From IMG/VR virus record IMGVR_UViG_3300033149_003773, positions 1 to 52,211 of that record: a stretch of 52,211 bases of DNA. One strand, written 5' to 3'. Under the pieces are notes generated by a model. It did no database searches, had not been told where the DNA came from, and was given only the letters and a program-made list of their open reading frames with translations. Both the position numbers and the translations under genes were made by a program. Numbering within the stretch: position 1 is the stretch's first letter; each line of letters opens with the position of its first letter. The DNA comes from a virus. Below are positions 1-52,211 of the stretch, piece by piece.

Positions 1-985
1 ATGATACAGATGGCTCTCCTGTTGACAAATTAATGGTATCAGCACCCTCAGGAGGATCAAAAAACACCTCTCCACCAAATTCACGCATCCTAACCTCGTG
101 AGTCGTTTCCGATAAATCCACATCCGCAGGCAAAGAAGGAACAAGAATCACCTCATCTTGTTTCAAGGCAACAGTGGTAGCCACAAAAGCGATATTTACC
201 CCGCGTTCAACTGTTTCCCTTATTATTTGAACAACATATGAAACATTACCAGTTTTAAACGGCTCGTATGTATTAACATTTTGAACTTCTTTCAATGTTA
301 CTGTCTCTGTCGTGCCCAATGTCATGGAAGTTGTGATTTCCCAACCTTCACTCGGAACAGCCATATCAAGATATTTATAATCATCAATATTTGTTTCATA
401 TGCGGCTAAGAAATTGTCCTGCGACAGCTTCAATAAAGTTCCATAGCAAATGGCTTTATCGATTGTCGGTTTCTCACTACTATCCTCAACAATAACACCT
501 TCTGGAATATTACCATGTGGAATAGTATCAACAAAGATTATTTCTTTATTCACATGATCAAGAGTAGCAAATTTACCACTCAACTTCTCTAAAACGTTTA
601 TCGCTTCAATAACACTACCAGAAAACAAAAGAGTTGGAACTTTTTCCTCTGAGCTTAGAATAACGCTCCAGCCAGTTTCACTCTCGATAGCTTCAGCAAG
701 TTTCTTTATATCAACACCTAAAATAGGATCATCATATTTTACAGTTAGACGCAAGTTTTTCCAAAAATAAGGATCATCCGCAGCTTGAATGATGTATGTT
801 CCATCCACGACCTTTGTCCAATTGATAACAGTCATATCAAGTGAAATATGCTTTCCACCATAAGTTATTGTACTTGGCGGTGTATCTATCGGTATCGTTG
901 CAGTCAATTGAGCTGGCTCCACACCCCAAAACATAGCAAAATTTGACTTTATCGCTTGAATACCATTAACAGTAGGACAAAACAC
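1..985 (-). CDS. Tail hub / baseplate protein, N-terminal part (gene cut by window edge)
   Basis: I chose the GTG at 985, just after a GAGGTGG Shine-Dalgarno. The frame stays open to base 1 and continues in frame at the other end of the window (52211 down to 51442), giving one 546-residue protein on the circular genome. Residues about 50-150 resemble phage tail hub domains: a stretch of the type DPYFWKNLRLTVKYDDP, then a small alpha/beta domain (VDIKKLAEAIESETGW) and a FSGSVIEAINVLEKLSG helix. It follows the tape measure directly, where siphophages place Dit/hub genes. The hub plugs the tail tip and carries fibres. The family call comes from pattern and position, not from a search. Confidence 0.6.
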   Translation of the reverse strand, partial: MFCPTVNGIQAIKSNFAMFWGVEPAQLTATIPIDTPPSTITYGGKHISLDMTVINWTKVVDGTYIIQAADDPYFWKNLRLTVKYDDPILGVDIKKLAEAIESETGWSVILSSEEKVPTLLFSGSVIEAINVLEKLSGKFATLDHVNKEIIFVDTIPHGNIPEGVIVEDSSEKPTIDKAICYGTLLKLSQDNFLAAYETNIDDYKYLDMAVPSEGWEITTSMTLGTTETVTLKEVQNVNTYEPFKTGNVSYVVQIIRETVERGVNIAFVATTVALKQDEVILVPSLPADVDLSETTHEVRMREFGGEVFFDPPEGADTINLSTGEPSVS

Positions 986-994
986 ACGACCACC

Positions 995-3499
995 TCAATC
1001 CATAACAAGGCTCGGTTTAAACGCAGCGTCTAAATTAGCACTCGTTACAATAGCCTCAGGCATTAAAACTTTTAAACCAACGGCAACCGTATCAGCATAT
1101 CTTCCTGGAATCCAACTACGTTCTATAGGATAATCGCCAGCTTTCAAAGCAGGTAATGTTGTTTCGAGTCTCGATTCAGGTATAAAACCACTAAGCCATA
1201 AGTCAAGCAGTTGTGCATACCCTAAATCCGTTTTTGTTTCGGAAGCCATACTATCAACATCATTAGCTATATCAGAAAGCTCAACAGCAATTTGTGAAAT
1301 TAATGGTTTTATATCTTCAAATGTAACACCAATATTAAACAATTGACCTACTTTTTCCACCAAGCCACTAACACCAGTTTCTCTTTCAATAACTCCAGCG
1401 GTTATCAACTGCTTTATTGCGTTAGCTATTCCTTCTTCATCCAACAAACCCTTTGTTTGAGTACTCAATTTTTCAAATAAATTAGAAGTTGTTTGAGCCA
1501 TCTCTTGTGCATTTTCAAAACCCATACGTCTAAAAGTTCGAGTTAGAAAATCAGTCTTTGTCAACTGCTGAGTTGTAATACCACCTTGCTCAAACATCGC
1601 ACTAAGCGTTTCTAATACTTGAGCTTCAACATCCTGTGCCTGAGTACGAAATCTTGTAGCACCTTCACCTAACCCATTCGCAACGTCAAGAAGCGCATAT
1701 TCGAGTGCAATACCTTCTTCCCCAAGAATACCAATAACCTCTTCAATAGCCTCTCTTCGCAAGAAATCAGTTTTGAATCCTGTGATTTCACCAGCTTCAT
1801 TATACGTTGGTACAAGAATTTCACCCCATTCTTCTTTAGCAAGAGGAACGCGAAACCTTTTATATGATTGTAAAATTGCAGATGCCGCTTCAACCGTAGA
1901 CATTCCAGCAAAAGCATCAATAAGCTCTTGTAAGTCCCTTCGTATTCTTTTGTTTTCCATAGACTTATATGCCGTATAACCGCCCAATGCAAGAGGTATC
2001 ACAATAGCCGCAGCAAGCCCTCCAGTTAACAAAGCAGACATAGCGCCAGACATCTGACTCGCCAAATATGCTGTCAAACCAACATTTGCAAGTGTTCCGA
2101 TAACCCATTGTGATGAAAACTTTGCACCTTGTGCCGCCCCATATCCAAATGCTGGTATAGCTTCTGGAAGCGCATTAGCAAAATCAACTAAGGAACTCTG
2201 CAAATCAAGTAAAGCTGTCTTGGCATCAGCAACAGCAGTACCAAGTTCACTCATTTTAGCAGATAATTGTGCCTCAGCAGCTTCAAACATTCCAATAGGT
2301 GTTGCTCTATATTGTAATGCAACACGTGAAGTATACCCAATAGATTCCTGTTGCAAGCGTGTAATATACGTTGAAATATTTTCTAATAACTCTCCCTGCT
2401 GTAACATCATAGCAGCCATACCACCACGAACACCGCCGCCAAGTTGCTTAAACACCGAAACAAGCTGTTCCCGCGGTAATGACTGCAACTCAGAATATAA
2501 AGCTTTGAATGCGTCTGCAAGATTGCCACCTTGAGCAGATACTTCCCTAAAAATCTTTGCAGCATCTATACCATATTTCTCATAAATCTTGAAACTCTTT
2601 TCAATATCACGAACATTGAACATAAGCATTCTTGCAGAACGTGCACCAATACCAGGAGTCGGTACCTGTTGAGCCATAGCCATAAACAATGCCATTGTCT
2701 CAGCGGGTGAATACCCCAACTGCGCAAACAACGGAGCAGCGTAGTTCGCAATATCCTTAAACCATCTGACTTCTAATGGTGATGTTGCAAAAGCATAACT
2801 CATCATGTCGGAAAACTGTCTCACAAGTAACGGAGCAAGATTCTCAAGAGAAGTAAGCGAACGTGGATTCCACGCCTGCATTAAACTCAATATCGAACGA
2901 GCCATTGTATCAAGTGTTTCGCCAGTGATCAAAGATGAAATTGCTAATGGTCTCAAAACATCTGGTGCGGTTTGCAAATTAGCATAACCTCTTGTTGCAA
3001 AAGCATATGCTATTTCTGCGAGGTCAGGAAATGGTATCATTACTTCTGGTGCAAGTTTTCTAAGTTCGGAAACAAATCTCTCATACTCTGGTGTAGGAGC
3101 ACCAGCAACAATGCGTGTCTTTTGTAGTGCTGTGGCAGCAGACCTAAATTCCTGAAAAGCAGATTCTAAAACCGAACCCAAACGACTCGCAAATCTATCG
3201 AAAACATTTGAGAGCATATAAAGACTGCCAACCTGTGATAGTGATATACCTCCTCCACCATCACCAGTCGGCTTTTGTGTTATCTTTTGCACACGATTGA
3301 CCATCGTGTCAATGTCCCTTGTAATACGAGAAACAGCATTAGAAACTGACCCTACTTGCTGGGTTAGTTTATCGAAACCAAGATTAGTCCCCAAATTAAG
3401 TTGCATGTTCTGAAATTTATTTAAACGTGCTTCTAATTCATCTAATGCACGAAAAACATCAGAAGCATTAAATAAAATATCAAGCCTTACTTCTGACAT
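995..3499 (-). CDS. Tail tape measure protein
   Basis: An 834-residue protein that sets tail length and is threaded through the tail tube. The N-terminus (1-75) is coiled coil. Residues about 95-420 carry a TP901-type core, with PEVMIPFPDLAEIAYAFA, an ARSILSLMQAW helix and a VFKQLGGGVRGGMAAMM segment. A hydrophobic, Ala/Gly-rich stretch lies near 480-510. If the usual rule of about 0.15 nm per residue holds, the tail is near 125 nm. The start ATG 3499 lies inside the end of the frameshifted chaperone reading frame, the usual coupling. The tail hub follows at once. Confidence 0.9.
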   Translation of the reverse strand: MSEVRLDILFNASDVFRALDELEARLNKFQNMQLNLGTNLGFDKLTQQVGSVSNAVSRITRDIDTMVNRVQKITQKPTGDGGGGISLSQVGSLYMLSNVFDRFASRLGSVLESAFQEFRSAATALQKTRIVAGAPTPEYERFVSELRKLAPEVMIPFPDLAEIAYAFATRGYANLQTAPDVLRPLAISSLITGETLDTMARSILSLMQAWNPRSLTSLENLAPLLVRQFSDMMSYAFATSPLEVRWFKDIANYAAPLFAQLGYSPAETMALFMAMAQQVPTPGIGARSARMLMFNVRDIEKSFKIYEKYGIDAAKIFREVSAQGGNLADAFKALYSELQSLPREQLVSVFKQLGGGVRGGMAAMMLQQGELLENISTYITRLQQESIGYTSRVALQYRATPIGMFEAAEAQLSAKMSELGTAVADAKTALLDLQSSLVDFANALPEAIPAFGYGAAQGAKFSSQWVIGTLANVGLTAYLASQMSGAMSALLTGGLAAAIVIPLALGGYTAYKSMENKRIRRDLQELIDAFAGMSTVEAASAILQSYKRFRVPLAKEEWGEILVPTYNEAGEITGFKTDFLRREAIEEVIGILGEEGIALEYALLDVANGLGEGATRFRTQAQDVEAQVLETLSAMFEQGGITTQQLTKTDFLTRTFRRMGFENAQEMAQTTSNLFEKLSTQTKGLLDEEGIANAIKQLITAGVIERETGVSGLVEKVGQLFNIGVTFEDIKPLISQIAVELSDIANDVDSMASETKTDLGYAQLLDLWLSGFIPESRLETTLPALKAGDYPIERSWIPGRYADTVAVGLKVLMPEAIVTSANLDAAFKPSLVMD

Positions 3500-4069
3500 C
3501 TTGCATCAACTCCTTATCAGCTTCTATTTCGAGGATTGTTAACAACATTAGCTGGTCGGATGTTGGATTTTTTAAAGTCTTTATCAGATTTTCAACATAC
3601 TTTTTAGCTATGTATACTATTCCTTCGTTTCCTTCTCTTTTTGCAAGCTTGATGTGTTTACGAAAAAATTTACAGCTTCCTCATCACCAAAAAGTGTCAT
3701 TACAGCAACGTTATCAAAGAGAGTTAGCAAAATTAACGGAGGCAAATTTTCTATTAACTCTGGTGAAGGGGGTTTATCACGATTCCATTCAACTATAAGA
3801 CTGGCAATATATTTTACAAGCTCTTTGCGTGTAAAGTTATCAAAAGACCTAAAATATGAAGCAAGTAACCTTTCACGATTCAAAGCAAAAGATTCCTTGA
3901 CTTTCTTCTTCTCTTCCTCCGTCTTAGCAGACTTCATTTGTTCCCGATAAGCTTTGTTAGCCTCCTCAACAACAGATAAGTATCGTGAAAACAAAGGAAC
4001 AAAACCCACGGCTTCAAAAGCCGTAGGTTTCCTAAATTCTATCTTCAAGTTACCAATCTCAAATGTCAT
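3480..4069 (-). CDS. Tail assembly chaperone, -1 frameshift form (gpGT-like)
   Basis: Predicted by joining 135 zero-frame codons (4069-3665) to 61 codons in the -1 frame, with a stop at 3482-3480, for a 196-residue product. The extension begins FRKHIKLAKREGNEG, is rich in helix formers and ends QDVRSKA; it overlaps the first codons of the tape measure gene. In lambda and many siphophages the GT form links the chaperone to the tape measure and tube subunits. The slippery site, open frame and overlap are seen directly; that frameshifting occurs is inference. Confidence 0.7.
3617..4069 (-). CDS. Tail assembly chaperone, short form (gpG-like)
   Basis: A 150-residue, largely helical and charged protein between the tail tube gene and the tape measure, the standard place for the gpG/gpGT chaperones that coat the tape measure during tail assembly. 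Near its 3' end the zero frame reads GTA-AAT-TTT, an A-AAT-TTT slippery heptamer (3665-3671). The -1 frame beyond it is open for 61 more codons. ATG 4069 is the start. The gene ends in a Lys/Glu-rich tail, SLQKEKETKE. Confidence 0.75.
   Translation of the reverse strand: MTFEIGNLKIEFRKPTAFEAVGFVPLFSRYLSVVEEANKAYREQMKSAKTEEEKKKVKESFALNRERLLASYFRSFDNFTRKELVKYIASLIVEWNRDKPPSPELIENLPPLILLTLFDNVAVMTLFGDEEAVNFFVNTSSLQKEKETKE
3665..3671 (-). promoter_or_regulatory. -1 programmed frameshift slippery heptamer
   Basis: On the minus strand the heptamer is A AAT TTT in phase with the chaperone gene, followed by more T residues. It fits the X XXY YYZ rule exactly. Slippage moves both tRNAs back one base into the open -1 frame. 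Confidence 0.7.
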
Positions 4070-4081
4070 CTAATCACTCCC

Positions 4082-4669
4082 TCATGAAGATGGTATATCT
4101 ATCCAATCAGACCATGGAATACCAGTCAAGCCCATGATTTCCCATGTTGTGTAGTACCTTTCTCCCTCTGTATCACTGTAATCAGTACCATCTTCACTCT
4201 TAGTTCCGCTTGGTGCGGTCCCTGGGAAATATGCCCAATTCTCCGTTGGTGCTGAAGTGGAATCATAAATAGTCAAGCTACCGCTAATACCACTAACTCT
4301 CAACTTACTGCATGCTGGACCATCATAAGACAACGATACGTTCCAATTGAACTCATCACCACAATGTACAAAAACAGCACCTAAATCGTTAGCGGTATTT
4401 ATTTCGAATGTTGCGTCCTTATATCCAACAACAGTAGCCGAATACGTAACCCTATCACCATATCTCGCTGAAGCACTTATCCTTTCAGGAAATGGAACAC
4501 CAGTCAACGTGGCAGTACCAAGCAATGGTATTGTCGTTTCTCCATCGAGCAAGATTCCACTGTAATCAGTTACACCAACTGTATCTGTCGTAGAAGCATA
4601 ACCATTAAAACCTCTTGTCCTCGCATTAGAATATCTATCAAACACTCTCGCTGATGTAAATAAAGGCAT
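4082..4669 (-). CDS. Major tail (tube) protein
   Basis: A 195-residue beta-rich protein that begins MPLFTSARVFDRYSNARTRG and is followed by the chaperone genes and tape measure, the place of the tube protein. The pattern of alternating strands and Gly/Thr/Ser content (YATTD-like, GTATLTGVPFP, GDRVTYSATVVGYKDATFEI) suits a tail tube fold. No contractile sheath gene lies beside it, which supports a long non-contractile tail. ATG 4669 follows GGAGGTGAATAGAAA. Function is inferred mainly from gene order. Confidence 0.7.
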   Translation of the reverse strand: MPLFTSARVFDRYSNARTRGFNGYASTTDTVGVTDYSGILLDGETTIPLLGTATLTGVPFPERISASARYGDRVTYSATVVGYKDATFEINTANDLGAVFVHCGDEFNWNVSLSYDGPACSKLRVSGISGSLTIYDSTSAPTENWAYFPGTAPSGTKSEDGTDYSDTEGERYYTTWEIMGLTGIPWSDWIDIPSS

Positions 4670-4684
4670 TTTCTATTCACCTCC

Positions 4685-5128
4685 TCAATACTTAGCTACT
4701 TCAAGATGATAAACAAAACTCATACCTATTACGACATACGCATTATCACGAACAAAAGTTGTAGATACACCCATATCACGAGTATCACCAAGCAGTTTTA
4801 TACTATCTTCTCCAATTACTACATCATAATATCGAAGATCAAAATTATCAACAAACTTTCCAACATTTGCAAGAAGCTCTTTTATCTTCTCAACAGCTTG
4901 CGAAACAGGTTGCCTATCAACTATGCGTATTCTAAAATCAAATTCAAAATTGCGCTGATCTTTCAAATACCTTTTTCTTGGCATTGTTAATGGATACACA
5001 ACAATATATGGAAAAACAATCTTATCTACATCAGATACCTCATAAAAATAAAATCTGAAGTCTGGAAAAACCTTCTCAAGCTCTTGTGTAACTGTTTCAA
5101 AAGCCAATGGATACAATGTTTCAAACAT
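4685..5128 (-). CDS. Tail terminator-like protein (gpU-like)
   Basis: A 147-residue alpha/beta protein just before the tail tube gene. The layout is an N-terminal helix, then strands (FRFYFYEVSDVDKIVFPYIVVY), a central strand-rich part (FEFDFRIRIVD), a helix (AVEKIKELLANVGKFVDN) and C-terminal strands. This resembles minor tail protein U or tail terminators, which cap the tube and join it to the head. ATG 5128 follows GAGGGGGAAG. The assignment rests on fold pattern and place. Confidence 0.5.
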   Translation of the reverse strand: MFETLYPLAFETVTQELEKVFPDFRFYFYEVSDVDKIVFPYIVVYPLTMPRKRYLKDQRNFEFDFRIRIVDRQPVSQAVEKIKELLANVGKFVDNFDLRYYDVVIGEDSIKLLGDTRDMGVSTTFVRDNAYVVIGMSFVYHLEVAKY

Positions 5129-5141
5129 CTAACTTCCCCCT

Positions 5142-5600
5142 CTAAAAAGTTGAAAAGAGTGTCGTTACTCTCTGCTCAACAACATCGCTATCAAACAATG
5201 GTCTCATAGGGTACCTAAAGCCACGTCCAAAATGATGCGCTTCTGGTAAATTAACCGTTCCTGTATCCCAAACATCAAATAAATCTCTAAAATACAACGA
5301 ACACTTCGGCAAGGGTATAGAAGTATCCATATCAACATTATAAGCACTTCGTAACATACCACGTGCATGCAATATCGGATTATTAGGATCAACACCATGG
5401 GCTTCACGTTTTTTACGAGTAATATCGCTTATTTCTAACCAGCGCTCTCCATTGATAGCACCCTCAGTATCGAATACAGTCTTTTCATATACGAGCAAGT
5501 CCTGAGTCGACCTTGCAACTAAATTTGCAAGCCTTTGCTGTATTTCATTTCTCAAATCCTGAAGTCCACTCGTATCAACATACACCCTAAAACTAATCAT
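5142..5600 (-). CDS. Virion morphogenesis / tail completion protein
   Basis: A 152-residue protein starting MISFRVYVDTSGL. A longer reading frame runs up to 5723 but would overlap the connector gene by 130 bases; ATG 5600 has GGAGGAG upstream and overlaps the connector stop by a few bases, so I use it. The pattern of N-terminal beta strand, long helix, then WLEISDITRKKREAHG, HARGMLRSAYN and HHFGRGFRYPMRPLFD is that of the phage virion morphogenesis (tail completion S) family. In this family the C-terminal Arg-Pro-rich segment is conserved. Confidence 0.65.
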   Translation of the reverse strand: MISFRVYVDTSGLQDLRNEIQQRLANLVARSTQDLLVYEKTVFDTEGAINGERWLEISDITRKKREAHGVDPNNPILHARGMLRSAYNVDMDTSIPLPKCSLYFRDLFDVWDTGTVNLPEAHHFGRGFRYPMRPLFDSDVVEQRVTTLFSTF

Positions 5601-5997
5601 CTCCGAATGAGCTCCTCCATTCGTCTTTTGAAACAATTGGTTGTTCAGAATAGTACTTTGGGTCTCTGTTATACTCAGTTCTTCCTGATTCCAATGATGA
5701 GCTAATAGCAAGTTTAATATCATTATCTATCTGAGACTCAAGCACAGAAGCCTCCGTAAAAAAGCCGAATCTACGATAAAGCATAGCCATTGACTTCAAT
5801 AGTTCAAGCTCTTTCACAAACTCTGTGTCTTCTTTGAAACGCTCTGGCAGTATTGCGGCAATATATGAAGAAGCTCCAGATAACGTAGAATTTAATGTTT
5901 CACTATTAGCAACACCAAACTCGAGCTCATCACTAAGATACTGCACTATTCTCTGATCTAACCGTTTTGCTAAATCATCAACTGTTGCATAAGCCAT
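5593..5997 (-). CDS. Head-tail connector, Mu gp36-like (DUF1320)
   Basis: A 134-residue protein starting MAYATVDDLAKRLDQRIVQ, the typical opening of the DUF1320 / Mu gp36 family, with a following Ser-rich helix pair (TLSGASSYIAAILPERF) and a helical core (LELLKSMAMLYRRFG). It lies between the capsid gene and the tail completion gene, as in Mu-like heads. It probably forms a ring below the portal. ATG 5997 follows GAGGTGG. Its last codons overlap the next gene. Confidence 0.7.
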   Translation of the reverse strand: MAYATVDDLAKRLDQRIVQYLSDELEFGVANSETLNSTLSGASSYIAAILPERFKEDTEFVKELELLKSMAMLYRRFGFFTEASVLESQIDNDIKLAISSSLESGRTEYNRDPKYYSEQPIVSKDEWRSSFGDD

Positions 5998-6037
5998 TTT
6001 ACCACCTCATAAGGTGATAGGCGGGATAACCCACCTA

Positions 6038-7093
6038 TCACACAACTTTTGCACTAAGAACTACTCTGGGGTGCACAACGTAAGGCATGGGTTTAGATTC
6101 CAAGAACAGCCTGTATCCTCTGTGATTCGGCTTCTCATCAACATACGAGAAGAAATCAAGAGGTTTAACACCATCAAGCAAAGTGCTGTATATACCACCA
6201 TAAGCAAGTCTGAAGAAGTTACTATTAACCATGTAAATCCTGTCTGGGTCAAGATAAGTTGTCAAAGTACCAGAAGCATCGTAAGCACCAAAGTAAGCAT
6301 ATATCTCACCAACACCTCTAACAGTCATCAAATACATGCTCTGATTACCATTATCAAATCTCGGTTTGATAGCTCCAAAATCTGCATTCAGTATGTTTAG
6401 TTTACTGGTTACATCGGGGTTGTAAATCAAATTGTCAACTACATTCTCACCAGCAAGTATCAAATCTGGTGCCATACCAGTTTTCTTGGTGTAAAGTTTT
6501 CTTGCATTGAGCAAGTCTTTCATCGGCGTTGAATTTTCCTCAGTCCAAAGCGTAGACACAGTATAGAACATATCTGAATCAAGCTCAAAATCGTGTGAAA
6601 TGCTAAATACACCATCGTTGTACGTTATTTTTCCTTCTTTCAAAATCTGTCCGAGCATGACTTCAACCCTTCTTACGATCATAGCTTTCATCATTGCCTG
6701 TTTATCTGCAATTCTTTTCTTAACTACATCGTTCAACTTACCAAAACTCGCTTGTGTATCAGTCGCGGGGGCTGGAACAGCTTCAAATGCTTCTTTAATG
6801 TCCACATCGTCTTCAAGAGGTATCGAGTAAACATTGACAACTTTCTTCACTCTCTGAGTTGCACTGGATATTGGTACATAATCATCGTGATAACCTCTCA
6901 TGGGGGCTGCGGACAGCGGTACGGTTTCATATTCATACTCGACATGCTCGATAGGACTGGTCTCTATCTTACTATTGCCACTCCTGATATTTATATTTCC
7001 TATAAGAGCTCTGGTTAGAAAATCCGTATCAACTTCCAGAACTCTAACAAGCTCTGTAAAATATCTCCAATTCTTTGATGGTTCTATCATCAT
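6038..7093 (-). CDS. Major capsid protein (lambda gpE family)
   Basis: A 351-residue protein that builds the icosahedral shell. The order resembles the phage capsid E family: an N-terminal arm, an E-loop region rich in V/Y (EHVEYEYETVPLSAAP), a spine helix with KLNDVVKKRIADKQAMMKAM, a P-domain with LWTEENSTPMKDLLNARKLY, and a C-terminal A-domain ending GVKPLDFFSYVDEKPNHRG, PMPYVVHP. The protease, scaffold and decoration genes precede it. The start is one of two adjacent ATG codons (7093 or 7090) after GGAGG. Confidence 0.85.
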   Translation of the reverse strand: MMIEPSKNWRYFTELVRVLEVDTDFLTRALIGNINIRSGNSKIETSPIEHVEYEYETVPLSAAPMRGYHDDYVPISSATQRVKKVVNVYSIPLEDDVDIKEAFEAVPAPATDTQASFGKLNDVVKKRIADKQAMMKAMIVRRVEVMLGQILKEGKITYNDGVFSISHDFELDSDMFYTVSTLWTEENSTPMKDLLNARKLYTKKTGMAPDLILAGENVVDNLIYNPDVTSKLNILNADFGAIKPRFDNGNQSMYLMTVRGVGEIYAYFGAYDASGTLTTYLDPDRIYMVNSNFFRLAYGGIYSTLLDGVKPLDFFSYVDEKPNHRGYRLFLESKPMPYVVHPRVVLSAKVV

Positions 7094-7105
7094 TATCCCT
7101 CCTCA

Positions 7106-7636
7106 TCAATATTCCGTAACGGTTTCGATTAGTATAGAAGGCGCAAGCTTCCAAAAGTCGTCTGATTCAGGTTTTCCTCTGTATGCAACAACCACATTTC
7201 CAGTTCCAGAGCCTGGTGCTGTCGTAAAAGTAAGTGTCTTACCATCAACGGTGAAATCCGTCCCTTCAACCAAAGCGGTTCCATCGACGGTAACACTATC
7301 AATCTTATAAGCCGCTCTACTAAGAGTGAACTCTGTCGTGCCTCCGTCTCCGTCAAATGATTCAGAGAGTTTAATCAGCGCAAAAATGTCACCAAATGTG
7401 CCTCTGAAAGCTATATTTGCCAATCCATTCTGATCAGCGTCATCATACACAACCACACCTATTGGTGTTTCCGATCCATCACTCGCATCTGGGTTGTAAG
7501 CTACAATGTTACCATTTGCGGTAACTCTTGCAACAATCTCACCTTCAAAGACATCTTCTGCAACGGTCAAAGGTATAACATCATGTCTTTCAAACCATGC
7601 AAATAGCGATTTTGGTCTCTCATAAATTGTGCTCAT
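7106..7636 (-). CDS. Capsid decoration protein with inserted beta module
   Basis: A 176-residue protein immediately before the capsid gene, where gpD-like or DUF2190-like head decoration proteins lie. Residues 1-80 form a beta domain (VIPLTVAEDVFEGEIVARV, TPIGVVVYDDAD, IAFRGTFGDI). Residues about 88-155 form a module with GDGGTTEFTL, VDGTALVEGTDF, KTLTFTTAPGSG and VVVAYRG, a beta-sandwich type that also opens several tail fibre proteins in this genome. It probably binds the outside of the shell. A host-surface role for the module is inference. Confidence 0.55.
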   Translation of the reverse strand: MSTIYERPKSLFAWFERHDVIPLTVAEDVFEGEIVARVTANGNIVAYNPDASDGSETPIGVVVYDDADQNGLANIAFRGTFGDIFALIKLSESFDGDGGTTEFTLSRAAYKIDSVTVDGTALVEGTDFTVDGKTLTFTTAPGSGTGNVVVAYRGKPESDDFWKLAPSILIETVTEY

Positions 7637-7642
7637 ACCTCA

Positions 7643-7990
7643 TCAAACCTCCTTTTTGAAGTAACCCATTTTCTTGGCATCTTCAAGCGCAACCTTTGAT
7701 ACATCCTCTTGAGCCGTAGTCGTGTTAGAAACATACTTCTGTTCAAGTTCCACTTTCTCTGTCAAATTAATTATACCATCTGCTGCTTTTAAATCAATCT
7801 TGCCTTCCTTAACCATTTCAAGCACTTTATCAACATTTGCTGGTTTATATCCTTCCGCAACTTTCTCGGTTTTAAATGCTTTAATCTCATGTTCAATAAG
7901 TTGCTGTTTGAGTTCAGCTATCTCTTTGTCTTTCTCTTCAAGCAATTTCTTTGCTTCCTCAAGCTCATTTCTCACCTGTTCAAGCTCCAT
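7643..7990 (-). CDS. Nested scaffolding protein (internal start of protease gene)
   Basis: In-frame ATG at 7990 preceded by AGGAGG (8004-7999) with an 8-base spacer, inside the protease gene. It would give a 115-residue protein that is almost wholly charged coiled coil (MELEQVRNELEEAKKLLEE to the C-terminus). This repeats the lambda C/Nu3 plan, where the scaffold is the C-terminal part of the protease gene made from its own start. The site and frame are seen; separate expression is inference. Confidence 0.6.
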   Translation of the reverse strand: MELEQVRNELEEAKKLLEEKDKEIAELKQQLIEHEIKAFKTEKVAEGYKPANVDKVLEMVKEGKIDLKAADGIINLTEKVELEQKYVSNTTTAQEDVSKVALEDAKKMGYFKKEV

Positions 7991-8860
7991 ACTTTCAACC
8001 TCCTGCTCATTATGAAATTCAGGTGGTGTCATATCAAACATCCTATAAAGACGTGCAAGTTTGTTGTAAACACTTTTCTTTTCCTTCGCTGGAATATCCA
8101 CACCACCACGTGCACCTAAAAGCGCTTTCATGGCGGCTATAACACCACTACGATAAATAGTAAGCTTGCCATTCTTAAGTTTAGCAAATGGCAACTTGTA
8201 TGCTTCCTTTTTCTCTGGTAACTTGCCATTCTCGCGCTCAACATATGCACAAGCTCTTGCTAAGCCGCTCCAGCCAAGCGCCTCAATGATAGCATTTGCA
8301 TCCCTTGCCCAATCCCAATCCCATGAACTTTCAGTGTCAACTGGCATATCAGCAAGTTTAATAACATCGTCATTAGTCAGGAATGAAAATGCTCTCATAA
8401 TAGCACTTTTTATGTTTTCAAAAGCCTCTGTAAATTTCAATTTCTCCATGTATGGATGAGCTGGTCTGTTGGTCAATGCTACACCAAGAAAAACAGCACC
8501 AACTCGTTCACCAGTTTTAGGATCAACATAGTCTTCAACAAATTCTGCGGATAGATAATTAAACTTCTCCTCTTCAAGCAACTTAGTGCCTTCTTCGTTA
8601 AGGACGAGATGTACCCATAAACCATCTTCTCTCGCTTCTACTTCATCAACAAAACCAAAACTTCCCATATCATCTTTGTGTCCAATCGTTACAGGTGGCT
8701 TATAATGTGGCAATCCGTTCTCAAAATTCTTCTCCATTCGTTTTATAATATCGGCTGTTATCTCGATTTCACCATAAACGTTATGAAAAAACTTACCTAA
8801 TGGCAAAGCGTTATGCCAAAGATCATTTTTCACAAACTTCGTTGTCAATTCAACCATCAC
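7643..8860 (-). CDS. Prohead protease-scaffold (Mu gpI-like)
   Basis: A 405-residue fusion. Residues 1-140 match the Mu-like head maturation protease: WHNALPLGKFFHNVYGEIEI, ITADIIKRMEKNF, then YLSAEFVEDY and GVALTNRPAHP. Residues about 170-280 hold a helical domain seen in many phage proteases (SSWDWDWARDANAIIEALGW, YRSGVIAAMKALLGARGG, NKLARLYRMF). Residues 290-405 are a long coiled coil of scaffold type. A second start with a strong Shine-Dalgarno lies at 7990, so the coiled coil can also be made alone. The start is GTG 8860 or ATG 8857, both within reach of GGAGGTG. Confidence 0.8.
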   Translation of the reverse strand: MMVELTTKFVKNDLWHNALPLGKFFHNVYGEIEITADIIKRMEKNFENGLPHYKPPVTIGHKDDMGSFGFVDEVEAREDGLWVHLVLNEEGTKLLEEEKFNYLSAEFVEDYVDPKTGERVGAVFLGVALTNRPAHPYMEKLKFTEAFENIKSAIMRAFSFLTNDDVIKLADMPVDTESSWDWDWARDANAIIEALGWSGLARACAYVERENGKLPEKKEAYKLPFAKLKNGKLTIYRSGVIAAMKALLGARGGVDIPAKEKKSVYNKLARLYRMFDMTPPEFHNEQEVESMELEQVRNELEEAKKLLEEKDKEIAELKQQLIEHEIKAFKTEKVAEGYKPANVDKVLEMVKEGKIDLKAADGIINLTEKVELEQKYVSNTTTAQEDVSKVALEDAKKMGYFKKEV

Positions 8861-8924
8861 TATTCACCTCCAACCCACAAAAATCCAGAAAATTGTGGAG
8901 TGATAATCCACGAAATTCAACCAT
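8850..8924 (-). CDS. 24-codon mini-ORF at a duplicated portal-protease junction
   Basis: Reads MVEFRGLSLHNFL onward and ends SDG before the stop. Its start region (an AGGTGG Shine-Dalgarno, then ATGGTTGAATT) repeats the start region of the protease gene 67 bases further on, and its last residues mirror the portal C-terminus. It looks like a by-product of a small tandem duplication of the junction. Whether it is translated to any purpose is unknown. Confidence 0.3.
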   Translation of the reverse strand: MVEFRGLSLHNFLDFCGLEVNSDG

Positions 8925-10050
8925 CATTATCCACCTTCAAACCCATTTTTTCTTTTGGAATACCCATACGCTCATACAACCATGACCTTATGGAATCATT
9001 CAAACTTTCCGCTTGGTTCATCATCTGCAAAACCGCTGCATATCCTTTCATGCTTTCAACATTCGCATCTTTGATTACAATAAACTTACCATAATCACTA
9101 ACATCTCCGTAATTTAATTTTATCACAAGTTTTGCTATTGCGCCAACCAATGGCTGATTCTGTTTTCTTGCAAGACTTTCAATCTCATCCATAAACGAAT
9201 TATACTGAACTTCACCAAGATTATAAGTACCAGTTTTCTTAACATTAACCATGAGTTCAGGAATACCGAGATGTCTTATAAACGCACCAAGCGCTATATC
9301 TATTGCACGTTCAAATACCTCACCCGTATCCTTGGGTTCAAGTATACTAACCTCCTCTTCTGGATCAATAGCCGCTGATGCTATATTATACATGTTTTTC
9401 AATAATTCAAGCATCTTCTCAGTATCGAGCGACTTTCCTATTGCCCATGGTATACCAAAACGCTCAAGTATTCTGCCGTAGTTATACGTCGCAGTTTTCA
9501 ATAACAAGTAATACGGATACAAGCTCGCTATCCTTGACTTCCCAAACAATCCACGATTCGGTCGCATGTTGTAATAAAACAGCTTATCACGCTTCAATTC
9601 CGCACCATTGAATAATTTAATACCAACAAAATCACCCTTGGAATCAACTATCATCGTTCTATCCTGTGGTGGTATATAAACAAACCGTTTAGGAACTAAC
9701 ATACCTTCTCTGGCTTCCCAAACTATCTCAGATACATGATGTCCATAAACTATATTATCAGCAAAAGCATCTATCAAGACATTGCTTAAACCACCTTCAG
9801 TCCCGTTCAAAGCGTTCCAAACGAACTCTTCAATTTCTTTGTTGGGATGTTCAAAACCATTAACCATCAACGCCATCCATTGAGCTTTCATCTCTACAAA
9901 ACGTTCTATGTCAGGATCACGATACATTTTTTCGAGTTTGTCAAGTGTTATATCAAAGGTTTCAGAAAAGAGTATATTCGTGGAATTAAACGGGGTGAAT
10001 ACACTATCAGGAAAGTAAAACTGTTTCATTATTTTCGGTATTCTGCCCAT
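8917..10050 (-). CDS. Portal protein, Mu gp29-like (DUF935)
   Basis: A 377-residue portal, short for the family (Mu gp29 is longer). Matching pieces are LDKLEKMYRDPDIERFVEMK, a YGHHVSEIVWE segment, KRFVYIPPQDRTMI, YNMRPNRGLFGKSRIASLYPYYLLL, the wing segment with GIPWAIGKS, and the C-terminal helices (DEIESLARKQNQPLVGAIAKLVIKLNYGD in two parts). It forms the dodecameric DNA channel at one vertex and docks the terminase. It overlaps the terminase gene by 22 bases, which suggests translational coupling. A Mu gpF homologue does not follow it. Confidence 0.85.
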   Translation of the reverse strand: MGRIPKIMKQFYFPDSVFTPFNSTNILFSETFDITLDKLEKMYRDPDIERFVEMKAQWMALMVNGFEHPNKEIEEFVWNALNGTEGGLSNVLIDAFADNIVYGHHVSEIVWEAREGMLVPKRFVYIPPQDRTMIVDSKGDFVGIKLFNGAELKRDKLFYYNMRPNRGLFGKSRIASLYPYYLLLKTATYNYGRILERFGIPWAIGKSLDTEKMLELLKNMYNIASAAIDPEEEVSILEPKDTGEVFERAIDIALGAFIRHLGIPELMVNVKKTGTYNLGEVQYNSFMDEIESLARKQNQPLVGAIAKLVIKLNYGDVSDYGKFIVIKDANVESMKGYAAVLQMMNQAESLNDSIRSWLYERMGIPKEKMGLKVDNDG

Positions 10051-11441
10051 GCGCTTTGCCTCCTTCGCAAGAACGCTATATTGCTACGCATCGAATACTT
10101 AGCAGGAATCAAGTTGTCATAAAATGCCACAGCCAACGCATCACCAATATCAGGTGAAAAACCATACTTTCTCTTAGCTTCGTTCTTGTCCATCAATTTT
10201 ATTTTACCATCAACATCGATTTCATATTCACGACTGGATAAATGTTGTAAAGCCAATTCGTCTTTGGGTAAAAATATTATTGGAAAACCATCTGCGGTAG
10301 GCTTGAATAAACCTCTCAATCTCCACCACGCTTCTGTTATAGCATTTCTGAATTGTTCTGGCTTCACAGCTTTAGCTTGCGGTATGAACTGATATAACTT
10401 ATATTTTCGCTTTTCTTTCCTGATTTTATGCGTTAACGTATCTAACACACCCGCACCAAAGCCAACCGACTCTATTGCTACCTTCTTCGCGCGATACAGA
10501 TTAGCTATCTTGTCAACTTCTTCCGCAACTTCAACTGTGTCCAGCTTGGAATACGTGTAAATCTTCTCAACCACATAGCCGTTGCGTACTACTATCGCTG
10601 TCTTGTCTTCACCACTTCTCGCAACGTCCACACCAATAATAACATCGCCATATACCTTGTCTTCATTTACCATCGAAAGCTCAATCCAAGAAGCAGGAAT
10701 AACATACCTTCCATCGCTCCTTGGAAATTCACCAAGCACCCTTATACGGTACACATCGCTATCTACACCATAAACACGTTCCATCTTCTTCAACCAATTC
10801 TTTGCAACAAGTGGACTCTCAAGGGAAGAAAACGTATATGTCCTGAATATGTCATCATTATCATTGAACACACGATAAAAATAACCGCTGTCTCTCGTTG
10901 GGTTTCCGACCGCTATAAGTCTTGCCCCTTCATTTGTCAATGCCGCATCTATAACCTCAAACATCCCATCTGTAATACCGCTCGCTTCGTCAACGATGAA
11001 CAACAAGTCATGCCCATGAAAACCCTGCATGTTCTCAGGTTTTCGTGCAGATACAAGTGTTGCAAACCATGTTTTTTTGTATTTCTCCTTCCTCGGTATA
11101 AGTTTTGAAGCCGTCTTCTCAAATAGCTTGTTTAATATCTCACTCCTTGCCATCCAAAAGCTCAACTCAGCCCAAAAGACATCATTCAACTGGTGCATAG
11201 TGGGTGCCGTTATCGGTATTCTACACAGCGGTCTCGTAAACATATACCATAACACTATCCATGACATAAGTGCAGTCTTACCAGTTCCATGCCCCGACTT
11301 TATCGCTATGTTATGCGCGTGAGGTAAATCTCGTAATACCTCTTCCTGTTGCTTAGTAGGTTCAGCTTTTAGTATCTCACCAACAAATAACAACGGATTG
11401 TCTCTATACCGCAAAAGCAACTTCGAAAGCATATCGTTCAC
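10029..11441 (-). CDS. terL: Terminase large subunit
   Basis: A 470-residue packaging motor. The ATPase domain has Walker A GHGTGKTA near residue 50 and Walker B LLFIVDEAS near 150, with VGNPTRDSGYF as the coupling segment. The nuclease domain has VIIGVDVARSGEDKTA near 270, AIESVGFGAGVLD near 320 and DIGDALAVAF near 445, which supply the RuvC-like acidic residues. It cuts and pumps DNA into the prohead. The gene overlaps the small subunit gene by four bases (ATGA) and the portal by 22. Confidence 0.92.
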   Translation of the reverse strand: MNDMLSKLLLRYRDNPLLFVGEILKAEPTKQQEEVLRDLPHAHNIAIKSGHGTGKTALMSWIVLWYMFTRPLCRIPITAPTMHQLNDVFWAELSFWMARSEILNKLFEKTASKLIPRKEKYKKTWFATLVSARKPENMQGFHGHDLLFIVDEASGITDGMFEVIDAALTNEGARLIAVGNPTRDSGYFYRVFNDNDDIFRTYTFSSLESPLVAKNWLKKMERVYGVDSDVYRIRVLGEFPRSDGRYVIPASWIELSMVNEDKVYGDVIIGVDVARSGEDKTAIVVRNGYVVEKIYTYSKLDTVEVAEEVDKIANLYRAKKVAIESVGFGAGVLDTLTHKIRKEKRKYKLYQFIPQAKAVKPEQFRNAITEAWWRLRGLFKPTADGFPIIFLPKDELALQHLSSREYEIDVDGKIKLMDKNEAKRKYGFSPDIGDALAVAFYDNLIPAKYSMRSNIAFLRRRQSAWAEYRK

Positions 11442-11803
11442 TGATCTTCACCACGCATGGCAATCTTCACTAAATCGTCGTATAAATCATTACCTTGGTT
11501 TCCAATCTTCTTCATAAGTGCACTCATCTGCTTGAATGCAAGCACAGGATTCTGCTGAGTAGCCCTCGTTACACGCTTCTGTAACTCCGCCCTGTACTTA
11601 GCCTCTGCATGTTCCATTAACACACGAAAATCATCATAATCAAGCCACGCATAGTACTGCTCTGGCTTTATCATAGATAATGCACAAGCATCTTCTATGC
11701 TCACGCCAGCACTTATGTTCTCATATAATTGCTTCACATTCTCAAGTGTAAAGTCATCATCGTCTATCTTTGTATAATCAAGTGTATCAAACCATATCTT
11801 CAC
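11438..11803 (-). CDS. terS: Terminase small subunit
   Basis: A 121-residue helical protein directly before the large subunit. Residues 26-60 have a helix-turn-helix pattern (LYENISAGVSIEDACALSM, KPEQYYAWL) and the rest is a basic/acidic helix pair for oligomer formation (YRAELQKRVTRATQQNP). It would recognise phage DNA and start packaging. It is the first gene of the late minus-strand operon, with a possible extended -10 promoter about 40 bases upstream. Confidence 0.75.
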   Translation of the reverse strand: MKIWFDTLDYTKIDDDDFTLENVKQLYENISAGVSIEDACALSMIKPEQYYAWLDYDDFRVLMEHAEAKYRAELQKRVTRATQQNPVLAFKQMSALMKKIGNQGNDLYDDLVKIAMRGEDQ

Positions 11804-11839
11804 GTATTAACCACCCCCATGTACTGCCTATCTAAACTT

Positions 11840-11848
11840 ATAATACCA
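11840..11848 (-). promoter_or_regulatory. Possible late promoter, extended -10
   Basis: On the minus strand TGGTATTAT fits the TGnTATAAT extended -10 pattern, 37 bases before the small terminase start. No good -35 lies at the usual distance. A late promoter is needed about here because the methyltransferase ends 200 bases upstream. Confidence 0.35.
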
Positions 11849-12051
11849 TATTTTGGTTAATTCTGCTTTGAAAACAAACGGCAATTTTGAACAATACTGC
11901 CAAATGTTCTCATCACTTTAATTCTACACCATAATTGCCTAAAAACAAATAATATCGATTATAATATGCAAATTTGGTCGAATATGTATATCTTATTGTG
12001 CATATTTCACCCTGTTTAGTACTATCTATGCTGAAATACGTGTATTATCCG
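11849..12051. other. AT-rich gap between methyltransferase and terminase genes
   Basis: About 200 bases with no gene. It is AT-rich with a loosely repeated ATATGCAAATTT / GTGCATATTT pair (near 11965 and 11997). I see no hairpin followed by a T-run, so the end of the methyltransferase transcript is not marked. Confidence 0.4.
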
Positions 12052-13230
12052 TTACTTTTGCACTTCTCTCATTTCTTTTATATTACTCATCGTCCAAAAA
12101 CCTTCAAAATCTGAATTTCTCAAGCTCCTTAGAAAGTCCAAATATTTAGAATTTAAATCATCGTCAATATCAAAAATCTGTTTTTTAATCTCCACTGCAA
12201 CAGGTAAAATACCCAACGGGGGGACTGCATTACCTATCTGCATTCTTACCTTGTTACGAGAACCGAAAAATACGAAATCATCAGGAAATGTCTGTAACCT
12301 TGCTCTTTCACGGTTCGTTAAAGGTCTTGGTTCTTCATAATGGTATCCATGTGTTCCGCCTCCACCATTAGCGATAACTGTATAAGCTGGTTCGTTTCTA
12401 TCAAGTTTTCTGTAAATATTACTCATTACACCCTTAATCTTTAAATGTTCAGGAAGATGTTTAAAGTTTCCACCTTCGGGAATGGCTCTAAGCATTTTTT
12501 TTACCTTATCTGAAACCTTGGGTAATTCATTATTATGTGAAACGAGTCCTACTTCCTTGAAGTATATGGCTTTTCCAGTAAAAGCTTCACCAGAAGAAAC
12601 ATAATTACCCTTGAAATATATAGGCTCTGGAAACACAAATTTCTTGCCTAAATCGTTTCTAATACCAATTATCAAAACTCTTTCACGTGTCTGCGGTACA
12701 CCATAGTCAGCAAAATTAACTTTATGAATAGAAACCGTGTATCTGTTGTTGGGGCATGAAATACCCTCTTTGTACATGTATACAGCCTCTTCCACAAAAT
12801 CAAAACTGTAATCATCATTAGTAGCTTCTGCTGGATTGGATAAGTCGTTGACTATCAAAGCTATGGCTTTACCATCGTTTGCACTTAGTATTCCCTTCAC
12901 GTTCTCTGCTATAAAAACCTTCGGTTCCTTATGAGCTATTATCTTCACAAGTTCTTTGTACAACCGTCCACGCTTTACATGTATGCCCCACCTCTTACCC
13001 AACATTGAAAAGTCCTGACATGGAAAACCACCTATCACGATATCCGCATCTGGTATATTATCAACACTTATGCTTGAAATGTCCCCCTGTATAACTTCAT
13101 GCTCAAAATTGGATCGATACGTTAAACATGCTTCTTTGAAAATGTCGTTTGCAAAAACAATGTCGTATCCAACAGCATAAAAACCTAAATCCATGCCTCC
13201 TGCACCCGAAAACAAACTGATTATCCGCAT
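12052..13230 (-). CDS. DNA (cytosine-5-)-methyltransferase
   Basis: A 392-residue enzyme that transfers a methyl group from SAM to C5 of cytosine. Motif I is FSGAGGMDLGF (7-17), motif IV GGFPCQDFS with nucleophile Cys71, motif VI ENV (109-111), motif VIII QTRERVLIIG and motif X QIGNAVPP. The target recognition region lies around 230-310. No restriction endonuclease is seen beside it, so it is an orphan enzyme that may protect phage DNA or mark a site. ATG 13230 follows GGGGAGGTATTCA. It lies upstream of the late genes but has its own promoter candidate. Confidence 0.93.
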   Translation of the reverse strand: MRIISLFSGAGGMDLGFYAVGYDIVFANDIFKEACLTYRSNFEHEVIQGDISSISVDNIPDADIVIGGFPCQDFSMLGKRWGIHVKRGRLYKELVKIIAHKEPKVFIAENVKGILSANDGKAIALIVNDLSNPAEATNDDYSFDFVEEAVYMYKEGISCPNNRYTVSIHKVNFADYGVPQTRERVLIIGIRNDLGKKFVFPEPIYFKGNYVSSGEAFTGKAIYFKEVGLVSHNNELPKVSDKVKKMLRAIPEGGNFKHLPEHLKIKGVMSNIYRKLDRNEPAYTVIANGGGGTHGYHYEEPRPLTNRERARLQTFPDDFVFFGSRNKVRMQIGNAVPPLGILPVAVEIKKQIFDIDDDLNSKYLDFLRSLRNSDFEGFWTMSNIKEMREVQK

Positions 13231-13252
13231 TGAATACCTCCCCTCACATGTA

Positions 13253-13261
13253 AGTATAGCA
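13253..13261 (-). promoter_or_regulatory. Possible methyltransferase promoter, extended -10
   Basis: TGCTATACT on the minus strand fits an extended -10 and lies 23 bases before the ATG. A -35 is not clear. Confidence 0.35.
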
Positions 13262-13364
13262 CAATACGTGCAAGCATATATATAAGAATTTTCTGTTCCC
13301 GTAAAAAAGGGGATATTTTCTAAATTTCCCTTTTTCCCTATATGAATTATATGGGGTATATAAG

Positions 13365-13870
13365 CATGTAATAGCTAACAGCTAATAATAAAAATAATAA
13401 TAAAAATAATAATATAGCTAATAGCTAATAGCTGACAGCTAACAAGCAGATAGCTAGCAAGCTTGGAACGTGCAACGTGTAGCATGTAGCACGTAACACA
13501 TAGCACATAGCACGTAGCACATAAACATAAAGCATGTAATAATAGCTAAGAGCTAAAGCATAATATAGCATGCTATAAGCTTGAGATAAAGCATATTTTT
13601 TTATGCTATATAGCTATTAAGGCATAGCATGCTTTAGCTATATAGCACGCTTTAGTTATTATTATTATTATCACTATTATATAGCTGGCACGTATAGCTA
13701 TAAAGCACATAGCATGCTATAAGGACATAGCATGCTTTAGCTGTATAGCATGCTTTTGTATAGCATGCTTTTATTATTTATTATTTATATTATTATCTCA
13801 TAGCATGCTTTAGCTGACAGCTAACAGCTAACAGCTAACAGCTAACGAGCTGGCAAGCTTGCAAGCTCCT
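13365..13870. repeat. Palindrome-rich non-coding repeat region
   Basis: No gene fits between the methyltransferase and the first early gene (13231-13951). The stretch is built from short words: seven TAGCATGCT copies (starts 13566, 13625, 13710, 13728, 13746, 13761, 13801), many AGCTA/TAGCT units, a GCTAACA tandem near 13815-13846, TAATAATAA blocks, and AGCACGTAGCACATAG words. Many are palindromes (GCATGC, AGCT), so both strands can form many overlapping hairpins, for example AGCATA-T6-TATGCT near 13590. It separates divergent transcription units. An origin, partition or structural role is inference. Confidence 0.75.
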
Positions 13871-13951
13871 GGCATGTTTACATGGTTTTTACTTACTGAC
13901 AACGTTATGGCAATGTTAAAGGTATACCATTAGGTCAGGGAGGTGAAGAGT

Positions 13952-14248
13952 ATGAGCATTGAAAGGTTGAAAGAGGCTTTAAAGGTAACTGATTATCACG
14001 TGTTCCACTTTAGGGGTCATTGTGATCTTTGCAATGACGAAAAACCACATGTACCGCATGTAATTGATACGTACTCTCCAGGTAATCCTGAAAGCGATAA
14101 TGCATGGGAGTTTGAAAGGTATTGTTTAGGTAAAGAAGGATTCGTTCCAGGGTTGGGTTACATAAGAATCGCTATTTGGCATCATCAGCCTGGTGATCCT
14201 CACACTGCTGAAGTTCATTATGGTTACTGGTATATCGAGGAAAAATAG
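13952..14248 (+). CDS. Small protein with Cys-Cys and PHVPH motif (family D)
   Basis: A 98-residue protein, first gene of the early array. It has CDLC near residue 24-27 followed by PHVPHV, then YCLGKEG, and resembles the protein at 22768-23109 (PHVPHT, FCLGWEG). Cys and His spacing could bind a metal. I chose ATG 13952 after GGGAGGTG rather than the upstream GTG 13943. The stop codon lies in the left arm of a hairpin shared with other genes of the array. Function unknown. Confidence 0.7.
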   Translation: MSIERLKEALKVTDYHVFHFRGHCDLCNDEKPHVPHVIDTYSPGNPESDNAWEFERYCLGKEGFVPGLGYIRIAIWHHQPGDPHTAEVHYGYWYIEEK

Positions 14249-14270
14249 CGTGCCGCTATGGCGCGCTATT
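14244..14270 (+). terminator. Array hairpin H1
   Basis: AATAGCGTGCC and GGCGCGCTATT form an 11-bp stem with one G-T pair and the loop GCTAT. The left arm contains the TAG stop of the preceding gene. Only a weak T-run follows (ACTTTATT), so it may slow RNA decay or attenuate rather than stop transcription fully. Confidence 0.65.
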
Positions 14271-14290
14271 ACTTTATTGGAGGTGAAAGC

Positions 14291-14602
14291 ATGAAACTGA
14301 TTGATCTTTTAGAAAAAAAATACTACTTGGTGTTAGAAGGTCGTGAGGTTCCTTTACTTGCAAGTTTCTGTAACCCTATTGCAAGGTTTAACGATTTTAA
14401 AGACATAGACATAACACAGGATAATACTATAAAGCCGTCAGAAAAATATGTGGTGTGTGGTAACAAGAAACAGCTATACGTGTATAGTTTGGAACAAGAC
14501 GAGACAGCAAAGTATAAAGGTATCCTTGCATACAAGGACATGGGATTTGGAAAGTATCACGTGCTTGGGCGCGATGGCAAGTGGAAAGACTTGGTGATAT
14601 AG
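14291..14602 (+). CDS. Hypothetical small protein
   Basis: A 103-residue protein starting MKLIDLLEKKYYLVLEGREV. ATG 14291 follows GGAGGTGAAAGC. It is mixed alpha/beta with no membrane segment or known motif; two Cys and several Lys-Tyr pairs are present. Its stop codon overlaps hairpin H2. I do not recognise it. Its place in an array of small early genes suggests a host-takeover or anti-defence role, but nothing in the sequence shows this. Confidence 0.65.
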   Translation: MKLIDLLEKKYYLVLEGREVPLLASFCNPIARFNDFKDIDITQDNTIKPSEKYVVCGNKKQLYVYSLEQDETAKYKGILAYKDMGFGKYHVLGRDGKWKDLVI

Positions 14603-14630
14603 CGTGCCGCTATGGCGCGCTGTTTTTTTT
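14599..14630 (+). terminator. Array hairpin H2 with T-run
   Basis: The same stem and loop as H1 (ATAGCGTGCC, loop GCTAT, GGCGCGCT) followed by eight T. This is a good Rho-independent terminator, and the near identity to H1 after an unrelated gene shows the element is a repeat. Confidence 0.8.
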
Positions 14631-14684
14631 GTTTTGCTTGTTTTGTTTCTTTTGTCAATTTGAGAATGAAGGGAGTTGATAGGT

Positions 14685-15041
14685 ATGAAGTATGTTTTCA
14701 TGGACGGTGTGAAAGCGCTTGAAAAGCAGAATTATATTACTCATGAAAGGATCAAGAATTTTTTTGAGAATGAAGATGTTGAAAGGATCATTGGAGCGTT
14801 ACTGCGTTCGCGATGGGTTCTTCTTGATCGACAGGGTAAGCCCGCGGTCGAATACTGGGCTTTCCTTGTATATGATCCGCTTTCGAACAGGTTCATGGTG
14901 CTATCGCATGCACCAAATGACAAAGACAAGAATTATATCTACTTATATTCGCTCCCTCCAGTTTGTGATGTTAGTTTTGAAGATGTATATCGTGATCTTG
15001 AAAATGTTGTAGAAGATTATCCGAGCGTTACCATGGCATAG
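14685..15041 (+). CDS. Hypothetical small protein
   Basis: A 118-residue protein starting MKYVFMDGVKALEKQNYITH. ATG 14685 follows GGGAG within reach. Mixed alpha/beta with an acidic C-terminus (VSFEDVYRDLENVVEDY). Its leader holds one copy of the CAATTTGAGAATG spacer. No known motif. It lies between two array hairpins. Confidence 0.65.
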   Translation: MKYVFMDGVKALEKQNYITHERIKNFFENEDVERIIGALLRSRWVLLDRQGKPAVEYWAFLVYDPLSNRFMVLSHAPNDKDKNYIYLYSLPPVCDVSFEDVYRDLENVVEDYPSVTMA

Positions 15042-15042
15042 G

Positions 15043-15060
15043 GTGCACTGTTCCGTGCGC
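15043..15060 (+). terminator. Array hairpin H3
   Basis: GTGCAC and GTGCGC pair (6 bp, one G-T) around TGTTCC, followed by GCTGTTCTTTTA. It is a decayed form of the GCGTGC/GCGCGC stem family. Confidence 0.5.
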
Positions 15061-15103
15061 GCTGTTCTTTTATGTTTAACTCTTAGATAAGGGAGTGGTG
15101 AGC

Positions 15104-15379
15104 ATGGTTAAGGCTTTGGTTTACTCATATGGATACATAGGCACCGAGGACTTGAGATATTGCTTGTTCGCAGTGCTTGAGAATGTACTAAAAAACATGA
15201 GTGATAATGAGAAGATTAACAGGATAGGTTTTATAGGCAACGAATGGCGCTATCCGTTAACTGAGATTTTTTTTAATAGTTTCGTTATCAAAGATGATAG
15301 GATAATCGCATGTGATAACTTTAACCGAGTATGGGTAAAAGATAAGGATTCGTGCTGCTGGTTTCTAAAAACACTGTAA
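15104..15379 (+). CDS. Small protein, family B (paralogue at 22446)
   Basis: A 91-residue protein starting MVKALVYSYGYIG. It shares a line of residues with the gene at 22446-22751: VKALxY, a hydrophobic CLFAVLENVL-type helix, EWRYPLTEI, DDRIIACD, RVWVK and a final aromatic WF. ATG 15104 follows GGGAGTGGTG. Only four bases separate its stop from the next leader, so it is cotranscribed with the next gene. Function unknown. Confidence 0.65.
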   Translation: MVKALVYSYGYIGTEDLRYCLFAVLENVLKNMSDNEKINRIGFIGNEWRYPLTEIFFNSFVIKDDRIIACDNFNRVWVKDKDSCCWFLKTL

Positions 15380-15392
15380 GGGAGTGGTAAGA

Positions 15393-15692
15393 ATGGGTTA
15401 CAAAGTGAGTAACTATCCGTTGGAAAATTTTCCTTACTTGGACGTTGCAAGCTGTAAGCGTTTTGTTCATGCTCACAGGAACGTGTTTGCACGTTCTACC
15501 AGGCGTTATGTGGTTTCTACTCTTCCAACAGCAATAAAAGAAGTGAGTACAAGTCCCGATGGAAACAAAGCATATTGGCTTTGGGTTTTTAGAAGAGGTT
15601 ACTATAGCGTTATACAGTTCGACTCAAAACCGTCAAGAAACGAGATTACAAGAGCGATCAATGAGTCGTACACTGAAGAGTTTAATGATTGA
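15393..15692 (+). CDS. Small protein, family A member 1
   Basis: A 99-residue protein of a four-member family in this window (others at 15836, 16192, 20757). Shared features in order: SCKRFVHAHRN, a central IKEVSTSP, YWLWVF, then YYSVIQF and PSRNEITRAI. The pattern is beta strands followed by a C-terminal helix. ATG 15393 follows GGGAGTGG. No catalytic motif is seen. The stop lies at the edge of hairpin H4. Confidence 0.65.
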   Translation: MGYKVSNYPLENFPYLDVASCKRFVHAHRNVFARSTRRYVVSTLPTAIKEVSTSPDGNKAYWLWVFRRGYYSVIQFDSKPSRNEITRAINESYTEEFND

Positions 15693-15717
15693 CAGTGCGC
15701 TGTAACGGGCGCGCTGT
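15692..15717 (+). terminator. Array hairpin H4
   Basis: ACAGTGCGC pairs with GCGCGCTGT (9 bp, one G-T), loop TGTAACGG, then TCCTTTTG. Same family as H1 and H2. Confidence 0.6.
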
Positions 15718-15751
15718 TCCTTTTGTGGTTTTGTAGTGGTGAATCCGAGTT

Positions 15752-15820
15752 CTTGAGAATTTGAGAAACTGAGAATTCATCAATTCGAGAACTCGAGAAG
15801 TTGAGAATTTGAGAATTTGA
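15752..15820 (+). repeat. TTGAGAATT spacer repeat
   Basis: About nine imperfect copies of a TTGAGAA/TCGAGAA unit in an A/T-rich spacer between hairpin H4 and the Shine-Dalgarno of the next gene. Confidence 0.8.
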
Positions 15821-15835
15821 AAGGGGGTGCGTGAA

Positions 15836-16189
15836 ATGAAATTAAAAGAAGTTTATTATCATGATGACGGTTTCCTGTATTTAGAGGGTGAAAGTTACAC
15901 GGTTCATGTTCATAGGTTGCCGTCAAGTTTTTGTGTCAGTGTTGGGAGTTGTAGAGATTTTGTTTATAGACATCGTAACATTTTTGATAGTTTAACACTT
16001 GTTCATTTGGTATCAAAAAAACCTATAGCGTTTTATGAGGTTGGCATCTCACCATGTGGAACGCATAAAAATTTTTGGATATGGGTTTTTGATAGTGGTA
16101 TCTATTATGTAGTAAAGTTTCATGGTAAACCTTCAAAAAATGAAATTATTGAGGCTGTGAATTTAGTAAAATTTGAAAGGGGGCGGTAA
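15836..16189 (+). CDS. Small protein, family A member 2
   Basis: A 117-residue protein with an extra N-terminal strand region (about 35 residues) before the shared SCRDFVYRHRN. It then has YEVGISP, FWIWVF, YYVVKFH and PSKNEIIEAV as in member 1. ATG 15836 follows GGGGGTG with a six-base spacer, whereas the upstream GTG is itself within the Shine-Dalgarno. It is followed by member 3 with two bases between stop and start. Function unknown. Confidence 0.65.
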   Translation: MKLKEVYYHDDGFLYLEGESYTVHVHRLPSSFCVSVGSCRDFVYRHRNIFDSLTLVHLVSKKPIAFYEVGISPCGTHKNFWIWVFDSGIYYVVKFHGKPSKNEIIEAVNLVKFERGR

Positions 16190-16191
16190 AG

Positions 16192-16533
16192 GTGAGTTAT
16201 AAGGCTAAACATTATTTACTTGATAAAGAATTTCCATATAAGAATTATTTTAGCTGTGAACGTTTTGTGTTAGACAACACAATTCATAGAGGTGCATCAC
16301 GTTGTTTCATCGCATTAACTAACCCTGTTGTCTTGAAAGAGGCGTTCATTTCACCTATAAGGGAAAAGTTGGAGGGACATTCTGGGAGGTTTTGGATGTT
16401 TGAAAAGGGCTGTGTTACAGTTATCGAGTTTGATAGTGATCCTTCATGGGATGAGTTAATGAGTGCTCTATATTATGAATCGTTGGATGCTTTCGATCAT
16501 GAGAAGTTAACACTCAGTGGCGTGCTGATATAG
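16192..16533 (+). CDS. Small protein, family A member 3 (diverged)
   Basis: A 113-residue protein starting at GTG 16192 after GGGGGCGG. The family signature is weaker but in order: SCERFVLDN, VVLKEAFISP, RFWMFEKG, VTVIEF and PSWDELMSAL. It lies directly behind member 2, so a tandem duplication is likely. The C-terminus ends LSGVLI at hairpin H5. Confidence 0.6.
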   Translation: MSYKAKHYLLDKEFPYKNYFSCERFVLDNTIHRGASRCFIALTNPVVLKEAFISPIREKLEGHSGRFWMFEKGCVTVIEFDSDPSWDELMSALYYESLDAFDHEKLTLSGVLI

Positions 16534-16546
16534 CACGCTGTTTTTT
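16520..16546 (+). terminator. Array hairpin H5 with T-run
   Basis: GCGTGCT and AGCACGC form a perfect 7-bp stem, loop GATAT, followed by TG and six T. The left arm lies in the last codons of the preceding gene. Confidence 0.7.
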
Positions 16547-16560
16547 GTTGTTTCATGACT

Positions 16561-16633
16561 TTATCAATTTGAGAAGTTGAGAATTTATCAATTCGAGAAT
16601 CTGAGAAGTCGAGAATTTATTAATTTGAGAATG
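16561..16633 (+). repeat. TTGAGAATT spacer repeat
   Basis: Repeats of ATCAATTTGAGAAGTTGAGAA and its variants fill the space between hairpin H5 and the next Shine-Dalgarno. A reading frame happens to run through them but a better start lies downstream. Confidence 0.8.
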
Positions 16634-16648
16634 AAAGGGGTTGAGAAT

Positions 16649-16951
16649 ATGAAAAGAAAACTCAAGGATAAGATCATAAAAGTTGAATCGATTAAAAAGT
16701 TTAATGTTTACACAGATTTAGGTATATCGGATCCTGGGGATCTTAAGTATCTTGAGAATGTTGAGATATACGATACATGGGATCAGTTGAAGCAATCTTT
16801 TGCTGATTTTGTTCAACGAATTTATGGCTTGTCGGATTTCGTCATGAAATACTTCGATATGGATTCGTATCTATACGACGGTATATTGGAACATGATTTT
16901 GAGATATATTATCTTGAATTTACTTGTCAATATGTTATTATTTATCAATAA
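16649..16951 (+). CDS. Hypothetical small protein
   Basis: A 100-residue protein starting MKRKLKDKIIKVESIKKFNV: a basic N-terminus, then acidic and aromatic residues (LENVEIYDTWDQLKQSF, FDMDSYLYDG, DFEIYYLEF). ATG 16649 follows AAAGGGG; an ATG at 16577 lies inside the spacer repeat and has no Shine-Dalgarno. No family recognised. Confidence 0.6.
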   Translation: MKRKLKDKIIKVESIKKFNVYTDLGISDPGDLKYLENVEIYDTWDQLKQSFADFVQRIYGLSDFVMKYFDMDSYLYDGILEHDFEIYYLEFTCQYVIIYQ

Positions 16952-16976
16952 TTTTTTGAAAGGGGGGCGGTAAGCA

Positions 16977-17240
16977 ATGGGAAAGATTACCAGAGAGAGC
17001 GAGAAAAAAATTAATATGGTTAAGCTGGAACTTGAGAATCTTAGCAACGTTCAGAGTGAGAACTTGAGAACTTTGACTAATGTTATTTCAAAACTGGAGT
17101 CAAGAGATGAAAACGAGCTTGAGAAAATGATTATTAAGAGCTGTTTAGAACTTGAGAATTTAAGGGATATTCACGAGATCATTTTGAAAAAGCTTAATAA
17201 CGTTGTTCTAAAATTACAAAGCATGATAAAGGAGTGGTAG
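16977..17240 (+). CDS. Coiled-coil small protein containing spacer-repeat units
   Basis: An 87-residue, almost wholly helical protein with heptad-like Leu/Asn spacing. Its codons include four units of the same TTGAGAA word found in the intergenic spacers, read as Leu-Glu-Asn-Leu (LELENLSN, SENLRTL, ENELEKM, LELENLRD). ATG 16977 follows AGGGGGGCGG. It may have arisen from, or seeded, the spacer repeat. It overlaps the leader of the next gene. Function unknown. Confidence 0.55.
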   Translation: MGKITRESEKKINMVKLELENLSNVQSENLRTLTNVISKLESRDENELEKMIIKSCLELENLRDIHEIILKKLNNVVLKLQSMIKEW

Positions 17241-17242
17241 AG

Positions 17243-17731
17243 ATGTTTGAGAAAATTTCATCGTTAGATTATATAACATTTTATAAATGCAATGAAGGAG
17301 TAAGGTTAAAAGATTTTCAATTGTATATAAAAAGTAATGAGCCAGGCACGTTGCGTTTGCCGTGTCCTGGTGAGATGGAATTTGATGCCATTAATAAACA
17401 ATTGTTTTTTATACCTGATTTTAATTCAAAGAAAAAGCTTGTCATACTACAAGTAATTGGTTTTGATTTTTTCATTGACATTACCAGTGCTGTTAATGCA
17501 AATGTATACAGCATATTTGATGAAAAAATGATTAGAAAAATAGACGCTTGGGGTGGAAAAAATGTTAAACACTTGTATGCTTTTATATGTGATAGCAATA
17601 TTGTGTATTTTGAGACTGTGGAAACTGTGAAAAATAAGGAAATTGTTAATGGTTGGATTATCGGGGTGTTTGGCTTTAATGAGGTTCAGTTATTTAAAAT
17701 ACCTCGTATTTTAGAAAAAAGGGAGGAGTGA
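17243..17731 (+). CDS. Hypothetical protein
   Basis: A 162-residue protein starting MFEKISSLDYITFYKCNEGV, mostly beta strand by pattern (LVILQVIGFDFFIDIT, HLYAFICDSNIVYFETVE, GWIIGVFGFNEVQLF). No signal peptide or known motif. ATG 17243 follows GGAGTGGTAG. Its stop is six bases before the next ATG and overlaps that gene's Shine-Dalgarno GGGAGGAG, so the pair is coupled. Confidence 0.6.
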   Translation: MFEKISSLDYITFYKCNEGVRLKDFQLYIKSNEPGTLRLPCPGEMEFDAINKQLFFIPDFNSKKKLVILQVIGFDFFIDITSAVNANVYSIFDEKMIRKIDAWGGKNVKHLYAFICDSNIVYFETVETVKNKEIVNGWIIGVFGFNEVQLFKIPRILEKREE

Positions 17732-17737
17732 GTGAAA

Positions 17738-18205
17738 ATGGGTAAAAGTATTATTAAAAAGGAAGGGTTTTATTATGACATTTTGGATTCAAGGCTTGCC
17801 GTTACTTTGCCGAGGAATAATAGAACGTACGGGGTACCAAGGGACATTACTGAGATCGAGGAAATTAAAAGTTTTCTTGTTAATTTTACTAAGAAACTGG
17901 TTGAGAAAAAAGAAAAACCGATGGTTATCGTACGGGTTGAGGATAAGGATAATACTAAAACAATCAACAGGGTATCATTTAGAATACTTTTAGTTGATTA
18001 TGAGATAATCATTAAAAACGTCTATTGTGGCGGTGTTTGGGGCATGGATAGGATTTTTTCAGTGCTTTACAACTTCGAGGATCTTCTTAGTCGCATTACA
18101 TTTGGAGATTATAATAGTTTTGATCATTATTCTGATTACAGTCTAAGCAATAATTATAAGTTACTTAGTGATATGTTTTATTATATTAAATATGAAGAAG
18201 ATTAG
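17738..18205 (+). CDS. Hypothetical protein
   Basis: A 155-residue protein starting MGKSIIKKEGFYYDILDSRL. It has beta strands (MVIVRVEDKDN, VSFRILLVDYEIIIKNVYC) and a Tyr/Asp/Asn-rich C-terminal part. ATG 17738 follows GGGAGGAG. No family recognised. Hairpin H6 lies about 20 bases after its stop. Confidence 0.6.
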   Translation: MGKSIIKKEGFYYDILDSRLAVTLPRNNRTYGVPRDITEIEEIKSFLVNFTKKLVEKKEKPMVIVRVEDKDNTKTINRVSFRILLVDYEIIIKNVYCGGVWGMDRIFSVLYNFEDLLSRITFGDYNSFDHYSDYSLSNNYKLLSDMFYYIKYEED

Positions 18206-18225
18206 TAGTAAATGGGAGATCTCTT

Positions 18226-18250
18226 AAGGCATGCTATCATGGCATGCCTT
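18226..18250 (+). terminator. Array hairpin H6
   Basis: AAGGCATGC pairs perfectly with GCATGCCTT (9 bp) around TATCATG. No T-run follows. The core GCATGC word is the same palindrome repeated in the 13.5-13.8 kb region. Confidence 0.55.
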
Positions 18251-18265
18251 CGTTGTGAAACATAT

Positions 18266-18294
18266 AAATTTGAGAATTTAAGAATTTGAGAATG
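18266..18294 (+). repeat. TTGAGAATT spacer repeat
   Basis: AAATTTGAGAATTTAAGAATTTGAGAA-type sequence (two to three units) between hairpin H6 and a GGGAGGG Shine-Dalgarno. Confidence 0.7.
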
Positions 18295-18306
18295 GGAGGG
18301 CTGATT

Positions 18307-18555
18307 ATGACTAAGTCTATAAACGAAGAATTTGAGGAATGGTTGCAAAGTAAAAATACTAAAATAGCTGATAGGTGTCTTGAGAAACTCAATGAGGATA
18401 TTCTGGATTTGTGGGAAGATGAAGATACCAGATATGTTGAAATATCTGAGGTGTCAAGTCATAAACCTATACCAAATTATTTGTTTCACCAAGTGCTGAG
18501 GTTTATAAAAGCAACGAATAGGTGGAGTGTATTCGATGGTATTTTGAAACATTAG
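18307..18555 (+). CDS. Hypothetical small acidic protein
   Basis: An 82-residue acidic protein starting MTKSINEEFEEWLQSKN. It is helical, with a Trp/Asp/Glu-rich middle (LDLWEDEDTRYVEISEV). Acidic small phage proteins often mimic DNA or bind host factors, but no motif shows that here. ATG 18307 follows GGGAGGGCTGATT. It is the last plus-strand gene before a bidirectional terminator. Confidence 0.6.
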   Translation: MTKSINEEFEEWLQSKNTKIADRCLEKLNEDILDLWEDEDTRYVEISEVSSHKPIPNYLFHQVLRFIKATNRWSVFDGILKH

Positions 18556-18581
18556 GACTTTTTGAAATTTGAGAATTTAAG

Positions 18582-18616
18582 AAAAAAAGAGCCCGACTGA
18601 TGTCGGGTTCTTTTTT
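18582..18616. terminator. Bidirectional Rho-independent terminator
   Basis: AAAAAAAGAGCCCGAC, loop TGAT, GTCGGGTTCTTTTTT: a GC-rich stem flanked by A-run and T-run, so it works on both strands. It separates the plus-strand array from the two convergent minus-strand genes. Confidence 0.85.
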
Positions 18617-18630
18617 ATGCTTTATATATT

Positions 18631-18891
18631 TTATTCTGGAAGGTGGACATATAGCTGTTTATAGTTGTTTCTGCTTCGATAAATGCCATAATAAGTCCTT
18701 AAAGTGTTTCTCATGGAACGGTGCATGACGTTAATGAGGCTTTTTCGCTGGTTGATAGTTTTACGTCTCGACTCGAGGATCAAAAGGAAAAACTCGTTTA
18801 TAATGTCCTCTCGTTCTTTGTTGAGAATTGCCCTGATCCCCTTTGGGTATCTTGTCAAAGCAGTATAGAATAATTGTTCAACCTTTGTCAT
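18631..18891 (-). CDS. Possible sigma factor region 2-like small protein
   Basis: An 86-residue basic protein. EREDIINEFFLLILES followed by a basic stretch and INVMHRSMRNTLRTYYG resembles the order in ECF sigma region 2 (the EDLxQExFL helix, then the WLxxIARNxxxDxxR helix that melts the -10). Region 4 is absent, so it would be a partial factor or an anti-host decoy. It overlaps the upstream gene by ATGA and is one of few minus-strand genes inside the early region. The sigma reading is inference from pattern only. Confidence 0.45.
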   Translation of the reverse strand: MTKVEQLFYTALTRYPKGIRAILNKEREDIINEFFLLILESRRKTINQRKSLINVMHRSMRNTLRTYYGIYRSRNNYKQLYVHLPE

Positions 18892-19199
18892 TTATTTACC
18901 CCCTTCCATTTGTAACTGCCTGAGATTTTGTTGATGAGCCAGCGGTTGCCTTCGTCGTCGCGTGCTTCGATCCAACAACTGTTTGAAGAGTCTTTAATTT
19001 CTTCAATGATTACAATGTCGTCTGGAACAGAATCTTTGCTAATACCGCACTTTTCTGCCCCAGAAAACATAGTCTTGTACATGATTGCGATTGTAAATTC
19101 TTCGTCGGTAGCACCAAAGCGTTCTAAGTCTCTTATTAAAACACCGCTACGTTCACCGCTACGCTTGTTCTTGAATGTCATCATCCTGAACCTTTCCAT
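18888..19199 (-). CDS. Hypothetical small protein, partner of the region 2-like gene
   Basis: A 103-residue protein starting MERFRMMTFKNKRSGERSG. ATG 19199 follows GGGAGTG; an upstream ATG at 19217 lacks a good Shine-Dalgarno. The C-terminal half (CWIEARDDEGNRWLINKISG) has beta strands and weakly recalls the end of the protein at 22185-22442 (CAWDKYGCAWGISNL). It is translationally coupled to the next gene. Function unknown. Confidence 0.55.
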   Translation of the reverse strand: MERFRMMTFKNKRSGERSGVLIRDLERFGATDEEFTIAIMYKTMFSGAEKCGISKDSVPDDIVIIEEIKDSSNSCWIEARDDEGNRWLINKISGSYKWKGVNK

Positions 19200-19310
19200 G
19201 CTTTCACTCCCTTTCATGTGTTGTGTAATTTATTGTCTCATATATATATAACATTACCATTGAGGCGATGTAACGACTTGTTTGGATATGATTACATAAA
19301 GATGAATCAC

Positions 19311-19337
19311 TATGTTACAGACTCCCATATAAGTGGA
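19311..19337 (+). promoter_or_regulatory. Conserved leader motif, copy 1
   Basis: TATGTTACAGACTCCC followed by six variable bases and AGTGGAG. The same motif lies at 23227-23254. CTCC and GGAG can pair, which would hide a Shine-Dalgarno. Here it lies 100 bases before the ATG at 19436, with TTGAGAA repeats in between. Confidence 0.55.
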
Positions 19338-19372
19338 GAGGAAAAGAGATGAGAAAGTTGGAAAAGAGGAAT

Positions 19373-19420
19373 ATTGAGAATTGGGAAAGTTTGAGAATTC
19401 GAGAAATTCGAGAATTTAGG
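19373..19420 (+). repeat. TTGAGAATT spacer repeat
   Basis: Units ATTGAGAATTGGG, TTTGAGAATTCGAGAA and TTCGAGAATTTAGG between the conserved leader motif and the next Shine-Dalgarno. Confidence 0.75.
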
Positions 19421-19435
19421 AGAGGAGTGATATTG

Positions 19436-19804
19436 ATGGAAGGCAAGGACAGGATAGTTATAGTTGATGTAACGTACGGGTTTTGCGAAGAGAGGCAAGA
19501 GTTCCGTGCTCTACTCAAAGCCTATATTTCTGAGGAAGACGGACTTTTGCCTGAGATATTTAGAGACAAAAGTGAGGACTTTTGGGGTAGTGCATTGACT
19601 TCAACCTGGGGCTGGAGTTCGGAGGAAAGAGATGGATATCGTTATAATCATAAGGAGTTGTATCATCCTGATCTTGAGTTGTTGAGAGATCAAGTAAAAG
19701 ATTATATTAACGATGAGATTGAGCACTTGAGAGAGGTTGTCCATGCCAATGTTTTGGCACATGCTGAGATTCCAGAGCCAGAGCACTATGAGTTTGTGAT
19801 ATAG
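19436..19804 (+). CDS. Small protein, EHYEFVI family member 1
   Basis: A 122-residue protein, first of three tandem paralogues. Shared parts: an N-terminal strand RIVIVDVTYGF, an ALLKAYI strand, TWGW near the middle, YHPDLELLRDQVKDYINDEI and the C-terminus EPEHYEFVI. The C-terminal helix is amphipathic. ATG 19436 follows GGAGAGGAG. Hairpin H8 overlaps the stop. Function unknown. Confidence 0.7.
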   Translation: MEGKDRIVIVDVTYGFCEERQEFRALLKAYISEEDGLLPEIFRDKSEDFWGSALTSTWGWSSEERDGYRYNHKELYHPDLELLRDQVKDYINDEIEHLREVVHANVLAHAEIPEPEHYEFVI

Positions 19805-19824
19805 CGTGCAGAAATGCGCGCTAT
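19801..19824 (+). terminator. Array hairpin H8
   Basis: ATAGCGTGCA pairs with TGCGCGCTAT (10 bp, one G-T), loop GAAA, a stable tetraloop. The TAG stop codon of the preceding gene is part of the left arm. Same family as H1 and H2; T-run weak. Confidence 0.65.
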
Positions 19825-19844
19825 TACTTGAGGAGGTGCTAACA

Positions 19845-20249
19845 ATGTGTGAGCAAAAAATATTTATAGATGTGGAATATCTTTACATTCCCCGCATTCC
19901 ATATTGTGAAAAAGGAGAGTATAGAGCAACAATTTGGGCGTACATTCCAGAGGCGACAGACGTTTTCGTAAATGGTGTAACACGTCCCATATCTAAACGA
20001 TACCAGAACTCTCATATTGCGTTTTTCACTGAACCCTTGCGTCCTACTTGGGGATGGCGATCTGACGGGTATCGCAACGGCTATCGCTATCAGTACATGA
20101 AAATGTATGAACCTGATCTACAAACGTTGCAACAACGAGTCAAGGAATATATTGATAAAGAGATTGAGAAATTACGAAAAGTGGTTGAACAGAATGTTCT
20201 GGCTGCTCACAAAGTTCCAGAGTCAGAGCATTATGAGTTCGTAATATAG
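19845..20249 (+). CDS. Small protein, EHYEFVI family member 2
   Basis: A 134-residue protein starting MCEQKIFIDVEYLYI. It keeps the family order with an insert near residues 38-60 (DVFVNGVTRPISKRYQNS), then PTWGWRSDGYRNGYRYQ, DLQTLQQRVKEYIDKEI and SEHYEFVI. ATG 19845 follows GGAGGTG. The Gly/Arg/Tyr-rich middle is shared with member 1 (RDGYRYNHK). Function unknown. Confidence 0.7.
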   Translation: MCEQKIFIDVEYLYIPRIPYCEKGEYRATIWAYIPEATDVFVNGVTRPISKRYQNSHIAFFTEPLRPTWGWRSDGYRNGYRYQYMKMYEPDLQTLQQRVKEYIDKEIEKLRKVVEQNVLAAHKVPESEHYEFVI

Positions 20250-20267
20250 AGGGTGTAAATGCCCGCT
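20248..20267 (+). terminator. Array hairpin H9 (decayed)
   Basis: AGAGGG and CCCGCT pair except for one mismatch around TGTAAATG. It holds the place of the H8 hairpin after the paralogous gene and appears to be a drifted copy. Confidence 0.45.
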
Positions 20268-20296
20268 GTTACCTTATTCAGAAAGGAGATGTTAAT

Positions 20297-20665
20297 ATGG
20301 CGTGTGAACAGAGGGTAGTTTTAGTTGATGTGTCTTACCAATTCAGAGCAAGAGAGCGCAGATATGAGGCTATGATTAAGTTTTATATCCCCACTGAGGG
20401 TGAGTATCTTCCAGACATATTTATAGACGAAGATACGGATTTTGCAGGTCGACTTCTCACCTATGAGTGGGGAAAGAGAGCTACAGATCGGGAAGGGTAT
20501 TTAGTTGAGTCGTTGCGTGTCTATGGCAACGACCCAGACGAAGTTAGACAGAATGCTAAGGAAAGAATTGAGAAGGAGATCACACGCCTGCGACAGGTAG
20601 TTGAACACAATATTCTGGCTTCTGTCAGAATCCCAGAACCAGAGCACTACGAGTTCGTTATATAA
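20297..20665 (+). CDS. Small protein, EHYEFVI family member 3
   Basis: A 122-residue protein starting MACEQRVVLVDVSYQF. It keeps the YEAMIKFYIP strand, EWGKR in the TWGW position, EVRQNAKERIEKEITRLRQVVEHNILA and EPEHYEFVI. ATG 20297 follows GAAAGGAGAT. The strict conservation of the last seven residues in all three copies, while the middles differ, suggests the C-terminus contacts a partner. Confidence 0.7.
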   Translation: MACEQRVVLVDVSYQFRARERRYEAMIKFYIPTEGEYLPDIFIDEDTDFAGRLLTYEWGKRATDREGYLVESLRVYGNDPDEVRQNAKERIEKEITRLRQVVEHNILASVRIPEPEHYEFVI

Positions 20666-20670
20666 AAATG

Positions 20671-20688
20671 GGGCTCTAAGAGCCCTGT
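20671..20688 (+). terminator. Array hairpin H10
   Basis: GGGCTC, loop TAA, GAGCCC: a perfect 6-bp stem preceded by an A-run and followed by TGTTCTTG. Sequence differs from the H1/H2 family but the position after the gene is the same. Confidence 0.6.
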
Positions 20689-20710
20689 TCTTGCTTGGAG
20701 ATAAGAAGGA

Positions 20711-20740
20711 TTGAGAAATTTGAGAATTTGAGAAAATCGA
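20711..20740 (+). repeat. TTGAGAATT spacer repeat
   Basis: Three TTGAGAA units between hairpin H10 and the GGGGG Shine-Dalgarno at 20745-20749. Confidence 0.75.
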
Positions 20741-20756
20741 GTAAGGGGGTGTTAAG

Positions 20757-21098
20757 ATAAGAAAAGAAGCATTTGATGATCTCTTATTTGTACGGTCAAA
20801 AGAATATGATATTGATACATTCTTCTTACCAGATTCAGTTAATCCATTAGACGCTGTGTCTTGCAGAAATTATGTGCGTGAACACAAAAATGTGTTGAAG
20901 GGTACTCAAGAGTTATACATTAGTCCGATATATCCGACTTTGATTGTAGAGATAGGTGTTTCTCCAGATACCCACCAACGTTCTTATTGGCTTTGGGTTT
21001 TTAGGGAATATAAATATTCCATAATTAGATTTAAGAAAAGTCCATCATATGATGTAGTACAGAGTGCTATAAAGGAAATCAGAGAATTTGAGAAATAA
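20757..21098 (+). CDS. Small protein, family A member 4, probable ATA start
   Basis: A 113-residue frame with the family A line: SCRNYVREHKN, IVEIGVSP, YWLWVF, YSIIRF, SYDVVQSAI. The only ATG/GTG choice giving the family core is GTG 20856, which has no Shine-Dalgarno and would remove about 33 N-terminal residues. Upstream, the frame is open back to ATA 20757, seven bases after GGGGG; the canonical start is missing because ATG appears as ATA. Either ATA is used or the gene is weakened. The next feature, the tmRNA, begins six bases after its stop. Confidence 0.6.
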   Translation: MRKEAFDDLLFVRSKEYDIDTFFLPDSVNPLDAVSCRNYVREHKNVLKGTQELYISPIYPTLIVEIGVSPDTHQRSYWLWVFREYKYSIIRFKKSPSYDVVQSAIKEIREFEK

Positions 21099-21104
21099 TG
21101 TTAT

Positions 21105-21457
21105 GGGGGCGATCGGTTTCGACGGGTTTGAGCTCCCTCAGGAAGCGAGCCGAGTTTTCACCTACTCGTAAAACAGGGTGAGGCACAAACAAGTGCCAAC
21201 AAAGAACCAGTCGCTGCTTGACGAGAAGAGCAGCCGTCCTTACTGAGTTTGATCGGGGCTCAGTATAGGGCGTAAGATCACCGATCGGGCATCCAAGGTT
21301 TTGCCTTTTCGGCTTTGGATGACATGTTAGAAAAGGCTAAGGTGAATATAACCTGTCCGTGGGTTGTTTCACCTGACATTTAAAACACGGACTGCGCTCG
21401 GAGATGCCTGAGGGTACTCACTCTCGGACGGGGGTTCGATTCCCCCCGCCTCCACCA
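21105..21457 (+). ncRNA. ssrA: Transfer-messenger RNA (tmRNA)
   Basis: A 353-base complete tmRNA. The 5' end GGGGGCG pairs with CGCCTCC before ACCA (one G-T pair), and the CCA is encoded. The T-arm reads GGGGGTTCGATTCCCCC, and the D-loop region GGTTTCGACGGG is typical. The tag frame starts at GCC 21195 and reads ANKEPVAA, with TGA at 21219-21221. It rescues stalled ribosomes by adding the tag for proteolysis. By memory, tag and core sequence are close to those of Thermotoga. It is whole, not a 3' fragment left by integration. Confidence 0.95.
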
Positions 21458-21738
21458 GATAAAGCTTTCACAAGGATTGTAATACTACTTGAGTGTCTCG
21501 AGGATTGCCGTAGAGACATTGAGAAGCCCCACGGGATACTTACTACCCTTAAAACGTTTTGAGCTCGCTATGACGATCCTCGCTTTACTGAGAACGATTT
21601 TGAGAAACTGGGAGCTTGAGAATTTGAGAATTTATCAATTTGAGAATTTGGAAAGGAGTGGCGAGAAAGGAGGGAGAAGAAAGTGGATAGGTATTATTGC
21701 ATTTGCCGAGCGTGTGTTCCGAATGTAGGTGGAGGTGA
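21458..21738 (+). other. Non-coding stretch after the tmRNA
   Basis: About 280 bases with no convincing gene; a 79-codon frame here lacks a Shine-Dalgarno and runs through spacer repeats. CGAGGAT near 21500 can pair with ATCCTCG near 21575, and GTCTC with GAGAC inside it, so it may fold. TTGAGAATT repeats occupy about 21600-21650. I see no T-rich terminator for the tmRNA. Confidence 0.4.
21600..21650 (+). repeat. TTGAGAATT spacer repeat
   Basis: TTGAGAAACTGGGAGCTTGAG and AATTTGAGAATTTATCAATT-type units, matching the spacer at 16561-16633 closely (ATCAATTTGAGAA core). Confidence 0.75.
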
Positions 21739-21744
21739 ATGGTT

Positions 21745-21963
21745 ATGTGGATACAAAGTAAAAAGGTGATATTTAATACGAACAATGTGGATTACTACTT
21801 TATATCTTGTTGTGCTGCGAAAAGTGTGGATGGTAAAGATATATATGATGTGTGCATGCACTCCGAGGGGCACGATATAGTTATTTGTAGTTTTGAAAAT
21901 GAAAATGATGCCAAACGTTTTTTAAATAGGATAGCGGATAAATTGAGGGCTTTAAGTTTGTAA
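21745..21963 (+). CDS. Hypothetical small protein
   Basis: A 72-residue protein starting MWIQSKKVIFNTNNVDYYF. It has two adjacent Cys (SCCAAKS) and further Cys and His (DVCMHSEGHD), then a C-terminal helix (NDAKRFLNRIADKLRAL). ATG 21745 lies at a better distance from GGAGGTG than ATG 21739. Metal binding is possible but unproven. Confidence 0.55.
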   Translation: MWIQSKKVIFNTNNVDYYFISCCAAKSVDGKDIYDVCMHSEGHDIVICSFENENDAKRFLNRIADKLRALSL

Positions 21964-21982
21964 GACGAGGAGGGAAAGAGGA

Positions 21983-22198
21983 ATGAAACTTTTTAGAGTT
22001 ATATATAGAAGCGGGACCAAAAGGCATAGAAACGTTGTTGAGGTTATTGCCAGAGATAAAGAACATGCACGCAATAAGATATTATCACGTCATGCGAGTG
22101 AAGCGAAAAGAGGGCTCGAGATTGTGTCTATTGAGCCTATTCGAGATGTCTCGTTGCCAGAACAAGGAAAAAGGAAGGATAAAGATGAGCACAGATAA
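21983..22198 (+). CDS. Hypothetical small basic protein
   Basis: A 71-residue, strongly basic protein starting MKLFRVIYRSGTKRHRN. One strand-helix unit (NVVEVIARDKEHARNKIL) recalls small nucleic-acid-binding folds, followed by a charged, probably disordered tail. ATG 21983 follows GAGGAGGGAAAGAGGA. It overlaps the next gene by 14 bases. Confidence 0.55.
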   Translation: MKLFRVIYRSGTKRHRNVVEVIARDKEHARNKILSRHASEAKRGLEIVSIEPIRDVSLPEQGKRKDKDEHR

Positions 22199-22442
22199 AT
22201 ATTTAGTTGTACTTAAGATTTCACATCTAAATAAAGATATTTTCTTTGGTATTGATAGAAGTCTATTTGAAGAGAATGAAAGTAATTATACTCCAGTTGA
22301 AATAGTTAGATTAGTTAAGATCGTTAAGTCTAACATGGTAACCTGTGCATGGGATAAGTACGGTTGTGCATGGGGGATTTCAAATCTAAATGATGATCAT
22401 ATTTGGGAACGCATGCCAAAATATGATAGGGAGGAGTGGTAA
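22185..22442 (+). CDS. Hypothetical small protein
   Basis: An 85-residue protein starting MSTDKYLVVLKISHLNKD. ATG 22185 follows AAGGAAGG; a longer frame upstream lies wholly within the previous gene. The C-terminal half (VTCAWDKYGCAWGISNL, IWERM) has a Trp/Cys repeat and weakly resembles the minus-strand protein at 18888-19199. Its stop is three bases before the next ATG. Confidence 0.55.
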   Translation: MSTDKYLVVLKISHLNKDIFFGIDRSLFEENESNYTPVEIVRLVKIVKSNMVTCAWDKYGCAWGISNLNDDHIWERMPKYDREEW

Positions 22443-22445
22443 ACT

Positions 22446-22751
22446 ATGAAACATTCAAGAACACCTGTTAAGGCTTTGCTGTATATTATTGATGTTGTAT
22501 ATACTGAAAATGATGATGATTTCATTGTTTGTTATTATGCTGTGATAAAAAATGTGATAGAACATTTAAACGAAAAAGCAAAAAGAAATTTATTACGTGC
22601 TGAATGGAAAGCCCCAATAGCTGAAATTGAGTTTGTTGATTTTCAGGTTTATGATGATTGTATACTTGCTTGCGATAGCCGTGATCGCCTCTGGCTAAAA
22701 AGAAAAGGTTCACTCTGGTGGTTTTCAATGAGCAACGAATTCGTTTATTAA
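22446..22751 (+). CDS. Small protein, family B (paralogue of 15104)
   Basis: A 101-residue protein starting MKHSRTPVKALLYIIDVVY. It shares VKALLY, CYYAVIKNVI, AEWKAPIAEI, DDCILACD, RLWLK and WWF with the gene at 15104-15379. The longer C-terminus (SMSNEFVY) is unique. ATG 22446 follows GGGAGGAGTGG. Function unknown. Confidence 0.65.
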   Translation: MKHSRTPVKALLYIIDVVYTENDDDFIVCYYAVIKNVIEHLNEKAKRNLLRAEWKAPIAEIEFVDFQVYDDCILACDSRDRLWLKRKGSLWWFSMSNEFVY

Positions 22752-22767
22752 AGGAGAGTGAGTTTAG

Positions 22768-23109
22768 ATGAAGGAGCTAAAAAAGTTTGTTATAAATAAT
22801 ATTTTTAGAAACTTAGACAAATCCTTTCCTCAAGAAGAGGAGCTCATAATCAAAAAATTTTCCTTCAAAGGCAAGAAAGTTGCTTGTGAAAAAGATTATC
22901 CTCATGTTCCTCACACTGTAAAGATGTATACAACTGTTAATGGGGATACCCTTGAGGAATTCTGTCTTGGCTGGGAAGGTAAAACTCTCGATAATACTCT
23001 ATTGGTAATATGGATTCAGGAATTTCTTCCACCAGATGAGAGCTTTAATTATGAACGGGTTCAAGGGTATTACATCATGCTTCCACTTCATTCGGTGATA
23101 CCTTCTTAA
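22768..23109 (+). CDS. Small protein, family D (paralogue of 13952)
   Basis: A 113-residue protein starting MKELKKFVINNIFRNLDKSF. It shares PHVPHT, EEFCLGWEG and a following VIWI strand with the gene at 13952-14248. The Cys pair of that paralogue is reduced to one Cys (KVACEKDYPHVPH), which argues against a strict zinc site. ATG 22768 follows AAGGAGAGTGAG. It is the last gene of the array before a promoter-like region. Confidence 0.65.
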   Translation: MKELKKFVINNIFRNLDKSFPQEEELIIKKFSFKGKKVACEKDYPHVPHTVKMYTTVNGDTLEEFCLGWEGKTLDNTLLVIWIQEFLPPDESFNYERVQGYYIMLPLHSVIPS

Positions 23110-23200
23110 TCAGAACAAGAGGAGGTGAATTAAAGAAGAAGCCGAAAAGCACTTTTAACAGAAAATACCAATTTTCCTTCCGTATACGGGTGGTATATAG

Positions 23201-23206
23201 TATAAT
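23201..23206 (+). promoter_or_regulatory. Possible promoter -10 box
   Basis: TATAAT within AGTATAATTATATATGTATCCC. A weak TTCCGT lies 17 bases upstream as -35. A similar GTATAATTATATAT word lies at 32604-32617. It would drive the genes from 23263 on. Confidence 0.4.
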
Positions 23207-23226
23207 TATATATGTATCCCAAAAGA

Positions 23227-23254
23227 TATGTTACAGACTCCCTTGTAAGTGGAG
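23227..23254 (+). promoter_or_regulatory. Conserved leader motif, copy 2
   Basis: TATGTTACAGACTCCC then TTGTA and AGTGGAG, as at 19311-19337. Here the GGAGG is the Shine-Dalgarno of the next gene, nine bases before its ATG, and CTCC can pair with it. A translational switch is possible. Confidence 0.55.
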
Positions 23255-23262
23255 GTGATTAA

Positions 23263-23976
23263 ATGGGGAAAGGCAGGAAAAAGAAAATCACAAAGAAAGA
23301 GGAAAGTACTGTACAAGGTAAGATACTTACACCCGATCTTGAACGATTGCTACGGTCTTATATAGTTGTGCAAAGACAAAGGCTATCGGCAGAGCTAAGG
23401 ACACTTTCACTTGGTGGTGATGAAATTCTCGATAGGATGTTAGACATGGTCAAGCATGTGGAAAAGGAACTGGCAAAACAGATTCAGAAAAAGATAGAAA
23501 ACACAGAGTTGTATCATAACTTTTTTGCTCGAGTTAAAGGTGTGGGAACATCAACAGCAGCGAAGATAATCTTCTATGTAAAAGACATTGAACGTTTTCC
23601 TACGGTGTCGAAGCTGTGGCGTTATGCAGGGTATGGCGTTACAAACGGAAAAGCGGACACTTTGAGAAAAGGTGAAAAGTTGTGTTACAATCCACGATTC
23701 AAAGGCATGCTGTATTACACGGGTATACTGCTTATTAGCAAATCTAAGAAATATCGTGCATACTACGAAAAAGCGAAGGAGTATTACCGTATCAATAGAC
23801 CACAATGGAATAAGATGCACATATTTAGGGCGGCATTAAGAAAAACCATTAAGCTATTCTTATCACACCTATGGGAAGTTTGGCGAAAAATCGAGGGGTT
23901 ACCAGTTAGAAAGCCTTATGCGATAGAATACTGCGGGCATACCACGGTTTATAAGCCAGAAGATTTCTTTGATTAA
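23263..23976 (+). CDS. IS110-type C-terminal (Tnp_20) domain protein, stand-alone
   Basis: A 237-residue basic protein. After a helical segment it has a helix-hairpin-helix FARVKGVGTSTAAKIIFYV and FPTVSKLWRYAGYG, the pattern of the IS116/IS110/IS902 C-terminal domain, then a long helical part (HIFRAALRKTIKLFLSHLW) and a C-terminal YAIEYCGHTTVYKP. The N-terminal DEDD RuvC-like domain of full IS110 enzymes is absent, and the usual active serine is not evident. I recall similar stand-alone proteins in many phages, labelled transposase. A DNA-structure binding role is more likely than transposition. Confidence 0.7.
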   Translation: MGKGRKKKITKKEESTVQGKILTPDLERLLRSYIVVQRQRLSAELRTLSLGGDEILDRMLDMVKHVEKELAKQIQKKIENTELYHNFFARVKGVGTSTAAKIIFYVKDIERFPTVSKLWRYAGYGVTNGKADTLRKGEKLCYNPRFKGMLYYTGILLISKSKKYRAYYEKAKEYYRINRPQWNKMHIFRAALRKTIKLFLSHLWEVWRKIEGLPVRKPYAIEYCGHTTVYKPEDFFD

Positions 23977-23988
23977 CCTTTCCCGATT

Positions 23989-24205
23989 ATGTGAACCTGC
24001 ATGTAATGAGACCCACGCAGAGATGTGAGCCTAAATACAATGATGTCCATCTGTACATAGCGAACCAGTATTCAATGTTTTCCATTTGAAAGTGTGAACC
24101 ATTTCTTTATGTGTGACCCAAAATTTTGTGTGAACCATCATATTGTGTGAGCCGATTTCTTGTGTGAACCATTCCTTTGTGTGACCCAATTCTCTTGTGT
24201 GTCTT
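23989..24205 (+). repeat. Iteron-like array, 13 units of about 17 bp
   Basis: Core GTGTGA[ACG]CC starts at 23989, 24006, 24023, 24040, 24058, 24075, 24092, 24111, 24128, 24145, 24162, 24179 and 24197, so the spacing is 17 with four exceptions (18, 19, 18 and a truncated last unit). Units from 24092 on are near-perfect; earlier ones are degenerate. The period is not a multiple of three and no plus-strand gene covers it. Such arrays bind initiator or repressor proteins; it lies at the head of the replication module. Confidence 0.8.
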
Positions 24206-24229
24206 TTAAAAAGGGGAGGAGGTGTAAAA

Positions 24230-24559
24230 GTGATTTTGAAGTTTAGAACAGCGAGGGCGGGTTTAAAGTTGAAATTAATCTTAGAGATGTCATATGTGTG
24301 TGAAGCCGAACGTGTGCTTATTGAAAGAGAATTTAGAAAATGTTGCTGGTTTGATCCTGGTAATTCATTCATCATAAAGGAATTTGACATGGGCAAGTCT
24401 ACACCAGATAAGATATTTAGAAAAATAAGAAAAACCATTGACAAAGTGGTTGCTAAGTTGGAAAAGACATACAAGCGTTTCTATGATAGCTTTTCAGACA
24501 TTATCTGGTTTTCAGAGGTAAGTCTGATTCCAAGATCAAGGGGTGAGCTAAATGATTAG
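24230..24559 (+). CDS. Hypothetical protein
   Basis: A 109-residue protein starting at GTG 24230 after GGGGAGGAGGTG. N-terminal strands (VILKFRTARAGLKLKLILEM), then Cys-rich EFRKCCWFDP, a basic helix (PDKIFRKIRKTIDKVVAKLEKTYKR in two parts). It is the first gene after the iteron-like array, so it may be the array's binding protein, but no DNA-binding motif is clear. Overlaps the next small gene by eight bases. Confidence 0.55.
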   Translation: MILKFRTARAGLKLKLILEMSYVCEAERVLIEREFRKCCWFDPGNSFIIKEFDMGKSTPDKIFRKIRKTIDKVVAKLEKTYKRFYDSFSDIIWFSEVSLIPRSRGELND

Positions 24560-24695
24560 CTTCTTTATTGGCTTGATTGTAGGTGGTATTAGTGGTTTAA
24601 TGGTGTCCAGTTTGCTATTTGCATCTTCGGATACTTTATATCAAGAAAATAGGCAATTACGTAATAAATTAAAGAGATTAAAAGGGGGTGAATGA
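24552..24695 (+). CDS. Small single-span membrane protein
   Basis: A 47-residue protein starting MISFFIGLIVGGISGLMVSS. Residues 3-23 form one hydrophobic span with a GxxxG-like pattern, followed by a charged helix (YQENRQLRNKLKRLKGGE). ATG 24552 follows GGGGTGAGCTA and overlaps the previous stop. The layout (out/in span then basic cytoplasmic tail) suits a small inner-membrane protein. Function unknown. Confidence 0.5.
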   Translation: MISFFIGLIVGGISGLMVSSLLFASSDTLYQENRQLRNKLKRLKGGE

Positions 24696-24705
24696 GGTGC
24701 AAAGC

Positions 24706-25056
24706 ATGAGGGACATAATTAATTTCGTGAGAACAGAGCTGGAGCAGATAACAGATGAGATTGTCAATAAGAGACAGTTGTTTTTCACCTACACTTCAGA
24801 ATCGGGAGTAACTTATGTGTTTGAGGAAATGCCATTTTCACAAAAAGATTTTCAAGTGGTTATAGGAGACAAGAAGTATAGCTATGGATCGATAGAACGA
24901 ATTACACTTAATGAGTTAGAGAAAATCGTTACGGATATAACTAACGGTTTAAGAGAAGAGCTGCTTTCTTTGACAGATAATATGTTGAAAGAGTTGTGTT
25001 CTAAAGTTGAGAAGTATATGCAAAGCAAAGAAGGGAAGGAGCGGTCTGATGGATAA
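24706..25056 (+). CDS. Hypothetical protein
   Basis: A 116-residue protein starting MRDIINFVRTELEQITDEI. Two helical ends enclose a beta part (QLFFTYTSESGVTYVFEEM, FQVVIGDKKYSYGS). ATG 24706 follows GAGGTG; GTG 24697 and 24688 are alternatives. No family recognised. It and its neighbours are packed head to tail in one operon. Confidence 0.55.
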   Translation: MRDIINFVRTELEQITDEIVNKRQLFFTYTSESGVTYVFEEMPFSQKDFQVVIGDKKYSYGSIERITLNELEKIVTDITNGLREELLSLTDNMLKELCSKVEKYMQSKEGKERSDG

Positions 25057-25309
25057 TATCGAACAGATATTGTATAAGTTGAGCGAGGATGTTGATATGT
25101 TTATCAGTTTGTTTGAGCCTGAAGTGGTGTGGAGGAACAAGGAAAAAGATGATGAAATTGTTATGATTGGTCAACCTATCTATACTGAAGATTCTTCTAT
25201 TGTAACTGAATTTAACCTCTCGGGAGACCAAATTGAGCAGATCAATGATCTATTTTGGGACTTGGTTATTGAAAAGTTTTCAGCAAAATTACGGCAGGAG
25301 GTGTCATGA
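25049..25309 (+). CDS. Hypothetical small acidic protein
   Basis: An 86-residue acidic protein starting MDNIEQILYKLSEDVDMF, mainly helical, with a C-terminal LSGDQIEQINDLFWDLVIEK. ATG 25049 follows GGAAGGAGCGG. It overlaps the previous gene by eight bases, and the next ATG starts right after its stop. Function unknown. Confidence 0.55.
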   Translation: MDNIEQILYKLSEDVDMFISLFEPEVVWRNKEKDDEIVMIGQPIYTEDSSIVTEFNLSGDQIEQINDLFWDLVIEKFSAKLRQEVS

Positions 25310-25519
25310 ATGTTGGTGAAAAACGTGTATACAAGCATCGATGCGGACGTTGTAGAGATTGTAGATAAGATACGGAAAGAGTACGGATTATCATTCAGGC
25401 AAATTGTTAACGATGCTATTAGACATTACTGGGAACAAGCACTGAAGCCGAAAGAGGAAGAAGTCAAAGAAAAAGAAAGCAAGAAGGGTACGAAGAAAAA
25501 AGCAAAAAGAAAGGGGTGA
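25310..25519 (+). CDS. Ribbon-helix-helix DNA-binding protein
   Basis: A 69-residue protein. A strand VKNVYTSIDADVVEIV is followed by two helices (EIVDKIRKEYG and SFRQIVNDAIRHYWEQA) as in Arc/CopG-like proteins, then a Lys/Glu-rich tail (EEEVKEKESKKGTKKKAKRK). The strand pair would enter the DNA major groove of a dimer. The gene is 1.1 kb from the iteron-like array, so it is a candidate binder or regulator. ATG 25310 follows GGAGGTGTCATGA. Confidence 0.7.
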   Translation: MLVKNVYTSIDADVVEIVDKIRKEYGLSFRQIVNDAIRHYWEQALKPKEEEVKEKESKKGTKKKAKRKG

Positions 25520-25523
25520 GATA

Positions 25524-25805
25524 ATGTTTTACAAGATTGCTTCTGAGTGGCTAAACAAGAAAAATGTTCCTGTTTCTGGTGAGGCTAAATTCAGGCTTGA
25601 AGATGGTACTGAAAAGGTTATACAGTTCGAAGGTACAATTGATTTCACTCAAGTACAACCTATACTGAATATGCACATTAGAGATGAAATTAGAAGATAC
25701 CCTGTTGCGATAGCAAAGGTTATGGAAAGAAAACTGCAATGCTTTTACTTTCAACCCGACAATCCCAAGAGATATGTTTTCTTCTCGATTGAGGAGGCGG
25801 TGTAA
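25524..25805 (+). CDS. Hypothetical protein
   Basis: A 93-residue protein starting MFYKIASEWLNKKNVPVSGE. Beta strands (EAKFRLEDGTEKVIQFEGTI), a helix (MHIRDEIRRYPVAIAKVM) and a last strand KRYVFFSIEEAV. Its stop overlaps the start of the ATPase gene (TAATG), so it is coupled to the recombination module. Function unknown. Confidence 0.6.
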   Translation: MFYKIASEWLNKKNVPVSGEAKFRLEDGTEKVIQFEGTIDFTQVQPILNMHIRDEIRRYPVAIAKVMERKLQCFYFQPDNPKRYVFFSIEEAV

Positions 25806-26656
25806 TGTTTCAAAACTTTAAGATTTCTGATAAGCCAGCTTATGCAAAGGTATTGCTCTATGGAATGGCTGGTGTTGGTAAAACGGTGTTTGCTTTATCA
25901 CATCCTGGGGTTGGTTATCTTATTGACACAGAAGGGGGAGCAGACCATTATGCTAAGTATTTTCGGAATGTCAAAGTCTTGTACACTACCGATTATGATG
26001 AAATTTTCAAAGCACTTACTTGGCTTAAGGATAACGCAGACCCCAATGGTTTCTTAATATTTGATAGTGAAACATTGTTCTGGGATGCGTTACAGTATGA
26101 AAGAGCCCAGTACATGCAAGGCTCAGAAGTAAAAGTTAAACAACTGAATTTAGGTGATTGGGGCATAATCAAAAAGATAGTCAAGAACATACATAAGATG
26201 ATGATCGATCTAAACATGGACGTGATTGCAATAGCACATGAAAAAGCAGATTCATCAGATAGCGGGAGTGTAATTGGTTATGTTCCTGATACTGAAAGAA
26301 ATATCCCTTACTACTTCGATATAGTTATGCGCATGACAAAAAAAGGTTCTGCTCGAAGGCTTGAAGTGATAAAGAAACGGGTTTCGAACGTTGTAACTGG
26401 TGAGATAATCGATGTTACTTGTAAAACTTGGGGAGAAACATTTGAGGGTGTATTTGAAACCGTAAAGAGGGAGCAAGAAGACATAATGCGGGATTGGAAT
26501 GTTAAGTTGATTATGGCAGAAACAAAAGAGCAAATTACTTCTCTCGTTAGAGACCTCGAGAAAGAGCAACTACCTGAACAAGCCAAGAAGGACATCAAAG
26601 AGAGATTCAGAGAAAAATACAAGAGATTGAATGAGATTGCCAAGGAGGTGGTATGA
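25805..26656 (+). CDS. RecA-like AAA ATPase (AAA_24 type)
   Basis: A 283-residue ATPase. Walker A is GMAGVGKT (20-27), followed by the ALSHPGVGYLIDTEGG segment typical of phage AAA_24 nucleotide-binding proteins; Walker B is GFLIFDSET near residue 80; MDVIAIAHEKAD near 140 is the sensor strand. Such proteins lie with SSB and annealing or nuclease genes and are thought to act in phage recombination (Sak4-like in some phages). The next gene, an SSB-like protein, overlaps by ATGA. C-terminus is helical and charged. Confidence 0.75.
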   Translation: MFQNFKISDKPAYAKVLLYGMAGVGKTVFALSHPGVGYLIDTEGGADHYAKYFRNVKVLYTTDYDEIFKALTWLKDNADPNGFLIFDSETLFWDALQYERAQYMQGSEVKVKQLNLGDWGIIKKIVKNIHKMMIDLNMDVIAIAHEKADSSDSGSVIGYVPDTERNIPYYFDIVMRMTKKGSARRLEVIKKRVSNVVTGEIIDVTCKTWGETFEGVFETVKREQEDIMRDWNVKLIMAETKEQITSLVRDLEKEQLPEQAKKDIKERFREKYKRLNEIAKEVV

Positions 26657-27090
26657 TGACCTTTGAAGAAGATGTTGTCGATTTTTCAGAAGAAGAGGAG
26701 TCTTATACTGGCGGAGCACCAGAAGGATATCATGTAGGTACTATTAGGATCGCTGAAGTAAGGAGGGCAAAGAGTGGTAATAGGTATATAAAACTCATGA
26801 TAACTGTGGGCAGTTACTCACCCATTAATGCACTGATGTTCTTGAATTACTCACAAAGTAGACGTGGATTCATGGAAATGATGGAAGCCTTCAATGTTAA
26901 ACTTGAAAGGAGACCTTATACCTTTAGCGAACTAAATAATATACTTAGTGTCGTAATAGGTGAAAGAATCAGATTTAAGCTCACATATGATAAAAAGGGA
27001 TTTGCTCAAATTTCTGACATTAAAAGATATAGTGGAGAAGGCGTGGAACAACCGAAGATACCGAACGATGACGATACTCCACCATTCTGA
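26653..27090 (+). CDS. Single-strand DNA-binding-like protein
   Basis: A 145-residue protein. The middle (YHVGTIRIAEVRRAKSGNRY, IKLMITVGSYS) is OB-fold-like, as in DUF669 phage proteins, and the C-terminus is the acidic IPNDDDTPPF, the pattern of the SSB tail that recruits partners. It would coat single strands during replication and recombination. It starts by ATGA overlap with the ATPase gene. The tail is seen; the OB fold is inferred from strands. Confidence 0.7.
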   Translation: MMTFEEDVVDFSEEEESYTGGAPEGYHVGTIRIAEVRRAKSGNRYIKLMITVGSYSPINALMFLNYSQSRRGFMEMMEAFNVKLERRPYTFSELNNILSVVIGERIRFKLTYDKKGFAQISDIKRYSGEGVEQPKIPNDDDTPPF

Positions 27091-27105
27091 TGAGGAGAGG
27101 TTTTC

Positions 27106-28935
27106 ATGGAATTCATCTACACTGAGTTTGCACAAGGTGTTCACGATCGTGGAAACATAATTCCTTATTATGATATTCCTAAGGCTATTGAAGAATTACC
27201 TCCTAAACAGCGGAAGGATATTTTCATTAACACTTTGTTGTTTGATAAAACGTTTATGGAATATGTAAAAAATACGGGTAGCGTAAGCGGGTATCTTGGA
27301 CCCGCTTACATGCCCTACTTTCCAATTGATATTGACGGTGAAGATTCACTTGAAGTAGTGCGCAATATTCTTGATTTTCTGCAAAGTAATGAAGTTCCAA
27401 TCGAGTTCCTCCGTGTATTCTTTTCAGGCTCAAAAGGCTTTCATATCATGATACCGAATAGCATGATAGGCGCCGAACCATCTGAAAATATATCAACTTA
27501 CATGAGAAAATTCTATGAACTATTGTTTGGTAAGGATTTAATAGATACTTCAATATATAACCATGTTAGGCTGTTTAGGTATCCGAATACGATACACTCA
27601 AAAAGTGGTTTATATAAACATGAGCTATCTATTGAACAAATATCCCAGTTGACATTTAATGAGATTAAGCAACTTGCTACTCAACCTTCAACGTACAAAG
27701 CTAACAATTACACAGGTGAGCACATTACATTCCTGCGAAACTATTGGAAAGAAGCGATAAATAGGTCAAGTACGATAGTAAAACAAATTACTATTAAGGA
27801 TGACACACCAGAAGATGCAAAGTACTATTGCTATAAGGCACTATTCAGAAAAGGTGCACCAGAAGGGCAAAGAAATGAAACAGCACTTAGAGCCGCTTGG
27901 ATTCTAAAGAAGACAGGTTTACCTTTTGAATTGGCACTTGAAACGGTAAATAAATGGAATTACTTGAATCAACCCCCTTTACCAGAAAAGGAGATAGAAC
28001 AAGTTGTAAGACACGTCTTCGAGCACGATTACAAGTTTGGTTGTACGGATAAAATACTTTCACAATACTGCAATCACGCATGTCCTATATTTCAAATACG
28101 CCTAAAAAGACAAGAAGAAAAGAAAGAGGTTTATAACTTTCATCAGCTCGCCATTAACTATGCAAACTTTGCTAAAATGTGGGCTACACAAGCTATACCA
28201 TTTGGACATGAAGGCATCGATAGGTACTTTCGTGGCTTATTGCCAGGATTTCTTGTTTATATCATTGCCCGTCCTGGGATTGGAAAGACAAGTTTTGCAG
28301 TAGATTTGATATATAGGTTAGCAGAAAAGAAAATACCTGCAGTCTTCTTCTCACTTGAAATGAGCAAAGAAATGATTTTTGAGCGTATGGCTTCACGAGC
28401 ATTAGGAATACCACAAGACAAGCTGATGTATCTTGCCCTCGAAAAAGGTTTTACTCAATATACCGAAACATTGAATGATGTCTATAACACCGTTATTGTT
28501 AATGAAAAAGCGGGAGTAGATTTGGAATATATCAAGAACTACGTTCGTTTTGTTGAAAGCAGCGTTTTGGGTAAGAAGGTAAAAGTTGTCGTAATAGATC
28601 ATTTTACAGCCATAGCAATAAGTGGTGGTTCACCTTATGAGCAAGCAAGTAAGAAAGCGATAGGCTTGCAACAATTATCGAAAGAATTAGAAGCTTCGTT
28701 TATAGTGTTAACTCATACCAATAGGCAAGCTGGAAGGGGGGATATAGAGGTTGAGATTAATATGGGGCGTGATTCATCAATAATTGAAGATACGGCAGAC
28801 CTAATTCTTACAATGTGGCTTGATGAGAATGATTCAAGATATGTAAAGATTGCTAAGAATCGTTATGGGGTCAGTGGTATAACTATGAAAACTATGCCTG
28901 ATTTTACCACGAATAAGTGGGAGATCAAGGTTTAA
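27106..28935 (+). CDS. Primase-helicase (AEP-like primase + DnaB-like helicase)
   Basis: A 609-residue bifunctional protein. Residues 60-190 resemble archaeo-eukaryotic primase: YFPIDIDGED (Asp75, Asp77), FFSGSKGFHIMIP (107-117) and RLFRYPNTIHSKSGLYK. Residues 240-330 resemble a primase C-terminal domain with a Cys/His cluster (CNHACPIF). Residues 370-609 are a DnaB-type helicase: Walker A ARPGIGKTS near 388, FFSLEMSKEMI, VVVIDHFTAI and VLTHTNRQAG. It primes and unwinds at the phage fork. Confidence 0.88.
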   Translation: MEFIYTEFAQGVHDRGNIIPYYDIPKAIEELPPKQRKDIFINTLLFDKTFMEYVKNTGSVSGYLGPAYMPYFPIDIDGEDSLEVVRNILDFLQSNEVPIEFLRVFFSGSKGFHIMIPNSMIGAEPSENISTYMRKFYELLFGKDLIDTSIYNHVRLFRYPNTIHSKSGLYKHELSIEQISQLTFNEIKQLATQPSTYKANNYTGEHITFLRNYWKEAINRSSTIVKQITIKDDTPEDAKYYCYKALFRKGAPEGQRNETALRAAWILKKTGLPFELALETVNKWNYLNQPPLPEKEIEQVVRHVFEHDYKFGCTDKILSQYCNHACPIFQIRLKRQEEKKEVYNFHQLAINYANFAKMWATQAIPFGHEGIDRYFRGLLPGFLVYIIARPGIGKTSFAVDLIYRLAEKKIPAVFFSLEMSKEMIFERMASRALGIPQDKLMYLALEKGFTQYTETLNDVYNTVIVNEKAGVDLEYIKNYVRFVESSVLGKKVKVVVIDHFTAIAISGGSPYEQASKKAIGLQQLSKELEASFIVLTHTNRQAGRGDIEVEINMGRDSSIIEDTADLILTMWLDENDSRYVKIAKNRYGVSGITMKTMPDFTTNKWEIKV

Positions 28936-28951
28936 GATGGGAGGAAAGATT

Positions 28952-29599
28952 ATGTACAACAAGATCACGATAACTTTGAAAGAACATGTGAATAAGTTCA
29001 GAGACATTCTTGATACAGTGAGTGCTCTAATTGAAGAGGGGCATCCAGAGCTGGAGATACTCGATAAGTTAAATAACATAGCACACCAGATATTATTTGA
29101 CATATGCTACTCTTGTACAATGGTAAAGTCTGCAATCGGGGCAAGTATTCAGTCAGAAAATGAAGCTGAAGCTTCGAAAGTTCTCGGCAATCTCATTGCA
29201 GAATCCTCTAATGTAGCGGTGGGCATTTTTAAGAATGGCATAAAAGAGCTGGAAAAAATATCACAACGGCTTTGTGAAAAAATTCAAGAAGGTTCACAAA
29301 GACCTGCAAATGAACTGATGCCTGATTTTGCAACAGCACTTTCAATTATTGTAAACTCATACATGATTTGTGTCTTTTCAGAGGATGCTTTGGGTGTTCC
29401 TGTAAAAGGAGAAGATAAAGAATTTAAAGAGGGAGTGCAAGCAGTCGTAAGTGCTATGACACTTGAGATGTTTAATGATCCAAAAAGGAAACAAGCCAAT
29501 AAGGAATATTATGACCGTGTGACAAAGTTGAACAAGGAAGCATTAAGTAAGTTTATAGATGATGAGGATGACGAAGATGGGGAAAATGCAAAGGAATAA
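28952..29599 (+). CDS. Hypothetical protein of the replication module
   Basis: A 215-residue, wholly helical, acidic protein starting MYNKITITLKEHVNKFRDIL and ending in DEDDEDGENAKE. ATG 28952 follows GGGAGGAAAGATT. It lies between the primase-helicase and the resolvase genes and overlaps the latter by 23 bases, so it is cotranslated with them. No family recognised; a loader or accessory role is only a guess. Confidence 0.6.
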   Translation: MYNKITITLKEHVNKFRDILDTVSALIEEGHPELEILDKLNNIAHQILFDICYSCTMVKSAIGASIQSENEAEASKVLGNLIAESSNVAVGIFKNGIKELEKISQRLCEKIQEGSQRPANELMPDFATALSIIVNSYMICVFSEDALGVPVKGEDKEFKEGVQAVVSAMTLEMFNDPKRKQANKEYYDRVTKLNKEALSKFIDDEDDEDGENAKE

Positions 29600-29873
29600 G
29601 GGATATCGTGGTGAGCATAATCTTGTAAGAATACTTAAGGAATCTGGAATAGAAGCAAAGCGGATACCTTTGTCAGGAGCCACTGAATTTCAAAAAGGAG
29701 ATGTGCAAATACAAGACTTTATTGCAGAAGTTAAGCTACGCAAAAATGGCTTTAAACAAATATATAAGTGGCTTGAAAATTCCGACATCCTGTTTATAAA
29801 AGCAGATAGGAAACCATATCTTGCAGTTATCCCACTTGAATTGCTTGTGGACTTACTTCAAAACCAGAGGTGA
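29577..29873 (+). CDS. Holliday junction resolvase-like PD-(D/E)XK nuclease
   Basis: A 98-residue protein like the small Hjc-type resolvases: NKGYRGEHNLVRIL with Glu13, then KGDV with Asp42 and AEVKLR with Glu51 and Lys53. These form the PD-(D/E)XK metal site. It would cut branched DNA before packaging or during recombination. ATG 29577 lies nine bases after GAGG. The gene overlaps the previous one. Confidence 0.75.
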   Translation: MGKMQRNKGYRGEHNLVRILKESGIEAKRIPLSGATEFQKGDVQIQDFIAEVKLRKNGFKQIYKWLENSDILFIKADRKPYLAVIPLELLVDLLQNQR

Positions 29874-29877
29874 TGGT

Positions 29878-30240
29878 ATGCAACTCTTTGGTAAGCGCAT
29901 CAGGATTTATACCGCTTTTAGAGAGTTTCTCATTGTTCCAGCACCAGAATCAACAGTTAGAATTTACAGCGATGGTATTGAGATTGACGAGCGAAACACC
30001 AGTGAACCACGAGTTTATCTAATAAAACTTAACAAGAACATGAAAGATTTTCTTGCAACTCTTGAAGCGCATAATGAAGTTACACTTTATTGCCCTAAGT
30101 ACAAAGTAGCACGAAAGTTTTATGAGCGAAACTACAATATCACGGATAAAGACGGGATTGTTCTGAAGGTTGAACGCACAGAAGGTTTTAAGAAAGTAAC
30201 TTATGAAAAGTTTTACTTTCTTAACTGCAAGGTTGGTTAG
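29878..30240 (+). CDS. Hypothetical protein
   Basis: A 120-residue protein starting MQLFGKRIRIYTAFREFLIV. It is basic and beta-rich (VRIYSDGIEIDERN, EVTLYCPKYKVARKFYE), with DGIVLKVERTEGFKKVTYEKF at the end. ATG 29878 follows AGAGGTG. No family recognised. It sits between two nuclease genes. Confidence 0.6.
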   Translation: MQLFGKRIRIYTAFREFLIVPAPESTVRIYSDGIEIDERNTSEPRVYLIKLNKNMKDFLATLEAHNEVTLYCPKYKVARKFYERNYNITDKDGIVLKVERTEGFKKVTYEKFYFLNCKVG

Positions 30241-30253
30241 AGGAGGGGAACAT

Positions 30254-30577
30254 ATGGGTAGGAAAAAATATGAAGCCAGTCTAAAAAGAGTGGTTAGCTC
30301 AGAAAGCTACAAAATCGATCCTGAATTGGTAATGATACTTTATCGGCTTGGAAAGTGGGTAAGAGAAGGCAAAATTGAACCATTTGAATTAACCGAGGAA
30401 GAACTTTTAGAATTGTCTACAACAAAAGAGAAACACATGAGGGGTATAGACAATGAAGAATTGTCTATAACAGAGAAAAAGCTCGCAGAGTGCATAGACA
30501 ACGCTGAAAAGGAATTGCTGAGTATCGTGAGAAAGAAATATGAACAAACAAATAAAAAGACGGAAAGGGGAGTGTAA
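30254..30577 (+). CDS. Hypothetical helical protein
   Basis: A 107-residue charged helical protein starting MGRKKYEASLKRVVSSES. ATG 30254 follows GAGGAGGGG. Its 3' end stops five bases before the start of the next gene. No motif recognised. Confidence 0.6.
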   Translation: MGRKKYEASLKRVVSSESYKIDPELVMILYRLGKWVREGKIEPFELTEEELLELSTTKEKHMRGIDNEELSITEKKLAECIDNAEKELLSIVRKKYEQTNKKTERGV

Positions 30578-30581
30578 TGCT

Positions 30582-31547
30582 ATGGCTTATTCATATTCAC
30601 AATTAAGAACGTATTTATATTGTCCACAAAGATATAGGTTTCATTATATCGAGGGTCTATCGGAAGATACATCAGATATTCTCGAAAGAGGAATAGTTGT
30701 TCATGAAGCAATAGCGAAAAATGATCCTAAACTTGTAATGGAAGATATTGAAAATTACGTAATGTTTCAAAATGCCAGAGAATACCTAAGTTTTGTCAAA
30801 CCAATAGCTTTTGAAGTAAAGCTGGGTATTACAAAGGATTTCAAACCTGCACCATATCAGGACGCATTTTTTCATGGCATAGTTGATGTAATATATGAAG
30901 GAGGATTGCTTGATTGGAAAACAGGACAGTCCAAACCCGATGCACTTCAGCTATTGTTAAATGCTCTGATTGCACGTATAAATGGGTATACAATAAATGA
31001 AATAACTTACGTTTATCTACACAGTAATACATCTTCAGCAACGCCATACACAGATGAAATGCTCGAAGATACAAAGGATGCGCTTTTATCACTTGTTGAA
31101 GACATTGAAAATGATACAACATTCGAGGCTCGTCCTTCACATAAGTGCTATTACTGCCCGTATGCTGAGCAATGCGTTGAAAGTCTGGGCGAAAGTGTGC
31201 AAGATAAACTCAAAAAATTTATCATTACTAAAAAATACAATAAACGGTTACGGGAAGAGCTAAAAGAATACATTAAGCAAACAAATAAGGAAGTTCAATT
31301 TGAGAACTTTGCATTTTCACATGAAAGGACGGTATGCTATCGCTGTAAAGATAAAGATTTGCTGAAAGCAAGGCTTAGCGAAGAAGGAAAACTTATAGAT
31401 TTAGCAGATATACCATCACAATATTATGAGACATTGCACAGAGAAGGATATGATGATATAATAAAGCCTTATCTCAGAAATAGTTACACTTTGATTGAAA
31501 AAGGAATGGATACGTATGATATTCATAGTGTACATACCATAAGTTAG
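30582..31547 (+). CDS. Fe-S cluster RecB-family nuclease (Cas4/AddB-like)
   Basis: A 321-residue protein of the PDDEXK_1 type. The catalytic line is His41 (VVHEAIA), Asp102 (GIVDVI) and Asp111-Trp-Lys113 (LLDWKTG). Cys14 (YLYCPQRYRF) and Cys189, Cys192 and Cys198 (CYYCPYAEQC) match the four-Cys [4Fe-4S] pattern of Cas4 and AddB nucleases. It would process DNA ends in recombination. No cas1 or CRISPR array is nearby, so a CRISPR role is not supported. ATG 30582 follows GGAAAGGGGAG. Confidence 0.82.
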   Translation: MAYSYSQLRTYLYCPQRYRFHYIEGLSEDTSDILERGIVVHEAIAKNDPKLVMEDIENYVMFQNAREYLSFVKPIAFEVKLGITKDFKPAPYQDAFFHGIVDVIYEGGLLDWKTGQSKPDALQLLLNALIARINGYTINEITYVYLHSNTSSATPYTDEMLEDTKDALLSLVEDIENDTTFEARPSHKCYYCPYAEQCVESLGESVQDKLKKFIITKKYNKRLREELKEYIKQTNKEVQFENFAFSHERTVCYRCKDKDLLKARLSEEGKLIDLADIPSQYYETLHREGYDDIIKPYLRNSYTLIEKGMDTYDIHSVHTIS

Positions 31548-31577
31548 GTATATATTTAGTGAAAAGGGGGAAAGATT

Positions 31578-31853
31578 ATGAATAAGTTAGATGTTTATGT
31601 GGGAGAAATGCACGTAGATGGTAAAATTAAACACGTAGCAATAGAGAAGAAGCTAATTGACAAAGAGGATATAACAGAGTCTGGTGTATTATCTAAACGA
31701 GGTATGAAAAAGTTTAAGTTATCACACACGGTTGAGTTTGTTGGAGTAGGAACATTAATCGTTGAACGCGGACAGGATATAGCAAAAGACACGAACGGTA
31801 TTTATCAATGGAAGTACATGCCAGAAATGCGAGTGTGGTTAGAAACCTTTTAA
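31578..31853 (+). CDS. Hypothetical protein
   Basis: A 91-residue protein starting MNKLDVYVGEMHVDGKIKHV. It is beta-rich with a repeated Val/Glu/Gly pattern (HTVEFVGVGTLIVERG). ATG 31578 follows AAAAGGGGG. Its stop is 17 bases before the GTG of the next gene. Function unknown. Confidence 0.6.
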   Translation: MNKLDVYVGEMHVDGKIKHVAIEKKLIDKEDITESGVLSKRGMKKFKLSHTVEFVGVGTLIVERGQDIAKDTNGIYQWKYMPEMRVWLETF

Positions 31854-31870
31854 CAAAGGGTGGTGAAGAT

Positions 31871-32230
31871 GTGGAAATATTTGAATTACTTTCTGCCTTC
31901 AATGAACATGGTATCTTCTACACAATAAGTTTAGAAAGCGGATTTTGTAGATGCGAAATCGATACTCCTAAGGTGTCGCTCAATATGGGAAAGAATTGCA
32001 GTTTGAGTTTTGAGAAGGATGAGCTTAAAGTTATAGTTCCAGATAGCAAGTTGAAAGCTCTTGATAATGCTAACTTGGAAGTAAGAATATTAAGGATTTC
32101 AAATCATGTAGAATGTTCGTTGGTGTTTTCTAATACCAAGCACGACATCACTTTGTATGTAGACCTTGGAGATTGTTCCAATAGTGTTCAAGATGTCATG
32201 AAAGCCATTGAATTGATTCTTCAAAAATAG
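31871..32230 (+). CDS. Hypothetical protein
   Basis: A 119-residue protein. I chose GTG 31871 after AAAGGGTGG; a longer frame from 31808 would run through the previous gene. It is beta-rich with five Cys (GFCRCEID, NCSLSF, ECSLVF, DCSNSV). No family recognised. It is the last gene before a 480-base gap. Confidence 0.55.
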   Translation: MEIFELLSAFNEHGIFYTISLESGFCRCEIDTPKVSLNMGKNCSLSFEKDELKVIVPDSKLKALDNANLEVRILRISNHVECSLVFSNTKHDITLYVDLGDCSNSVQDVMKAIELILQK

Positions 32231-32710
32231 GTGATTATCAGTCATTGGTTAGTCAATCCTGCTCACCCCTCCCTGTTCCTTGTTACTCGCCACGGGTATA
32301 CCCCGTGGCTTTACTATAAAAGTCGTGTTTATTTTACATTCGTGTGCGCTGAGATTCGCTCAGATTTGATTTTCTTAAACGCATGAATAGTTTTATATAC
32401 CCCCAAGGAAAAACCTACCCTTAAAATCGATTCTCGCACGTCAGCTTTGAAAGTCAGCTCTATAAAAGGGTTTAAATATCTTATATCCGTCCATGACTCC
32501 ATTTTAGGGACAAGCACCTCCGAGAATAGGTGGCTATTATTCGAGGAAGTAACACAATCGTAACCGTTTTACACGAGCGATATAGTATATTTAGAGTTGG
32601 AGGGTATAATTATATATCTCTGAGTTTCTACCCCTTTTGAAGCTGTGTTATATCACTTTAAAAATGTCTATCTCTCAATAATAAATTTTGTGGAGAAGGG
32701 GGGAGAAAAA
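32231..32710. other. 480-base intergenic region
   Basis: It holds a hairpin terminator (32289-32313), an AT-rich TATAATTATATAT word near 32605 that may be a promoter for the next gene, and no supported plus-strand gene. A 57-codon minus-strand frame (ATG 32502) has GGAGGTG upstream but no recognised product. Several CTCAGATT/GAGATTCGCTC and TCAGCTT words repeat loosely near 32350 and 32440. Confidence 0.4.
32289..32313 (+). terminator. Hairpin terminator
   Basis: GCCACGGG, loop TATAC, CCCGTGGC (8 bp), followed by TTTAC. It ends the transcript of the replication module. Confidence 0.6.
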
Positions 32711-33085
32711 ATGAGAAAAGAATGTCAGCATTATGACACTTGTTCTGCTCCTTTTTGCCCTTTGGATCACATGAGCTTGAAACACGGCATTTGGTATCCA
32801 GATGAGGACATATGTTCAAAGCGCTCAGTTCCAGATTGGGTTAGAGTACAGCGAAAAATAGCCAAAAGAACACCAGACACGGATAAATATTTCACTTTTG
32901 AGATGTTAAATCGCAATTGTAGAATTGGCAAGGCAATTGTCGGATTAGACCCAGACAAAGACGAAAAACCGCAGTTAAAACGATGGTTAGAGAAGCACCC
33001 TCCGAAAAGAAAACTAACCGAAGAAGAGAAGACAGCACTCAGAGAAAGAATGAGAAAAGTACGTGAGAAAAGCACTTCAAAATAG
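32711..33085 (+). CDS. Cys-rich phage protein, probable metal-binding
   Basis: A 124-residue basic protein. Cys residues CQHYDTCSAPFCPLD and EDICSKRSVPDW give C-x5-C-x4-C plus one more Cys about 25 residues on, and WYPDE and QRKIAKR line up with a conserved unnamed phage/firmicute family I recall. The C-terminus is Lys/Glu-rich. ATG 32711 follows GGGGGGAG. It is alone behind its own promoter-like region and is the last plus-strand gene. Confidence 0.6.
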   Translation: MRKECQHYDTCSAPFCPLDHMSLKHGIWYPDEDICSKRSVPDWVRVQRKIAKRTPDTDKYFTFEMLNRNCRIGKAIVGLDPDKDEKPQLKRWLEKHPPKRKLTEEEKTALRERMRKVREKSTSK

Positions 33086-33135
33086 TTAGCCCTTTTTTTC
33101 TCACTCTCCAAGATTCTATAATAACATATAACCAT

Positions 33136-33161
33136 AAAAAATCCCCACGTTTCCGTGGGGG
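33136..33161. terminator. Convergent-transcript terminator
   Basis: CCCCACG, loop TTTC, CGTGGGG, with a run of A on the left (T-run for the minus strand). It ends the late minus-strand operon well; for the plus strand, the T-rich stretch after 33090 (CCCTTTTTTTCTC) may help. Confidence 0.8.
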
Positions 33162-33190
33162 AAAGCTTTTCTATATAAAGGGGGGCAGGG

Positions 33191-33802
33191 TCAAACTCCT
33201 TCTGTTTCTGATAAACCGCTTGTTAGTTCAGACCATATAATGTATAAACTGATATATTCAGCGGTATCTGTTGTGCTTACATTTTCAATCTCGATTATGT
33301 AGATAGCATTTGGTTTCAGAATAAATTCTGCTCCTGAAAGGTGGGACAAGACACCACCTGTTGTGGTTTGATTCGATGTTGCACCACCAACAAGTGTTTC
33401 GATCCATATTGTGCCACCTGTGTAAGATGGATTCTGTTTCATGCTAACTTGACTTTGGTTTGTTGAATTGTCGTTTAAGTTGTTGATTGTGAGAGGATTA
33501 GAACCTTCATCTGTAACAGTAGCATCTTTTATGAGCCTCGCTCTTGCTGTTGCACCGAATGCGTTAACACACAGTGATTTTAAGTGTACAAATAAGTTTT
33601 CTGGCGTTTTAAAGCTATAAGTGTATTTTGCACCAGCTACTACATCACTTAGATTAGATATTATACTGAAAATTTTGCCACGATGTGATAGCTGATGGTT
33701 ATCTTGAATGACACGTAGACCACCCACTATCTCATCTATGAAACTTATTTCCTTTCCAGCGGAAGAAATTGCTCTCCCAGTTAACATCACGATGTTTTGC
33801 AC
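33191..33802 (-). CDS. Virion-like beta protein at the end of the late operon
   Basis: A 203-residue protein starting at GTG 33802 after GAGGGAGATGG. It is beta-rich with Asn/Thr/Ser loops. The stretch with LTINNLNDNSTNQSQVSM, GTIWIETLVGG, GAEFILKPNAIYIIEIENVS is like a widespread unnamed phage protein usually found near capsid genes and thought to decorate virions. Here it is the last late gene, far from the head genes. The match is from memory and moderate. Confidence 0.45.
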   Translation of the reverse strand: MQNIVMLTGRAISSAGKEISFIDEIVGGLRVIQDNHQLSHRGKIFSIISNLSDVVAGAKYTYSFKTPENLFVHLKSLCVNAFGATARARLIKDATVTDEGSNPLTINNLNDNSTNQSQVSMKQNPSYTGGTIWIETLVGGATSNQTTTGGVLSHLSGAEFILKPNAIYIIEIENVSTTDTAEYISLYIIWSELTSGLSETEGV

Positions 33803-33826
33803 GGTACCATCTCCCTCTTGGAGATA

Positions 33827-34168
33827 TTAGAACTTGATACTAATACCTATACCAAACTTTGGTTTAAACCTGCCGTGAAATGTATCGTTCCAGCTATTAG
33901 CTATTATACCATGTGCTTTCAAAAAATCATTGATGTTATATCCGATTGATGCACCTAAGTTCTTACTTGAAAAACCTGCATTTAGGCTTAGTCTTCCTTT
34001 TTGCCACAAAGTCGCCATCATTAAAGCGTCATAGTCGAAACCCTCGCCCGAAGCGAGGATAGAATAAACCGTTTCTATTCCATATTTGTCCTTTATGCCT
34101 TTATAGGCTGTGAGTATTGAAAGGAGTGTTTTAGGCGACGGATTTTGGAAGAAAAAACACGATAGCTT
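33827..34168 (-). CDS. Downstream half of a probable frameshifted gene
   Basis: The frame is open from 34168 to the stop at 33827 but has no ATG, GTG or TTG with a Shine-Dalgarno at its head; the first ATG pair is at 34021. The open part reads sensibly from NPSPKTLLSILTAYKGIKD through YGIETVYSILASGEGFDYD and ends in alternating strands with a final aromatic (PKFGIGISIKF). It is in the +1 frame relative to the gene at 34131-34580, so the two look like one protein of about 245 residues split at a T6 run. It may be programmed, mutated or a sequencing error. Confidence 0.5.
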   Translation of the reverse strand, partial: KLSCFFFQNPSPKTLLSILTAYKGIKDKYGIETVYSILASGEGFDYDALMMATLWQKGRLSLNAGFSSKNLGASIGYNINDFLKAHGIIANSWNDTFHGRFKPKFGIGISIKF

Positions 34169-34580
34169 CTATCACATAATTAAGTATATTTCTAAGCTGT
34201 GGTGTTATTTCAAAGTTATCAACCCTTGCGAGGTCCTCAACAATTGCAATTGCTTCCTCTTTCATTTGCGCATAGAGTTGTGTCATTTCTTCTTCTGTTA
34301 TCTTGCCGTCTTCTAATGCCTTCTTTTTCTCTTCTTTCAAGGTCTTGTAGCTTTGTTCAACGGCTGTTGCCGCTATCTCGGCATACTTCAACATCTTCTC
34401 GATTGGCGATTCTTCTAAGGGATTTTTGTCAAATAAGTCAGCTATTTTTCTTACACCACCTATGATTTCTGGTGTCAATGACAGAATTGCTCCAACTACT
34501 TTATTGTAGTGTTTAAAGAGCATATATACTACCCAAAAAGCTCCAACTCCAAGTGAAACAAAAAGAATTGTCTGCCACAT
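34131..34580 (-). CDS. Membrane-anchored helical protein, LLH-holin-like
   Basis: A 149-residue protein. Residues 3-22 form a membrane span (TILFVSLGVGAFWVVYMLF), followed by a second weakly hydrophobic helix and a charged helical region (AATAVEQSYKTLKEEKKKAL, EDGKITEEEM) that recalls the LLH family of phage holins. The zero frame ends FFLPKSVA, and a +1 shift near the six-T run at 34152-34157 would carry it into the open frame to 33827. ATG 34580 follows AAAGGAGTGAG. Confidence 0.5.
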   Translation of the reverse strand: MWQTILFVSLGVGAFWVVYMLFKHYNKVVGAILSLTPEIIGGVRKIADLFDKNPLEESPIEKMLKYAEIAATAVEQSYKTLKEEKKKALEDGKITEEEMTQLYAQMKEEAIAIVEDLARVDNFEITPQLRNILNYVIEAIVFFLPKSVA

Positions 34581-34613
34581 ACTTTCTCACTCCTTTCCTT
34601 ATTATTATACACC

Positions 34614-35393
34614 TTATAAACTTGTTTCTCTAATCTCAATGCTCTTTGTTAAGCCGCCTTTTAATATTATCTCCGTAACAACATTAGGTGAAGGTGGGAG
34701 CATTTTGCGTTTAGCATAGTCATCTTCAACCCATGAAGGGATGACTATGTGTCTCCTTGTGGTTTTCAAAACTTTCTTGTTGTGTGCATCATATTTCCAC
34801 ACAGCAGTAGGTATTACCATAGGAACGTGTGTATGTGCTGAAATGTAGCAATCTACGCCTTCTATAAAATTGTCAAAGTATCTCGATTGCCTCGCAGATT
34901 TTTCTATAAACCTACCACCCGCATTGCCGTGTGCAATAACTATTGAGTAACTCAACCTGCGCCTTGAACCTATACCTGCACCGTGTTTTAGAGAAATATC
35001 TAAAACCATGCAAGTTTTGGAAAAAGGTATTTTTAATAGATAGCACATGTTTTCTATCGTAGAATCATCTGTATCTTTTAAACTCCTGTTTTCGTGGTTT
35101 CCTATGATTAGTGCAAGCGTTCTGTTTTTGAATGGAACTAAGAACTTATCCCTCAATATCTTCATAGACTCACTCGGTGTTAAAACATCTTCATACACGT
35201 TTCCAATTGAGTTCTTTATACTGTTGTTTACTACATCACCCATATAAATTATATAGCTATCCTTGAATCTTTCAATGACCTCAAGTGCTTCTTTCCATTT
35301 GCTACCAGCAGAACCTATATGTAAATCACCGATTGGAATGATACTAAGACACTTCTTATGAAATTCAAATGTGGCAACAGGAATATCGTTCAA
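34614..35393 (-). CDS. Calcineurin-like metallophosphoesterase
   Basis: A 259-residue two-metal phosphoesterase. Motifs in order are IGDLHIG (Asp23, His25), YMGDVVN, IGNHENR, VIAHGNAGG and ISAHTHVP. Start TTG 35393 lies just after GGGGGAGG. The position among late genes suggests a role in the virion or late infection rather than repair; the substrate cannot be told from sequence. No signal peptide. Confidence 0.85.
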   Translation of the reverse strand: MNDIPVATFEFHKKCLSIIPIGDLHIGSAGSKWKEALEVIERFKDSYIIYMGDVVNNSIKNSIGNVYEDVLTPSESMKILRDKFLVPFKNRTLALIIGNHENRSLKDTDDSTIENMCYLLKIPFSKTCMVLDISLKHGAGIGSRRRLSYSIVIAHGNAGGRFIEKSARQSRYFDNFIEGVDCYISAHTHVPMVIPTAVWKYDAHNKKVLKTTRRHIVIPSWVEDDYAKRKMLPPSPNVVTEIILKGGLTKSIEIRETSL

Positions 35394-35435
35394 TTTTCCT
35401 CCCCCTTTATAAGTTGCTTGTAAAATACTTTGTTA

Positions 35436-35636
35436 TCACGGCTGTTCCTCCACAATGTCTATATCTGCCTCCTCGCAGTGGCTCAATAGCTCTTGTAGCT
35501 CGGGTCGCTGTTTATATGATATATCCGCTATATCTACAATTTCGCCGTTAGTGAGTTTTACAGAGCATATAACAACCTTAGCCGCTGATAATTCTTTTCT
35601 AAGCTGACTATCTTGTGGAACGATAAAACACTTCAT
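35436..35636 (-). CDS. Hypothetical small protein
   Basis: A 66-residue protein starting MKCFIVPQDSQLRKELSAAK. Strand-helix-strand pattern with an acidic C-terminus (CEEADIDIVEEQ). ATG 35636 follows AGGAGGTGTAACA. Between the propeller fibre and the phosphoesterase. Function unknown. Confidence 0.55.
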   Translation of the reverse strand: MKCFIVPQDSQLRKELSAAKVVICSVKLTNGEIVDIADISYKQRPELQELLSHCEEADIDIVEEQP

Positions 35637-35665
35637 TGTTACACCTCCTAAGAATGTTATATATA

Positions 35666-37123
35666 TTAAAATTTATTGAGATAAGGTCCGTAATAGGACA
35701 TAAGCTGGAGACAGAAAATTTGAGTACTACCATATGGTATTCCATAGATTTTACCATTGGGTGCAAGGACGCCACCATTCCATTTATTATCTCCAGATAG
35801 ACTTCCAAACAAAGTTAGTTGTTGCGTTTCAGGGTCTATCTCTAAAACTTGGGTACTAAAACATGGTACTCCATAAATTTTTCCGTTTGGTGCTAATACT
35901 CCACCAAGCCATTTAACTGCATCGGAAGATAAACTTCCAAATAAAGTTGTAGATTGTGTCTCGGGGTTAATTTCTAATACCTGCGTGCTATTTCGTGGTA
36001 TTCCATAGATTTTGCCGTTGGGAGCGAGAACACCACCCCACCATTTACCACCTCCGGGCAAACTACCAAATAAAGTTAGCTCATGCGTTTCGGGATTGAT
36101 TTCTAAAACTTGCGCGCTACTATATGGTATTGCATATATCTTTCCGTTAGATGCTAAGACTCCACCTGTCCATTTAGCTACATCAGAAGATAGATTACCA
36201 AACAAAGTTAGTTCGTGTGTCTCTGGGTCTATTTCCAAAACTTGTTCACTATTATACGGCATTCCGAAAATTTTTCCATTAGGTGCAAGAACACCTCCGC
36301 ACCATTTATAATCTCCGTCGAGATTTCCAAACAAAGTTGTATTTTGCGTCTCGGGGTCGATCTCTAACACCTGCGTGCTACTATGCGGTATTGCGTATAT
36401 CTTACCGTTGGGAGCGAGAACACCACCACGCCATTTACCCGTTCCAGTTAGGCTTCCAAACAAAGTTACATTTTGTGTCTCTGGGTCTATTTCCAGTACC
36501 TGCGTGCTGTTATTTGGTATAGCATAAATTTTGCCGTTGGGAGCGAGGACGCCACCTGCCCACTTAAGTGCTCCACTCAAATTTTCAAACAGACTAACAA
36601 ACTTCATCGTTGGGTCGGTATCGAGAATGTTAATGCTTTTTGCTCGTATTTCGTTAGCATGCTTTCCGTCTAACATATCGGCGTTAAGCCCTTCTACGAG
36701 CTTACCCCGCGCGTTCGTTCCGAGAGAGAACGGCGCGTCTGGAGTATCTATTGTGTGCTGTGCTGTTATGGTTGTCGGTGTATCTTTCTTTACCATGGCA
36801 TTATCCAAACCATCTATGCTATTTTGTAAAGCATTGATGTCTTCTGCATCAACGTAGTCTCCTTTTGTTTTATAAGTAGCATACAACTCAACACCATCAT
36901 ATGTGGGTGAAAAAGTTACAGTATTGTATGTTTTAAAAAAGTTATCATAGTCACCAATAGTATAGTCTGTTCCCTCTATCAACTGAGTGCCCGTCTTACC
37001 TGCCTGTGTCCATATCTCTAAATCAAAAAAGTTATCATGTGCAAGATGTTGAGGTGCAGTAGAACCATAAATAATTTCGTCAGTTACTTGCGTTCCTGAC
37101 TCATTGTAGTTAAATTTATCCAC
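35666..37123 (-). CDS. Tail fibre with seven-bladed beta-propeller
   Basis: A 485-residue protein. Residues 1-90 form a tail-binding beta module (FDLEIWTQAGKTGTQLIEGT, VTFSPTYDGVELYATYKT); 90-170 include the common fibre motif GLNADMLDGKHANEI; 175-470 are seven repeats of 41-43 residues with the frame LFGxL...KWxGGVLAPNGKIYxIP and STQVLEIDPET, so a seven-bladed propeller is likely. The C-terminus (FCLQLMSYYGPYLNKF) may close the ring. It is a candidate receptor-binding protein. Start GTG 37123 lies six bases after GTGAGGTG. Confidence 0.8.
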   Translation of the reverse strand: MDKFNYNESGTQVTDEIIYGSTAPQHLAHDNFFDLEIWTQAGKTGTQLIEGTDYTIGDYDNFFKTYNTVTFSPTYDGVELYATYKTKGDYVDAEDINALQNSIDGLDNAMVKKDTPTTITAQHTIDTPDAPFSLGTNARGKLVEGLNADMLDGKHANEIRAKSINILDTDPTMKFVSLFENLSGALKWAGGVLAPNGKIYAIPNNSTQVLEIDPETQNVTLFGSLTGTGKWRGGVLAPNGKIYAIPHSSTQVLEIDPETQNTTLFGNLDGDYKWCGGVLAPNGKIFGMPYNSEQVLEIDPETHELTLFGNLSSDVAKWTGGVLASNGKIYAIPYSSAQVLEINPETHELTLFGSLPGGGKWWGGVLAPNGKIYGIPRNSTQVLEINPETQSTTLFGSLSSDAVKWLGGVLAPNGKIYGVPCFSTQVLEIDPETQQLTLFGSLSGDNKWNGGVLAPNGKIYGIPYGSTQIFCLQLMSYYGPYLNKF

Positions 37124-37128
37124 AAAGA

Positions 37129-37452
37129 TCACCTCACGTCAGGCAATACTTTTACCAATTCCCTCTGACAAATTGTATCACCTTGGTAGGTATAGTAGAA
37201 AGCAATATAGTAGGCTTTAGGACAGTCAACCATAGTCTTATCTGCATAAAACCTTACATAGTAAATGCCTGTTTCACCAGAATCAATCACATCTAATTGC
37301 ATTACTTGTTGTGGCTTAGATTCTGCTGTCTCAAGCCATGCTTCGTAAGTATCGGGAGTTATATTAAGGTAGGAATCGTCAATCTGAAGTTCTTGGCATT
37401 CGTATTTTAAGTATATTGTTGAACCCCATTCGACAGCTATCCCGCTTACCAT
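37129..37452 (-). CDS. Small baseplate/fibre beta protein
   Basis: A 107-residue protein starting MVSGIAVEWGSTIYLKYECQ. A single beta sandwich by pattern (TGIYYVRFYADKTMVDCP, AYYIAFYYTYQGDTICQ), like BppU or fibre-base domains that make one immunoglobulin-like fold. ATG 37452 follows GAGGTGA with six bases. It probably belongs with the propeller fibre that follows. A similar layout is seen at 50752-51051. Confidence 0.5.
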   Translation of the reverse strand: MVSGIAVEWGSTIYLKYECQELQIDDSYLNITPDTYEAWLETAESKPQQVMQLDVIDSGETGIYYVRFYADKTMVDCPKAYYIAFYYTYQGDTICQRELVKVLPDVR

Positions 37453-37457
37453 TAGAA

Positions 37458-38054
37458 TCACCTCAACTTTCTAAACTCATCAACAATTGATCTTAATTTA
37501 TCAAGTCCTTTTACATCTGTAAGTATTTTATCCAACTCATCAACAATAGTTCTATAACAAAGCAACTTCTGTAAGGTAGTCATCAAACTAAGAAGGTCTG
37601 TGGTTTCTGTCTTGCCTATGCTTAAAGCAGGATTCTGTGCAATATCACTTTTCATACTTTCTATTACCCTTATCGCTAAATTTACGCTTCCATATAATGA
37701 ATCAACAACTTCTGTGATGTGTTCAAATATTTCTCTGCTTCCAATCAATATACCAGATACAGTTGTCAATAGCTCACTCACACCTATCAAAAGCTTCTGG
37801 GTTAATCTTGCTTCTTCTGTCAAACCAACTCTATTAGTAGGATTTATAGCAATCAGCTTATCAATTCCAACATTTATATTATCACAAAGCTCTATCTGCT
37901 CATAAATAGCAACATAAGATTTCTGCATTAACACATAGAGATCACTATAACCACTAATAACTTTACTGTTGCTGGAATATGTTTTAGGAGTACCTGCGAG
38001 TCGTAGGTATATATCACCCGAACCGTAAACTCTATCAAGGTATCTATAAATCAC
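37458..38054 (-). CDS. Helical virion protein
   Basis: A 198-residue protein starting at GTG 38054 (MIYRYLDRVYGSGDIYLRLA). After a short beta start it is almost wholly helical with Leu/Ile heptads (LTQKLLIGVSELLTTVSGIL, DLLSLMTTLQKLLCYRTIVD), so a trimeric coiled coil stem is possible. It lies between the shared-module protein and the propeller fibre. No family recognised. Confidence 0.5.
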   Translation of the reverse strand: MIYRYLDRVYGSGDIYLRLAGTPKTYSSNSKVISGYSDLYVLMQKSYVAIYEQIELCDNINVGIDKLIAINPTNRVGLTEEARLTQKLLIGVSELLTTVSGILIGSREIFEHITEVVDSLYGSVNLAIRVIESMKSDIAQNPALSIGKTETTDLLSLMTTLQKLLCYRTIVDELDKILTDVKGLDKLRSIVDEFRKLR

Positions 38055-38067
38055 ACAGAATCACCTA

Positions 38068-38688
38068 TTAGGCATTAGTTGAAAACTCATACACGGTTGT
38101 TGAAATGTAAGTGTCATGGAAGTTGTTCCTTTCTGTTCCTTGTGGTATTATCACTTTTACCCAGAACGGGATTGTAGAACCATCAGTTAAATCCCCTAAA
38201 TCGAGAGGTGGTGCTTGATATGTGCCAGGTGAACCTGAATCATCAGGTGCTACTTGATACCATGTTGGATCGGCACCTAAACCGCTAACGTAATCACTAA
38301 CATTAACCGTAACATTCTTCAGATTTACACCGCTGACATTCAAATATACAACTTGCTCAAGCGTTCTGTTAGCTTCATTACTATCGTTTGCAATAGCATA
38401 CTGGTTTTCAAAAAGATACTCTCCAGCAGATATAGCAATAATGGTTTCACCAGAAGATGGAGTAAAAGTGAGATCAACAGTCCAAGTGCCATCTCCATTA
38501 TCAGTAAGTGTGTAATCTGTGGTTTCCTCTAACAATAAACCCCAGTAATATGTGTCAGAATACCTTCGTACATGATCTGGTTGTTCTGTGCAAATAAAGG
38601 AAACAGTTGATCCGTCTCCTTCAAGCTTTCCAACTTGTTGCCTTAGTCGTGTCGTCAAGCCTGCATCTTTATAAAATTGTAAAGCCAT
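38068..38688 (-). CDS. Tail fibre/baseplate protein with shared beta module (copy 4)
   Basis: A 206-residue protein. Residues 20-95 hold the module seen in four tail genes: GDGSTVSFICTEQPDHVRRY, YYWGLLLEETTDYTL, VDLTFTPSSGETIIAISAGE, YLFENQYAI. The C-terminal half is another beta domain (VYLNVSGVNLKNVTVNVSDY, PFWVKVIIPQGTERNNFHD). ATG 38688 follows GGAGG. The module probably attaches the fibre to the tail or binds sugar; neither is shown. Confidence 0.6.
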   Translation of the reverse strand: MALQFYKDAGLTTRLRQQVGKLEGDGSTVSFICTEQPDHVRRYSDTYYWGLLLEETTDYTLTDNGDGTWTVDLTFTPSSGETIIAISAGEYLFENQYAIANDSNEANRTLEQVVYLNVSGVNLKNVTVNVSDYVSGLGADPTWYQVAPDDSGSPGTYQAPPLDLGDLTDGSTIPFWVKVIIPQGTERNNFHDTYISTTVYEFSTNA

Positions 38689-38694
38689 TTTTTA

Positions 38695-38886
38695 TCATAC
38701 CTCCTTTGCATCGCTTTCAATTATAACACTTATTACGTAACTCTCTACATTGGTGATTTTTAATACTCGTCCATTGTCATTTATAAAATAATCCACCCCA
38801 CTATTTAATTTTATCAGTTCCGTAATTGCTTCCTTTGGATCATTAAAATGCAAAGCAATCTTTTTATCATTAACAGCAACTTGCAT
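38695..38886 (-). CDS. Hypothetical small protein
   Basis: A 63-residue beta-rich protein starting MQVAVNDKKIALHFND, ending ESYVISVIIESDAKEV. ATG 38886 follows GGGGTGAAGGTT; the upstream GTG is less well placed. It stands between the metallopeptidase and a fibre gene. Function unknown. Confidence 0.5.
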   Translation of the reverse strand: MQVAVNDKKIALHFNDPKEAITELIKLNSGVDYFINDNGRVLKITNVESYVISVIIESDAKEV

Positions 38887-38891
38887 AACCT

Positions 38892-39323
38892 TCACCCCAC
38901 ATCAGTATTATTAAGCAATTTATTGATAAGATTCGCAAAATCACTTTGCTCAAGTAACTGAATCATACCAGTTGCCAATACATCTATAAATGCCTCATTC
39001 TTTGGTGTAGACTCAGATAGTTGTCTATGTCCTGTTACGTCTCCTATCGCATGCAAACACTCGTGAATGATTGTATGAAGCATGCTTCTTAAATCTTGTT
39101 CTGGATTTATGTATATAGCTTTTCCGTAGTAATCACACACCCCGAGAATACGTTTAGAAGAAAAATCGTTTTCTTCGCAATGTTTAATAAATTCTTCTTT
39201 ACTAAATATGATTTTATATTTTTCACCAAAGATATTCAACATCATGTTTTTTGCGGTTTTATCCTCTTTTGAAGGTGCAATCGTTCCAAATGAAAAGACA
39301 TGTAATTCGGCTTCTGAACTCAT
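38892..39323 (-). CDS. HExxH zinc metallopeptidase-like protein
   Basis: A 143-residue protein with HECLH (87-91) in a helix LHTIIHECLHAIGDVTGH, preceded by DYYGKAIYINPEQ and followed by Glu110 in NEAFIDVLATGM, a candidate third ligand. The order is that of small phage-encoded zinc peptidases. ATG 39323 overlaps the stop of the transglycosylase gene (ATGA). Its place in the lysis cassette suggests a role in wall or host-protein cleavage; the substrate is unknown. Confidence 0.65.
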   Translation of the reverse strand: MSSEAELHVFSFGTIAPSKEDKTAKNMMLNIFGEKYKIIFSKEEFIKHCEENDFSSKRILGVCDYYGKAIYINPEQDLRSMLHTIIHECLHAIGDVTGHRQLSESTPKNEAFIDVLATGMIQLLEQSDFANLINKLLNNTDVG

Positions 39324-39820
39324 GGCTTCAGCTCCCTGTACCAATATTCACGCCAAAAGATGAAGTCGAACAGGTGAAGTTTGGTTTCTTGTGGCACGTT
39401 CTCGTCTATAACTGAATTATCTGGTCTCTTCATTGATAGCCACTGAAGAACATTACCTTGACCCCAGTTATAAGACATTATAACGAGATTGGTTATACCA
39501 GCACTGTTAGTCTGCTTGAATACTCGGTAAAGGTAGCGGAGATAACGAATACCTACAAAAACGTTTTTCGCTGGGTCTAACATATCATCATAGCTAAACT
39601 TGGTATTGTATAGCCAATTAATAGTTCTTAAAGCTGGTTGGGACACTTGCATAAGCCCACGTGCATATCCACTATCCGCCAGCGGATTCCAAGCGGATTC
39701 CGTTGAAATAACAGCGAATACATCGTAAGGTTGGGGAAACGTTTTGATATGATATTTATCACTAAACTCTCTGTATTCCTTTAAGACGATTTCTTGGAGG
39801 AGACTGTTGTCTTGTTTCAT
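39320..39820 (-). CDS. Endolysin: lytic transglycosylase (SLT type)
   Basis: A 166-residue enzyme that cleaves peptidoglycan. The catalytic Glu41 lies in AVISTESAWNPLADSGYARG, followed by LMQVS, and FVGIRYLRYLYRVF and MSYNWGQGNV complete the SLT/goose-lysozyme line. No signal peptide, so it needs the holin. ATG 39820 follows GGGGGAGTGG; a longer frame exists but overlaps the holin gene. The start overlaps the holin gene stop by ATGA. Confidence 0.88.
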   Translation of the reverse strand: MKQDNSLLQEIVLKEYREFSDKYHIKTFPQPYDVFAVISTESAWNPLADSGYARGLMQVSQPALRTINWLYNTKFSYDDMLDPAKNVFVGIRYLRYLYRVFKQTNSAGITNLVIMSYNWGQGNVLQWLSMKRPDNSVIDENVPQETKLHLFDFIFWREYWYRELKP

Positions 39821-40068
39821 GATAACCACTCCCCCAATTTCGCAAAAAGCACAGCAAGTACGGTGCTTGAGGTTAATATGGCAATTAGAAACTTCCAAAA
39901 AAGTCGTCCACTCCATTCGTAAAACTTCTTTTCTATCTTCTTTTCCAAGTACCCATTAAGCATATTTTTTATCTTTTCCACATTGCTTCTCGTCTCTTTG
40001 ATGTCTTCTTGCTGTCCTTTTACTATTTCTTCCAGTCGTGCTATCTTAACATCAATACTTTCTGGCAT
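39817..40068 (-). CDS. Holin-like XhlA-type protein
   Basis: An 83-residue protein. Residues 1-55 are a charged coiled coil (VKIARLEEIVKGQQEDIKET), then WSGRLFWKFLIAILTSSTVL and following residues form one membrane span (about 57-78). This order (coiled coil then C-terminal span) is that of XhlA-type holins or holin partners. It directly precedes the endolysin gene and overlaps it. ATG 40068 follows AGGTGG. Confidence 0.75.
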   Translation of the reverse strand: MPESIDVKIARLEEIVKGQQEDIKETRSNVEKIKNMLNGYLEKKIEKKFYEWSGRLFWKFLIAILTSSTVLAVLFAKLGEWLS

Positions 40069-40097
40069 GCTATCACCACCTATACATTTTTTACCCC

Positions 40098-40454
40098 TTA
40101 CAAAGAAAGGTTATCTTCGTCTATCTCACACTCATTAAAACTTAAGTCTAAACTGTATGAGGGGAGATATGCTTCTTGAAATTCTGGATGTATTGAGTTT
40201 CGTATAATTTCATAGGCATCTGGTGAAAAATAAATCGCCTTGAAGTTAATAGCACCTTTTGTGGGATCGAAGTCTTCTATATTATATTTTATCAAATCGT
40301 ATATGAAACTGATATAGAAATCCATCAAGTGCTTTAATGGATACCATTTAGTTGGATGATAAATATTCGCTCTCCACGTTCCATCTTTCTTCTTAAGCTT
40401 TCTTGCCCTTATTAAGAGGTTGGTTAAGTTATCAACATTAAATGTAGTCTTCAT
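40098..40454 (-). CDS. Hypothetical protein
   Basis: A 118-residue protein starting MKTTFNVDNLTNLLIRARKL, basic at the start and acidic at the end (NECEIDEDNLSL). Tyr/Pro-rich middle (NIYHPTKWYPLKHLMDFY). ATG 40454 follows AGTGGTGATAAT. It lies between a fibre gene and the holin gene. No family recognised. Confidence 0.55.
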   Translation of the reverse strand: MKTTFNVDNLTNLLIRARKLKKKDGTWRANIYHPTKWYPLKHLMDFYISFIYDLIKYNIEDFDPTKGAINFKAIYFSPDAYEIIRNSIHPEFQEAYLPSYSLDLSFNECEIDEDNLSL

Positions 40455-40492
40455 ATTATCACCACTTTAATTATACCAAATGTTATGTCAAC

Positions 40493-41437
40493 TTATAACA
40501 TGCACTCGTCTTTACATATCCAATAAGCAAGGGAGAGATCAGATTTCAAAACATCTATCTTAAGGCTTTCGTCAGTATTTTGAATGTCAAGAAGTGAAGC
40601 ATCAATAGGAACTGTTGTACTAATAAAATCTGTGTCTGTATCATTATTGAGAGTTATTCTATAAAGACCATTTGAATAGCTCGTGTCCGTAACAGATGGA
40701 TAATTATCATAACTTTTATATTCAACATCGTCATAACGATAAGTGCCAGCCCTTCCACTACCAGAACCCGTTTGTTGATAACCACCTGAACGACCTACAA
40801 AAAAATATCTGGCATTAGATAAATCTATCTCATGGGTTACATCAAGATATAAATTGCTATTACAATATACTCTTATGTTGTTTGTATCGTGATCAATTTG
40901 CATTTCAAAAGTATTCCAACTACCTTTATTCCAGGTTAAAGTAGAAACCGCAAATGCCGAACCATTATCATATAATGCCAGTTTGTTATTTATTTCAAAA
41001 GATAACGCAAAAACACGTGATAAGTCTTCCGCAACAAACCCAATAAGGTTTTGCATTATATACGTCTGGTTGGGTGAATAATATCTACATTTGATATTCT
41101 TTATTTTACTTGGACTTTGAATGGCTCTATACATTGTAGCAACCCAAACACTACTGGTAGCATCTTCTCTCAGAAAGAGAGCACCACCTGAAATATAAAA
41201 ATAAGCATATGTACCTTCGCTTTCTAACCAACCATTCGATACAGCCGAACTATCACTTCTATTAAAGTTATCAACAAAATTTGAGGGGGCTGCATTATTA
41301 ATATCTGGAGAAAAACCTTCTTTTTTAGTTATAAGAAACGTCTTGGTCGAGCCAGCTTCAAATTTGTCAACATAAACCCATACTTTATCTATAACACTAC
41401 CACTATCATCATATCCTATCCAATATGGTATCGCCAT
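40493..41437 (-). CDS. Tail fibre with DUF2341-like start and lectin-like domain
   Basis: A 314-residue protein. The start AIPYWIGYDDSGSVIDKVWVYVDKFEAGST... resembles the DUF2341 line (YWI...VWVkv..i..G.T). Residues 50-230 look like a concanavalin-type jelly roll: NFNRSDSSAVSNGWLES, FEMQIDHDTNNIRVYCNSNL, YFFVGRSGG. The C-terminal part (YRITLNNDTDTDF) is a further beta domain. It may bind host surface glycan. ATG 41437 follows GGAGG. Confidence 0.6.
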   Translation of the reverse strand: MAIPYWIGYDDSGSVIDKVWVYVDKFEAGSTKTFLITKKEGFSPDINNAAPSNFVDNFNRSDSSAVSNGWLESEGTYAYFYISGGALFLREDATSSVWVATMYRAIQSPSKIKNIKCRYYSPNQTYIMQNLIGFVAEDLSRVFALSFEINNKLALYDNGSAFAVSTLTWNKGSWNTFEMQIDHDTNNIRVYCNSNLYLDVTHEIDLSNARYFFVGRSGGYQQTGSGSGRAGTYRYDDVEYKSYDNYPSVTDTSYSNGLYRITLNNDTDTDFISTTVPIDASLLDIQNTDESLKIDVLKSDLSLAYWICKDECML

Positions 41438-41441
41438 TTAG

Positions 41442-41711
41442 TCATTCCTCCAAGAAATCGGGTTTATCTTCAAGTATAAATAAATTGCACTTGTTTGGAA
41501 ATTGCATATATCTTTTGACCTTACCACATAATTTTCCAGTATTAAATAGATAAAGTGACCTTCCTCTTTGCGCAAGATAAATTGCAAGTGAAACGAAACC
41601 ACATATAACGGGGTGATTATTCATATCAACGACAATGCGATCTTCGGTACCGCTTTCTTTAATGCTACACCACAAATCCCAAAACTTGCCATTATATTCA
41701 AAAAGTGGCAC
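41442..41711 (-). CDS. Hypothetical small protein
   Basis: An 89-residue protein starting PLFEYNGKFWDLW after GTG 41711, with AGGAGTGATAAT upstream; a longer frame overlaps the previous gene. Four Cys (LWCSIKES, VICGFVS, KLCGKVK, KCNLF) in a compact fold. It lies between two fibre genes. Function unknown. Confidence 0.5.
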   Translation of the reverse strand: MPLFEYNGKFWDLWCSIKESGTEDRIVVDMNNHPVICGFVSLAIYLAQRGRSLYLFNTGKLCGKVKRYMQFPNKCNLFILEDKPDFLEE

Positions 41712-41715
41712 ATTA

Positions 41716-42282
41716 TCACTCCTTGAACAAATATGTATACTGCAAACGTATTGCCACATTTCGCAACGTTATAGGATTACTACCAGCAGTAGCTTTTACA
41801 TAAACCGTCACTTCTGAAGACGGATCAATGTCTCCTACCACGAGTGTTTCTGAAAAAGTTACATTATCCGTGGAGAATGTCAGCATAGAACCATCAGAAC
41901 CAGAATAATCAAATATTTCATACCCAGATAATGTTGCACTTTGTGCAACGAGTGTGCTTGACTCGTTCACAACTCTTATGGTTTCAACCATATCGTTGTT
42001 AACTGGTAGGGGATTATTGTTAAATAGCCAAGTGCTTCCCGCAAAGCATACTACCAAGTCCGTTTGTGATGTACCTAAATGCACTTCTTCATTTATGTCG
42101 TCCCATTCCCATTCATCTGGATCAAGTGTGCCATCTGTGTTTAGTGTAAGTAAAACTCCATTTGGATAGACTGGACTATATATCCGAACCTCATTTGGCT
42201 GTTCTTCACACGGAATTGTATCTCCAACCCCGCTACCAACAACATACTTTAACGTTGTATCGCTTTTGAAAAGTTTTACCAT
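41716..42282 (-). CDS. Tail fibre/baseplate protein with shared beta module (copy 3)
   Basis: A 188-residue protein starting MVKLFKSDTTLKYVVGSGVG. The shared module runs as EEQPNEVRIYSP, NGVLLTLNTDG, VHLGTSQTDLVVCFAGSTWLFNN. The C-terminal half is a beta domain (EVTVYVKATAGSNPITLRNV). ATG 42282 follows GGAGGTTGGG; a longer frame overlaps the large fibre gene. It directly follows the 692-residue protein, as the other copies follow large genes. Confidence 0.6.
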   Translation of the reverse strand: MVKLFKSDTTLKYVVGSGVGDTIPCEEQPNEVRIYSPVYPNGVLLTLNTDGTLDPDEWEWDDINEEVHLGTSQTDLVVCFAGSTWLFNNNPLPVNNDMVETIRVVNESSTLVAQSATLSGYEIFDYSGSDGSMLTFSTDNVTFSETLVVGDIDPSSEVTVYVKATAGSNPITLRNVAIRLQYTYLFKE

Positions 42283-42295
42283 CGTCCCAACCTCC

Positions 42296-44374
42296 TTAGA
42301 ACGGACATGTTGTATCAATAACTACATAGTAGTGCATCTGGAATGTTCTACCAATGTCTTCCTGGGCAAATGTCAATTTGCCCGTGCTGGTTTCAACATG
42401 TACCTGTCCTGATGTAGGAGTACCTCCTGTTATCAATTCGGCATCAACACCTGCACCAACTTGCTCTGGATCATCGAACGTTGCTTTTGCTAAGAACGTG
42501 TCCAATTCCCAAAAATTAGCATTAGCACTTTCTGGAACATAATACGAATAAGTGCCATCACCGTTATCTATCAGATTACTTAGTACCAATGCAATATCTA
42601 TATAGTGATACTCCCAAAAACGCAAGTCAAATACACGCTTAACTTCAACTTCTGACAACGAATCTTTGACTATACCCTCTACCACTGTGAAGTAGAAATA
42701 CTCATTCTCTACAAAACCACCTTCTGTAAAGTCAAAATTTAATTCCACTCCATCTTCAATTTCAATACTTGTGCTATCTATAAGTCTGCTATTCTGTTCG
42801 TCAAAATCAACCCAACTCGAGCCATCCCAGCCATACCAATGTGGAGACGTTAAATCACCGTTTTGAGTTAATAATTGCAAATCGGTTGCATTGTATGGTG
42901 TAAGAACCTTTTGTGGATATTTATAAGCAATATTAGACCAAAATAGTGGTCCTAAATATTCTTCTGGAAGATTGTAAATTGGAGTAGTTCCATCTAAATG
43001 AAAAGCAGAATAAGTACCATCACCATTGTCAACCGCTATGTAAGTATAGTTACATCTCGCATTAGGAACATTTACAAGTTCAGTCAAAAGTTGTTTATCA
43101 CGTTTACTACCACCAAACCAAACATTTCCATCTATATCAAACTGCAAATAAGTGAAGCTTACTAACCCAGTCAAGTCAAAGGTTGTTGTCTCGTGTGATA
43201 AATCATCATAAATAATCCATTGTTCATCTTCACCAAATAGATAGCATACATCTTGATCTGGGTGCGCAACAAGCAAGACCTCAGACCCTTGTGCTATACT
43301 TGTTTCTGCTATTTGTGTGGTAGTTGTATCGAGGTCAAGCACATGAATCCTATACGGATCACTATCCTCAAGCACTATTATCCTGTCATTAAACCATGTA
43401 ACCTGTTTAACGTCAAAAGGCATCTCGACTTCCAGTATCTTCTCTGGCTCAAACTCAAAATATGACTCAAAAGCAACTATGGTCTTTTTATCAGGTCGTA
43501 ATGCCAAAAAGACATATACATCTTTCGTTTCTGGATTTCTTCTTCTCGATTCTGCCCAAATAGCATTGCTATCAAGGTAAAAGAGAGGAGTAGGTTTATA
43601 TCTCTCGATGGGATCATTAAATTCAAATGTAGTTGTATAACAACGTATAGTATTAGCATCCTGAAAATAGATAGGGATTGCCTCAGAATACAAACTCGTT
43701 GCATCAACTAACGCATAATTTTCATGCCCCCACCAATTTGAATCAGGTTCTGGGGGTGTTTCTCTAATACTAATCGGCAACTTAGTCCAAACGAATTTTG
43801 CTTCACCTAAACCTCCAGATTGTGTTATCTTAATCAAATAATGCAAAGCCCTACTCGAGTATTTATTCTCGTTATAAGTCCAGCCAGAAAGCAAGTTTAT
43901 ACTTATCTTAGCAAGTGATTGTCCAATTTCTTCGGTATTATACGATAGAAACTCCTTTGTTGTTATGGGAATCGTAGTTGTATTAAAAACGCTCGAAACT
44001 GATTTCTCATTTATTTCCTCAGATGGGAAATAAATTGCATAAAGCGCATACTCAACATCTGAAGGGGTTAGTCCCATTGCATACAAAAAAGGCATTACAC
44101 AATTAACAATAATATTATCCTCGTTAATGCTTTTGGAATATATTATACGTGCTGGATTACAAGAGACAGTAACTCTTGTTTCCGTAAACCAAAATGGTTG
44201 GTAGTACGGATTCCACCATGCGGGGAAATAAATAGGAGTAAAATTCAAAACGTCTGTTCTTTTTGGCATAAATAAAAAGAAACAACGAGGCATTAAGTAA
44301 CCAGCAACTCTCTTATTTATAAAAGTCATTTTGAAAGTTAACATTTTATAACAATTTTCTGGTGTTAGTTGCAT
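42296..44374 (-). CDS. Large tail fibre/baseplate protein
   Basis: A 692-residue protein. The N-terminal 200 residues are aromatic-rich (PIYFPAWWNPYYQPFWFTE). Residues 300-440 contain propeller-like strands (VTWFNDRIIVLEDSDPYRIH, VCYLFGEDEQWIIYDD, FDIDGNVWFGGSK). The C-terminus is a beta module (GGTPTSGQVHVETSTGKLTF). ATG 44374 follows GGAGTGG. Probably an exposed fibre or baseplate protein. No family recognised by eye. Confidence 0.55.
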   Translation of the reverse strand: MQLTPENCYKMLTFKMTFINKRVAGYLMPRCFFLFMPKRTDVLNFTPIYFPAWWNPYYQPFWFTETRVTVSCNPARIIYSKSINEDNIIVNCVMPFLYAMGLTPSDVEYALYAIYFPSEEINEKSVSSVFNTTTIPITTKEFLSYNTEEIGQSLAKISINLLSGWTYNENKYSSRALHYLIKITQSGGLGEAKFVWTKLPISIRETPPEPDSNWWGHENYALVDATSLYSEAIPIYFQDANTIRCYTTTFEFNDPIERYKPTPLFYLDSNAIWAESRRRNPETKDVYVFLALRPDKKTIVAFESYFEFEPEKILEVEMPFDVKQVTWFNDRIIVLEDSDPYRIHVLDLDTTTTQIAETSIAQGSEVLLVAHPDQDVCYLFGEDEQWIIYDDLSHETTTFDLTGLVSFTYLQFDIDGNVWFGGSKRDKQLLTELVNVPNARCNYTYIAVDNGDGTYSAFHLDGTTPIYNLPEEYLGPLFWSNIAYKYPQKVLTPYNATDLQLLTQNGDLTSPHWYGWDGSSWVDFDEQNSRLIDSTSIEIEDGVELNFDFTEGGFVENEYFYFTVVEGIVKDSLSEVEVKRVFDLRFWEYHYIDIALVLSNLIDNGDGTYSYYVPESANANFWELDTFLAKATFDDPEQVGAGVDAELITGGTPTSGQVHVETSTGKLTFAQEDIGRTFQMHYYVVIDTTCPF

Positions 44375-44375
44375 A

Positions 44376-44843
44376 TCACCACTCCATTTTTATAGAATAT
44401 CTAATAACGTAAGTATCAGAAGCAGTTAATGAAATAGGTGGATCTATTCTTGATATAGCAAGTGGTTCTTCAGGGTAAGAAAAAAAATACCATTCAAGAT
44501 ATACTCCATAAATGTCTATAGGACCTACTTGAGTATCTGTTGTTAAGATCAAACTCTTTTCCACTTTTTTATCGATGCGAATTGGTGCAAAACGTCCAAT
44601 ATAAAGGTCTTTAGAAATATCATCACTATCAGTGGCATAATATATGTTTCTAAATGTATCATCATCTATTTCGTAACGGTACACCCAAACATCTGCCTTT
44701 GTATAAATGGCTTCATCAGCATAAAATCTACTATTACCAAACGTTATCGTTTTTGCCCCACGTATAATCATATTCTTACACTTATACACACGCTCTCTCT
44801 CAGTATCTGGATTAACTATAATTTCATATTCACCCTTAAACAT
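44376..44843 (-). CDS. Tail-associated beta protein
   Basis: A 155-residue beta protein starting MFKGEYEIIVNPDTERERVY. Asp/Tyr-rich strands, with IGRFAPIRIDKKVEKSLILT and a C-terminal TASDTYVIRYSIKMEW. It is two bases before the next gene's start, so the two are coupled. Similar small beta proteins lie before the other large fibre genes. Function inferred from place. Confidence 0.5.
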   Translation of the reverse strand: MFKGEYEIIVNPDTERERVYKCKNMIIRGAKTITFGNSRFYADEAIYTKADVWVYRYEIDDDTFRNIYYATDSDDISKDLYIGRFAPIRIDKKVEKSLILTTDTQVGPIDIYGVYLEWYFFSYPEEPLAISRIDPPISLTASDTYVIRYSIKMEW

Positions 44844-45105
44844 ATTGCCACTCTCCTATTACAGAGGGACTATCAAAAGCCATGGTATCCTCACTCGTTC
44901 CTAACACGGGCGTTCTTTGTAATGCTTGCGGTGCAAAAAATATTGATGTCGGTGTAAGTGAAAAAACATCTTCAAATCTTAAAATATTCAACTTGTATTT
45001 CGTAACACTAAACTTTTCAGGTTGCCTAATAGATGCAAAAAAACTCAATTGGTCTTCGAGTGGTTGTCCACAGAAAAATAGTAACCTGAAAATGTTCATT
45101 TCCAT
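44836..45105 (-). CDS. Hypothetical small tail-region protein
   Basis: An 89-residue protein starting MEMNIFRLLFFCGQPLEDQL. N-terminal 12 residues are hydrophobic but too short for a secure span. Pro/Ser/Thr-rich C-terminus (PTSIFFAPQALQRTPVLGTS). ATG 45105 has a distant GAGG. It overlaps the next gene by eight bases. Confidence 0.5.
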   Translation of the reverse strand: MEMNIFRLLFFCGQPLEDQLSFFASIRQPEKFSVTKYKLNILRFEDVFSLTPTSIFFAPQALQRTPVLGTSEDTMAFDSPSVIGEWQYV

Positions 45106-45107
45106 AA

Positions 45108-45653
45108 CTAATTATCCCTCGCTTTACTGCAAGTTACCTTCACCCACAAATCACGATAATTTCCAAATGTCTCACTACCAAGATAGACACGCATTTTTAT
45201 AATATGCTGTGTGTCTTTCGGTATTTCATTCACGGTGTAAGGAAAATCATACTCTCCATTTGAATCATACCATTTTATAGTTGGAGTAAGATAGTTGGGT
45301 CCAACTATTTCAACTGTAACATCTAATAGTCTATATTCTGGATCATGAATAACGATACCACTTTCGAGCTTATCATAACCCTCAACATTGGTTATCATGA
45401 ACAAAGAGTCGAATATGTATCCACCAGAAGACATTGCAACGTATATTTCTCCACTCTGTGGCTCGGCTGGTAGAGTAAGCGTTTTTGTGTTGACATCATA
45501 CGTCCACCCCTCAACAATTTCTCCGTTAGGATGACTTATGTCAAACAACCTTACTTCATATGGGGGTTCTTCCACAATTGCTGTGTTGCCAGATGTTATT
45601 TCTGCTAAAACACGTTTTAGCTCACTTCCAGTAACCAAATCTTTTACAGTCAT
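45108..45653 (-). CDS. Tail fibre/baseplate protein with shared beta module (copy 2)
   Basis: A 181-residue protein. The shared module runs EEPPYEVRLFDISHPNGEIV, TLTLPAEPQSGEIYVAMSSG and YIFDSLFMI. The C-terminal half (LLDVTVEIVGPNYLTPTIKW, HIIKMRVYLGSETFGNYRD) resembles that of copy 4, with the final NYRD/NFHD line. ATG 45653 follows GGAGG and overlaps the previous stop. Confidence 0.6.
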   Translation of the reverse strand: MTVKDLVTGSELKRVLAEITSGNTAIVEEPPYEVRLFDISHPNGEIVEGWTYDVNTKTLTLPAEPQSGEIYVAMSSGGYIFDSLFMITNVEGYDKLESGIVIHDPEYRLLDVTVEIVGPNYLTPTIKWYDSNGEYDFPYTVNEIPKDTQHIIKMRVYLGSETFGNYRDLWVKVTCSKARDN

Positions 45654-45913
45654 GTCAATTCCTCCAAATAGCCATAAATCTCAGCTTTTCCAGTGTTAGT
45701 TATAGCTATCGTTGTTGAACGAGAGGAAAAAATCTTTCTAATACCAACAGTATCTACGTATTCACTAAATGACCCCATTATATCGTTTCCAATCAATGAT
45801 ACAAAATTCACTTTAGTGAGTTTACTCGAATTGAGCTTTATAACGTAAAGCTTATCGAGCTCAATATCAAATTTCTTTTCCTGATACGGTTTCAATTCAA
45901 TATCATTCCTCAT
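45650..45913 (-). CDS. Small tail-associated protein
   Basis: An 87-residue protein starting MRNDIELKPYQEKKFDIELD. A compact beta fold by pattern (KLYVIKLNSSKLTKVNFVSL, TTIAITNTGKAEIYGYL). It is coupled to the 482-residue fibre gene (11-base overlap) and to the next gene (ATGA). It lies between large fibre and module protein, like a linker. Function unknown. Confidence 0.5.
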   Translation of the reverse strand: MRNDIELKPYQEKKFDIELDKLYVIKLNSSKLTKVNFVSLIGNDIMGSFSEYVDTVGIRKIFSSRSTTIAITNTGKAEIYGYLEELT

Positions 45914-47351
45914 TTACAGTCACCTCCACACGATCATCATAATCTGCTAAAACAAGAACCTCGTCTTCTATTTTAGAATAAATACGGGCATAGCCGTAGT
46001 ACTTTTTCATAGCAATAACAAGATAGTCAACAATGCTTTCTTTTACCTTATCAATATTCAAAAAAGCACCATAATTAGCAACATCATTGACAACATTTCC
46101 AGTCGTAACTGCAATCTTAATACCATGTGCTGAATCATCTGCTCCATGAACACTACGCAACGCAACAAACTTTTCCTCAATCCATTCTCGCAAGTCACTT
46201 AAAATACCATAGAACCATATATCGCTATCAGGAACGGATATCTTGATTTCGTTATTGGAAACTTGCTCAACAGTAACCACTTTCAACTCAGTACCAAAAT
46301 CATGCGTATTATCTTGTGTAATAATAAGCTCACACGCAAATTTGTCATCAATATCTTCTGTAATCTTTAACTCAACGGGGCTATCACTAACGTGATACTC
46401 TCCCAATACAACTTTAATTCCTTGGCTGTCAGCATCTTGTTCCATACCAACTTTACGAAGTGAAACATATTTTTCCAACAATTTTTCCCCTTCGGTTATC
46501 ACAATACCATTTCTTTGGGGATAATTGAGCTTAGGAAAACCAGATGTGATCAATTCAAGTATATCTGTATACTCAACATAACCTGCAATGACCACAGGTT
46601 CTGGTGCAGAACGGAATACGATGAAATCTTCTATCGTTATACCCGTTCCTGAAATACGCATGATTGTATCATCAATACTCGTTGCTTCATCTAACGGTGA
46701 AGTATCACTTACACTGTAAACCTGTTCTGATTCTTCGTAGAATGTTAATACAAGTTTTGAAACACTAAAGCCAAAGTCTATTTCACGCATGCCGTTAGCA
46801 AGTGTTGTAACTGTGTTTCCGTTTACACTCAAAATGCCATTATTTATATCAACAATCCATTTGCGTAATTGATTCACAGGGTCTATCAACTCAAATGTGG
46901 CATTATAGGTATCTTCCGTAATGATAAGTTTAACCTTCAATGGTAATTCTCCAGCATAATCCAAAGCAACCGTTGCACCGTTTAGATGAAAACCTGTTTG
47001 ATTAATAAAATAGTCTCCAGAGATACCTGTAATATAATATGGCATTCTACCACGGTCATATAACAAAAACAATGGGTCATCAAAAACCATTCTGTTTATT
47101 AATATGCGTTCAACGTATATCGGTAAGACCATTCTATCCTCAAGATAAGGTAAGCGTATAAATACTCTATCAACGTTGCGAACCTCATCGTACATGAAAT
47201 ATAACGGCAACATATTGCCCCATAACCAAGCAATATAATGTTCATTGGTTTCATGTTCAAACCGCAGTTCTATGACCTTATCATATGGCTCCTCCGCATA
47301 CAAATCAACATACACGAGAAGACCATCATTCGCAACGCTTCTAACCTTCAT
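45903..47351 (-). CDS. Large tail fibre/baseplate protein
   Basis: A 482-residue protein starting MKVRSVANDGLLVYVDLYAE. Residues 40-130 and 150-260 look like two jelly-roll domains (VFIRLPYLEDRMVLPIYVER, GISGDYFINQTGFHLNGATV, IDDTIMRISGTGITIEDFIV). The C-terminal third has repeated SVHGADDSAHGIKI / VGMEQDADSQGIKV units, an internal repeat of about 95 residues. Likely part of the fibre network. Confidence 0.55.
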   Translation of the reverse strand: MKVRSVANDGLLVYVDLYAEEPYDKVIELRFEHETNEHYIAWLWGNMLPLYFMYDEVRNVDRVFIRLPYLEDRMVLPIYVERILINRMVFDDPLFLLYDRGRMPYYITGISGDYFINQTGFHLNGATVALDYAGELPLKVKLIITEDTYNATFELIDPVNQLRKWIVDINNGILSVNGNTVTTLANGMREIDFGFSVSKLVLTFYEESEQVYSVSDTSPLDEATSIDDTIMRISGTGITIEDFIVFRSAPEPVVIAGYVEYTDILELITSGFPKLNYPQRNGIVITEGEKLLEKYVSLRKVGMEQDADSQGIKVVLGEYHVSDSPVELKITEDIDDKFACELIITQDNTHDFGTELKVVTVEQVSNNEIKISVPDSDIWFYGILSDLREWIEEKFVALRSVHGADDSAHGIKIAVTTGNVVNDVANYGAFLNIDKVKESIVDYLVIAMKKYYGYARIYSKIEDEVLVLADYDDRVEVTVNEE

Positions 47352-47704
47352 GTCAGCCTAACACCAACCATACTTACAGTATAAGTTATTGAAGCATTAG
47401 TGTTATTTACTATACTAACAGCAAGATTTCTAAATTCAAGGCATTTTATCGCAAAATGCTGGGAAGTATTATACAAGTCAAATTTGTAAGTAATGATATT
47501 AAACTTGTCATTCGTATCGTAGTTTGAATCATTACAACCGTATATTTTGAAATAAACGTCTCCGCTTGTTGCGGCAGTGGAAAACGAAAAATCAATACCA
47601 ATAGTAACATATTCAGATACGTCAGCACCATGGAAAGATGAAGTTACCCCATCACTAATCGTGCCAGAACCTATTTCTAAAGGTAAAGTCTTAATAACAG
47701 GCAT
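47348..47704 (-). CDS. Small beta protein of the tail region
   Basis: A 118-residue protein starting MPVIKTLPLEIGSGTISDGV. Single beta sandwich by pattern (YVTIGIDFSFSTAATSGDVY, LAVSIVNNTNASITYTVSMV). It recalls the protein at 51048-51431. ATG 47704 follows GAGGGGTGATGTGA. It overlaps the next gene by ATGA. Function inferred from place. Confidence 0.5.
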   Translation of the reverse strand: MPVIKTLPLEIGSGTISDGVTSSFHGADVSEYVTIGIDFSFSTAATSGDVYFKIYGCNDSNYDTNDKFNIITYKFDLYNTSQHFAIKCLEFRNLAVSIVNNTNASITYTVSMVGVRLT

Positions 47705-47716
47705 TCACATCACCCC

Positions 47717-48550
47717 TCAGTTAGTAGGCATAACTATATGACCCAAATACAAAGCAACATTATAATAGTTATAAATCTCTGCATCTGGATTAAGCAACTC
47801 AGCTTTGACCTTTGCTCTAAACATGGTTCCTGCAGAATAACCACAGAACGTGTGGTAGTTGTAATATTCCCAAGTAGAAGGAGAAACTTCTTTTCCGAGA
47901 GTTAACCAAGTAGCGGTAACGTCAGCAGAAGCGTATTCAGTAAAACCAACATAGATACAATCATAATCTATGTCGGGTTCTAAGAATATGTCCTCTTCAA
48001 TGGTTTCTGACATGGTCGGAGCTAAAAATAAACCATCGAATAACCATGTTTCACCAGCAAAAGCAACTATAACATCACCAGTTGTCGGTGTAAAACCAAG
48101 TTCAACCTGTTGCGTGCTGGAATTATACTTCCACTGCTCTCCAGAAGGTGGGTCCGCTTCTTGTAAATATATACCCCAAGGAACAGCGGCATTGAACTTA
48201 CGAACTTCGTCAGGTTGTGCAGATACGCTAAACGATGTCGTAGCATCATCGCCATTAAGACTCCCAACCTGTATCTTAACACTTGCTAAAGCATAAAGGG
48301 CACTATTGGCTTGATATGAATTATCGAGCGTTGTGGTAAATGTAACAGTGGTTTCACCAGAACCACCATCATACGTTACACTTGAAACCTCTAACTTTTC
48401 CCACGTGTCATCGGTGATTAAAACAACACTTCTACCAGATTGCAAATACTGTTCAGAACTAACGTCTCCGTCTATAACACATGTGTTTGTTCCTGAATTT
48501 GCATCATATTTCAAGTAAAACACCTTAGCGGGTCGATATACATTTACCAT
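47717..48550 (-). CDS. Tail fibre/baseplate protein with shared beta module (copy 1)
   Basis: A 277-residue protein with an extra N-terminal domain (VNVYRPAKVFYLKYDANSGT) before the shared module: SLNGDDATTSFSVSAQPDEV, PWGIYLQEADPPSG, VELGFTPTTGDVIVAFAGET, WLFDGLFLA. The C-terminal part (MFRAKVKAELLNPDAEIYNY) is a further beta domain. It directly follows the 657-residue protein. ATG 48550 follows GGGGAGG. Confidence 0.6.
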   Translation of the reverse strand: MVNVYRPAKVFYLKYDANSGTNTCVIDGDVSSEQYLQSGRSVVLITDDTWEKLEVSSVTYDGGSGETTVTFTTTLDNSYQANSALYALASVKIQVGSLNGDDATTSFSVSAQPDEVRKFNAAVPWGIYLQEADPPSGEQWKYNSSTQQVELGFTPTTGDVIVAFAGETWLFDGLFLAPTMSETIEEDIFLEPDIDYDCIYVGFTEYASADVTATWLTLGKEVSPSTWEYYNYHTFCGYSAGTMFRAKVKAELLNPDAEIYNYYNVALYLGHIVMPTN

Positions 48551-50524
48551 TTATATTACCTCCCCTTCGAGATACTCAAGAACTTGTAACTTTTTACCTG
48601 AGTCTGCTTCTACAATATTTATTGTATCATATTCAAAACTATCAGCTAAGAACTTATCAAAAGTAACAAATTCCTTTGCTTTCTTTACATACCACGTTTT
48701 CTGTATATCGAAGTCTACTAACTCTTCAATATAACCAGTAAAATCAACAAAGAGACGTTTTTTTCTATAAACATCATTCATCTCGATAAATGCAGATTGA
48801 TATGCACCTATAATCTGATCCACATAACCTCTTATCAAAAAGCTATTAAAAGCTCCTATTGGCTTATGCGTTACTACAGATATATCACCATTCTGCATAG
48901 TTTTGTTATCTCTTGAAAGCCAATCATATACGATCAAGCTAAACTCGGGGGGGTTATCAATATCACCATCAACTTTTAATGCTAAAAGCATATTGCTACC
49001 AACAATCTTTGCTGGAAGAACACCATTCTTTACATATAAACCAGGATAACGTATCATAGGAAAGGTTTTAGCTTCCTTTGATAATGCTTGCAACAAATAA
49101 ATGTCATTTTCATTCGCAGCTATCATTATTTCTGGACCCGTAAAATATTTTGCACGTTCAAATGTAGCAACGGTTTCCATTCCAAATATACCTTTTCGTA
49201 TCTTAAATAACCCGTCTGTGGTATCAAGACCAAAGATATACATATCTCTACCACGTCTCATTACCTTGGCAGAATAATTCAATACCTTGCTTTCTAAATC
49301 ACCAATAAATATGGGAACATCATTCAAAATATTTATAGCATAATCATAATAAACCTCTACAAAAGTTATTAATCCTGCATACATGTCATAAATTGAATAC
49401 ATCCACATGGGAGGACCCAAACGCCAGAATATTTCGATAGCACCACCTAAATCTCCCACAACAAACTGGTCTTTCTGCTGTGCATATTCAGAAAACATAA
49501 AGATTTCCTTCAACATTGGGTCCTGCACTATCTGATAGGCTGGTAATGCCGCATCTAAAACACTATCAAGACGCTTGCTATCAATTTTGAATGCAATTAT
49601 ACCACTATCCCAACCAACAAAGGTTTTAGATACAATACCAACATAAGTAGGTGTTATGAACCACCTGTTATGAAATCCACGAGAAAAAAATCCAAAGTAT
49701 CCGAGTAAACTTTTATCGCCTCGCAATGCCTTACTTGCATCAATAACTTGGTTTTCCAAATCGAATGCAGTTCCATCCAATATGGCTTTAGGTAACACAG
49801 CAATTGGTTCAAAAATAAACACTTGATCAAATTTCTCGCCGAGAATATAATCATACTTAACAGTGTAAGGAGTTGTTGGCAGAGGCATATCTGTCGTAGT
49901 TCTCTCATAGTTAAAAGCCCATTCCGCAGAAAAGTCACGATATATCTCAGCTTGTTCTCCAGTATCAGCAAAGAAGTTGTAGGAATATATACCCGCTGGT
50001 ATTTTTGATGCTGGTCTGTACTCAGGGTGAATATCAACAATTGTTCCGCCAGGAACTGAAATATTGATCAACTGTATTCCACGAGGAGATGTATCAGGAA
50101 ATGACATAATATACCGTTTTTCTGTGAGTATAGCTTGATTCATAACACCAAAATATAGTCTGAAATATTTCCAATGCTTCATATGTTCCATTATCCAGTC
50201 ACACATCAACTTCGCAAGATCACGAAACATGAATGAGCCTACGACTTTACCTGTCGCATCTATGATAACAATGCCATCATAATAAAATTCAAACTCAGGA
50301 GAAGAAGGTTCAAGGTATCTAATGTGTAAGGCGATCAAGTTGTTAGAGTAATTAACAACATTATATCGGCTATTAGCAACTATATAGCCTTCATCTACTT
50401 CAAATATTTTTGCTTTGCTATTTTTAGTAACATACCAAACTTGCTTCCCGTAGTGAGTGTCTTCCTTACCAACTATAAAAAAACCATATGCCGCTCTACC
50501 AGAAGATTGCGGCAAGGCAATCAA
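48551..50524 (-). CDS. Large tail protein
   Basis: A 657-residue protein starting at TTG 50524, which overlaps the TGA of the previous gene. Aromatic and strand-rich, with repeats of short YYDG, FFADTGEQAEIYRDFS, WRLGPPMWMYSIYDMYAG and GLDTTDGLFKIRKGIFGM segments that recall WD or propeller blades, but no regular period. It is the first large protein after the tail hub cluster, so a side-fibre or baseplate wedge role is likely. Family not recognised. Confidence 0.55.
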   Translation of the reverse strand: MIALPQSSGRAAYGFFIVGKEDTHYGKQVWYVTKNSKAKIFEVDEGYIVANSRYNVVNYSNNLIALHIRYLEPSSPEFEFYYDGIVIIDATGKVVGSFMFRDLAKLMCDWIMEHMKHWKYFRLYFGVMNQAILTEKRYIMSFPDTSPRGIQLINISVPGGTIVDIHPEYRPASKIPAGIYSYNFFADTGEQAEIYRDFSAEWAFNYERTTTDMPLPTTPYTVKYDYILGEKFDQVFIFEPIAVLPKAILDGTAFDLENQVIDASKALRGDKSLLGYFGFFSRGFHNRWFITPTYVGIVSKTFVGWDSGIIAFKIDSKRLDSVLDAALPAYQIVQDPMLKEIFMFSEYAQQKDQFVVGDLGGAIEIFWRLGPPMWMYSIYDMYAGLITFVEVYYDYAINILNDVPIFIGDLESKVLNYSAKVMRRGRDMYIFGLDTTDGLFKIRKGIFGMETVATFERAKYFTGPEIMIAANENDIYLLQALSKEAKTFPMIRYPGLYVKNGVLPAKIVGSNMLLALKVDGDIDNPPEFSLIVYDWLSRDNKTMQNGDISVVTHKPIGAFNSFLIRGYVDQIIGAYQSAFIEMNDVYRKKRLFVDFTGYIEELVDFDIQKTWYVKKAKEFVTFDKFLADSFEYDTINIVEADSGKKLQVLEYLEGEVI

Positions 50525-50739
50525 AAAGGGTTATCAGTCTCCCCTGTCGCTGTCTTAAAATGAAAACGCCTTGAACCTATTCTATCACCAGCAGAAGGCA
50601 TCACTTTCATTTTTCCTAAAGGTGTATCAATTGTGGTAAACCCTTTATTGGTTTGTACAACTCTTCCTTGAAAAGTATTAAGCAATGTTGCATCGTTTTC
50701 GAGATTATATTTTTTCTTAGATAACGAATCGAAAAACAT
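50521..50739 (-). CDS. Small tail protein
   Basis: A 72-residue protein starting MFFDSLSKKKYNLENDATLL. A small barrel-like pattern (FQGRVVQTNKGFTTIDTPLG, MKVMPSAGDRIGS). ATG 50739 is seven bases after GAGGGGG. It lies between a small beta protein and the 657-residue protein. Function unknown. Confidence 0.5.
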   Translation of the reverse strand: MFFDSLSKKKYNLENDATLLNTFQGRVVQTNKGFTTIDTPLGKMKVMPSAGDRIGSRRFHFKTATGETDNPF

Positions 50740-50751
50740 CCACACACCCCC

Positions 50752-51051
50752 TCATATAAACTTACTAACTAAAAAGTAATCACGCCTCGTATACGTATTC
50801 CCGTTTGCGATGCACGAAAACTCTACGATATACTTTCCTTCAGATAAGCTAAGAGCAGTAGTATCTATTGTAACTTTATAGACTCCATCACTTTCCCGTA
50901 GCAATTCAAGATTTGCAATGAAATTCATATCAGCATCATACAGCTTCGCTTCAGCACTGGCTGCACTCAATGGAGAGTTTTGTGCATCTAAAACATAATA
51001 CCCAAGCGTTCTCGTACTACCAGAAAACACTTCAAAGGTTCTCGCCCTCAT
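50752..51051 (-). CDS. Small beta-sandwich tail protein
   Basis: A 99-residue protein starting MRARTFEVFSGSTRTLGYYV. One immunoglobulin-like beta sandwich (ASAEAKLYDADMNFIANLEL, GVYKVTIDTTALSLSEGKYI, VEFSCIANGNTYTRRDYFL), the kind used at fibre bases (BppU-like). Its ATG overlaps the stop of the previous gene. Confidence 0.55.
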   Translation of the reverse strand: MRARTFEVFSGSTRTLGYYVLDAQNSPLSAASAEAKLYDADMNFIANLELLRESDGVYKVTIDTTALSLSEGKYIVEFSCIANGNTYTRRDYFLVSKFI

Positions 51052-51431
51052 TCCAGTTTCGCCTCCGTCATACGTACAGTTAGATAAACGCCAAACTGAT
51101 TATCGTTGACTATCTGAAATCTGACTTTTGAAAAACCAATAGTATCAAACCACACGCTACCGACAGCATGATCACCAGTTATACTTATGGATTTAGTTAT
51201 AACAGGAGTTGTGTCTTGTGTATCAAGATAAGCAATATTGTATATTGATACTTTAAAATTTTGTGTTGGATTCTCTGGTGGACTATCAGCGGGATTCACG
51301 GTAGAATCTATTTGTAAAGAAATACGCATGTCGTGCGTAGTATCCACCACTGATGTCCAAATGCCCTCCGAAGGAACTAAATTTGCATTGTTTATCAGAT
51401 AATCGCTGTAATTAGTATTGCTAAATGCCAT
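51048..51431 (-). CDS. Small beta tail protein
   Basis: A 127-residue protein starting MAFSNTNYSDYLINNANLVP. Beta sandwich with VVDTTHDMRISLQIDSTVNP, VSIYNIAYLDTQDTTPVITK, FSKVRFQIVNDNQFGVYLTV, resembling the gene at 47348. ATG 51431 is six bases after GAGGTG. It directly follows the tail hub gene, so a tail-tip location is likely. Confidence 0.5.
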   Translation of the reverse strand: MAFSNTNYSDYLINNANLVPSEGIWTSVVDTTHDMRISLQIDSTVNPADSPPENPTQNFKVSIYNIAYLDTQDTTPVITKSISITGDHAVGSVWFDTIGFSKVRFQIVNDNQFGVYLTVRMTEAKLE

Positions 51432-51441
51432 AAGAAACACC

Positions 51442-52211
51442 TCACTTTCTAAAATAAGCTATGGCTCTGAATAAATTACCGCCAAAATCTTCTACATACC
51501 TCGTGCTTCCATCTGGTGGAACATCAAGTACACCAACATATCCAGAACGCTGTAACAAGTCTAATGATATTTTAGCATATCTTTTTGCAACATCAATTGA
51601 TGGTGCTTCATTGAGTTGTATAAACATTGTTTTATCCTGATTGGGATCAATGTCCTTACCAACAGTACCATCTGAAGATGCAAAATATGGAAATTTCACA
51701 CGATAACCATCAAGTAAAACTCTAAAACGTAAATTTCTAAGTAAACGTTCCCTCAAATATAATGATATAAATGCTGTGTCAAGGTTGGGTGCATCTGGTA
51801 CAGTGCTAACACCAGCAGTTGGAGATGCGCGCATAACACCATTGACAACTTCAATAGTAGTTTCCTGTACATACCTCGTATACGGCATATAAATTTTTCC
51901 GACAACAAACACTCTAAAACCAAAATAATAGTCAGAAGTTGTTGACTCAGATGTGTTGGGAAAGTTCGGTGTCACTATAACATAAATGCCTTGCTTGTCT
52001 TGTGATAACATATCTAAAATTTCACTTGCTTTAGTAGAAGCCTTATTTGGATCATTTAAGAAGAAAACTCTATCTTCCTTTAGACGTTCCGAAGCAAATG
52101 ATACAGATGGCTCTCCTGTTGACAAATTAATGGTATCAGCACCCTCAGGAGGATCAAAAAACACCTCTCCACCAAATTCACGCATCCTAACCTCGTGAGT
52201 CGTTTCCGATA
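51442..52211 (-). CDS. Tail hub / baseplate protein, C-terminal part (gene cut by window edge)
   Basis: The frame is open from 52211 and continues the gene that starts at 985. An ATG at 52185 is internal to the full protein and has no need to be a start. The C-terminal 247 residues include NTSESTTSDYYFGFRVFVVG and LYLRERLLRNLRFRVLLDGY and end FGGNLFRAIAYFRK. On the circle this gene lies between the tape measure and the small tail-tip proteins. Confidence 0.6.
   Translation of the reverse strand, partial: SETTHEVRMREFGGEVFFDPPEGADTINLSTGEPSVSFASERLKEDRVFFLNDPNKASTKASEILDMLSQDKQGIYVIVTPNFPNTSESTTSDYYFGFRVFVVGKIYMPYTRYVQETTIEVVNGVMRASPTAGVSTVPDAPNLDTAFISLYLRERLLRNLRFRVLLDGYRVKFPYFASSDGTVGKDIDPNQDKTMFIQLNEAPSIDVAKRYAKISLDLLQRSGYVGVLDVPPDGSTRYVEDFGGNLFRAIAYFRK
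52098..52211 (+). repeat. 114-base terminal direct repeat (right copy of 1-114)
   Basis: Bases 52098-52211 equal bases 1-114. The overlap lies inside a coding frame that reads through in the same phase. This is the sign of a circular assembly or terminal redundancy rather than a true internal repeat. Confidence 0.9.

Follow-up and report, generated by a model that had tools for sequence, protein, structure and literature searches.

The window, a 52,211-nt stretch of viral DNA (IMG/VR record IMGVR_UViG_3300033149_003773), carries an array of small genes, g1 to g21, whose features are collected in Table 1. Gene calls were taken from the open reading frame list, giving 21 array genes, or 22 when the tas-like gene (g22) is counted, and g16 shows only an ATA codon at the expected start. 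The initial annotation described unrelated small genes, each forming a cassette of its own, and neither description was confirmed, as 11 of the 21 genes belong to four paralog families (g1/g21, g4/g20, g5/g6/g7/g16 and g13/g14/g15) and several units consist of two to five genes at most 25 nt apart with no hairpin between them.

Table 1. Features of the gene array and its surroundings, with positions in the window.
Feature	Position	Strand	Remarks
Noncoding AT-rich region	13340..13870	.	repeated AGCTAATAGC and TAGCATGC words, 8 TAGCRYGC; upstream of g1
g1, 98 aa	13952..14248	+	g21 paralog; stop within hairpin
H1, -17.1 kcal/mol	14244..14270	+	covers TAG of g1
g2, 103 aa	14291..14602	+	singleton
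H2, -16.2 kcal/mol	14599..14623	+	covers TAG of g2; then 7 T, terminator-like
g3, 118 aa	14685..15041	+	singleton
H3, -14.7 kcal/mol	15035..15068	+	covers TAG of g3
g4, 91 aa	15104..15379	+	g20 paralog
g5, 99 aa	15393..15692	+	family B
H5, -18.1 kcal/mol	15691..15718	+	begins in TGA of g5
YYGAGAAN 8-nt repeat spacer	15753..15823	+	upstream of g6
g6, 117 aa	15836..16189	+	family B
g7, 113 aa, GTG start	16192..16533	+	family B
H7, -12.3 kcal/mol	16519..16539	+	5' arm in last codons of g7, stop in 3' arm; GTTTTTT next
YYGAGAAN 8-nt repeat spacer	16562..16648	+	upstream of g8
g8-g11	16649..18205	+	four-gene unit without internal hairpins
Hairpin AAGGCATGCTATCATGGCATGCCTT	18226..18250	+	3' of g11
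g12, 82 aa	18307..18555	+	
Strong terminator-like hairpin	18583..18616	.	separates g12 from m1 and m2
m1 and m2	18631-19217	-	minus-strand genes
Leader module (ATGTTACAGACTCCCATATAAGTGGAG)	19312..19338	+	ahead of family C genes; repeated at 23228
g13, g14, g15	19436..20665	+	three family C paralogs in tandem; identity 36-43%
H13, -14.8 kcal/mol	19801..19824	+	covers TAG of g13
H14, -8.1 kcal/mol	20246..20269	+	covers TAG of g14
H15, -12.7 kcal/mol	20667..20689	+	different sequence; 3' of g15 TAA
g16, 113 aa, apparent ATA start	20757..21098	+	family B
tmRNA gene, complete	21105..21457	+	unusual tag ANKEPVAA
YYGAGAAN spacer	21588..21648	+	upstream of g17
g17-g21	21739..23109	+	compact unit; g20 is g4 paralog, g21 is g1 paralog
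tas-like gene (TIGR-Tas)	23263..23976	+	no nuclease domain; bounds array in window, G002, L008 and L009
TIGR array	23990..24197	+	8-nt repeats of TGTGAACC type; spacers mostly 9 nt

The array is poorly connected to known sequences. Megablast against 50,697 phage records returned no match, none of the array proteins scanned scored above a curated family cut-off except the tas-like protein at the edge, families B and C had no confirmed match when aligned against IMG/VR, and family C was not found in genome_contigs. AlphaFold models reached a pLDDT of 75.5 for family C and 69.1 for family B, and the family C model had no fold match at E <= 0.001 in PDB or BFVD. The host is probably a heat-loving Thermotogota bacterium; among 103 Thermotogota genomes, the terminase found only four remote matches (25-29% identity), and thus no provirus relative was found.

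The accessory region ends at a TIGR-Tas system. The tas-like protein matches NF052498 at E 1.4e-42 (146 bits, cut-off 100), in keeping with a Nop-domain Tas protein, and on this match an assignment as a plain IS110 transposase was rejected in favor of TIGR-Tas. For a profile built from three relatives, the match was 1.5e-16 to a solved TasH chain and 6.1e-39 to 9mty_A. TIGR-Tas arrays have 8-12-nt repeats, 9-nt spacers and a UG...CCA motif, and are processed into 36-nt tigRNAs; the adjacent dual-repeat array seen here has nine exact repeats in 221 nt (shuffle mean 0.25, maximum 2), mostly in 17-nt steps, with a TG...CC(A) motif.

Stop codons within the array are frequently accompanied by hairpins: 9 of 22 array genes (a set that includes the tas-like gene) compared with 4 of the 58 non-array genes used as the comparison set (Fisher p = 7e-4). 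Eight of these, at g1, g2, g3, g5, g7, g13, g14 and g15, have energies of -8 to -18 kcal/mol, while the ninth, at g21, is probably a chance pairing with the Shine-Dalgarno sequence. Consistent with the initial annotation, the stop codon lies fully within the stem in six hairpins and partly in that of g5 (it is just outside in g15), seven hairpins align as one sequence family, all seven having GCNCGCTRTT as their 3' arm, and near-alike hairpins follow the unrelated genes g1, g2 and g13. H1 and H2 have a 22-nt core in common, of which no exact copy was found in IMG/VR. H13 fits the pattern TAGCGTGCN6GCGCGCTRTT with zero mismatches (expected 0.00 in shuffles), and H1 and H2 miss this ungapped pattern because they carry one extra base between the arms. 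The hairpin word TAGCRYGC occurs 13 times in the window where 1.46 are expected, 8 of these copies lying in the noncoding DNA at 13566-13801 just upstream of the array, where the initial annotation had missed them, and terminator-like sites between 13200 and 24300 number 15 compared with 5.6 +/- 2.6 in shuffles.

The second recurrent element is a spacer built of a tandem 8-nt repeat, YYGAGAAN. YYGAGAA occurs 31 times in the 15 intergenic pieces of the array (shuffle mean 1.46, maximum 5 in 300 shuffles), always on the sense strand and, within the array, never on the minus strand; of 22 distances between copies, 18 are divisible by 8. The spacer had been said to follow the hairpins often; it is present in five of the nine intergenic gaps that hold a hairpin, and 6 of the 21 array genes have the word in noncoding DNA no more than 70 nt before their start. 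Searches of IMG/VR with the spacer plus GGAGG recovered G002 only, and a leader-module pattern search recovered only contigs already known. Two further proposals fared less well. Shine-Dalgarno sequences described as strong are not clearly stronger in the array (median -12.9 kcal/mol compared with -11.5 kcal/mol elsewhere, p = 0.066, the latter from 40 chosen non-array ATG-start genes including the tas-like gene), and for separate expression of the genes, sigma-70-like promoter sites show no excess (43 compared with 35.5 +/- 6.2 in shuffles). A role for the spacer as an unusually unstructured ribosome pad is likewise unsupported (z from -1.5 to 1.0).

Besides the window, two lineages provide a partly sequenced array with truncated accessory ends, one of them represented by L008 and L009, which are 99.86% identical and come from one metagenome. 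G002 (L006) and L009, 91% identical in their flanks, are set apart by an insertion of two genes and a deletion of one. A 42-nt spacer, 97.6% identical in the two, is followed in L006 by a two-gene stretch of 1610 nt and in L009 by 12 nt, after which both continue into the leader module; YYGAGAATAGGAGG lies just upstream of both inserted genes. The deletion removes 444 nt of a 162-aa gene from L006, with the gap beginning directly after CTTGAGAAAT. Of these four breakpoints, two abut the spacer word, a third interrupts an ORF and the fourth coincides with the leader module; none is located at a hairpin. Relatives keep spacers with different genes behind them, and L009 places a distant family C homolog behind the same leader module as the window, followed by a stop-codon hairpin of unrelated sequence (L009 740-764). 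The preset test of cassette turnover, with breakpoints in hairpins or spacers, was thus borne out in part: content differs, with a two-gene block precisely at a spacer and a deletion starting at the spacer word, but the hairpin family was not found in the accessory loci of the relatives. TAGCRYGC is missing from five of six loci, the sole match (L006 17018) lying elsewhere, and the matches to the reverse word GCRYGCTA (L003 1306, L004 1415, L006 17020) are likewise placed elsewhere.

Duplication, enriched stop-codon hairpins, sense-strand 8-nt repeats and, in relatives, gain and loss of blocks beside spacers characterize this locus. We read it as an accessory (hyperplastic) phage region, between repeat-rich intergenic DNA and a conserved tas-replication block, that has grown by duplication and homology-driven insertion and deletion and has terminator-like gene ends, and give this combined reading a probability of roughly 0.6. 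Tandem duplication and divergence would have produced the four paralog families, and one- or two-gene blocks would be inserted and deleted, with the spacers giving the phage's own recombination by annealing a short stretch of common homology; candidate proteins by match are Sak4-like (25805-26656) and a PD-(D/E)XK exonuclease (30540-31547). The hairpins may act as intrinsic terminators or 3'-end stabilizers that close each unit, with full termination predicted at H2 and H7 alone, after which a T run stands, and partial termination at the others, and the leader module may mark the start of some operons. A dedicated cassette recombinase would not be involved. Against this reading we count the small number of lineages compared with the window (two), the two breakpoints that lie away from the spacer, the weak T tracts at H1, H13, H14 and H15, the assembly errors that metagenome contigs may contain, and the divergence of the array paralogs, which are only 26-44% identical, so that no recent duplication is seen.

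It is also possible, if on balance doubtful, that the flanks are purely regulatory, the hairpins being terminators or RNA stabilizers, the 8-nt repeats binding a regulator or aiding translation (SAS-like), and turnover being ordinary and independent of the flanks. The sense-strand placement of spacers ahead of Shine-Dalgarno sequences, the T runs after H2 and H7, and the retention of spacers before different genes in relatives all fit this idea, but the breakpoints abutting the spacer word, the unexceptional spacer structure and the ordinary Shine-Dalgarno strength speak against it. That the repeats are neutral, functionless short-repeat expansions (slippage) seems improbable: the noncoding DNA of this phage, which is rich in such DNA, is indeed filled by different word families (AGCTAATAGC/TAGCRYGC and YYGAGAAN), but the 8-nt word has a strict sense orientation before Shine-Dalgarno sequences and is retained in relatives despite a terminase protein identity of only 80-81%. 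Integron gene cassettes with attC sites are, like the array genes, small genes closed by a hairpin; an integron-like system, in which a tyrosine or serine recombinase would recognize the hairpin as its recombination site, would suit the position of the hairpins at gene ends and the near-identical copies behind g1, g2 and g13, but is very unlikely, as no integrase or resolvase was found in the window (no PF00589 or PF00239 match; controls were detected in 14/14 and 10/14 genomes), the attC boxes are lacking (GTTRRRY within 25 nt of 0/8 hairpins, RYYYAAC near one), and breakpoints in relatives lie away from hairpins.

A more speculative proposal, to which we lend little weight, holds that YYGAGAAN tracts are kept up as landing sequences at the 5' edge of acquired units. 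Three or more repeat units in a row give TGA stops in each of the three frames within 24 nt, and Sak4-type annealing could pair the tract of one phage with that of another, allowing entire genes to be swapped with no site-specific recombinase, while the shared stop-carrying hairpin word would seal the 3' edge.

The array is best read as working like the T4 PeSLs and the mycobacteriophage SAS while being a member of neither. PeSLs (promoter early stem-loops) are mobile regulatory cassettes of T4-type phages (PMC4503421, citing Arbiol 2010, Comeau 2014), and as outlined there they resemble the array in having stem-loops between small early genes, dense gene shuffling and repeated flanks around changing genes; terminator stem-loops do stand between genes of the shuffled region here. 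The array differs in belonging to another phage group, in that no early promoter, as judged by sigma-70-like sites and with room for another promoter type, was found joined to each of the stem-loops, and in having breakpoints at the 8-nt repeat spacer and not at the stem-loop. SAS/ESAS of cluster K mycobacteriophages, in the account of PMC3203893, are likewise short, uniformly oriented repeats placed directly before the start codons of non-structural genes that belong to different families, a pattern the array repeats, though in only the six genes counted above. Both repeats are nearly absent from host genomes (for the array, one exact match to a spacer 16-mer in 103 Thermotogota genomes). The sequences are unrelated, with 0 matches to the 13-bp SAS box GGGATAGGAGCCC allowing up to 2 mismatches, and the array has 8-nt repeats in tandem whose copy number varies, whereas SAS, as described, is one 13-bp box over the Shine-Dalgarno sequence. 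The ORFanage of cyanophage S-PM2 is similarly a contiguous orphan-ORF block in an otherwise conserved genome, but is described in PMC4503421 as lost in one block and low in PeSL density.

The array appears to be a further instance of an established phage route for reshuffling accessory genes, seen in a new place. It offers a concrete, testable case of how a phage could go on gaining and losing small genes by way of short flanks that they share, drawn from phages of deep-branching thermophiles that have hardly been sampled, and with a tmRNA inside the accessory region and TIGR-Tas beside it, the roles of both in a phage can be studied there.

The region at 13952-23109 was called as 21 sense-strand genes (g1 to g21), two minus-strand genes and one tmRNA, with some genes packed into units of 2-5 (g4-g5, g6-g7, g8-g11 and g17-g21) whose internal gaps are ≤25 nt and hold neither hairpin nor spacer. 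The initial annotation described unrelated small genes; this holds for g1 and g2, whose proteins have no similarity, but four paralog families (26-44% identity) take in 11 of the 21 genes, so duplication gave rise to much of the region. Nor was the strong Shine-Dalgarno sequence attributed to the array clearly distinctive: a comparison of pairing with 40 other genes gave no clear excess of strength for the array (p = 0.066).

The proposal that stop codons lie in hairpins of one sequence family was largely borne out. Counting the adjoining tas-like gene g22, a strong hairpin (below -7 kcal/mol) closes 9/22 genes in the array vs 4/58 elsewhere (Fisher p = 7e-4), and a 3' arm, GCNCGCTRTT, unites seven of these hairpins; one of the nine, at g21, probably reflects fortuitous pairing with a Shine-Dalgarno sequence. 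Hairpin genes end in TAG in six of nine cases vs 12/71 others (p = 0.003), a bias that would follow if the stop codon came with the hairpin word. This word, TAGCRYGC, occurs 13 times in the window (1.46 expected, first-order model), with 8 copies in noncoding DNA upstream of g1. Because g1 and g2 share a 22-nt hairpin core while the tandem paralogs g13, g14 and g15 have hairpins that differ from one another, hairpin and gene do not simply move as one. Short AGCTAATAGC-like noncoding repeats lie upstream of the array, and similar-looking yet different words occupy the corresponding contig ends of two related loci, where the assemblies stop.

The spacer is a tandem 8-nt repeat, roughly YYGAGAAN, found 31 times in 15 intergenic pieces (mean 1.46, maximum 5 in 300 dinucleotide shuffles), never on the minus strand of the array, with spacings in multiples of 8 in 18/22 cases; array coding sequence holds 14 further words. 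It is present in five of nine hairpin-bearing gaps, and it follows the tmRNA and precedes g13 as well. In relatives, all four accessory genes seen have YYGAGAA ≤70 nt upstream; the word precedes just one of six core genes checked, as a single copy. The exact spacer 16-mer occurred once in 103 Thermotogota genomes, so the spacer belongs to the phage. Gene g16 has ATA at the expected start position behind a strong Shine-Dalgarno sequence, and its last codons consist of the spacer repeat (GAGAATTTGAGAAATAA). The leader module could encode a mini-ORF, which in the window would read ATG TTA CAG ACT CCC, next ATA or TTG, and finally TAA, and in relatives ATG TTA CAA GTG TAA.

Terminase and DnaB searches recovered the relatives G002 (contig 3300022552_000011, also locus L006), L003, L005, L008 and L009. 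Their accessory regions end at contig ends, limiting the comparison to the part beside the tas-like gene. L008 and L009 are 99.86% identical in their overlap; L006 and L009 are 91% identical over the tas-like gene with its TIGR-type array, and 97.6% over a 42-nt spacer further upstream. After that spacer come 1,610 nt carrying two genes in L006 but 12 nt in L009, beyond which both continue with the leader module ATGTTACAAGTGTAAAT..ATGGAG. Directly 3' of CTTGAGAAAT, 444 nt making up most of a 162-aa gene of L009 are absent from L006. L009 also carries a distant homolog of g13-g15 (26-33% identity) behind the same leader module as in the window. The predicted gain and loss of cassettes at hairpins or spacers was thus seen in part: relatives differ by two genes and by one, and two of the four breakpoints adjoin the spacer word, but one lies at the leader module and one inside an ORF.

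A site-specific cassette system is disfavoured, since neither an integrase or resolvase nor attC boxes at the hairpins were found in the window. It is possible that the flanks are purely regulatory; the relatives represent two informative lineages. The best-supported reading is that the accessory region changes by homology-assisted insertion and deletion, in units that would be closed by terminator-like hairpins, with the Sak4-like annealing protein perhaps contributing. T4 PeSL cassettes (PMC4503421) and the cluster K SAS repeats (PMC3203893) work alike in part, but the PeSL-defining promoter and the SAS box are absent here, so we place the array under neither. A limited search of open-licence papers did not find the array described. 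The C5-cytosine DNA methylase gene looks like another accessory difference, because L003 and L004 pass directly into the repeat region upstream of the gene that precedes terminase.

Coordinates of features in the window and related loci
Feature	Location	Remarks
C5-cytosine DNA methylase gene	window 12052-13230	
Noncoding short repeats	window 13340-13870	upstream of array
Similar-looking words	L003 1-300; L004 1-300	contig ends
Minus-strand genes	window 18631-19217	two genes
Leader module, six copies	window 19312-19338, 23228-23254; L006 1653; L008 224; L009 214, 852	just before genes or operons
g16	window 20757-21098	
Complete phage tmRNA	window 21105-21457	82% identical to best Thermotogota gene
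TIGR-Tas system	window 23263-24197; L006 1800-3060; L009 1439-2680; L052 9380-10615	TasA kind, without nuclease domain
TIGR-type array	window 23990-24197	3' of tas-like gene; dual repeat TGTGAACC/TGTGACCC, mostly 9-nt spacers

The array's right boundary gene matches the TIGR-Tas family NF052498 of NCBIfam (146 bits, cut-off 100, E 1.4e-42), and its protein lacks a nuclease domain; transposase families match it in Pfam and PHROGs. Gene and adjoining dual-repeat array fit the TIGR-Tas system (PMC12045711), and the pair recurs in G002 and L009. Among further loci with tas-like homologs, an array with 18-nt steps adjoins the homolog in L052, a more distant phage; in L053, the step between repeats alternates between 16 and 20 nt, with a repeat count not above the shuffle maximum, and in L051 the TIGR-type array search returned no exact repeat.

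None of the array proteins scanned passed a curated cut-off in Pfam (10/21) or NCBIfam (5/21), so a role in host takeover is a guess. In PHROGs (17/21, the remaining four being paralogs of scanned ones), the best match (E = 0.001) linked g17 to a family of unknown function.

The window, a 52,211-nt virus record in IMG/VR, encodes terminase, a Mu-like portal, tape measure, a DnaB-type primase-helicase, the Sak4-like annealing protein and a PD-(D/E)XK exonuclease. Its ends adjoin inside the collinear record G002 (49,361 bases), where the 1,306 bases across them (51492 to 587) correspond to 1,210 bases by arithmetic from match coordinates; the genome is thus circularly permuted, and the window is nearly complete. 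A member of the Thermotogota, the phylum that includes a genome titled Thermotoga sp., is the probable host, as the phage tmRNA, a single and itself possibly acquired gene, matches the three best of 103 Thermotogota genomes over its full length at 82%, 77% and 73% identity. Its tag reads ANKEPVAA vs ANEELALAA or ANNELALAA in the best-matching genomes, the end being altered by an in-frame 3-nt deletion and substitutions. The phage tmRNA may rescue ribosomes while marking their products differently for proteolysis.

Follow-up and report, generated by a model that had tools for sequence, protein, structure and literature searches.

Is a tmRNA gene carried by a phage a working part of its equipment for infection, or is it a captured bacterial gene or the trace of an integration event? 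Phage tmRNAs are already on record: PMC9004378 counts them in 402 of 18,146 phage genomes (2.3%), which makes their description as known but rare in the first-pass annotation of this locus a fair one, and the phages listed in PMC4131195 include Bacillus phage G and the mycobacteriophages Bxz1, Cali and Wildcat. They have also been reported in Bradyrhizobium elkanii phages (PMC12632393), as well as in Streptomyces BE1/BE2 phages. In Wildcat the tmRNA is described as the most highly expressed lytic gene (PMC7474061), and the roles put forward in PMC9004378 are to maintain the translation machinery that the phage has hijacked or to degrade host proteins selectively. We examined a tmRNA gene in a viral record of 52,211 bases (IMG/VR IMGVR_UViG_3300033149_003773); the window designates this whole record, and all coordinates are positions in it.

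A complete one-piece tmRNA gene

ARAGORN called a single gene across the window, a tmRNA at 21105-21457 (+) with the tag ANKEPVAA* at nt 91-117, and the search of the window with Rfam 15 placed family RF00023 at boundaries identical to the single base. The Rfam match extends over model positions 1-374 of 374 with 181.5 bits (E 2.1e-72), for a gathering cut-off of 47 bits, and RF00023 is the sole Rfam family exceeding its gathering score in the window. The folding energy of the gene lies 6.15 sd below that of 100 dinucleotide shuffles, of which 0/100 were as good. The presence of a complete one-piece tmRNA gene at this position is confirmed: the first-pass annotation had placed it exactly to the base, and the low Infernal score that it had named as the outcome speaking against the gene was not seen. 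The gene, its parts and its immediate neighbour are the following:

20757..21098, + strand: small phage gene ending 6 nt before the tmRNA (ORF call; paralogues)
21105..21457, + strand: tmRNA (ssrA), one-piece, 353 nt, CCA encoded (ARAGORN and Rfam RF00023)
21105..21111, + strand: acceptor stem 5' strand GGGGGCG, pairing with 21447-21453 (7/7 pairs counting G-U)
21151..21181, + strand: pseudoknot 1 (pair check)
21182..21197, + strand: 5-bp hairpin GGCAC-AAACAA-GTGCC (folding and pair check)
21195..21221, + strand: tag reading frame GCC...TGA, ANKEPVAA* (ARAGORN and pair/frame check)
21213..21234, + strand: helix P5, GCTGCT/AGCAGC, which encloses the end of the tag and the stop (6/6 pairs)
21241..21286, + strand: pseudoknot 2 (pair check; one arm by eye)
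21291..21337, + strand: pseudoknot 3, ATCCAAGG/CTTTGGAT and GCCTTTTC/GAAAAGGC (8/8 and 8/8 pairs, G-U allowed)
21340..21392, + strand: pseudoknot 4, AGGTGAA/TTCACCT and GTCCGTG/CACGGAC (7/7 and 7/7 pairs)
21430..21457, + strand: T-arm (GGGGG TTCGATT CCCCC), acceptor 3' strand, discriminator A and CCA (Rfam and pair check)

The acceptor pairing, encoded CCA, tag frame and T-arm claimed from a first reading of the letters were each recovered pair by pair, and the tag called by ARAGORN is the one that had been read. The tRNA-like domain comprises the seven acceptor pairs, the 5-bp T-arm, a D-loop analogue, GGTTTCGACGGG and the terminal ACCA. The third acceptor pair is a G-U, which we take to be of the alanine identity type. 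Helix P2 forms 11 of 13 pairs within the stretch tested. The stems of all four pseudoknots pair: in the first, CGAGT/ACTCG (21151-21155/21164-21168) is followed by a second stem joining TCACC to the GGGTGA arm (21158-21162/21176-21181), and in the second, TACTGAG/CTCAGTA (21241-21247/21259-21265) is combined with GATCGG at 21251-21256 and CCGATC at 21281-21286, the 5' arm of this last stem being located by eye, as another copy of GATCGG occurs earlier, at 21111.

The tag frame opens with the resume codon GCC at nt 91, about 12 nt past the arm of pseudoknot 1 and with an A at -4, and closes with TGA. PMC2481249 places the resume codon 12 nt past this pseudoknot and describes the -4 residue, A86, as near-invariant and functionally required. 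The agreement on both points supports the frame, and a GCA further upstream in the same frame, at nt 79, which fails both (T at -4, adjoining the pseudoknot), was rejected as resume codon. The hairpin at 21182..21197 holds the resume codon within its 3' arm and the -4 A within its loop; we dropped it as an oddity since, among the matches listed, a resume-codon hairpin of at least 4 bp is found in 40 of the 43 one-piece tmRNAs of the viral comparison, a set with many near-copies of each other.

Phage genome and gene context

The record carries an exact 114-base terminal repeat and is therefore probably complete, as a circular genome of about 52.1 kb. Its gene families identify it as a tailed phage: a terminase, a Mu-type portal, a head protease, a capsid E, a decoration protein D and a tape measure, together with a DnaB-type helicase-primase, a Sak4-like annealing protein, a RusA-like resolvase, exonucleases and a C5 methyltransferase. 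The Pfam scan covered 83 ORFs (10, 10, 10 and 53) of a window that contains 171 ORFs of at least 60 aa, many of them overlapping. The terminal repeat, the phage gene families and the repeat arrays around the gene bear out its earlier description as phage-borne.

The small gene lying 6 nt upstream of the tmRNA has three paralogues at 15384, 15827 and 16192 (15.4-16.5 kb). Its form with an ATG, GTG or TTG start is 20856-21098, and homology to the paralogues begins near 20757, where an ATA start following a strong ribosome-binding site is possible. No sigma-70-like site was found on the + strand within 20600-22000, and the small gene and the tmRNA likely share one transcript. An assembly chimera is unlikely, because this close neighbour has paralogues elsewhere in the genome and the arrays of one 8-base repeat stand both before the small gene and after the tmRNA.

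The repeat, T[TC]GAGAA(N), forms arrays of 2-6 units on the + strand of the early region (15753-15816, 16569-16648, 18270-18293, 19374-19415, 20711-20735 and 21600-21647), most of them immediately preceding a small gene's ribosome-binding site. It is present in 43 units in 13.8-25.0 kb, for 4.3 expected and a maximum of 12 in 200 simulations. The arrays have no Rfam match, similar units occur in the related viral contigs L149, L150 and L151, and they could perhaps act as protein-bound regulatory leaders. The small genes of this region include two repeated families, one of four copies (15384-16533 and 20757-21098) and one of three (19436-20665); four copies scanned singly gave no Pfam match at E <= 0.01.

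A likely role in ribosome rescue and the question of the tag

A search of the window for SmpB (PF01668) returned 0 matches, whereas the same search was positive in 10 of 14 controls, the four silent ones being archaea; a phage in which no SmpB is detected would presumably need that of its host. Huge phages, in comparison, are reported to carry tmRNAs and SmpB (PMC7162821). We consider it likely that the gene encodes a functional tmRNA providing the tailed phage with extra ribosome rescue during infection through host SmpB. It would probably be transcribed together with the small upstream gene, have its ends matured by host RNases and be charged with alanine by the host alanyl-tRNA synthetase. 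Bound by host SmpB, it would then enter ribosomes stalled on broken messages and add Ala followed by ANKEPVAA, which would act as a degradation tag directing the products to proteolysis; the ribosomes would be recycled during infection, to the presumed benefit of the phage. Given the lack of a detected phage SmpB, supplementing the host tmRNA system is a simpler reading than replacing or redirecting it.

The tag is the remaining point of question for this role. As a comparison set, a pattern of the tmRNA 5' end was searched in viral contigs and gave at least 120 stretches; ARAGORN found a tmRNA in 98 of 120 among the matches listed, 43 one-piece and 55 two-piece, counts that give no rate since many of these stretches may be host flanks or prophage junctions. 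Among these matches, tags of eight residues are found in 3/98 and shorter ones in 0/98, and the ends are LAA in 80/98, AA in 91/98 and VAA in 1/98. According to PMC11915505 the commonest tag length is 10, and tags of only 2 residues are reported there. With its short length and rare end, ANKEPVAA still falls inside the known range. A degenerate 27-base pattern for ANKEPVAA gave 2 stretches in cellular genome contigs, neither with an ARAGORN tmRNA, and 0 in viral contigs; an ANxEPVAA pattern gave 6 viral stretches with 0 tmRNAs among them, and a Thermotoga-like ANEPVAxAA pattern 0 stretches in viral contigs.

These features raise the alternative that host proteases would spare, slow or reroute stalled products bearing the phage tag, as compared with host-tagged ones. 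It is the best placed of the rival readings and nevertheless improbable. It draws on a tag that ties the shortest among the viral matches listed, that departs from their dominant LAA end, without which recognition by ClpXP is not assured, and that differs from AEDNFALAA or AEENYALAA, the tags seen in the majority of the closest cellular tmRNAs found. Against it, a two-alanine end is the rule among the viral tags listed, and the Thermotoga tag, to which the first-pass annotation likened that of the phage, contains EPVA and ends in VAA, so that the phage tag may simply match that of its host; a literature search for the Thermotoga tag strings did not return them. In its specific form, in which the phage tmRNA would overwrite the host degradation tag and the short, proline-bearing, non-LAA ANKEPVAA would be handled differently by ClpXP and its adaptors, the proposal is slightly less probable still. 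Tag overwriting, if true, would spare or reroute the products tagged in the course of infection and would still free the ribosomes, and the unusual tag offers a testable case of such possible swapping.

The reading as extra ribosome rescue concerns a tmRNA that is well conserved and complete in structure, in a phage of medium size for which no tRNA gene was called; a tmRNA need therefore not accompany a large set of translation genes. The tmRNA of phage G is located among tRNA genes, has a score of 67.6 bits and encodes the tag AKLNITNNELQVA, whereas the present one is the only tRNA-like gene of a 52-kb genome and scores 181.5 bits. That of Melnitz is described as a two-piece form with a glutamine riboswitch (PMC9004378), in contrast to the one-piece form found here. 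As phage tmRNAs are already published in general, the present gene is a sound additional example with an unusually short tag.

Relatives, sister contigs and origin of the gene

With the bacterial one-piece ssrA of RF00023 the gene shares the full-length match (1-374), all domains, the tag frame and the CCA. It differs from these members in its phage location and its tag, and it is at most 73% identical to the 19 comparison tmRNAs aligned (best end-to-end identity 73.4%, with tag AEENYALAA), which are not a fair sample because most of them had been picked as best hits. By blastn, two records of the phages collection cover 24% and 10% of the gene, and three plasmid records at most 21%. In the G004 phylum (Bacillota; locus L002 is titled Oscillospiraceae), 248 of 398 genomes match it at E <= 0.001, nearly all of the matches listed falling in the conserved 3' part, with 87% over 76 nt as the best among them; in 63 genomes of the G169 class, which partly overlap these 398, the best match reaches 90% over 76 nt. 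At E <= 1e-10, a match is found in 1 of 200 genomes of the G005 phylum (Gammaproteobacteria) vs at least about 62 of 398 in the G004 phylum, so that, among the genomes searched in the two phyla compared, the tmRNA leans to Bacillota rather than Pseudomonadota. A near-identical tmRNA was not found in the 398, 63 and 200 genomes sampled, which cover two phyla, and the exact identity to a host gene that the first-pass annotation had set as a sign of recent capture was not encountered there. The terminase and helicase of the phage do not point to a host: none of their matches among phage records reaches 60% identity, the hosts concerned are scattered, and in the 63 genomes of the G169 class no terminase match was obtained at E <= 1e-60. 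A composition estimate gave an optimum near 50 °C and was set aside as too rough.

Closer relatives are found among viral contigs, where the terminase retrieves three at about 80% identity and the helicase matches three places at 76%. RF00023 has no match in three terminase-related viral records, ARAGORN finds no tmRNA in L149-L154 and cmscan none in L149, L150, L151 and L153; two more distant records, G451 and G452, also lack an RF00023 match. Most of the sister contigs compared are fragments, and the lack of a tmRNA in G002 (49,361 bases) was set aside as uninformative since this contig breaks inside the same variable region, which leaves L150 as the only contig informative on absence. L150 carries relatives of the gene family at 19.4-20.7 kb and of the gene at 23263-23976, its family member not being assignable to one particular copy of the window. 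The interval between both relatives measures about 700 bases and has no tmRNA, for an equivalent of 2.6 kb with the tmRNA in the window. A search of viral contigs for this small-gene family gave no further relatives. On the evidence of this one contig, the tmRNA looks accessory in this phage group, and it is probably not essential to this type of phage, as sister contigs seem to manage without it; these offer a natural with/without comparison of the advantage that a ribosome rescue RNA of its own may give a phage.

Such an accessory distribution, together with the proximity to Bacillota tmRNAs among those compared, would fit a host tmRNA gained by recombination and kept without selected function. 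This origin is improbable, to about the same degree as tag overwriting: all helices and the -4 A are intact in spite of only 73% identity to the best cellular tmRNA measured, and a neutral copy so diverged should show broken parts. The argument would not apply to a copy captured recently from a host outside the sample.

Two further readings are much less probable than this one. The RNA could be a decoy titrating host SmpB or blocking host trans-translation, as proposed for the RNA of mycobacteriophage DS6A, a tmRNA-related phage RNA like the present one which, as described in PMC4131195, has little beyond the tRNA-like domain; the same source presents a molecule of this TLD-only kind as a strong inhibitor of tmRNA, perhaps by SmpB titration, and the lack of a detected SmpB in the phage would fit. 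The present gene, in contrast, retains everything, including the whole mRNA-like domain with its tag frame and pseudoknots, while a tRNA-like domain would suffice for a decoy, which makes this reading very unlikely. Least probable of all is an integration scar, already discounted in the first-pass annotation: tmRNA genes commonly serve as integration sites, and Moorella phage MCACPph1 matches the 3'-terminal 34 nt of the gene (97%) inside its annotated integrase gene, presumably as its attachment site, but it has this 3' end only, whereas the present gene is entire, is surrounded by small phage genes and has no integrase among the 83 ORFs scanned with Pfam, the only recombinase-like protein being that at 23263-23976.

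This 237-aa protein has one IS110-type domain (PF02371) as its only Pfam match, and is classed as transposase in PHROGs (phrog_4285). It is retained in sister contigs at 46% identity and is similarly short there, and it probably represents a fragment that has been co-opted, not a mobile element. The otherwise plus-strand early region contains two small ORFs on the minus strand, 18631-18891 and 18888-19217, which are possible regulators. Further downstream, the minus strand encodes at 35666-37132 a 488-aa protein that matches a DUF6923 repeat and may be a surface or tail-fibre protein.
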